Made by a program: the position numbers and the translations under genes. The notes under the pieces are model-generated. The model was not told where the DNA came from. It did no database searches and saw nothing but the letters and a program-made list of their open reading frames with translations. This document shows positions 1-33,440 of a stretch of DNA of 33,440 nucleotides, one piece after another. Source of the DNA: an uncultured Clostridia bacterium. Its GTDB lineage: Bacteria; Bacillota_I; Bacilli_A; RF39; UBA660. Location of the stretch: positions 1 to 33,440 of the forward strand of contig CAMOMI010000001.1 of the NCBI GenBank assembly GCA_946619755.1, written 5' to 3'. Each line of letters starts with the position of its first letter. Within the stretch, counting starts at the first letter, position 1.

Positions 1-221
1 AATAAATCATCATCAAACTTAATATTATCTGTTGAATTATTAATTATTTCAGTAACATATTTTCTAGTCTTTGCTTCAGCAATTGGCATAATAGTATCAT
101 TAAATTTCTTTGAAAAAAAATTGATAATTAATAATGCCATAATAAAAGCTAATATAATAAAAATTATTTCTCTTGATATATGACTACTAATTGTCTTTTT
201 TTTATATTGTCTAAGTCTCAT
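1..221 (-). CDS. yunB: Sporulation protein YunB-like, C-terminus cut by window edge
   Basis: An open frame starts at the ATG at 221 and runs off the left edge, giving 73 residues without a stop. It begins with a basic stretch (MRLRQYKKK), then a hydrophobic helix at about residues 19-37. After that comes a segment of the form IMPIAEAKTRKYVTEIIN. A short basic N-terminus, one membrane helix and a P-x-AE-x-KT...II-N segment are what I recall for YunB, a mother-cell protein needed for normal spore formation in Bacillus. No good Shine-Dalgarno lies at normal distance. The frame follows a terminator at 258-283, so it appears to be its own transcription unit. Only the N-terminus is visible, so the name is a family-level guess; another single-pass membrane protein is possible. 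Confidence 0.55.
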   Translation of the reverse strand, partial: MRLRQYKKKTISSHISREIIFIILAFIMALLIINFFSKKFNDTIMPIAEAKTRKYVTEIINNSTDNIKFDDDL

Positions 222-257
222 ATTTAAATATATGAAAAGAAACCTTATTTAATTATC

Positions 258-283
258 AAAAAAAGAACAAAATATTGTTCTTT
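258..283 (-). terminator. Intrinsic terminator after the yebC unit
   Basis: On the minus strand AAAGAACAA pairs perfectly with TTGTTCTTT across a TATT loop, and a run of T follows. The hairpin begins at the stop codon of the 64-residue gene, so it ends the yebC transcription unit. Confidence 0.85.
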
Positions 284-476
284 ATTCACTATAAATTGAT
301 ACTTGATCATATTCTTGATTGACATATTCAATCAATTTTTTAATTGTCTCCGCATTAGGATTTGTATATTCTTCTAAAGAAATTCCTGATTTAGCGAAAT
401 CATCCTCATTAAATTCACCAATTTCCCCAACAATTAAATCTCTTTCTTTTCTATATTCTTCTAAACTTTTATCCAT
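282..476 (-). CDS. Small acidic protein of unknown function (64 aa)
   Basis: The protein is 64 residues long, acidic and apparently soluble, with two likely helices around residues 1-20 and 40-58. It has no Cys, no signal peptide and no membrane segment. I do not recognise the family. The gene looks real: an AGGAGT ribosome binding site sits 5 bases before the ATG and shares bases with the yebC stop codon (TAGGAGT), which indicates translational coupling to yebC. A strong terminator follows directly. The coupling to yebC, a translation-related regulator, is the only functional hint. Confidence 0.6.
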   Translation of the reverse strand: MDKSLEEYRKERDLIVGEIGEFNEDDFAKSGISLEEYTNPNAETIKKLIEYVNQEYDQVSIYSE

Positions 477-484
477 AAATACTC

Positions 485-1204
485 CTAAATATCTAAATTA
501 TGATATACATTTTGTACATCATCAATATCTTCAAGGGCTTCAATCAATGTCATTACTTTCTCTGTGCCATCATCATCTAAACTAATATAATTATCTGGTA
601 CAAAAGTAACTTCTGACATTAAATACTTGTCATATCCAAGTTTATCAAGTTCATCTTTAATCATTAAAAACTTATCAGGTTCTGTATAAATAGTAATTTC
701 ATCTTCTTCAATTTCCATATCTAAAATATCAAGTCCTAAAATATCATTCATTACTTTTTCCTCATCATATGCATTTTCTAAAACAATTAATCCTTTACGT
801 TTAAACATATAACTAACAGAACCATCCGTACCTAAATTACCATTTCTTTTAGATAACGTACTTCTTACAAAACCAGCAGTTCTATTTTTATTATCTGTCA
901 AACAATCAATCATGATAGCTATACCTTGAGGACCATATCCCTCATATCTTACTGATTCATAATCTTCAGAAGCTCCTTTACTAGCAGCTTTGGCAATTGC
1001 CGATTCAATATTAGCTTTAGGCATATTTTCAGCTTTAGCTTTTTCTACTACCATTCTAAGAGCAGCATTATTAGCTGGATCACTATCACCTGATTTTGCA
1101 GCTACATAAAGTTCCTTAGCAAGTTTTTGAAACACCTTACTTCTAGCCGCATCTATTGCTCCCTTTTTTCTCTTAATTGTTGACCATTTACTATGTCCTG
1201 ACAT
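485..1204 (-). CDS. yebC: YebC/PmpR family (TACO1-like) regulatory protein
   Basis: The protein is 239 residues, the usual YebC length. It opens with the family hallmark MSGHSKWSTIKRKKGA and later shows YEGYGPQGIAIMIDCLTDN-type and RxxLSKRNGNLGTDGSVSYMF-type segments, all characteristic of YebC. Members act as DNA-binding regulators or, as more recently shown for some, as translation factors that relieve ribosome stalling; the sequence does not decide which. I chose the ATG at 1204 because AGAGGTG lies 6 bases before it. The in-frame GTG at 1213 is part of that ribosome binding site. The gene follows the 149-residue gene after about 60 bases that include a weak AT-rich hairpin (AACATTA/TAATGTT), and is coupled to the 64-residue gene downstream. 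Confidence 0.95.
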   Translation of the reverse strand: MSGHSKWSTIKRKKGAIDAARSKVFQKLAKELYVAAKSGDSDPANNAALRMVVEKAKAENMPKANIESAIAKAASKGASEDYESVRYEGYGPQGIAIMIDCLTDNKNRTAGFVRSTLSKRNGNLGTDGSVSYMFKRKGLIVLENAYDEEKVMNDILGLDILDMEIEEDEITIYTEPDKFLMIKDELDKLGYDKYLMSEVTFVPDNYISLDDDGTEKVMTLIEALEDIDDVQNVYHNLDI

Positions 1205-1265
1205 TTTATTCACCTCTTACATTTATAATCTTAACATAAAACATTACATTTTAAAAGCATTAATG

Positions 1266-1715
1266 TTACCTATTTTTTAATTTCTTAGTCTTAATTTTTT
1301 CTTTTTTAGCAGTTTCTTTAACATATTTTCTAACTGCCAAAGAAAAAATAACATCTGTAATAGGAATATCATTTTCCTTTAAATCATTTAATATAAATTT
1401 TTTTTCATCATCCGTAACTATTCTATCATTAAACTGAAAATGAATTTTAAGAATAACATCTTCATTTCTCGTACCATAGATATATGCATATTTATTTAAG
1501 AAAGTATCAATTGTGTTATATTCTTTTGTATTAATTAAACCATTGCGGTAAAAATTATATAGCTTTAATCCATTTTTTCGCATATCAGAGCCTACTAAAA
1601 GATAATAATCTAAAATATTAAATTTCCTTACTTTATCATCTTCTTTAACCCCCACATTTATCTCTCTAGCAACTTTTTTTAACTTCAATGTTATTTCTTT
1701 AATTAAATCTTCCAT
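1266..1715 (-). CDS. Hypothetical protein (149 aa), basic tail
   Basis: I do not recognise this protein. It is 149 residues, soluble and rich in Lys, Asp and Asn, with no Cys, signal peptide or membrane helix. The last 20 residues are strongly basic (KETAKKEKIKTKKLKNR), which could contact nucleic acid or acidic surfaces. A good ribosome binding site (GGAGG, 7 bases before the ATG) and a promoter at 1766-1795 support it as a gene. It sits between the Tad-like locus and yebC and is probably transcribed with yebC, not with the Tad genes. Confidence 0.7.
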   Translation of the reverse strand: MEDLIKEITLKLKKVAREINVGVKEDDKVRKFNILDYYLLVGSDMRKNGLKLYNFYRNGLINTKEYNTIDTFLNKYAYIYGTRNEDVILKIHFQFNDRIVTDDEKKFILNDLKENDIPITDVIFSLAVRKYVKETAKKEKIKTKKLKNR

Positions 1716-1765
1716 TTCAAAACCTCCTAAATAAAAAAATAAGTAATAACACTTATAACAAACAA

Positions 1766-1795
1766 ATTATAACATATTAAATACTTATTTTTCAA
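1766..1795 (-). promoter_or_regulatory. Sigma-A-type promoter for the 149-aa gene and yebC unit
   Basis: On the minus strand a -35 TTGAAA (1795-1790) and a -10 TATAAT (1771-1766) are separated by 18 bases, and TGT before the -10 makes it extended. The flanks AAATAAGTA and TACTTATTT are complementary and enclose the -10, so the same stretch might also form a weak hairpin at the end of the Tad-like transcript. Confidence 0.65.
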
Positions 1796-1798
1796 TAT

Positions 1799-2497
1799 TT
1801 ATCCTAAATAATCTAATATAATTGGACCTAAAATTAACAATAAAAGTAATGGAACAAAGAAAAATACTGATATAACACTAATAAGTACAGGCACTTTACT
1901 TATTCTACCCTTTACTTCCATTTTTCTTTTTTCCCTTAAGAAATCTATTTGATTATATAAATTCTCTATAATACTATTACCATATAAATTAGATTCTGTT
2001 AACGATAAGATAATGTTATTAATCGTATCACTTGGTATTCTCTCCTGCATATCATTAAGTGCCTCATTTAAACTTTTACCAAAACTAACTTCTCTAACCG
2101 TTTCTCTAAATTCATTCGATAATATTCCTGATACATTTGAAGTAGTTACCTCGATTGCTTCAACTAAATTTCTACCAGTTTCAAGTGACAAAGTCAACAC
2201 TTCAAAAAAATGCATAGCTTCACTTTCTAATTTAATAGTTCTCTTACTTAATTTTCCATCTAAAGATATCATATTGAATAAAAAATAATAAATAATTGTA
2301 AATATTGGTGCTAATATATATCCATAATGAAATAAATACAACACCAAAAAGAACAATATAACTGAACTACCCAATCTAGATATCATTAAATCATAAACAT
2401 CTATTTTATTACCTGTACCTAATAATTTAATCTTTGCTATTTGCTTATTAATATATTTTTCACTATATAGTTTTCTTACAAATTCTTCTTTATTCAT
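1799..2497 (-). CDS. tadC: Type II secretion F-domain protein, TadC-like
   Basis: The protein is 232 residues and fits TadC, the second inner-membrane platform protein of Tad pilus systems. A basic cytoplasmic N-terminus is followed by two hydrophobic helices around residues 44-75. A helical T2SSF-type domain follows, including AMHFFEVLTLSLETGRNL and later SFGKSLNEAL. A C-terminal hydrophobic stretch (about 200-228) contains a proline-broken pair of helices. The ATG overlaps the stop of the TadB-like gene (TAATG), so the two are translationally coupled. It is the last gene of the Tad-like run. TadC is expected to work with TadB as the platform on which the CpaF ATPase acts. Confidence 0.85.
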   Translation of the reverse strand: MNKEEFVRKLYSEKYINKQIAKIKLLGTGNKIDVYDLMISRLGSSVILFFLVLYLFHYGYILAPIFTIIYYFLFNMISLDGKLSKRTIKLESEAMHFFEVLTLSLETGRNLVEAIEVTTSNVSGILSNEFRETVREVSFGKSLNEALNDMQERIPSDTINNIILSLTESNLYGNSIIENLYNQIDFLREKRKMEVKGRISKVPVLISVISVFFFVPLLLLLILGPIILDYLG

Positions 2498-3489
2498 TAG
2501 TACTCAACCCTCACTATCTTATCTAGTAAGTATGCGTATATTATAAACATAACAAGAATTACAAATAACAAGAAATATCCTAATGGACTAGCAAAGAATG
2601 GACTAAAATAATCTGGATTTAATAAATATATAATTAACACAAAGAAGATTGGAACCACAAGTAATATTCGCGTCACTAATTTGGAAACAGTCGTTGAGTT
2701 CTTTAATTCTTCTTTTAATTTTTTCTTATCGAATAATGTTTTCTCAATTGAATCAAAAACCGCTACTATATTACCACCCGTTCTATTTAAAATTGTTAAT
2801 GATGATGATAAATACTCTGCTTCTTCAATATTAACACGTTTAGAAAATCTATCAAAAACAGTATCAACTGACAAACCATATTTCATCTCTTCATATATCT
2901 TTTGAAACTCATATCCAATAGGTTTTGGTAATTTCTTACTAGCAATCTCAACTGCCTGAATCGTTGACTTTCCAGATTTAAAAGCATTATTCATAATAAT
3001 AATAGCTCTTAACATATCATTTTCTATCTTTTTCTTATTAATTTTATTGGCAATAATTAAATAAATATCTAAAAGATAAAACCCTATTATTAAACTAAAC
3101 ACAATTTGAAGTGTCGTAACCATTTTACCCTGTATAGCCATAGCAGCAATTGTTAATATAACAAATAAAATACCAATTACTAACTTATGTGTAATATAAT
3201 CTTCTGCCCTATATTCACTACCAACAGAATACTTATCATATATTTTAGTTAAAGTAGGAAAGATTTTTCTAATTTTTTTTCTCTGCTTCTTAACAAACTT
3301 AATATATCTATTCCATATTCTATCAACCAAAGCTAATCCTTCAGTATTTTTACTTCTTCTAACACAATATTTAGCCACTCTTTTTTCTAATTTAAAGGCA
3401 TTATTTAATCTAACAAAGAAAGTGATAATTACGCAAAAAGCAAGCACTAATAATACCTGTACTGTCACTATTAAAACTTCTTTGTTCAT
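2497..3489 (-). CDS. tadB: Type II secretion F-domain protein, TadB-like
   Basis: The protein is 330 residues. It has an N-terminal membrane helix (about 6-26), a basic cytoplasmic stretch, a helix pair at about 105-150, a T2SSF domain (AIIIMNNAFKSGKSTIQAVE region and a YGLSVDTVFDRF segment) and two C-terminal helices. This is the TadB layout. TadB and TadC form the membrane platform for pilus assembly. The ATG at 3489 is preferred because AGAGAGGTG lies just before it; the GTG at 3498 is within that site. It follows a 48-residue membrane protein and overlaps the TadC-like gene by one base. Confidence 0.87.
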   Translation of the reverse strand: MNKEVLIVTVQVLLVLAFCVIITFFVRLNNAFKLEKRVAKYCVRRSKNTEGLALVDRIWNRYIKFVKKQRKKIRKIFPTLTKIYDKYSVGSEYRAEDYITHKLVIGILFVILTIAAMAIQGKMVTTLQIVFSLIIGFYLLDIYLIIANKINKKKIENDMLRAIIIMNNAFKSGKSTIQAVEIASKKLPKPIGYEFQKIYEEMKYGLSVDTVFDRFSKRVNIEEAEYLSSSLTILNRTGGNIVAVFDSIEKTLFDKKKLKEELKNSTTVSKLVTRILLVVPIFFVLIIYLLNPDYFSPFFASPLGYFLLFVILVMFIIYAYLLDKIVRVEY

Positions 3490-3509
3490 AATTATCACCT
3501 CTCTTTATT

Positions 3510-3656
3510 CTAATCTAATCTTGTACTAGTATCAATTGGTATATCTCCAGTATTAATATCTTTTCTAACAATATATTTTGCTGTCAAAAAAGATGCAATA
3601 CAAATAATAATTAATATTGATACATAACTAACATCTTTCCAGTTTATTTTTTTCAT
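3510..3656 (-). CDS. 48-residue single-pass membrane protein in the Tad-like locus
   Basis: This short frame lies between the CpaF and TadB genes. It encodes 48 residues: MKKINWKDVSYVSI, then a hydrophobic helix to about residue 26, then RKDINTGDIPIDTSTRLD. GGTGAG lies 5 bases before the ATG, and the ATG follows the CpaF stop by one base, so the frame is packed like its neighbours. It has no Flp pilin motif (G-x4-E-[FY]). The tail RKDINTGDIPID resembles the first strand of the SAF domain of CpaB/RcpC (form A-x-RDIPAG-x-x-I), so it could be a CpaB-like anchor reduced to a stub. That resemblance rests on about 12 residues and is weak. Confidence 0.7.
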   Translation of the reverse strand: MKKINWKDVSYVSILIIICIASFLTAKYIVRKDINTGDIPIDTSTRLD

Positions 3657-3657
3657 A

Positions 3658-4983
3658 TTACTCACCAAAAATATCCCTAAGAACTATTCCTTTTCTCTTC
3701 ATTCTGTCATATACTTTTGGTATATATTTGTATTTAATAAACTCTCCTCTTACTTCACCATGCTCTGATAAGCCATTTTCTTTAAAAGCAAATATTTCTT
3801 TTAATTTAACCTTATCATCTTTAAGACCAATTACTTCAGATATAGAACTTACTTTACGTTTACCATCTGATAATCTATCTATTTGAATTACAATATCAAT
3901 AGCCTTTTCAATATATTTATCAATAGCACTAACAGGCAGTTCCATATCATTCATAAGCATCATAGTTTCTAATCTATTAATAGCATCTTCAGGACTATTT
4001 GAATGCAACGTTGTAATTGAACCCTCATGACCTGTATTCATAGCTTGTAACATATCAAATGCTTCTTTGCCACGAACTTCACCAACAATAATTCGATCAG
4101 GACGCATTCTAAGCGAATTTCTTACTAAGTCTCTAACTGTAATTTCACCTTCACCCTCATAATTAACCATTCTTGTTTCTAGTGAAATAACATGCGATTG
4201 ATGTAATTTAAGTTCAGCGGCATCTTCAATAGTAATAATACGTTCCTCATCACTTATAAATCCGCTTAAGATATTAAGTAATGTTGTCTTACCAGTACCA
4301 GTACCACCAGAAATAATAATATTAAGTTTAGCTTCGACACACGCCTGTAAAAACTCCGCCATATGAGTAGTCATTGTTCCCATTCTAAGTAAATCATCAA
4401 TACTTTCCATTCTCTTTGAAAACTTTCTAATCGTCACAACTGGACCAGTCAATGATAATGGCGGAATAATTGCATTAAGTCTAGAGCCATCTCTAAGTCT
4501 TGCATCAACCATTGGATTAACTGCATCGATTGTTCTTCCCAAAGGTTGAACAATTCTTTGAACTGTTCTCACTATATGATTATCATTAATAAATGATACT
4601 GACTCATCTTTAACTAATTTTCCATCTATTTCAACATATATATCATTAATTCCATTAACCATTATTTCAGTTACTGAATCATTATTAAGTAAATCAGTTA
4701 ATGGTCCATATCCATTTATTTCATTCTGAATTAAGTTAAAAATATGACTTCTTTGAGTTGAATTCAAATCATAATCCTCAAGTGTTAAATCAATTTCATC
4801 ATTAATATATTGTTCTAACGAAACATTACTAGGTATCTTATTATTAATTAAATTCTGAACAATTTTAGTTCTAAGTAAATCAAGTTTGGCTTTATCAGGA
4901 AATACTTGATAATCTTTAACATCGACTTGTTCAACTATCTTTTTATGAACATTAAATTCATCTAACATTGAACTCTTACTCAT
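3658..4983 (-). CDS. cpaF: CpaF/TadA family secretion ATPase
   Basis: The protein is 441 residues, full length for CpaF/TadA, the ATPase that powers Tad-type pilus assembly or secretion from the cytoplasmic face. An N-terminal domain (about 1-110) precedes a PAS-like/N2 domain containing GPLTDLLNNDSVTEIMVNG. The Walker A GGTGTGKTT lies at about 225-233, a Walker B-type RIIVGEVRG around 295, the Asp-box region ITIEDAAELKL and the His-box TTLHSNSPEDA follow. All catalytic motifs look intact. The ATG at 4983 is chosen because AGGAGGGGG precedes it; it overlaps the end of the CpaE-like gene by 8 bases. Its partners are TadB and TadC downstream. Confidence 0.95.
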   Translation of the reverse strand: MSKSSMLDEFNVHKKIVEQVDVKDYQVFPDKAKLDLLRTKIVQNLINNKIPSNVSLEQYINDEIDLTLEDYDLNSTQRSHIFNLIQNEINGYGPLTDLLNNDSVTEIMVNGINDIYVEIDGKLVKDESVSFINDNHIVRTVQRIVQPLGRTIDAVNPMVDARLRDGSRLNAIIPPLSLTGPVVTIRKFSKRMESIDDLLRMGTMTTHMAEFLQACVEAKLNIIISGGTGTGKTTLLNILSGFISDEERIITIEDAAELKLHQSHVISLETRMVNYEGEGEITVRDLVRNSLRMRPDRIIVGEVRGKEAFDMLQAMNTGHEGSITTLHSNSPEDAINRLETMMLMNDMELPVSAIDKYIEKAIDIVIQIDRLSDGKRKVSSISEVIGLKDDKVKLKEIFAFKENGLSEHGEVRGEFIKYKYIPKVYDRMKRKGIVLRDIFGE

Positions 4984-5752
4984 CACTATCCCCCTCCTTA
5001 ACATCAGCTATTAAAGAAAGAGCTAATTTATTCATATTTCTTATATCACTATTATAAAACTTTGATATATGTTTATTTAATGTAAGTATTTCACCATTCA
5101 AAACATATTTATCAATATTCTTAATATAAAAGTTTTTTGATATTGTATAATCGACATTACCCTTAATCATATTTCTAATATCAAATAAACTAATATAATC
5201 TCTTCCAGTATCTCTAGAATTATTAAGTACAATCTTATAATTTGTTTTTTCCATTTCATTAAAAATACTAATTAAACTCTTCATATTTTTAATATCAACC
5301 AAATCATTTGTAATAACAAAGACACTATTATATGATGCATCAATAGCTACCAACGAAACTTCATCAAGTGAATGCATCGTATCAATTAAAATAACATCAT
5401 ACTCTCTTTTAGCAATATCAAATATTTTATCAAGATATTTACTTTCAATCTTAGATACATCCCTCGGATCCTTAGGACTAGCTAATACATCTATACCATT
5501 ATTATATTTGCATACATAATCTTTAAGTTCAATTTGCTTATTATTACTAAGTGCATCTACCAACATATAAATATCTCTCTTAACATTGACATTTAAACAA
5601 GTAGCTATTCCACCAGCAAATAAATCTAGGTCAATAATTAATACTTTCTTTTTATCTAGAAAATATAAACCGGCTAAATTAATAGTAAGTGTTGTCTTAC
5701 CAACCCCACCTTTAACTGATGAAATTGTAATAATTTTCCCTTGATTATTCAT
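4976..5752 (-). CDS. cpaE: CpaE-like ParA/MinD-family ATPase of the Tad locus
   Basis: The protein is 258 residues with the deviant Walker A motif KGGVGKTT at about residues 14-21, a Walker A-prime VLLIDLD-like segment near 38-44 and a switch segment DVILIDTMHSLDE near 120. These mark the ParA/MinD family. Its place between TadE-like and CpaF genes fits CpaE/TadZ, which positions Tad machines at the membrane or pole. It lacks the N-terminal receiver-like domain of proteobacterial CpaE, so it is the short form. A good ribosome binding site (AAAGGGT) precedes the ATG. A different MinD-type localisation role is possible but the context favours Tad. Confidence 0.85.
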   Translation of the reverse strand: MNNQGKIITISSVKGGVGKTTLTINLAGLYFLDKKKVLIIDLDLFAGGIATCLNVNVKRDIYMLVDALSNNKQIELKDYVCKYNNGIDVLASPKDPRDVSKIESKYLDKIFDIAKREYDVILIDTMHSLDEVSLVAIDASYNSVFVITNDLVDIKNMKSLISIFNEMEKTNYKIVLNNSRDTGRDYISLFDIRNMIKGNVDYTISKNFYIKNIDKYVLNGEILTLNKHISKFYNSDIRNMNKLALSLIADVKEGDSDE

Positions 5753-5766
5753 ATTAACTACCCTTT

Positions 5767-6147
5767 CTATTTTTTCTTAATAATCTTTTTTTCATCTTGA
5801 ATATATCCAACTAAATTAGATTTAGCATTAAATGCATTTATCTTTTTAATAAGTGATAACTTATTTGTTATTCTATCTTCAAGTAAAATATTAATTTCAT
5901 TATTTTCAATCAAAATCTGAATATTATCAATATCTTCTTTATTTTTAACAATTATATCATTAAGTTTTTCTTCTAAATTATTATCATCTAATTTGTCAAG
6001 TCCATAATTTATAGCTATATAATTAATATTATCTAACTCATTTTTTAGCAAAACCATATTACCAATATCATAAACTGTAAAAAGAATTAATAAAATAATT
6101 GGTAATATTAAAACAAAAGTAACTAAACTTTGACCTTTATTATTCAT
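5767..6147 (-). CDS. TadE-like pseudopilin (second copy)
   Basis: The protein is 126 residues. The N-terminus MNNKGQSLVTFVLILP followed by a membrane helix to about 29 is the TadE signature (K/R-G-Q-x-L-V-x-F, hydrophobic run). The predicted extracytoplasmic part is Asp/Asn/Glu-rich with no Cys, and the tail is basic. The conserved Glu of the TadE motif (LVEF) is Thr here (LVTF), which may matter because prepilin-type processing usually depends on that Glu. It overlaps the first TadE gene by 8 bases and has AGGAGG before its ATG. It is likely a minor pilin-like component of the Tad machine. Confidence 0.8.
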   Translation of the reverse strand: MNNKGQSLVTFVLILPIILLILFTVYDIGNMVLLKNELDNINYIAINYGLDKLDDNNLEEKLNDIIVKNKEDIDNIQILIENNEINILLEDRITNKLSLIKKINAFNAKSNLVGYIQDEKKIIKKK

Positions 6148-6472
6148 TAGGAATATACCTCCTGACAGTTATCTTATATGGATTACCAAATAATCTATTA
6201 AAGCCAGGTGTCATTAACTTAACATTTCTATTTATTGTAATTATCGTATATTTATCTTCAGTGCTAAATGTAATATCTAAATTAGAATATATTGTATTAA
6301 TATCATCAACTGTACTACCTGAAGTATATAAAGAAACAATATCAGCACTATCATTTTCAAGTGCATTCTTTTTATTAAAGATATTTCCAATATCATAGAT
6401 AGCAAACATTAGGAAAAGAAATACTGGTAATATTAATACAAACTCTACTAAAGCTTGACCACGTTTATTCAT
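6140..6472 (-). CDS. tadE: TadE-like pseudopilin (first copy)
   Basis: The protein is 110 residues and starts MNKRGQALVEFVLILPVF, a textbook TadE N-terminus with the conserved Glu, followed by a membrane helix to about residue 29 and an extracytoplasmic domain with predicted strands (TFSTEDKYTIITINRNVKL). TadE proteins are pseudopilins processed by a prepilin peptidase; no such peptidase gene is in the window. AGGAGG lies 6 bases before the ATG. This is the first gene of the Tad-like run and follows its own promoter at 6502-6510. Confidence 0.87.
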   Translation of the reverse strand: MNKRGQALVEFVLILPVFLFLMFAIYDIGNIFNKKNALENDSADIVSLYTSGSTVDDINTIYSNLDITFSTEDKYTIITINRNVKLMTPGFNRLFGNPYKITVRRYIPNE

Positions 6473-6501
6473 TTTTACCTCCTAATACCTCTATCATAAC
6501 A

Positions 6502-6510
6502 ATTATATCA
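6502..6510 (-). promoter_or_regulatory. Extended -10 promoter for the Tad-like operon
   Basis: TGATATAAT on the minus strand is a perfect extended -10 (TGnTATAAT) about 30 bases before the first TadE start. The -35 region falls in the T-tract of the upstream terminator and has no good hexamer, which an extended -10 can tolerate. It implies that the Tad-like genes are expressed apart from the surface protein upstream. Confidence 0.65.
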
Positions 6511-6517
6511 TTTCAAT

Positions 6518-6548
6518 AAAAAAAAAGAAAGATTAATCTTTCTTTTTT
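6518..6548 (-). terminator. Intrinsic terminator after the 761-aa surface protein
   Basis: GAAAGA and TCTTTC pair across TTAA, extended by A/T pairs and followed by about nine T on the minus strand. It starts a few bases after the stop codon of the surface protein gene. Confidence 0.8.
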
Positions 6549-6550
6549 AT

Positions 6551-8836
6551 CTATTTTTTTCGTTTCGCTTTATCGTTATAATTATTCTTATTAACTTTTA
6601 CTTTATCAATATCCTCTTTTTTTAATTTATCAATATCTTTATTAGCTTTCTTTGTCTCTTCATCATCCTTATCATCTTTAAAGATTAGATAAATTAGTCC
6701 AGCAATTGCAAGTAAAATCAATATAATAACAATTACTCTCATTATTTTATTATCATCTTTAGTAGTATCATCTGGCAATACTTTATCATCACCATCATCA
6801 GGTGTTGATGGTTCAACTTCAGAACTTGGTGTATAAGTTTGTTCCTGATAACTAACAGGTTCTACAGTTGTTTCTTCTTTAGGTGCTGCCTCTCTTGTTA
6901 CTTTGACAGTATAAACTTTTTCATCGCCATTTTCAGCTGTAACGACAATTGTAATTTCATTTTCTCCTTCAACAAGCTCAGAAGGTGCTACAATTGAACT
7001 AATACTAGCAGCCGTATTTCTAACAATTGCTTCAACATCTGGTGCTGTAACATCATTTCCAACTGTAATTTCATATTCAAGCACATCATCCTGTAATTCA
7101 ATTGTTTGTCCAGCCACTGTAAGTGATGATAAACTATTATCAGTTGCTTCATTAACCGTTACATTAACCGTAGCATTAGTATCGCCTTCATAATAAACAT
7201 TTCCGTTAAAGAACTCAGCATTATCAATTTTAACAGAACTTGTACCAGCTTTTAATGCTTTAAATGTAAGTGTTAATAATGTATAATCCTGTGGTAAAAT
7301 TGTTTCATTACCTTCATCATCAATTTCTACTAAAGCAACCATTGCTTTATCTTTAAGATATATAAACTTACCTTCATAGTTATTACCTTTTGCATCTTTT
7401 ACTAATACATTAGTAAGTTCCAAAGCACTATCATCATAACTAATATTTCCAGCAAAACCACTAACCTCATTATCAGATACTGTCATCGTATAATCGATGG
7501 TAAACTCATCACCACTAGATATCTCTTCACTATTTAAATCAAGTCTTGTATCTAATGCTACTTCTTCCTTCGTAATATTAGTATCATTACCAGCTAACAT
7601 TTGATCCAAATAAATAACATCAAGTGTTCCAACGTTATCATCTTTATCAAAATCAGATGTTTCTTTAATAGCCTCTTCTTTACCTATAGCTTGATCTATC
7701 AACGCTAACACATCATCTTCATTAACTTGATTATCCTTATTAACATCACCAACAATTGATGCACTATAAGTAATTGTTAATTCTTCATCAGTTAAGGTAA
7801 TCTTTGTACTATTATCAATACTAAATCCAGCTAAATATTCTTGTAAATCAACTTCTTCAGTATATCCAGCTAATATATCCTCATTTTCACTATTGCTAAG
7901 AACCATACTGATATTTTCTGATTCACCTACCATATCACTAACGATATTATATAAATCAGCTATTGTCATATCATCACTTAAGAAGACATTAATCGTACCA
8001 TTCTTTTCCGTACCTTCAAATTGATATTTATCACTAAGTGATACGTTACTAGCGCTTTCATTTAACTTATTGGTATTCATTTCATATGTACCATACATAA
8101 TCTTATATTCTTTTGAATAATCGATAACTTCACCATTTTTAGTAATTTCAAAAGTAACTGGGATTGTATATTCACCATATAAATGTCCTGATAAATCTAT
8201 TTCACTAGTAAAGAAATAATCAAATATTTCATCAGTTGTATACTCAGTTTCATCAAAAACGAAAGTATCGCTAGGGCTTAATCCTCCAGGGGTCATTAAT
8301 CCTATTACACTAATTTTTTCATTACTAGCATCAATTTCATAAATACCTTCTTCATTTTGACCAATTTCTTGATCCTCAGCATCTAACAAATGAAACATCA
8401 TGCCTTCTGTTGCACTAAATTCTTGCTCCATTTGTTTACTACCTAAATCTTCTTCAGTTGTCTTATCAAATAATGAAACAACAACATTCCAAGTGCCATC
8501 ATAAAAGTTGCCAAATAGCAGTTGAGAATCAACTTCATAACCAGTATCGGCAAGTAAATCACTTCCAACTACATCATAAGTAGCAGTATTTTCATCGCTA
8601 CTCTCATCTAAGTAAGTATACTTTTCACTTACTGTAATTGTTACTTCATCAGTTGCTTCTAGCTCAGATAAATAATTAATTAAAATATTTTGATTTTCTT
8701 CATTAAACTGAATATCGAAATTGTCTTCACCCTCATAAGCAAAAACAGTTGATAAACCAGTCAAATTACTAAAAAACATTCCTAAAACTAGAAAAATCTT
8801 GGTAAAGTAACTAAGTTTTTTTCCTATTTTTTTCAT
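6551..8836 (-). CDS. Membrane-anchored surface protein with dockerin-like, cohesin-like and cadherin-like modules
   Basis: The protein is 761 residues. A signal peptide (about 1-33, ending at VFAYE) leads into a 330-residue Asp/Glu-rich part I cannot name. A dockerin-like pair follows at about 363-414: GDVNKDNQVNEDD and DFDKDDNVGTLD are Ca-binding loops of the EF-hand type. A cohesin-like domain follows at about 424-562 (DxxLDLNSEEISSGDEF, GFAGNISYDDSALEL, LLTLTFKAL). A cadherin-like beta-sandwich is at about 567-648 (SLSSLTVAG...VYTVKVTRE). A Pro/Thr/Asp linker, a membrane helix at about 697-718 and a highly charged Lys-rich cytoplasmic tail complete it. It has its own promoter and a terminator. 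It may bind other surface or cellulosome-like proteins; no enzyme domain is seen. Confidence 0.85.
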   Translation of the reverse strand: MKKIGKKLSYFTKIFLVLGMFFSNLTGLSTVFAYEGEDNFDIQFNEENQNILINYLSELEATDEVTITVSEKYTYLDESSDENTATYDVVGSDLLADTGYEVDSQLLFGNFYDGTWNVVVSLFDKTTEEDLGSKQMEQEFSATEGMMFHLLDAEDQEIGQNEEGIYEIDASNEKISVIGLMTPGGLSPSDTFVFDETEYTTDEIFDYFFTSEIDLSGHLYGEYTIPVTFEITKNGEVIDYSKEYKIMYGTYEMNTNKLNESASNVSLSDKYQFEGTEKNGTINVFLSDDMTIADLYNIVSDMVGESENISMVLSNSENEDILAGYTEEVDLQEYLAGFSIDNSTKITLTDEELTITYSASIVGDVNKDNQVNEDDVLALIDQAIGKEEAIKETSDFDKDDNVGTLDVIYLDQMLAGNDTNITKEEVALDTRLDLNSEEISSGDEFTIDYTMTVSDNEVSGFAGNISYDDSALELTNVLVKDAKGNNYEGKFIYLKDKAMVALVEIDDEGNETILPQDYTLLTLTFKALKAGTSSVKIDNAEFFNGNVYYEGDTNATVNVTVNEATDNSLSSLTVAGQTIELQDDVLEYEITVGNDVTAPDVEAIVRNTAASISSIVAPSELVEGENEITIVVTAENGDEKVYTVKVTREAAPKEETTVEPVSYQEQTYTPSSEVEPSTPDDGDDKVLPDDTTKDDNKIMRVIVIILILLAIAGLIYLIFKDDKDDEETKKANKDIDKLKKEDIDKVKVNKNNYNDKAKRKK

Positions 8837-8932
8837 CTCTACCTTCCTTTTTTAATTTTTTCTCAAGTTAAGTGTTCCCCTGAACCAAACACCACCTGCA
8901 TGATAGATATCTTCACCATCAACTATCATTCA
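8837..8932 (-). promoter_or_regulatory. 5' leader of the surface protein gene: hairpins and a possible 25-codon ORF
   Basis: From the predicted start near 8931 the leader folds a perfect 7-bp stem (8923-8929 with 8900-8906). A second element can form either GTGTT/AACAC (8888-8892 with 8872-8876) or the overlapping GUUC/GAAC tetraloop hairpin, which exclude each other. The same stretch is an open frame of 25 codons (ATG at 8929, TAA at 8852) ending about 15 bases before the surface protein ATG. Its ATG would be the first transcribed bases, that is, leaderless. I could not match it to a known riboswitch class. GGAAGGTAGAG before the ATG at 8836 is the ribosome binding site. Confidence 0.4.
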
Positions 8933-8937
8933 AATAA

Positions 8938-8946
8938 ATTATAGCA
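8938..8946 (-). promoter_or_regulatory. Extended -10 promoter of the surface protein gene
   Basis: TGCTATAAT on the minus strand is a perfect extended -10. There is no clear -35 hexamer at 16-18 bases. It lies about 100 bases before the ATG at 8836, leaving a long leader. Confidence 0.65.
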
Positions 8947-9005
8947 CAATATTTCGACATTAATAGATATTTGACATAAATTTGACACAACAACTATATT
9001 TAAAT

Positions 9006-9037
9006 AAAAAACTATCAGTTTGTTATTCTGATAGTTT
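9006..9037 (-). terminator. Intrinsic terminator after thrS
   Basis: AAACTATCAG and CTGATAGTTT form a perfect 10-bp stem around a 9-base loop, followed by a T-tract on the minus strand. The stem starts at the thrS stop codon. Confidence 0.88.
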
Positions 9038-10796
9038 ATTTATTACCTTTGTTTTTAATTTCATCTTCAATCATTTTAATAAAATCATCTGTTGCTAAAG
9101 ATACCGATTCTTGTGTACCAAACTTACGATAAGTGACTATATTACTATCTCTTTCCTTATCACCAATAACTAATGTATATGGAATTTTTCTCGTTTGACT
9201 CTCTCTAATTTTATAGCTTAGTTTTTCATCTCTACTATCAAGTTCACATCTAATACCTTTATCATCCAATTTATTAAATAATTCTTTAGCATATTCTAAA
9301 TGATATTCATTATTAACAGGAATAACATTTATTTCAACAGGACTTAACCAAAGCGGTAAAACACCTTTGGTTTCTTCCAAAATATAAGCCATAAATCTAT
9401 CTAATGAACCTAAAATAGCTCTATGCAAGACAACAGGTGTCTTTTTAGTGCCGTCAGCATCTACATATTTTAAATCAAACTTTGCTGGCAAACAGAAATC
9501 TAACTGACATGTTGATAATGTATATTCATTTCCAACAGCCGGTTTAACATTAACATCTAATTTTGGTCCATAAAAAGCTGCTTCTCCAATTTCCTCTGTA
9601 TATTCAATACCAAGTTCATTCAATACTTCTCTAAGTTCACTTTCAGCTTTATTCCACATATCATCATCAGGATGATATTTTTCCTTATCTTCAGGATCTC
9701 TAAGTGACAATACACATCTATAATCGGTAATATTAAAATCTTTATAAACATCAAAGATTAAATCGACAACTTGTTTAAATTCATCTTTAATTTGTTCAGG
9801 CGTCACAAACAAATGAGCATCATTCTGACAAAAATGTCTTCCTCTTTCAATTCCCTTAACAGCTCCACTTGCTTCATATCTAAAGTCATGAGCAATTTCA
9901 CCAATTCTAATTGGTAAATCCTTATAAGAATGAAGTTTATTAGCATATATCATCATGTGGTGTGGACAATTCATAGGTCTAAGCACAAATGCCTCTCCAT
10001 CAACTTCCATAGCAGGAAACATATTTTCTTTATAATGATCCCAATGACCACTTGTTTTATATAAATCTACCGTACCAACACAAGGTGTCATTACATGAAG
10101 ATATCCTAGTTTTCTTTCTTTTTCTTTAATATAATTTTCTAATTCTTGCCAAATAATATAACCATTTGGTAAAAACATTGGAAGTCCTCTACCAATTAAA
10201 TCATCGGACATAAATATTTCAAGTTCTTTACCTATTTTACGATGATCTCTCTCTTTGGCTTCTTCTAACTCTCTTAAATATGCATCTAAGTCTTCTTGGG
10301 TATCAAAACATACGCCATAAATCCTTTGAAGCATTTTATTCTTAGCGTCACCTTTCCAATAAGCTCCGCTTACTTTAATTAATTTAAAATACTTAAGTTC
10401 CTTAACTGTATCAACATGTGGTCCACGACACAAGTCAGTAAAATCACCTTGTGAATAACAACTAATAATTGTTTCTTCTTCATTCATTCTAGAAATCAAA
10501 TCAATCTTATAAGGATCATCCTTAAACATTTCAAGTGCTTCTTTTTTACTTATTTCATGTCTAACAATTCGCTTACCATCTTTGCTGATTTTTTTCATTT
10601 CTTTTTCAATCTTTGCTAAATCTTCTTCAGTTATTACTGTATCCCCTAAATCAATATCATAGTAAAATCCTGTTTCAACTACTGGGCCAACCCAAAACAT
10701 AGCTTGTGGATATAAATGCTTAACAGCTTGTGCTAACAAATGCGCACAACTATGATTTTTTACACTTAATTTCTCGTCTTCTTTGATATTTATCAT
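9036..10796 (-). CDS. thrS: Threonine-tRNA ligase without TGS domain
   Basis: The enzyme charges tRNA-Thr with threonine. The protein is 586 residues, shorter than the usual 640 or so, because it starts directly at the editing domain: the TGS domain is missing. The editing site is intact, with HSCAH at about 15-19 and DLCRGPH near 121-127. The class II core follows with the zinc-binding Cys/His motif LRPMNCPHHMMIY near 265-278, motif 2 (HDFRYEASGAVKGIERGRHFCQNDAH) and motif 3 (LHRAILGSLDRF), then an anticodon-binding domain. I chose the ATG at 10796 because GAGGAAGGTGA lies before it; the GTG at 10805 is inside that site. It overlaps the upstream 172-residue gene by 47 bases and is under T-box control. 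Confidence 0.96.
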   Translation of the reverse strand: MINIKEDEKLSVKNHSCAHLLAQAVKHLYPQAMFWVGPVVETGFYYDIDLGDTVITEEDLAKIEKEMKKISKDGKRIVRHEISKKEALEMFKDDPYKIDLISRMNEEETIISCYSQGDFTDLCRGPHVDTVKELKYFKLIKVSGAYWKGDAKNKMLQRIYGVCFDTQEDLDAYLRELEEAKERDHRKIGKELEIFMSDDLIGRGLPMFLPNGYIIWQELENYIKEKERKLGYLHVMTPCVGTVDLYKTSGHWDHYKENMFPAMEVDGEAFVLRPMNCPHHMMIYANKLHSYKDLPIRIGEIAHDFRYEASGAVKGIERGRHFCQNDAHLFVTPEQIKDEFKQVVDLIFDVYKDFNITDYRCVLSLRDPEDKEKYHPDDDMWNKAESELREVLNELGIEYTEEIGEAAFYGPKLDVNVKPAVGNEYTLSTCQLDFCLPAKFDLKYVDADGTKKTPVVLHRAILGSLDRFMAYILEETKGVLPLWLSPVEINVIPVNNEYHLEYAKELFNKLDDKGIRCELDSRDEKLSYKIRESQTRKIPYTLVIGDKERDSNIVTYRKFGTQESVSLATDDFIKMIEDEIKNKGNK

Positions 10797-11268
10797 TATA
10801 TTCACCTTCCTCTAATTCGATTTCGATTATTTCCTTTCTTAACTTATATTTTTTATTTTCATATCTTCCACGAAGAATTAATTCTCTTTTAATAACTTTA
10901 TAAAATGAGGGGGTATCTTTATATTTACTAAGCAATTCTCCGACAAGATATGTCGGCATTTCAGCTAGTTCATCTAAGATACTTTTATCATCTATTTGTT
11001 CTTCGTTAGTAACCGTTTCCGTAAATGTGCATTCACTAATTGCTACTTCTCTTTTCTTAGGACAAATATATGGAAGGATTACTCCATATGTATCGCTTAC
11101 GTACATAATCTCACCACGTTTTATTAAATCAGGATTAGCTTTTGCATACCAAAATGGACAACCTTTCAATTTAAAATTCTTTTTGGCAACAGCATGTGTT
11201 AATTCTGATCCAGCATCTAACGTAACCCCATAATATTCCCACAAAAACTTAAAAATTGATATGACCAT
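10750..11268 (-). CDS. Hypothetical protein (172 aa) between the T-box and thrS
   Basis: I do not recognise this protein. It is 172 residues, soluble and rich in Lys, Glu and Tyr. The N-terminal half holds CPFWYAKANPD and PYICPKKRE and four Cys in the protein overall, without a clear zinc-finger pattern. The C-terminal half is helical and charged, with MPTYLVGELLSKYKDTPSFYKVIKRE and a Lys/Arg-rich end. AGGAGG sits 7 bases before the ATG. The gene starts just after the T-box terminator and its last 15 codons overlap thrS, whose ribosome binding site is inside it. It should therefore be induced with thrS when threonine-tRNA charging drops. A role linked to threonine or tRNA is inference from context only. 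Confidence 0.75.
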   Translation of the reverse strand: MVISIFKFLWEYYGVTLDAGSELTHAVAKKNFKLKGCPFWYAKANPDLIKRGEIMYVSDTYGVILPYICPKKREVAISECTFTETVTNEEQIDDKSILDELAEMPTYLVGELLSKYKDTPSFYKVIKRELILRGRYENKKYKLRKEIIEIELEEGEYNDKYQRRREIKCKKS

Positions 11269-11288
11269 AATTATTCCTCCTGTAAAAT

Positions 11289-11500
11289 ATAAAAAACACT
11301 CCTTAACAAGGAGTGTTTATAAACACGGTACCATCCTATTTTTTTCTTAATTAGTATAACGACTTTCAGCCGGCTAGCCTTTCGGTAGCAACTCCAAGGT
11401 AGTAATTATACTACTAAGTTATTAGTTTACACCATCCACTAATTCTCTATAAACATCGTAATATAATCGTGTCCTCATCCACGTTTTTCACACAACTTGT
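11289..11500 (-). promoter_or_regulatory. T-box riboswitch, threonine type
   Basis: The minus-strand leader before the 172-residue gene and thrS contains AGGATGGTACCGTG (around 11336-11323), the T-box antiterminator consensus AGGGTGGNACCGCG with small changes. A strong terminator follows at 11289-11318 (11-bp perfect stem and T-tract). Upstream lie a Stem I region with an AGAGA bulge, a GGATGGTG apical loop and ACTACC on the 3' side of the presumed specifier loop; ACT and ACC both code for Thr. The bulge UGGU predicts that the matching tRNA-Thr ends in ACCA. Uncharged tRNA-Thr should stabilise the antiterminator. Confidence 0.93.
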
Positions 11501-11506
11501 AAATAA

Positions 11507-11535
11507 ATTATATACCCAAACCAACTAAATGTAAA
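11507..11535 (-). promoter_or_regulatory. Promoter of the T-box/thrS transcription unit
   Basis: A -35 TTTACA (11535-11530) and a -10 TATAAT (11512-11507) are separated by exactly 17 bases on the minus strand. Transcription should start near 11500, at the beginning of the T-box. Confidence 0.8.
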
Positions 11536-11580
11536 CCCTAAATTACCTATATTTTAAGTATTTTTAATAAAAAAACAATA

Positions 11581-11910
11581 TTATTTCTGCTTTTCAAGTT
11601 TCTTTGTTTTCACATATCCTTCAATTATTAAAAAGCATCTATTAATTCCATAATGCACTTTAGGATTTACTCTCTGCATTTCTTCTTCTTTTTTACTAAT
11701 ATAATGACTAGTAAATTCTTCAATTCTAATTACTTCTTCCATATCCAATTTACTAGGATTAAATTCTTTTAATACTACCTCAAAAATAGTTATTCCTTTA
11801 AGGATATTAACTTCACCAACTACCATTGATTTTTTTATATTATTTTTTACTTCTTCAATTTTCTCTAGTAACTCACATGTTACTTTTGTTAGTTCTTTTT
11901 CTTCTGTCAT
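11581..11910 (-). CDS. Hypothetical protein (109 aa)
   Basis: The protein is 109 residues, acidic and mostly helical, with two Cys, no signal peptide and no membrane helix. I do not recognise it. A segment KKSMVVGEVNILKGITIFEVVLKEF sits between two helices, and the end is basic (KTKKLEKQK). AGAGGT precedes the ATG and a promoter with a 17-base spacer lies at 11930-11958, so it is a separate transcription unit. It stands between tsf and the T-box region with no functional tie visible. Confidence 0.65.
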   Translation of the reverse strand: MTEEKELTKVTCELLEKIEEVKNNIKKSMVVGEVNILKGITIFEVVLKEFNPSKLDMEEVIRIEEFTSHYISKKEEEMQRVNPKVHYGINRCFLIIEGYVKTKKLEKQK

Positions 11911-11929
11911 ACTTATTACCTCTTTACCT

Positions 11930-11958
11930 ATTTTAACACTTTAAAATAACTAGGTAAA
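11930..11958 (-). promoter_or_regulatory. Promoter of the 109-aa gene
   Basis: A -35 TTTACC (11958-11953) and a -10 TAAAAT (11935-11930) are 17 bases apart, with TGT making the -10 extended. The -35 lies in the T-rich end of the tsf terminator. Confidence 0.6.
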
Positions 11959-11987
11959 GAAAAAGACACTAGTTTGACACTAGTATC
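11956..11987 (-). terminator. Intrinsic terminator after tsf
   Basis: GATACTAGT pairs with ACTAGTGTC (one G-T pair) across a 5-base loop, followed by TTTTTCTTT on the minus strand. It lies 3 bases after the tsf stop codon. Confidence 0.82.
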
Positions 11988-11990
11988 TTA

Positions 11991-12860
11991 TTATCCATTA
12001 ATTTGTTTCATAACTTCGTCAGCAAAGTTTTCTTCTCTTTTTTCCATTCCTTCACCAACTTCATATCTTACAAAATTAATAATCTTACTACCCTTAGATT
12101 CAACATATTTATTAACTTTCATTTTATTTTCTTTAATAAAACCTTGATCTACAAGACAAACCTCTTCATAATATTTATTAATTCTACCATTAACAATCAT
12201 ATCAATTTTGTTAGGATCTAATCCTTCGTTTTCAGCTTGTTCTTTAAGAATAGTTTTTTCTTTTTCAAGCACTTCTGTTGGAACTGCTTCCCTATCCAAA
12301 TATAAAGGTCTCATAGCTGCAACTTGCATAGCTATATCTTTAGCTAATTCTTCATCTTTATCTAATAAAGTTAATGCTACAATTTTTCCACCCATATGTG
12401 AATATGTTCCAAATACTTGATTATCTTCTTTTTCTAAAACTTCAAATCTTCTAAATGATAATTTTTCTCCAATCGTAGCTGTTTTATCAACAATTAATTC
12501 TTCAATAGTTTTACCATCATGTGTTAATTTATTTGCTTCTTCAACTGTTTTAACATTACTATTTAATACAGTATCAGCAATTATATTAACTAACTTTTGG
12601 AATTCTTCATTTTTAGCAACAAAATCAGTTTCTGAATTTACTTCAACAACAACTGCTCTATTGCCAGCAACTTTGCTAACAGCTAAACCTTCAGCCGCAA
12701 TTCTAGATGCCTTTTTAGCAGCTTTAGAAATACCTTTTTCTCTTAACCAAGTAATTGCGTCTTCCATATTGCCATTAGATGCTTCAAGTGCCTTCTTACA
12801 ATCAAGCATTCCAGCTCCAGTTGCTTCTCTTAAGTCTTTTACCATACTTGCACTAATCAT
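11991..12860 (-). CDS. tsf: Elongation factor Ts
   Basis: EF-Ts recharges EF-Tu with GTP during translation. The protein is 289 residues, full length. The UBA-like N-terminus (MVKDLREATGAGMLDCKKALEASNGNMEDA) and the TDFVAKN motif at about 78-84, which contacts EF-Tu, are both present, followed by the two core dimerisation-type subdomains (SFRRFEVLEK, YSHMGGKIVALTLL). AAAGGAGCG precedes the ATG. It follows rpsB by 26 bases in the common rpsB-tsf operon and is closed by a terminator. Confidence 0.97.
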   Translation of the reverse strand: MISASMVKDLREATGAGMLDCKKALEASNGNMEDAITWLREKGISKAAKKASRIAAEGLAVSKVAGNRAVVVEVNSETDFVAKNEEFQKLVNIIADTVLNSNVKTVEEANKLTHDGKTIEELIVDKTATIGEKLSFRRFEVLEKEDNQVFGTYSHMGGKIVALTLLDKDEELAKDIAMQVAAMRPLYLDREAVPTEVLEKEKTILKEQAENEGLDPNKIDMIVNGRINKYYEEVCLVDQGFIKENKMKVNKYVESKGSKIINFVRYEVGEGMEKREENFADEVMKQING

Positions 12861-12886
12861 TTTTATCGCTCCTTTTCTTTCTTTTC

Positions 12887-13855
12887 TTATTTCAAAGCGT
12901 CAATTAGCTCTTCTTTTTTCATTTTTGAATAGCCTTTGATTTCTTTTTTCTTAGCTAATTCTCTAAGTTCAGCAACTGTAAGTATTGTTAAATCAATTTT
13001 AGGTGCTTTCTCTACTTTTTGTGTCTTTTCTTCTTTAACTTCTACTGGCTTTTCTTCTACCTTTGCTTGGGCTTTTACTTCTTCTTTAGTTTCCTTTTTA
13101 ACTTCTTTAACTGGTTTTTCGTGAACTCTTACTTGCTTCTTGCTCTCATCTTCAGTAACATAATCAACAAGTGGTAATCCTTGTGCTTCAGCAGCGGCAT
13201 TATTTAATGCTCCAAGAATAACCTTAACTGATTTAACGGCATCATCATTTCCAGGAATAACATAATCAATGTTATCAGGATCACAGTTAGTATCAATTAA
13301 TCCAAATACAGGAATACCTAATCTATTAGCTTCTCTAATTGCATTGTATTCTTTAGTTGAATCAACAATAACAACTGCTTGTGGTAATTTATCCATTTCT
13401 CTAATACCGCATAGATTCTTATTTAATTTTTCATATTCCTTCTTAAGACCAACTACTTCCTTCTTAGGTAATTTATCAAATGTACCATCAGTTTCCATCT
13501 TTTCAATCTTTTCAAGATAGTAAACTCTATTTCTAATTGTCTTAAAGTTTGTTAAAGTTCCACCTAACCATCTTTCAGTCATATAGTACATACCAGTTCT
13601 AGCTGCTTCTTCTTTGCATACTTCTTGTGCTTGCTTTTTTGTACCAACGAATAATATTTTTCCACCATTAGCTACGATAGTTTTAAGTGCTTCATAAGCC
13701 TCTTCTAACTTTTCAGTAGTTTTTTGTAAATCCATAATATAAATATCATCTCTAGTAGAATAAATATATTCTTTCATTTTTGGATTCCATCTCTTAGTTT
13801 GATGTCCGAAATGAACTCCAGCTTCTAATAAGTAACTCATCGCTACTACTGCCAT
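12887..13855 (-). CDS. rpsB: 30S ribosomal protein S2 with a C-terminal Rho_N/SAP-like extension
   Basis: S2 is a small-subunit ribosomal protein. The core (about 1-225) is standard: [38 protein letters not shown] and [15 protein letters not shown]. The protein is 322 residues, some 70-90 longer than usual. The extra part is a Lys/Glu/Val-rich linker (about 232-285, with repeated KEE/VKEE units) and a terminal 35-residue motif [30 protein letters not shown]. That motif matches the Rho_N/SAP helix-turn-helix type, found in nucleic-acid-binding proteins. AAAGGAGG precedes the ATG. The gene has its own promoter and structured leader. Confidence 0.96.
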
Positions 13856-13967
13856 ATTACATTCCTCCTTTTGTTTAATCTTCCAAGCATCTCTTCTCTA
13901 CTTACCACCTTTTATGGCACTAGGCAAATAGATCAACGCTTGTGCTATTTTTTTCTGAAAAGCCATA
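13856..13967 (-). promoter_or_regulatory. Structured rpsB leader, possible S2 autoregulatory site
   Basis: The untranslated leader starts near 13964 and can fold two nested perfect stems: TATGGC (13967-13962) with GCCATA (13918-13913), and inside it AAATAG (13950-13945) with CTATTT (13931-13926). A single-stranded purine-rich part and the ribosome binding site follow. Ribosomal protein operons often carry such sites for feedback by their own product; that this one is bound by S2 is inference. Confidence 0.45.
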
Positions 13968-13970
13968 CTT

Positions 13971-13999
13971 ATATTAACATACTTAATTATCTTTTTCAA
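13971..13999 (-). promoter_or_regulatory. Promoter of rpsB-tsf
   Basis: A -35 TTGAAA (13999-13994) and a -10 TAATAT (13976-13971) are 17 bases apart, with TGT making the -10 extended. Confidence 0.75.
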
Positions 14000-14040
14000 G
14001 TAAAACATATGATAAATTATTAAAAAATATTTATATAAAC

Positions 14041-14077
14041 AAAAAGCACTCAATTTGAGATAACTCATTTAAAGTGC
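14041..14077 (-). terminator. Intrinsic terminator after the M16 peptidase pair
   Basis: GCACT...ATGAG pairs with CTCAA...AGTGC (14 positions, three mismatches) around a TTAT loop, then five T on the minus strand. Confidence 0.72.
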
Positions 14078-14090
14078 ACTATTATAAGAT

Positions 14091-15359
14091 TTATTTCTTT
14101 AAAATAACAATACTCTTATTATTAAAATCTATCTTCTTAACAATATTATTAAGTTCATTCATATCAAGTGATTTAATAATATCAATAATATTTGTCTCAA
14201 TTTTACCATCAAATATAATATTATCAACAATCATATCATTAATCATCTCAACATTTTCATAACTAAATATCTCATTACTAATTAATACTTTTTTCTTTCT
14301 CTCAAAATCGATCTCACTAAACTTAATATTTTTAAATTTCTCATCAATTCGTTTAATTAATTCTTCATACTTATAACCAGTATTTATAAGAGAAATAATT
14401 AAATGTGTATCAATATTTAACATATTATAAGATATTGTACTTGTAATAATTCCATCTTTTTTGCATTCTTCATCAAACTCTGAAGTATCACCAAATAACA
14501 AATTAAAGATAATAAACATATAGATACTTAATTTTCTTTCATCTATCTCAAAATCTTTAATTGGTATCTTTATCGTATAAGCCATTTTTGGTATATTTGT
14601 ATTACATTTAACAATTTCTTTCGCTTTAACAATCTTATCAGGTTCCTTATATTTTTTTAATTCAAGATTATCAATTTTAGCAAATTGTTTCTTAGCTTGA
14701 TTTTCTTTAATTACTTCTAGCATTTTATCCTTATCGAAATTACCAGTAACTACTAAAAACATATTACTTGGATTATAAAAACGATTATAACAAGTTTCCA
14801 ATTGCTCTTTCGTAATACTTTTAACTTCCTTAACTGTTCCAATAATACTCTCTCTAAAAGGATTGTCTTTAATAGAATTGAGTCTGATCTTATCATAAAG
14901 AATATCACTTGGTCTATCATTACACATATTAATCTCCTGTATAATAATTCCCTTCTCTGATTCGACATTCTCCTTAGTTAAATATAAATTCTGAACAAAA
15001 TCCAACAAATATCTAACATTATCTTCAAGATTATTAACACCTGAAAACAAATAAGTGGTATTTTTGAAAGTCGTATAAGCATTACTAAGTGCTCCATTCA
15101 TGCCATAATACTCTTCTGGTTGTAATCCTTCTTTTTGAGCAAAAACTTTGTGTTCTAAAAAATGCGCAATTCCATTAGGAAACTTAATCATTTTACCATG
15201 TTCGTCCGTAAACTCATTATATATTGATCCATATTTAGTTGTAAAAGTTACATAATTATTATGCATATTATTGTTTACATATAAATAGACATCCAATCCA
15301 TTCTCTAATCGTTCATAATAAATATCTTCATCTATCTTATTAATCGTTATTTTCTTCAT
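14091..15359 (-). CDS. M16 family metallopeptidase with intact zinc site (YfmH-like)
   Basis: The protein is 422 residues, one M16 (insulinase/pitrilysin) half-unit pair. The inverted zinc motif HFLEH is at residues 66-70, and E135 and E142 (EKGIIIQE) supply the third ligand region. A helper segment (NAYTTFKNTTYLF) matches the usual follow-on motif. No signal peptide, so it acts in the cytosol. Its first 20 bases overlap the end of the second M16 gene. The pairing of an active and an inactive M16 subunit is the arrangement of YfmH/YfmF in Bacillus relatives and of other two-chain M16 enzymes, so the two likely form a heterodimer. The substrate is unknown. GGAGG precedes the ATG by 7 bases, and a terminator follows. 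Confidence 0.9.
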   Translation of the reverse strand: MKKITINKIDEDIYYERLENGLDVYLYVNNNMHNNYVTFTTKYGSIYNEFTDEHGKMIKFPNGIAHFLEHKVFAQKEGLQPEEYYGMNGALSNAYTTFKNTTYLFSGVNNLEDNVRYLLDFVQNLYLTKENVESEKGIIIQEINMCNDRPSDILYDKIRLNSIKDNPFRESIIGTVKEVKSITKEQLETCYNRFYNPSNMFLVVTGNFDKDKMLEVIKENQAKKQFAKIDNLELKKYKEPDKIVKAKEIVKCNTNIPKMAYTIKIPIKDFEIDERKLSIYMFIIFNLLFGDTSEFDEECKKDGIITSTISYNMLNIDTHLIISLINTGYKYEELIKRIDEKFKNIKFSEIDFERKKKVLISNEIFSYENVEMINDMIVDNIIFDGKIETNIIDIIKSLDMNELNNIVKKIDFNNKSIVILKK

Positions 15360-16593
15360 TTGTTGCCTCCAATATAAACATCGTATGCATCTTTACTTTT
15401 TTACTAACTTTAACAATATCCTCACGTGTCACTTTACCAATATACTTTATTCTCTCCTCCGAATCAAGTGAATTAACTAATTCCTTGGCATAATAATTTG
15501 AAATTATTCCTATTGGTGTATCAGCACTAGACTTAATAGCTGACATAAGTGTTTCTTTAGCACTTTCAAACTTATCATTATCAAAATTATTCTTGCTTAT
15601 ATTAGCTAGTGTTTTCTTAATTATCTTAACGACATTATCTTCATTACCATTTTCGATTCCTGAATAAATCATCATAACATTATCATATGCTTTAGCAATA
15701 GCATTTACATAATATGCATAAGAATTCTTTTCTCTTACGGCATCAAATAAAATTGAATTAGCTGTTCCACCTAACATTTCAGCATACACTGGTAAAACAT
15801 ATTTCCTCTCTTTATCCGTAAGTCCTTTTAAATTACATAAAACAGCTAACTGGGTTTGATTTACTTGATCATTTTCTCTAAATACCAACATTTTTCTTTG
15901 ACTATCTAATTCTGGAATTAAAACATTAACACAATCCTTATGAAATGTATTAACCTTAAAATATTCTCTAAAAATATTCTTAATTTCCATTTCGTCAACC
16001 ATACCGACTACATAAACATCGGCAATATCGTTTTTAATCATATTTTCATAATAATTCTTAATATCTTCATAATTTATCTTTTCTAAATCATCCAAATATC
16101 CATATCCATTATAAGCATATGCCCTATCTCCAGTCGTCTCAAGTAATTTATTCAAAGAATACTTAATTTTATTATCCTTAAGTGACATAATACTTTTCTC
16201 TATCTTTTTCTTACACTTATCAATATCTATATCTAATTTAGGATTAAAAATAACATCTAAAAAAAACTTAATTGATTCAGCATTCATTCCATTTTCTGTA
16301 TATTTTTCATTTAAGAATCGTGTTCTAAACGTCATTACACTATAATTACCTACTCGATAATTAGCTGCCGATAATTTTAAATCATATAAGTTTTCAGTTG
16401 CCACAATCAAACTTTTCTCACTTGGATAATTAAAAGTAGCATTAATCATTAACTCTTTTAATAAATTCCTAATTGTTATTTCATCTTTAACAACTTGTCT
16501 TCTAAAAGCCACACCCACTGTTATTGTTTTAAATTTATTTGTATTAATAATATGTAAGTTATAAGCATTCATATCATAACTCGTGTATTTCAT
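15340..16593 (-). CDS. M16 family protein without zinc motif (YfmF-like partner)
   Basis: The protein is 417 residues and has the M16 fold pattern: an N-terminal half beginning with TVGVAFRRQVVKDE and a C-terminal half with QTQLAVLCNLKG, LGGTANSILFDAVREKNSYAYYV and a Gly-rich loop typical of the substrate-binding partner (R/Y site: REKNSYAYY). The zinc motif HxxEH is missing. It should therefore serve as the non-catalytic subunit of the peptidase encoded just downstream, with which it overlaps by 20 bases. GTGAGGT precedes the ATG. Confidence 0.85.
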   Translation of the reverse strand: MKYTSYDMNAYNLHIINTNKFKTITVGVAFRRQVVKDEITIRNLLKELMINATFNYPSEKSLIVATENLYDLKLSAANYRVGNYSVMTFRTRFLNEKYTENGMNAESIKFFLDVIFNPKLDIDIDKCKKKIEKSIMSLKDNKIKYSLNKLLETTGDRAYAYNGYGYLDDLEKINYEDIKNYYENMIKNDIADVYVVGMVDEMEIKNIFREYFKVNTFHKDCVNVLIPELDSQRKMLVFRENDQVNQTQLAVLCNLKGLTDKERKYVLPVYAEMLGGTANSILFDAVREKNSYAYYVNAIAKAYDNVMMIYSGIENGNEDNVVKIIKKTLANISKNNFDNDKFESAKETLMSAIKSSADTPIGIISNYYAKELVNSLDSEERIKYIGKVTREDIVKVSKKVKMHTMFILEATNEENND

Positions 16594-16632
16594 ATCTTAT
16601 ACCTCACTTTCTATATCTATTATTAACAATAA

Positions 16633-17343
16633 TTAAAGTTTTAAACAACTTTCTAACGCTAAAACAATCATATCATTTAGTTTTTTTTCACGTTCTTCAC
16701 TCGTTAATTTTTCCTCTGAAAAAAATAAATCAGATACCGTAAGTAATGCTGTTGCTCTCTTATCAAATAATCTTGCATTATTAAATAAAGCAAAAGTTTC
16801 CATTTCAATTCCTAAAACATCTTTTTCAGCACATCTTTTCTTATAATCATATTCTTTTTCATAAAATGCATCAGAACAATAAATATTTCCTTTAATAATT
16901 TTTTTATTTTTATCTTTGGCTGTACTCTCAATAATATTATTCAAACTATTATCTGCTTTTATTATTTTTTTATTATAATTATCTAACATTATGCCATAAC
17001 TAGACTCACTATAACTACCAGTAACAAGTATTACATCATTTAATTTAAGTCTTGAATCATATCCTCCACAAGAACCTATTCTTATAATATCTTCAACTCC
17101 ATATTCTTTAAATAGTTCATAAGAATATATTCCCATACTAGGACATCCCATTCCTGAAGGAAAAATCGTAATCAATCTATCTTTATAATATCCTGTATAT
17201 GCCATCATTCCTCTAACACTATTAACTAATTTATAATCTTTCAAAAAAATCTTAGCAATATACTCACTTCTCTTTGGATCTCCAGGCATTAAAACAATAG
17301 GTGCAATTTCATTACTTTTACTTTCAATATGTACCGTAGCCAC
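16633..17343 (-). CDS. deoD: Purine-nucleoside phosphorylase, DeoD type
   Basis: The enzyme splits purine ribo- and deoxyribonucleosides with phosphate to base and sugar phosphate in nucleoside salvage. The protein is 236 residues. Family motifs: LMPGDPKRSEYIAK (phosphate loop), SGMGCPSMGIYSYEL, RIGSCGGYD, VLGIEMETFALF (nucleoside-binding Glu) and LTVSD with Asp of the active site. I chose the GTG at 17343 (ATVHIESK) because GGAGAGTGA lies before it and DeoD proteins begin M-A-T-x-H-I; the GTG at 17352 is in that ribosome binding site. It has its own promoter. Confidence 0.93.
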   Translation of the reverse strand: MATVHIESKSNEIAPIVLMPGDPKRSEYIAKIFLKDYKLVNSVRGMMAYTGYYKDRLITIFPSGMGCPSMGIYSYELFKEYGVEDIIRIGSCGGYDSRLKLNDVILVTGSYSESSYGIMLDNYNKKIIKADNSLNNIIESTAKDKNKKIIKGNIYCSDAFYEKEYDYKKRCAEKDVLGIEMETFALFNNARLFDKRATALLTVSDLFFSEEKLTSEEREKKLNDMIVLALESCLKL

Positions 17344-17363
17344 AATTATCACTCTCCATTCTT

Positions 17364-17392
17364 ATTATACCTAAAATTGCCATTTATGTCTA
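17364..17392 (-). promoter_or_regulatory. Promoter of deoD
   Basis: A -35 TAGACA (17392-17387) and a -10 TATAAT (17369-17364) are 17 bases apart on the minus strand, between the radC stop and the deoD start. Confidence 0.68.
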
Positions 17393-17401
17393 TTTATTAA
17401 T

Positions 17402-18079
17402 TTACATTTCATTATTATCCTTAAAACTATAATAACTATTATAGCCAATAATAACATGATCTATTAAATTAATTCCATGTATTAAACCAATCTCTTTAAG
17501 ATTCATTGTTGTAATCTTATCTTCTTTACTTGGACTAGCATCCCCAGAAGGATGATTATGAACACAGATAAAACTTGTTGCAGATAATAAATATGCTTCC
17601 TTAAATATCTCTCTCGGATGAATATTTGAAAAATTAATTGTCCCAATGAATAAGCATTTTTTGTCAATATAATTATTTTTTGTATCCAAATATACAACAT
17701 AAAAATACTCTTGCTTCTTATCCCTTAAAAGCATATTAAAGTATCTATATACAGCCATTGGAGTATTTAATTTAATCTTATCTATTGATTTAGTCATATA
17801 CACTCTTTTTCCAAGTTCTAAAGCCGCTTTTAACTCAATAGCTTTTACTTTCCCAATACCATCTATCTTCATAAGTGAAGATATTCCAATATCCTTAAGT
17901 TTTTCAACATCACCAAGTACTGATAACAATGATAAAGCAACTTCTTTAACATTATATTTTTTGCTTCCAGTTTTTAAAATAATTGCAATTAATTCCTCAT
18001 TAGATAAATATTCACTTCCATAATTATATAACCTTTCTCTTGGTTTATCACTATCAGATATATTCTTAAACTTATTCAT
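17402..18079 (-). CDS. radC: RadC family JAB-domain protein
   Basis: The protein is 225 residues, normal for RadC. An N-terminal helix-hairpin-helix part (about 1-90; SLMKIDGIGKVKAIELKAALELG) precedes the JAB/MPN domain with the metal motif HNHPSGD...PSKED at about 172-185 and the ending HVIIG. RadC was once linked to DNA repair; the biochemical role is still unclear, and a metal-dependent peptidase fold is what the sequence supports. The start is unusual: the good AGGAGG is 19 bases before the ATG and is nearer to another ATG that opens a two-codon frame (ATG GAC TAA). Confidence 0.93.
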   Translation of the reverse strand: MNKFKNISDSDKPRERLYNYGSEYLSNEELIAIILKTGSKKYNVKEVALSLLSVLGDVEKLKDIGISSLMKIDGIGKVKAIELKAALELGKRVYMTKSIDKIKLNTPMAVYRYFNMLLRDKKQEYFYVVYLDTKNNYIDKKCLFIGTINFSNIHPREIFKEAYLLSATSFICVHNHPSGDASPSKEDKITTMNLKEIGLIHGINLIDHVIIGYNSYYSFKDNNEM

Positions 18080-18153
18080 ATTATATTAGTCCATTATTCC
18101 TCCTCATTAATATCATTCCTAAAAAGAGTTATCATTTTCTTTTTTTGACTAAA

Positions 18154-18184
18154 ATAATACCAATTTCTCTTATATTTTCTTCAA
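18154..18184 (-). promoter_or_regulatory. Possible promoter of radC
   Basis: TTGAAG (18184-18179) and the extended -10 TGGTATTAT (hexamer 18159-18154) are 19 bases apart, which is long. The site lies between the upstream terminator and radC, where a promoter is needed. Confidence 0.4.
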
Positions 18185-18209
18185 TAATTATCACCGAGTT
18201 AAAATACAT

Positions 18210-18239
18210 AAAAAAAACAAGATAGAAACACTATCTTGT
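18210..18239 (-). terminator. Intrinsic terminator after the 218-aa exported protein
   Basis: ACAAGATAG and CTATCTTGT form a perfect 9-bp stem across TGTTT, followed by eight T on the minus strand. Confidence 0.92.
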
Positions 18240-18265
18240 AATTTATAAATTAACCATCTACTAGA

Positions 18266-18922
18266 CTAACTAGCAATTACACCGGTAACGTGACTAGATC
18301 CACTATCGGTAGTTGCTTCAACAGTACCAACATAATTTTTACCAGAGTCAAGTGCAGTTTGGTCACCATTAGTTTCATTTACATACAATACAACTGTATA
18401 TGATTCAGAAGAACCAGCACCAATATTAACTGTAGTTATAGCTTCAGAACCAGTAGGTACAGCCTTACAATCTACAACAGGTGTTGTTGTTCCAGCAGAA
18501 CCATAAACACAATAATAAAGGTTGGCAAAGTTATTACTAACAGTCTTTAAAGAGATATTAACTGTTTGAGCAATATTTGCACTATTTGATATTGTAAAAT
18601 CATATGTATTACACAAATCAAAAGTTTGTGTTGCATCGGCTTGGCTAACACCTTTACATTTAGCCTTATTACCAGAACCAGATTGACCATATGAAGTTAA
18701 CATATTAGCTTTAGTTACAGGAATCATATTAGTTGCAGTTCCAAGTGTATCAGTAATTGTAAGAGTACCAGCAACATTTGCTGATTGTGCAGTTACTCCA
18801 TTTTGAGTAGCTCCATTTGCTGTTACACTAAAGTATGCGAATGTAGCACCTATAATAGCAACTACAAGTGTTGCAACACCTATTACCCCATAAAATATTC
18901 CTTGACCATTTCTGTTTTCCAT
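18266..18922 (-). CDS. Exported protein with SipW-type signal peptide (TasA/camelysin-like class)
   Basis: The protein is 218 residues. Residues 9-32 are a hydrophobic signal that ends GATFAYFSVTAN, the pattern of signal peptides cleaved by the SipW-type peptidase in TasA and camelysin proteins. The mature part is rich in Thr, Ser, Asn, Gly and Val and contains two spaced Cys pairs (CKGVSQADATQTFDLC and CVYGSAGTTTPVVDC), probably disulfides. Its composition and codon use are less AT-driven than the neighbours, as in abundant proteins. It has a strong ribosome binding site (AAGGAGG), a strong promoter and a strong terminator. It may form a surface fibre. No SipW gene is in the window, and no type IV pilin or Flp motif is present. 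Confidence 0.7.
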   Translation of the reverse strand: MENRNGQGIFYGVIGVATLVVAIIGATFAYFSVTANGATQNGVTAQSANVAGTLTITDTLGTATNMIPVTKANMLTSYGQSGSGNKAKCKGVSQADATQTFDLCNTYDFTISNSANIAQTVNISLKTVSNNFANLYYCVYGSAGTTTPVVDCKAVPTGSEAITTVNIGAGSSESYTVVLYVNETNGDQTALDSGKNYVGTVEATTDSGSSHVTGVIAS

Positions 18923-18946
18923 TATCTTATCCTCCTTACTATCTAA

Positions 18947-18975
18947 ATAATATCATTTTTTTTTACAAAAAGCAA
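18947..18975 (-). promoter_or_regulatory. Strong promoter of the 218-aa exported protein
   Basis: TTGCTT (18975-18970) and TATTAT (18952-18947) are 17 bases apart, with TGA making the -10 extended. No terminator was seen between the coiled-coil gene (stop at 18988) and this promoter, so some read-through from the ATPase-like operon is possible. Confidence 0.75.
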
Positions 18976-18987
18976 TATATTTTGTTA

Positions 18988-20835
18988 TTATTTAATATAA
19001 TTTTCTGATACAATAGGCACATCCACTCTATCATTATGGGCAAGTCCCATAGTAGGTAAAATTATATCCTTATTTTCTTCAGCTGTTGCTTCAACTTTAG
19101 CAAGCATATTATTTGGTTTAACTGTTCCTATACCACTAATAGTAGGCATATCACTAACTATTCCTTCTTGTTTTTCCTTGTCATTTATTTCAAACTGATT
19201 ATCATCTAAGAATGGATCTGTTTCATTAAATAAATTATTTTCTTCTTTCTTAGGTTCTTCAATAAATATTTCTGTTGGAATAGATACATTATCACTTGGA
19301 ACATTTATTTTAATCGCATTATCTACTGTCTTTCCAGTTGAATCATTTGTATCCAAATTAATACTTATATCTCCTTGATTAGATGTTGTAATAAATACAT
19401 CATCTGCTTCAGAAGCAGTCTCATTATTTGAATCAAAAGTAACAAAAATATCATCTTGTTTTTCTAAATCTTTTTGTTTATTTAATTCTAACTCTCTTTT
19501 TTTTCTTTCCTCTAGTTCCTTTTCTGCTTCTTTTATTTTATCTCTTTTACCATTAAACTTTTTAGGTTCTAAGACAATTACTACTTTTTTCATAACTAAT
19601 TTAGCCGTATCAACAGCATTTCTAACATTAATCTTTACCGGTTCACTTATCTTAACAACCATATTACTAGGTTTAATTAATCTTTCATCATTATTTTTCT
19701 TTATTACTTCATTATGAACTATTTCTTCTTTAGGAAGTTCTATTTTTTCAATTTTTCTTTTATCAACAGAAAATTCATCCAATAAAGCAACTATCTCTTC
19801 TCTATTATTTGCCTTATCCAATTCTTCTAATCTTGTCTCAGCATCTGATATTTCTAATATTAATCTATCAATATTCTCAATATTATACTTCTGTGATTTA
19901 ATAATACTAAATTGCTCGTTACATAATTTAGCAAAATATTCAAGTTCATCCCTACTAGTTATTTCAAGCTCATTCCTCTTTGCTAATCTCTCCTTTAATA
20001 AATTAGCAATTTTATCTCTCTTTTGATATAAAGCATCATAATCATTTTCTTTATCTAATACTAATTTATATATATTTAACATATACATTTTTTCAAGTTC
20101 TACATAATAATCTTTTTTAGCATCACTTACATATGACAAATATTCTTCACGTTCAGCGCCACTTATACCAGCATTTTTAAGTGCGTCATAAGAAGATATA
20201 AATGTATTCATAACTTCTAATTTATCATTTAAACTAACACTTACTTTAACAAGTTCAGCATCAATATCCATATAGTTTAAACTAGCATAATAATCATCTC
20301 TTGAAATTATTTTATTATATTCATCGATAAGTTCATCTTCTAATTTTTGATTAATTATTTCATTGTTAGCTTTATTTTCATATTTTTCTTGAAGAGTATC
20401 TCTTAATTCTTTTAATCTACCATTAAGTACTTCAATTTCTTTAGAATTATTCAAATATTCTAAAATATTATCTAATCTTAATCTATAATCATCAAGTTCA
20501 TCTTCCATTGATATTTTAGGTAAATCATCTAAAAAGTTTGATGTAATTTTAATATAATCATCTTGGAATTCATTTCTCTCAGTAATTCTATTTTCAATAA
20601 ATGATGTTAAATCCTTAAGCCTATCAGCTTCTTCTTCTAATGTCGTCGTTGTATACATTTTACTTGCAAGTAATTCTTCATACACGCCATGTCTTAACTT
20701 ATCAACCTCTTTAGCTGTCTCCTCATAATTACTAAGCATCTCTTCTCTGTTGCGAATATTACCAAGCATTATGCTTGTTCTAAGTATCTTATATTTTTTT
20801 TCTAATATGCTGTCATTTATTCCTTGTTTTATCAT
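18988..20835 (-). CDS. Large coiled-coil protein of the F1-like ATPase locus (615 aa)
   Basis: I do not recognise a family. Residues 1-360 are almost wholly helical and charged with heptad-like spacing, suggesting long coiled coils. Residues about 375-450 are basic (KKVVIVLEPKKFNGKRDK, then an EKELEERKKRELELNKQ helix). Residues about 455-615 are acidic and look disordered, with repeated DDxF/DPFLDD-type pieces. There is no signal peptide, membrane helix or Cys, so it should lie in the cytosol. GGAGG precedes the ATG by 6 bases and the gene starts 15 bases after the gamma-like gene, ending the operon. A cytosolic scaffold or stator bound to the F1-like head is a reasonable guess. Confidence 0.8.
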   Translation of the reverse strand: MIKQGINDSILEKKYKILRTSIMLGNIRNREEMLSNYEETAKEVDKLRHGVYEELLASKMYTTTTLEEEADRLKDLTSFIENRITERNEFQDDYIKITSNFLDDLPKISMEDELDDYRLRLDNILEYLNNSKEIEVLNGRLKELRDTLQEKYENKANNEIINQKLEDELIDEYNKIISRDDYYASLNYMDIDAELVKVSVSLNDKLEVMNTFISSYDALKNAGISGAEREEYLSYVSDAKKDYYVELEKMYMLNIYKLVLDKENDYDALYQKRDKIANLLKERLAKRNELEITSRDELEYFAKLCNEQFSIIKSQKYNIENIDRLILEISDAETRLEELDKANNREEIVALLDEFSVDKRKIEKIELPKEEIVHNEVIKKNNDERLIKPSNMVVKISEPVKINVRNAVDTAKLVMKKVVIVLEPKKFNGKRDKIKEAEKELEERKKRELELNKQKDLEKQDDIFVTFDSNNETASEADDVFITTSNQGDISINLDTNDSTGKTVDNAIKINVPSDNVSIPTEIFIEEPKKEENNLFNETDPFLDDNQFEINDKEKQEGIVSDMPTISGIGTVKPNNMLAKVEATAEENKDIILPTMGLAHNDRVDVPIVSENYIK

Positions 20836-20850
20836 AAAAGCACCTCCAAA

Positions 20851-21615
20851 TTACATCACTTTCTTATAATTTTCTACACTCTTAAGAATACTCTTTTGCT
20901 TTCTCATCTTAGCCTCTTCATGCTTAAGTTCTTCTTCTCTCTCTTTAATCTTATCTAAAGCTGACGAAGTTATCTGACTTCTAAGTACGTTTTCAGCAGC
21001 AAATGAAATACTTTCACACATTCTAAGCTGATAACAAATATAAAAAGTCATTAAACTACTTAAAAAGTCATTAATATTGGTTTCAATTACAAAGTCTTCT
21101 CCTTCATAATATTCACCTTTAAATTCAATTGGAAATAATCTGATTTTCACAAATTCAAATGATGTAAGTGAATGATAATGATTATAGAATACATTTACTT
21201 CACTATAATTCATACTACGTATTGCCTCATCAATGCATCTTTCTATTTCCATAAATCTTTGTTCAAATTGTTCTTTTTCAATTTTAAGTAATACTTTATC
21301 ATCAGTATAAATAATTTTCTTACCAATAATTATTTTATATTCATTAATATCTTTTTTTATCTGTCTACTAACTTCCGAATTAAAATTACCACAAAATCCA
21401 TAATCGTTAGCAATATATATATTTAATTTAGGCTTATTACTATCAGGAGCAAGAATCATTTTATCCAAAATTAAATTTTTGTTATACATTATTCTACTTA
21501 ATATTTCAGTTATTTCCTTACCCACATCACGATACTTATCAGCCTCTTTTAAAGCTTTATCCATTCTAAGAAGCGATTGAAAATTCATAACTTTAACAAC
21601 ATTTTTAATTTTCAT
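20851..21615 (-). CDS. atpG: F-type ATPase gamma-subunit-like protein
   Basis: Gamma is the central rotor shaft of F1. The protein is 254 residues, somewhat shorter than the usual 285. The family marks are there: a long N-terminal helix (KNVVKVMNFQSLLRMDKAL), the DYGFCGNFN motif at about 69-75 (usual form DRGLCGxFN) and a C-terminal helix with SFAAENVLRSQITSSALDKIKE at about 201-222 (usual form SExxxRMxAMxxATxNA). The tail after this is extended and basic (KHEEAKMRKQKSILKSVENYKKVM). AAGGAGG precedes the ATG; a second ATG five bases upstream opens only a four-codon frame. It is divergent, as expected for an F1-like rather than a housekeeping enzyme. Confidence 0.85.
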   Translation of the reverse strand: MKIKNVVKVMNFQSLLRMDKALKEADKYRDVGKEITEILSRIMYNKNLILDKMILAPDSNKPKLNIYIANDYGFCGNFNSEVSRQIKKDINEYKIIIGKKIIYTDDKVLLKIEKEQFEQRFMEIERCIDEAIRSMNYSEVNVFYNHYHSLTSFEFVKIRLFPIEFKGEYYEGEDFVIETNINDFLSSLMTFYICYQLRMCESISFAAENVLRSQITSSALDKIKEREEELKHEEAKMRKQKSILKSVENYKKVM

Positions 21616-21627
21616 GCATCTTCCTCC

Positions 21628-22167
21628 TTATATCTTTTTGTAGTCACGCTTCTTCAAATTATCCTCTTTTAAAACAATATTATTAAGTAATTTAAATGTC
21701 ATATATGTAAAATATAAAAATACAAATATTGTCACAAGTCCCAATACTATTAGTAAAAACACTGACGTATAAGTCGTAGTCAAATAATCATATAACATAC
21801 TTGTAACAAAGATACAAAGTATATTAATCATTGAAAATACTAAATCGACAAATATACGATTATAATCTTTTATTATAATATCACTAGATATCATAAAGAA
21901 TACCGTAATAAAAATATAATAGATATTAAGGCCACTAAAAGTAGCTACACACCATATCAAAAAGATATAGTTAAGTGTAATCATACTAAAAGCTAGAATA
22001 CTACGATTATCCATTCCTAAAAACAAGCCATAAAACTTTATTTTACTTGTTTTAACATTATATTTTTTTAATGTAATCTTAAACGTAATAGCTAGTACTA
22101 TTAGAAATATAATAGCCACTACCAAAAAATTGACAATATTTCCAAGTATTGGAAGACTTTTATCCAT
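21628..22167 (-). CDS. Five-helix membrane protein of the F1-like ATPase locus
   Basis: The protein is 179 residues with about five membrane helices (roughly 9-30, 56-77, 79-101, 106-127 and 133-158) and a Lys-rich cytoplasmic end. I do not recognise it. It is not subunit a: the length is short and no helix carries the essential Arg in the LxxRLxxN setting. Charged residues in or near helices are few (N-R-S at the start of helix 2, KDYNRIFVD at the helix 3-4 turn). It sits between the epsilon-like and gamma-like genes, one base after the epsilon stop. It could be part of a replacement membrane sector. Confidence 0.8.
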   Translation of the reverse strand: MDKSLPILGNIVNFLVVAIIFLIVLAITFKITLKKYNVKTSKIKFYGLFLGMDNRSILAFSMITLNYIFLIWCVATFSGLNIYYIFITVFFMISSDIIIKDYNRIFVDLVFSMINILCIFVTSMLYDYLTTTYTSVFLLIVLGLVTIFVFLYFTYMTFKLLNNIVLKEDNLKKRDYKKI

Positions 22168-22168
22168 A

Positions 22169-25111
<2,943 letters not shown>

Positions 25112-25112
25112 A

Positions 25113-25880
25113 CTATACATTCCTTTCACTTAAACTAAAATCATATACCTTATTTCTATATACAATTTTAATTCCCCTGTATATCTTATCATTAAATACT
25201 GTTTCAATATTTTCATTTAGATGATCATAATTTTCACTCTTATTACCAACCAATATTTTTATTTTAGGATTATTTAAATCAACAAGTTGATCCAAATAAT
25301 CAATAAAATTATCTACATTATTTTCACTTGTTACAAGTTTAAAAGCTTCATACACTTTATATTCTTTTTTATCTAGCATTTCCTTAAGTTTTGCTTCATA
25401 ATCATCTTTAAGCATACTCTTAAGTTCATAAACTACATCACTATCAAATTTACCCCTTAATTGTTTACAAAAATCAAAATCATTTTTCTCATCACACAAA
25501 GTAAGAAAATCTCTAATTAATTCTTCATAATTAACAACAAAATTTTCATCAATCTTTCTATTTAATTCAAATATATTTTGATTTTGATATCTTGTTTCAT
25601 TAAATAAATCAATTACATTATTATCAAACGCATATTCTTGATTACTACCTTTTAATGTTTCCTCTTCTTTTATTCCCTTTTCTCTATCCTTAATTAAATT
25701 ATCAATCTCAAGTAATTTATTTTCTTTATCTTGTATTAAATCATCATAACCTTGCAATTTATTTACAAAATAAGACTTTGTTTGATCATTGACAATTCCA
25801 ACTGTTTTTTTAAGGATTAAGAACATTATTGAAACAAGAAAAGCAATAACCAAGCAAACAACAATAAATACAATAAGCAT
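25113..25880 (-). CDS. Peripheral-stalk protein, b/delta-like fusion
   Basis: The protein is 255 residues. It begins with one membrane helix (about 3-25) with no signal cleavage, then a charged helical region (about 30-75), as in subunit b. The C-terminal third resembles subunit delta: a helical part (YELKSMLKDDYEAKLKEMLDK, EAFKLVTSENNVDNF) and an end KIYRGIKIVYRNKVYDFSL, matching the delta ending I-G-G-x-x-I-x-x-x-D-x-V-x-D-x-S. One chain would thus tie membrane to the top of the head. Fused b-delta chains are known in some bacteria. The ATG lies one base after the c-like stop and lacks a clear Shine-Dalgarno, so translation is probably coupled. Confidence 0.7.
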   Translation of the reverse strand: MLIVFIVVCLVIAFLVSIMFLILKKTVGIVNDQTKSYFVNKLQGYDDLIQDKENKLLEIDNLIKDREKGIKEEETLKGSNQEYAFDNNVIDLFNETRYQNQNIFELNRKIDENFVVNYEELIRDFLTLCDEKNDFDFCKQLRGKFDSDVVYELKSMLKDDYEAKLKEMLDKKEYKVYEAFKLVTSENNVDNFIDYLDQLVDLNNPKIKILVGNKSENYDHLNENIETVFNDKIYRGIKIVYRNKVYDFSLSERNV

Positions 25881-25881
25881 C

Positions 25882-26154
<273 letters not shown>

Positions 26155-26168
26155 CTATTCTAAAATTT

Positions 26169-26198
26169 ATTATATCATCGTTTTCTTTTATTTGTCAA
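26169..26198 (-). promoter_or_regulatory. Near-perfect promoter of the F1-like ATPase operon
   Basis: TTGACA (26198-26193) and TATAAT (26174-26169) are both exact consensus on the minus strand, 18 bases apart, and TGA before the -10 makes it extended. It begins at the stop codon of the 239-residue gene and starts RNA about 32 bases before the c-like gene. Confidence 0.88.
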
Positions 26199-26918
26199 TT
26201 ATTTAAATAGGCTATTCAAATTATATGGTTTAGTTAATAAAATTCTTTCCCCAAATAACATAAAATAGTGTTCATTTAAACATAAATCTAATTTATCAGA
26301 AGTAGCTGTTATCTTTTTTCCTTCAATTTCTAATAATTCAGATTTATCATTTTCTTTATCATAATATACAAGAGTATAATCATCGACGTCAACATAAGAA
26401 TTAGCACTAAGTTTAACATATTCTTTACCATCTATCTTAAGACTAACCTCATCAGAAAAGAAATATAATCCTTCACCATCATATAAGAAGAAATTATTAT
26501 ATTTTCCTTCCTCAATTCCATTAGAGAGTTTACCCAAATCAAGAGTATCATCATACAATGAATATTTATATACTCTATATTGTTTTCCATCCTCAAGTGG
26601 AAAGACAGCATTCATTTCCTTAGGAAATATCATTTTTTCATCATTTTTATAATATATCGGTGTAGCATCATATAATATTTTTTCATCTTTTGGAGTAACA
26701 TCAACAATTGTCTTTTTTAAATTATAAGTAACAATCGCCGTATATTCTGTTTTAACACCTCCAAAATACTGAAATACTGAAATTTCTTCTTTATTTCTAT
26801 AATTATCATATTTATATTCGCGATACAAGAAATAAACTGTTATAAGCAAAACAAATACCACCATTACAGGAATCAAAATTTTGTATTTTTGTTTACAAAA
26901 ATCAATAATTCTTTTCAT
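26199..26918 (-). CDS. Membrane-anchored extracytoplasmic protein (239 aa)
   Basis: The protein is 239 residues: a short basic cytoplasmic start, one membrane helix at about 14-33 and a beta-rich external domain. I do not recognise a family. A stretch near the C-terminus (KITATSDKLDLCLNEHYFML) resembles one in the first domain of the 484-residue protein encoded just upstream (ITVNSDSDLKVRWNGNYYLV), suggesting a shared domain. GGGAGGTAA, which includes the upstream gene's stop codon, precedes the ATG. The ATPase operon promoter begins at its stop codon. Confidence 0.72.
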   Translation of the reverse strand: MKRIIDFCKQKYKILIPVMVVFVLLITVYFLYREYKYDNYRNKEEISVFQYFGGVKTEYTAIVTYNLKKTIVDVTPKDEKILYDATPIYYKNDEKMIFPKEMNAVFPLEDGKQYRVYKYSLYDDTLDLGKLSNGIEEGKYNNFFLYDGEGLYFFSDEVSLKIDGKEYVKLSANSYVDVDDYTLVYYDKENDKSELLEIEGKKITATSDKLDLCLNEHYFMLFGERILLTKPYNLNSLFK

Positions 26919-26923
26919 ATTTA

Positions 26924-28378
26924 TTACCTCCCATATTTAAATGGTGAACTGCTGTTTATAACAAGTGTACCATTTTCATTACTTACACTATCAATATTTA
27001 AATCAATGACTGACCCACTAACAATATCATATTCAGATACATCAAAGGTTCCTATCAAAACAGATGAATTATTATCAACAGAAAGCGTATCAACAACAGT
27101 CTCACTGACAATTGAAGTTGTATCATCACTAAGCTTTTTTCTATAATCAAATGTCATTGATACTTTCACAGAATCTATTTTATAGCTAGTATCTAAATAT
27201 ACTTTATATTTAACCTCTATTTTATCAACACTATTTATTTTATATACAGCAATACTATAGTTAGGCATCTTAGTTTTCAATGTTAAATCATCAAACTTAT
27301 GAAGTATAACTTCACCAGTATCATCATCAACTGTTGTATATATAAACTTAATATTATATTCCTTATTTGGAATTAATCCTTCAAAAACAACATGTGTATC
27401 AGTCTTTGACAAATAAACTGTTTCAACTTTATTATTTTTTGTAATTTCAGCATAAACTGACTTATATTCATTATATGGATCATATATTACATAATCGATA
27501 TCTATTGAACTAATTCCTGTCTGTGGTCTAATTACTGAAGTCATCTTTGTTTTATCTTTAATTTCTTCGATTGAAGACACATCACCATCATTATTATTAG
27601 TAACCAACGTACTACCATTTCCACTGCCATTACTAACAACTTGCGTAGATGATGTACTCATCTGACTACCATCATTATTACCATCATTTTGCTTTTCATC
27701 ATCATCTTCTTTTTTATCTTCTTTATATTGATTAGTTGTTCCAATAACCTTCTTTAAGTCAATTTCCAAATCGCTATATTTAAGTATTTCATTAGCTATA
27801 TCAAAAGTATAATCAGATGTCCTTAATACCGTTGGATTAATTGTTTTTAAATTAAGTTTATTATTAGATAACTTAGCATTTCCCATTTTATCCAGTTCAA
27901 CTAATAAATAACTACTTGCATCAATGCTATTATCATCGCTTATTATTTTTCTATCAACAAGCAAGTATTCTCTATCAGCCAATTTATAAAATTTATTATC
28001 AGTCGTTGCTAATTCTGTTTCTCCATCCGTTGCATTAATTTTTCCAGAGGCATCAATTTCATACATTTTTCCATATAATTTTATTTTACCAGTAACCATG
28101 TTATACGCAATTACTTTCTTACCTAAATTAACCTTACTATCTTGATAAACTAAATAATAATTACCATTCCATCTTACTTTAAGGTCACTATCACTATTAA
28201 CTGTAATAAAGTTTTTATTTTCATCTTGCAAAATACTATCACTACTAATAGTATATACTATTTTAGCAGCATGACGATATTTATAAATGAATAAGGAGAA
28301 AATAACGACAATAAGTATCATCAAAATCATAATTATCATAAAATTTCTCTTATTCCTTAAATCATATTTTCTCCTCAT
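26924..28378 (-). CDS. Membrane-anchored protein with fibronectin-III-like C-terminus (484 aa)
   Basis: The protein is 484 residues. A strongly basic N-terminus and a membrane helix at about 12-33 give an outward-facing protein without cleavage. A beta-rich domain (about 35-215) is followed by a low-complexity linker (about 218-268) of Asp, Asn, Gly, Ser and Thr. The rest holds at least one fibronectin-III-like module with the usual VVFEGLIPNKEYNIKF pattern. There is no Cys and no LPxTG motif. GGAGG precedes the ATG by 10 bases. It lies 18 bases after the giant gene and 5 before the 239-residue gene, so the three form one unit. Confidence 0.78.
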   Translation of the reverse strand: MRRKYDLRNKRNFMIIMILMILIVVIFSLFIYKYRHAAKIVYTISSDSILQDENKNFITVNSDSDLKVRWNGNYYLVYQDSKVNLGKKVIAYNMVTGKIKLYGKMYEIDASGKINATDGETELATTDNKFYKLADREYLLVDRKIISDDNSIDASSYLLVELDKMGNAKLSNNKLNLKTINPTVLRTSDYTFDIANEILKYSDLEIDLKKVIGTTNQYKEDKKEDDDEKQNDGNNDGSQMSTSSTQVVSNGSGNGSTLVTNNNDGDVSSIEEIKDKTKMTSVIRPQTGISSIDIDYVIYDPYNEYKSVYAEITKNNKVETVYLSKTDTHVVFEGLIPNKEYNIKFIYTTVDDDTGEVILHKFDDLTLKTKMPNYSIAVYKINSVDKIEVKYKVYLDTSYKIDSVKVSMTFDYRKKLSDDTTSIVSETVVDTLSVDNNSSVLIGTFDVSEYDIVSGSVIDLNIDSVSNENGTLVINSSSPFKYGR

Positions 28379-28396
28379 ATATTCTTTACCTCCAAA

Positions 28397-31300
28397 TTAG
28401 TTTTTCTTTTTAATATATACTACTGGTCTACTAAATGAATCATTATCGTTAAAATCAAACCATCTAGCATTACCTGTTTCTTTATCATTTACATAATATC
28501 TTGTTGTAATTAGATACGTATGATTTAAAATATTATTCATATCTACCGGATCAATAATAAATCTCCATTCATCGGCTTCCGTATCGATATCAAAGTATTT
28601 ATCATCACCAATAATATACTGTCCATCATGTCTATCAGTTCCATTAAGATCTTCAATTAAATATTCAACAATTTCAATATTGTCAAAATTTGAACCACTA
28701 GGGAATGATAATACAACACTATTTTCAGTAATACCATAACCAACGGTTTGTCCAAAGGCAACACCAAATGAGTTAGTAGTATACATCGAATATTCCTTAA
28801 CAATATGTTTAGTAATTTGAGAATCGCCTTCGTTTTTTAAGTCAGCATCTCCAAAAATATATACTGTATATTTTGTGCTTTCCGTAAGTCCACTTATGCG
28901 AACTGAGCTTCCTTTTACTGTTGCATCTAAATCATAGCTATCATAATCACTATTCGTACTAACAGTCGTATAAGTTTCATCTGCATTCATTATCTGCAAA
29001 TTACCAACTATATTACCATTACTATCAACAACTTTAACATGATATTTTCCATCGTTTAAAGTTCTATAAGTATTATCAATGACTTCAATATTTAAATCAA
29101 TCCCATACTTTCCATCAACATAAACAGCTTTTCTTTTTCTAACAACAAATTCAGGTGGAAGAAGCTCATTTAAATGAACCGTAGCAGTTACTTTATTAGA
29201 ATAAAATGGAACCGTATTTTTAATTACTGAATTTTTATCTTTATCATAATAATCATAAGTAACATATATATACATATAATAATCTTTATTATATGTTAAA
29301 TCATAACTACTTATATCGACTTGATCTGTAATTGTTGCTTTAACATTATCGGCAGTTATTACCTTTTTAAATATATTAGTATTATCTTCCCCAACGCCAC
29401 AATTTTCATCATCATATTGACAGAAAGCATAACTAACATCAAAATTAAATGGTACTGAATTATCATATGCAGTTAAATTAATAGTCGTATCCAATAATTT
29501 ATCATTATATCCACCAGTTAAACTTGGCTTATAATTTGAAGTATAACTACTGAATACTTCACTAAGCAATTTACTCTTAAATTCGTATGTTTTTGTTTCC
29601 CAGCCATTACCTTTATCGGCTGAAGCATTATCAAATAATTGTGTATATTCTTTTCGATTATTTTTATTTAAATAAGCATAAACATTATAATAATAATCCT
29701 TACCATTATATAAATTAATAATATCAGCAACTAATTCTTCACCAGTATTTGAATTATTAATCTTTACTTTTAAAGTTGGCCTAATTGTCTGTGACAAATC
29801 ACCAACCAAAGCAGAGTCGTTCCAAGTTTCAATGTAAATATATTTATCACCATTACTTGTATTAACACAATTATCACCAGTGTTTTCTTCACAAAATTCA
29901 TCTATATCTGCACCTGTTAATTGAAGTTTTACCTTAGCACCATTAATTAAACGAGTCGTTTGATTAATAGCTACCGTTGGTGTAACACTACTAAATGAGA
30001 AAGTATTCTCATTACTTGTCATTTTAGAAACAGACATCATTTTTGGATTTAATGTACCCAAAGAAGCTGATTTATATCCTTCACTTACTAACTTGTAGTT
30101 TATTGAACCAACATGTGAAGTATTATATTCACTATAATAACCAAATGCATCTGTCATTTTTGAATATGTATAGTATCCTTTAGCCAACTCTAAACTTTCT
30201 GTTAAATTAATTGGTGTTCCACTCGTTGTATAAATGATATAATAGCCATATTTAGATTTTGTACTATCATTTTGCATTATCATATAAGGATAATCCTTGC
30301 CTTCACCAACAGTATAACTATATCCCATAAGTCCATTATCATATACTGCACTAACAGATACTGTAATCAAATTTTCTTGATTATCTGATTTCATTCCATT
30401 GTTTTTTAATTTAATATAATCAACAGAAAGACATCTATAACTACCATCATCCTGACATTTTTTTAGTTGCCATTCTTCTGGAGCATCATATACATTTCCC
30501 TTTGAATCCTTAAAATTCATTCTATAACTAACAATTCGATCAAGTAATTCTTGCTTAGCTAACATTTTAATAACAACCTTATTATCAGATAAAGAATTAT
30601 TAATTACCTTATATTTAAAATTATACTTTTCTTCAGTTACATCATAATATCCTTCAAACAGCCTATTAGTAAGACCTATCGTTTTATTTTTGATATCATC
30701 ACTAGGATTACCAGTCTTGTTAATATTTACCTTATAAAATAATGTATACCCTAATTTATCCTCATCATTTTTATCTAAATTACCAACAGTGAAATCGCCT
30801 GTAAATGTAAGTGGATTTTCCTCTTTTATGTCATCAGTAATATCTATTTCATATTCTCCATCATCATTAACACTATAATATAAATTATAATTTGTTGTAC
30901 TATAAATAGCTCTATCTGGATCAATTATTTCATATTTGTAAATAACGCTATTATATGTTGATTTATCAACATATAAATAATTAATTTTTGGACTATCTTT
31001 ATCAGTTTTAACTAATTCATAATATCCATAACTTACTGGAAGTTCTTCAATAACATTAGAAGGATATAATCCTTTAATGTTATCTTCACCTTGAGTAACT
31101 ACCTCATACCCAATATAGTAACTATTTCCTCTACTCATTATAGTATCTTTTGTACCATAATCTGTACCATATCCCATATAAATATAATCAGTATATGATC
31201 CTACATCATTAATATCTGCTGTTATTTTTTCAGTTAAAGTAAGATTGCCAGCCTGATCCATTTGATAAAACTGTACTTTTTCCTTAGTAACAGCATCATA

Positions 31301-33440
31301 TACATACATATTTATACCAACTGGATTCATATCGTTACTAATTAATCCATTTTTATCAAAACTAGCTGTCACCTTATAACCAACTGTTGTCTCAACTGTC
31401 AAATTAGGAAAAGCATCATTTTCTTCCTTTTTAATTGGTACAAGTGTAATAGTTGGATCCTTAATTTCATCAGCCAACAACTCTTTATTAATACGATAAT
31501 CTTTAATATTTTTATCAATCAATATTGAGTATTGTTCATTAATGTCATAATAAGCATATATTGCTAACGTATAATAAGGACTTAACTTACCATTTTCATT
31601 TTTAGTTAATTGTTTTAATGTATCAATATCTAATTCAAACGTTTCATCAGTTGTAATTTTATAAGGATTATCATAAAACATCTCTTTCAAAGTAGTATCT
31701 TCAGTATTTTCAAATGGTTTTGAAACAAGCAATCTTTGACTAGCCAAATTACCTTCATATTGCCCATTATAAAGTCTAATAACTACTCTATTAATAATAC
31801 TAGCTGTTTCACTTGAACTAATTGCATTATCATTTTCTCTACCCTTTAATTGAGTATCCATATTTATAATATGTGTCGTTGTACTATCTCCAGCTTTCCA
31901 TTCTGCTTCAAAAGTAGCTAAAAACTTTGTCATAATATAGTTTTCAGATTCGGCAGAGTTACTAATTTGTGCTAACCCAGCACTTAATAAATCATTACGA
32001 ACAGCTGAAACATAAATAACATATGTTGTTCCATGATCTAGATTATCAACAATAATATCTTTTTTAATTATATTACCATCAACATCAAAAGCAATGCTTC
32101 TAGGATAACCAGCGATTGATTCTTCGCGTCCTGTATATGGATCCCTCTTTTTAACATCTAATACCGTTGTATTATCACCATCGCATTTTTCTCTATCAGG
32201 CATTGAAATTGAACAACTATTATCTGTAAGATAAATCGTTGCAGCAATTTGATTGTAACTTATTTTTTCTTTATCTGGAACAACAGTAACAAACGGATCA
32301 CTACCCATAGAAAATACAATACTATCGCTTGTTATATATTCAATATACTTCTCATTATCATAGTACTCAATAACAACTCTATAAAAATAATTTGTATCAT
32401 TTTTAAGTTCATTTTCACCATTACCAATTTTTACTTGAATTGGTGAAGCATTAGTTTTAGTTATTGGTTCAATTGCGGTATCTTTTTGATTACTATTCTC
32501 ATATATACGATAAGTATATCCAACAATTGCATTATCAGGATCACTTATATTTTCAAGTGCTAATTTAAATATTCCATTGCCACTATCTTTATTAATTGTC
32601 ATCTCACTAAATGTTGGCAGTTTCTTAAGGGTCATAGAAGTTAATGTTATATTATATAAATCTTTAAAGTTAGTTGACATAACTGAAAACTCATCCAAAA
32701 CAGCTGTATAGATTGTATCACTATCTAACCCCGTAAATGAAACATTACTATATTCCCCATTTGCCGAAGTAGTTAAATCAGATAATTTATAACTTGCAAC
32801 TGGTTCTTCAGAATTCTTATTACTTTCTTCGTCAAACTTATACAATGATACTTTAGCATCCCTTATATCACTATCTTTATCAACTGTTATTTTATATCCA
32901 AGTTCACTATCAGTAGCATATACCTTTTCCAATTTAATTCCAAAATCGCTTGTTTCAAATACTTTTTGAAAATATTTACTTTCATCTCTTTCATTAACAA
33001 CTGTAAATAAATATTTAGAATTAGGTGATAAGAAATTAACTCTTATTTCTTCATCTGCTTGAATATCACCATATTTATTTATTGTCCTACCAGTTTCCAA
33101 ATTAGTAACACTAAGTGTCAAAGAATCATCTTCTCTAGCATTTTCTAAATCAAAAGACACACTCACACTAGTACTACCAATTCTAGCATCTTTTAATGTT
33201 ACTTGTAGTTCATTACGTTTAACAATTTCGGCATTGTCATTATTAGCAGTTTGATTCCCATCAGTATTTCCATCATTGCCATCTTGATTATTAGAATTAT
33301 CATCTATCTGATTATTACCATCATTACCATTACCAGTATTTTCATCTTCCTTTTCTTCTGCTTTAGGAATAATTTCAATATTCTCATCGCCATTAATAGT
33401 AATAGCTGTAATAGACATTACATCACTATCACCTTTAGTG
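28397..33440 (-). CDS. Giant extracytoplasmic protein with fibronectin-III-like repeats, 5' end cut
   Basis: The reading frame is open to the right window edge: seven codons (TKGDSDV) precede the first in-window Met at 33418, so the true start is probably outside. From that Met 1673 residues remain. A Gly/Asn/Asp-rich spacer (about 20-64) is followed by many beta-rich modules with fibronectin-III-like ends, such as VSFTGLDSDTIYTAVL, IVDNLDHGTTYVIYVSA and ISGLTESTKYTVYIF. Four close Cys pairs (near 401/411, 986/994, 1175/1183 and 1332/1339) are the only Cys seen and would suit disulfides outside the cell. No C-terminal membrane helix or LPxTG exists; an anchor is likely in the missing N-terminus, as in the next gene. 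Confidence 0.82.
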   Translation of the reverse strand, partial: TKGDSDVMSITAITINGDENIEIIPKAEEKEDENTGNGNDGNNQIDDNSNNQDGNDGNTDGNQTANNDNAEIVKRNELQVTLKDARIGSTSVSVSFDLENAREDDSLTLSVTNLETGRTINKYGDIQADEEIRVNFLSPNSKYLFTVVNERDESKYFQKVFETSDFGIKLEKVYATDSELGYKITVDKDSDIRDAKVSLYKFDEESNKNSEEPVASYKLSDLTTSANGEYSNVSFTGLDSDTIYTAVLDEFSVMSTNFKDLYNITLTSMTLKKLPTFSEMTINKDSGNGIFKLALENISDPDNAIVGYTYRIYENSNQKDTAIEPITKTNASPIQVKIGNGENELKNDTNYFYRVVIEYYDNEKYIEYITSDSIVFSMGSDPFVTVVPDKEKISYNQIAATIYLTDNSCSISMPDREKCDGDNTTVLDVKKRDPYTGREESIAGYPRSIAFDVDGNIIKKDIIVDNLDHGTTYVIYVSAVRNDLLSAGLAQISNSAESENYIMTKFLATFEAEWKAGDSTTTHIINMDTQLKGRENDNAISSSETASIINRVVIRLYNGQYEGNLASQRLLVSKPFENTEDTTLKEMFYDNPYKITTDETFELDIDTLKQLTKNENGKLSPYYTLAIYAYYDINEQYSILIDKNIKDYRINKELLADEIKDPTITLVPIKKEENDAFPNLTVETTVGYKVTASFDKNGLISNDMNPVGINMYVYDAVTKEKVQFYQMDQAGNLTLTEKITADINDVGSYTDYIYMGYGTDYGTKDTIMSRGNSYYIGYEVVTQGEDNIKGLYPSNVIEELPVSYGYYELVKTDKDSPKINYLYVDKSTYNSVIYKYEIIDPDRAIYSTTNYNLYYSVNDDGEYEIDITDDIKEENPLTFTGDFTVGNLDKNDEDKLGYTLFYKVNINKTGNPSDDIKNKTIGLTNRLFEGYYDVTEEKYNFKYKVINNSLSDNKVVIKMLAKQELLDRIVSYRMNFKDSKGNVYDAPEEWQLKKCQDDGSYRCLSVDYIKLKNNGMKSDNQENLITVSVSAVYDNGLMGYSYTVGEGKDYPYMIMQNDSTKSKYGYYIIYTTSGTPINLTESLELAKGYYTYSKMTDAFGYYSEYNTSHVGSINYKLVSEGYKSASLGTLNPKMMSVSKMTSNENTFSFSSVTPTVAINQTTRLINGAKVKLQLTGADIDEFCEENTGDNCVNTSNGDKYIYIETWNDSALVGDLSQTIRPTLKVKINNSNTGEELVADIINLYNGKDYYYNVYAYLNKNNRKEYTQLFDNASADKGNGWETKTYEFKSKLLSEVFSSYTSNYKPSLTGGYNDKLLDTTINLTAYDNSVPFNFDVSYAFCQYDDENCGVGEDNTNIFKKVITADNVKATITDQVDISSYDLTYNKDYYMYIYVTYDYYDKDKNSVIKNTVPFYSNKVTATVHLNELLPPEFVVRKRKAVYVDGKYGIDLNIEVIDNTYRTLNDGKYHVKVVDSNGNIVGNLQIMNADETYTTVSTNSDYDSYDLDATVKGSSVRISGLTESTKYTVYIFGDADLKNEGDSQITKHIVKEYSMYTTNSFGVAFGQTVGYGITENSVVLSFPSGSNFDNIEIVEYLIEDLNGTDRHDGQYIIGDDKYFDIDTEADEWRFIIDPVDMNNILNHTYLITTRYYVNDKETGNARWFDFNDNDSFSRPVVYIKKKN

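Follow-up and report, generated by a model that had tools for sequence, protein, structure and literature searches.

A cluster for an F1-like ATPase whose c subunit lacks the membrane acid, linked to surface-protein genes in Bacillota and Actinomycetota

F1-like ATPases that serve surface proteins have been published as specific to mycoplasmas. Type 2, the G1-ATPase, is the enzyme of Mycoplasma mobile gliding; its beta subunit carries an N-terminal extension and is arranged in dimeric chains (PMC8406192, PMC11864180). Type 3, the F1-like X0 ATPase of mycoplasmas, is the partner of MIB-MIP; it includes a 12-TM protein as well as one with 2 TM helices, and it lacks homologues of b, delta, and the remaining Fo subunits (PMC12994834, PMC3369863). 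These are the type numbers in print, which the sequence-only reading of the present locus had swapped. The N-ATPase, an alternate F1Fo enzyme, is described in PMC4154653 as having Na+-binding c residues and atpR but no delta.

The locus described here lies in the window, a stretch of 33,440 nucleotides from an uncultured Clostridia bacterium. All named genes are open frames on the minus strand at the positions given in Table 1, and Pfam and NCBIfam profiles confirmed the identities of alpha, beta, gamma, and c, as expected from the packed F1-like gene run first recognized there. Three surface proteins (S239, S484, and a large one), all N-terminally anchored, precede the F1-like operon. They had been read as outward facing, and this held, except that the largest is incomplete in the window: the window edge cuts its gene, while the frame on the contig encodes 1904 aa and places the N-terminal anchor beyond the window. 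The promoter, described earlier as near perfect, is the sole site matching at 12/12 positions within 17900-33440, a region that contains 114 sites with at least 9 matches compared with 121.6 in shuffled sequences. It was found intact, at 12/12, in 7/7 genus loci checked, the window counted. Strong matches to CC615, at the end of the operon, were restricted to the window's genus and genome G024 among the loci read.

Table 1. Features of the F1-like ATPase locus in the window
Feature	Position	Strand	Characteristics
Large surface protein, C-terminal part	28397..33440	-	many beta modules, fn3-like close to C-terminal end
S484	26924..28378	-	anchor helix, beta domain 40-207, disordered linker, two fn3-like domains
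S239	26199..26918	-	single anchor helix and outer beta domain
Promoter TTGACA-18-TATAAT	26169..26198	-	serves c and downstream genes; 12/12 bases, TG ahead of -10
c subunit	25882..26130	-	two helices, RNPE loop retained, helix 2 without acid
b-delta fusion	25113..25880	-	b-like N-terminal single helix; delta-like C-terminal end
Alpha subunit	23786..25129	-	P-loop and Arg finger retained
Beta subunit	22422..23771	-	catalytic residues retained
Epsilon-like	22169..22429	-	beta domain only; hhalign to columns 4-82 of 145, housekeeping epsilon
5-TM protein	21628..22167	-	possibly far-diverged subunit a
Gamma subunit	20851..21615	-	PF00231, E 3.8e-26
CC615	18988..20835	-	coiled-coil-like, predicted cytoplasmic

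The catalytic sector is conserved across the family. The P-loop Lys and Thr, the catalytic Glu, the Arg, and the Walker B Asp of beta were kept in 67/67 rows, and the Arg finger of alpha was Arg in 68/70, bearing out the motifs recognized initially. The two alpha rows without it represent a single split gene, present as two copies of 307-residue fragments. The profile match of alpha stops at position 435-436 of 503, leaving a short C-terminus. The beta subunit scored narrowly above the atpD cut-off (465.7 versus 462.85), so automatic annotation may call such genes ATP synthase and thereby hide them. With the canonical F1Fo enzyme, the window system shares alpha, beta, gamma, the epsilon beta domain, c, b-delta, and the active-site residues; it differs in lacking the c carboxylate and PF00119, in the short alpha C-terminus, in its linked surface genes, and in forming a separate clade.

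That clade was recovered in both the alpha and the beta tree, each time with an SH-aLRT of 100, and is separate from housekeeping enzymes and from types 2 and 3, in agreement with the earlier view that the system differs from the Mollicutes types described. From the new family, 30 of the 70 alpha and 28 of the 67 beta rows entered the trees, along with 8 of the 14 type 3 rows; the joint tree took 9 and 8. The trees gave no resolution on whether the new clade is nearer to types 2 and 3 or to housekeeping enzymes, and the beta tree was flagged for long branches meeting. Profile scores were likewise below the cut-offs for type 3 (beta NF045934, 404.2 versus 570; alpha NF045936, 313.7 versus 520) and type 2 (beta NF045858, 365.3 versus 850; alpha NF045863, 386.8 versus 600), and far from those for the N-ATPase (beta TIGR03305, 419.7 versus 752; alpha TIGR03324, 353.7 versus 750.5). 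The resemblances are in organization. Like type 3, the window system has an operon of F1-like alpha, beta, gamma, and epsilon beside surface proteins, lacks a canonical Fo, and moves across lineages; unlike type 3, it has c, b-delta, and 5-TM genes and other surface proteins. With type 2 it shares an F1-like enzyme proposed to hand force to surface proteins, while its beta subunit is 449 aa long. With the N-ATPase (PMC4154653), the system has in common a second F-type operon beside a canonical one and horizontal spread.

The surface genes stay beside the operon. Among the matches listed, 49 non-redundant loci offered the 4 kb ahead of c needed for a judgment; relatives of the surface genes lie beside c in 43 of these, in two phyla, and the remaining 6 have neither S484 nor the large protein there. 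Among those matches, stalk and 5-TM genes were present in 50-51 of 51 judgeable non-redundant loci, and S239 was missing in 11/51. Other lineages have a second large surface protein. The outer beta domain of S239 is akin to the regions next to the membrane in S484 and in the large protein. Structural match lists for S484 were dominated by fn3, covering about 275-484. In two loci (L116 and L151), S239 is fused to the 5-TM helices. An hhalign P of 98.4 between S239 and the 5-TM protein was discarded as evidence of homology because the L151 fusion protein is present in both alignments. Across the phylum, S484 matched in 7/392 genomes, with two strong matches (the window's own genome and G168); the remaining 5 scored about 19-64 bits, the best (G593) at E 9.9e-18. 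The S484 of Bifidobacterium colobi was found within its own family in the source genome and, at E >1e-4, in 4/151 genomes.

The membrane sector retains its parts but lacks the residues associated with ion movement. The window c subunit has Ala where two housekeeping c proteins have Glu, as the first reading of its membrane helices implied. Within the new family, 57 of the 58 distinct c sequences lack the helix-2 acid, whereas housekeeping c proteins have Glu in helix 2 in 21/21 cases; the R-N-P-E loop and the outer N-P are invariant across the 58, both family counts being among the matches listed. Since the scan relied on conserved c motifs, acid-keeping relatives with other motifs would be invisible to it. 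The stalk chain aligned with delta (hhalign P 77.5) and with b (P 50). Subunit a was claimed at the outset to be absent, and this stood for PF00119, which was found in 0/37 genomes of the window's family, its own 75.8% complete genome counted, compared with 21/60 genomes searched and 9/14 controls. The claim is less secure for the 5-TM protein, which may be a far-diverged a-like subunit: its predicted model weakly resembles the subunit a fold in structural matches. Helical bundles reach such Z values by chance, however, so assignment as a certain subunit a was set aside. Its profile had no sequence relation to housekeeping subunit a (hhalign P 1.4) and gave only two chance-level matches to solved chains, both apparently designed proteins. 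No membrane Arg of the kind characteristic of subunit a is conserved across 60 rows of the 5-TM protein.

These residues bear on whether the enzyme might still pump ions by an unusual path, through another residue or a lipid- or water-borne route, with the surface genes as passengers. The nearly complete F1Fo part list, a c subunit in locus L137 with an Asp one residue off the usual site, and the possibly a-like 5-TM fold are compatible with pumping. The loss of the helix-2 acid, the lack of a conserved membrane Arg, and a surface-gene linkage that spans two phyla all speak against it, and we regard it as very improbable.

The same cluster occurs at at least 63 non-redundant loci in uncultured Bacilli, Lachnospiraceae (including Kineothrix alysoides), other Clostridia, Bifidobacterium colobi, and Coriobacteriales, with a gene set common to Bacillota and Actinomycetota. 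The scan by conserved c motifs listed at least 80 loci; 34 (L154, L155, and L158-L189) are outside the count, and L154 and L155 are annotated and look ordinary. A canonical subunit a is encoded elsewhere in the genome in 16/29 carriers, so that the cluster is a second enzyme there. In the window's own genome, at 75.8% completeness, no second alpha/beta pair was found. Occurrence is sporadic, in 3/200 and 1/151 genomes (for the Kineothrix alpha, the family search was at E ≤1e-100 only). A mobile element was considered and rejected; alpha had no match of at least 60% identity in plasmid or phage records. That alpha is absent altogether from 266/291 genomes of the window's family, and that the G024 beta and G005 alpha genes are split, might suggest a decaying ATP synthase remnant in a reduced genome. 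This explanation is hardly credible given the intact catalytic residues, the gene set common to two phyla, the sporadic occurrence, and the canonical subunit a that many carriers also have.

An enzyme seemingly unable to move ions, which scattered gut bacteria encode together with very large outward-facing proteins, probably spends its ATP on working those surface proteins and neither builds nor uses an ion gradient. From these comparisons, we favor, with better than even confidence, a machine derived from F1Fo that is powered by ATP, is uncoupled from ions, and works on surface proteins. An analogous machine was the central proposal of the sequence-only reading; comparison supports it well, all three of the checks suggested there having turned out favorably, and its force or movement part is one that we infer, together with assembly, rotation, direction of work, mechanical output, and surface task. 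F1 (alpha3 beta3 gamma epsilon) would hydrolyze ATP and turn gamma-epsilon and the c ring, with the b-delta chain keeping F1 stationary and the 5-TM (a-like) protein adjoining the ring. With the c ion carrier lost and no conserved membrane Arg in the 5-TM protein, the energy would not be stored as an ion gradient; it would pass as torque or a conformational cycle to the anchored S239, S484, and 1904-aa protein and, elsewhere, the second large one. In its most specific form, which we hold only tentatively, the complex would be a rotary motor with its output outside the cell: F1 would spin an ion-blind c ring as a transmembrane axle against a stator of b-delta and the a-like protein, driving the long surface proteins. 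The c ring and membrane sector could instead be a static anchor, with F1 assembling, exporting, or resetting surface proteins without transmembrane rotation, in the manner of other ATP-driven export or remodeling enzymes. Anchoring F1 requires no ion step, and the surface proteins are large and linked, but gamma, epsilon, the c loop, and the b-delta stator are all kept, beyond what an anchor needs; a static anchor thus seems unlikely.

If the axle reading is true, the cluster would encode a further F1-type mechanical machine, distinct from the type 2 and type 3 machines of mycoplasmas, that Bacillota and Actinomycetota exchange. The window system is in any case a separate lineage of F1-like ATPases in these two phyla, linked to surface-protein genes. 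Both Kineothrix alysoides and Bifidobacterium colobi are represented by isolate records, and each genome carries a canonical subunit a as well, so ion uncoupling and surface coupling are directly testable. PMC8406192 pictures an F1Fo enzyme tied to a surface receptor becoming a motor; with nearly the whole F1Fo part list kept and the ion step removed, the system described here is the kind of intermediate so imagined.

The F1-like ATPase of the window belongs to a real family that extends over two phyla. When the c alignment was used to scan the collected genomes, at least 80 loci matched, and gene content assigned at least 46 of them to this new family (c proteins 54 to 95% identical). Its carriers in the Bacillota are uncultured Bacilli, Lachnospiraceae including Kineothrix alysoides, Oscillospiraceae, Peptococcaceae, Family XIII, and other Clostridia; Bifidobacterium colobi and Coriobacteriales carry it as well. 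The spread is sporadic, with the cluster present in 3 of 200 genomes of the Kineothrix family and 1 of 151 of the B. colobi family.

In carriers other than the window's genus and its near relatives, the genes usually run large protein, S484, c, b-delta, alpha, gamma, beta, epsilon, 5-TM, and S239, often followed by a second large surface protein. The window's genus instead has alpha, beta, epsilon, 5-TM, gamma, and CC615; its seven genomes gave no match to a distant query for the second large protein. Addition of genomes from the window's taxonomic family and removal of duplicates gave at least 63 non-redundant loci. The sequence-only reading had linked the operon to its neighboring surface genes, and the association was conserved: among the matches listed, S484 and the large protein both lay upstream of c in 43 of the 49 non-redundant loci that could be judged (at least 4 kb there). 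Downstream sequence of 6.5 kb or more was available for 51 non-redundant loci; among the matches listed for these, b-delta, gamma, and 5-TM each occurred in 50 and epsilon in all 51, while S239, counted on both sides, occurred in 40. Some carriers have an alpha with a C-terminal extension (loci L074, L078, and L137, and L085 of genome G013, at 4888-9138), the whole frame being 1416 aa in G013 and about 830 to 890 aa in genomes G264 and G272 and locus L137.

In the window, the minus-strand order is large surface protein, S484, S239, promoter, c, b-delta, alpha, beta, epsilon, 5-TM, gamma, and CC615. Alpha and beta matched Pfam PF00006 (E 4.1e-71 and 1.9e-66, respectively), gamma PF00231 (E 3.8e-26), and c PF00137 (E 1.7e-8), and NCBIfam agreed on the ATPase subunits. 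The window ends inside the large surface protein, and the neighboring stretch of the contig completes a frame of 1904 aa with an N-terminal anchor. The promoter before c matched at 12/12 bases, the sole such site in the region. It was likewise 12/12 in 7/7 genus loci checked and at most 9/12 in six distant loci checked (L073, L074, L112, L119, L148, and L149). A secreted protein is encoded after the operon, and several genomes of the family have one to four genes for its relatives next to the cluster (loci L067, L069, L072, L117, L124, and L132).

Coordinates of features in the window
Feature	Position	Remark
Frames like a compact Tad/Flp pilus locus	1799-6472	named by eye from translations
Two membrane proteins and two short TadE-like frames	within 1799-6472	pilus-like locus, by eye
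P-loop secretion ATPase	3658-5004	pilus-like locus, by eye
MinD/TadZ-like frame	4976-5752	pilus-like locus, by eye
761-aa surface protein	6551-8836	Cadherin-like domain (PF12733, E 8.4e-07), C-terminal anchor; adjoins pilus-like locus
218-aa secreted protein	18266-18922	TasA/camelysin-like by eye
c to CC615	18988-26130 (-)	F1-like operon
S239	26199-26918 (-)	
S484	26924-28378 (-)	
Large surface protein	28397-33440 (-)	runs off the window

The new-family c subunit has lost its carboxylate. Of 22 housekeeping loci, 21 yielded a c frame, in every case with the Glu kept, while helix 2 lacked an acid in 57 of 58 distinct new-family c proteins among the matches listed. The usual position of this acid is not covered by the c motifs that served for the scan, and the 24 c proteins from the window's taxonomic family were reached via alpha, not via c. 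The c loop is kept, and the outer N-P of c is invariant. Locus L137, the sole exception among the 58, carries an Asp in helix 2, one position ahead of where the acid normally lies; a PF00119 (canonical subunit a) search of its genome, G834, gave no match.

The 255-aa protein is best read, from its sequence, as a b-delta fusion, since its C-terminal end resembles housekeeping delta (hhalign P 77.5, E 1.9e-5, 30 columns) and its N terminus housekeeping b (P 50.4). The epsilon match is confined to the N-terminal beta domain of housekeeping epsilon (P 65.4, columns 4 to 82 of 145); the helical part missing here inhibits hydrolysis in other enzymes.

By sequence comparison, the 5-TM protein showed no relation to housekeeping subunit a (P 1.4). 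Foldseek matches to its predicted structure (pLDDT 83.0, pTM 0.77) were weak, E 0.32 at best, yet 11 of the best 50 of 62 were ATP synthase Fo chains read as subunit a. In a second structural comparison, such chains made up 8 of 50 rows (Z 7.5 to 8.7, 146 to 156 of 179 residues aligned), and the other 42 aligned at most 126 residues. Subunit a is named as such in entries 6n2d, 9jc2, 9ito, and 6vof; other entries were assigned by chain letter and title. The top rows were unrelated helical bundles (Z up to 10.2). Because these rank first and such Z values are common for helical bundles, we lean only modestly toward an a-like predicted fold. Nowhere in the 5-TM alignment (60 rows) did a column have a conserved Arg in the middle of a predicted helix; the K/R share peaked at 0.78, close to the C terminus (position 159). 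By comparison, the subunit a Arg was present in 16/16 housekeeping a proteins.

S484 is predicted to comprise an anchor helix and a beta domain (40 to 207), joined by a disordered linker to two fn3-like domains. S239, S484, and the large protein have mutually related N-terminal regions (P 83.9, 94.2, and 98.8, the first value taking in the anchor helix). To these the second large protein is linked via the first large protein (P 89.8; 61.0 versus S484 and 7.0 versus S239). In two Lachnospiraceae loci (L116 and L151), a single chain joins 5-TM-like membrane helices (E 0.006 to 0.008) to S239 (E <1e-23). The Kineothrix large protein has collagen-like and Ig-like stretches. Judging from their anchors, the surface proteins would be oriented N-in, C-out. 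A relative of the second large protein lies in a 3046-aa open frame of genome G246 (C1 688389-692231, locus L227), outside the 20-kb stretch of ATPase cluster read there.

In trees of 65 alpha and 64 beta rows, the new family formed one group (SH-aLRT 100 each), apart from housekeeping enzymes, some from the same genomes, and from type 2 (Mycoplasma mobile gliding G1-ATPase; PMC8406192, PMC11864180) and type 3 (mycoplasma MIB-MIP partner; PMC12994834). This outcome favors the sequence-only reading. A joint alpha-beta tree gave supports of 100/100 for alpha and 98/80 for beta with bootstraps. Horizontal transfer is suggested by the Bifidobacterium and Coriobacteriales rows, which were interspersed with those of Bacillota.

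Canonical subunit a was found in 16 of 29 carrier genomes searched (all 15 of G808 to G822, plus G827), and the canonical operon was retrieved for nine carriers. The 13 carriers in which it was not found are seven Clostridia MAGs (1.3 to 1.7 Mb) and six Bacilli or similar MAGs (1.2 to 1.4 Mb). The new-family ATPase is thus a second enzyme in many carriers. In the window's genome (826,659 bases, 75.78% complete), a search for a second, canonical atp operon found none: there is one alpha and one beta, a third PF00006 match scores below the cut-off, and PF00119 was found neither there nor in 36 other genomes of its taxonomic family. The 21 of 60 searched genomes with PF00119 all come from other families. 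Alpha is present in 25 of 291 genomes of the window's taxonomic family (266 lack an F-type alpha at E 0.001). In two (G095 and G251), the operon looks ordinary and its c retains Glu; the other 23, the window's genome included, have the F1-like kind. An F-type alpha is therefore missing from most sampled genomes, and the F1-like one occurs in a minority; much of this taxonomic family appears to live without an F-type ATP synthase. Two carriers have split genes, beta in G024 (L065) and alpha in G005 (L063), either real or assembly errors.

The new family is similar in plan to the mycoplasma surface-linked ATPases, as first proposed, but the score and tree tests made do not place it in type 2 or type 3. 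The type 3 report (PMC12994834) terms that system mycoplasma-specific, gives all seven type 3 proteins in 126/126 strains having MIB and MIP homologues, and describes both ATPase mutants as unable to escape agglutination by immune serum. Among the matches listed, titles and abstract beginnings in the open library searched held no description of such an enzyme outside the Mollicutes; as far as these searches go, the new family is undescribed. Its catalytic sites are intact by sequence and, together with the kept c loop and outer N-P, the lost carboxylate, and the linked anchored proteins, are the basis for a proposed mechanism. F1 would turn gamma-epsilon-c against b-delta and the 5-TM protein. 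Without an ion step, the work would be passed to the surface proteins, in the boldest form as torque through the c ring and in the cautious form as a conformational cycle.
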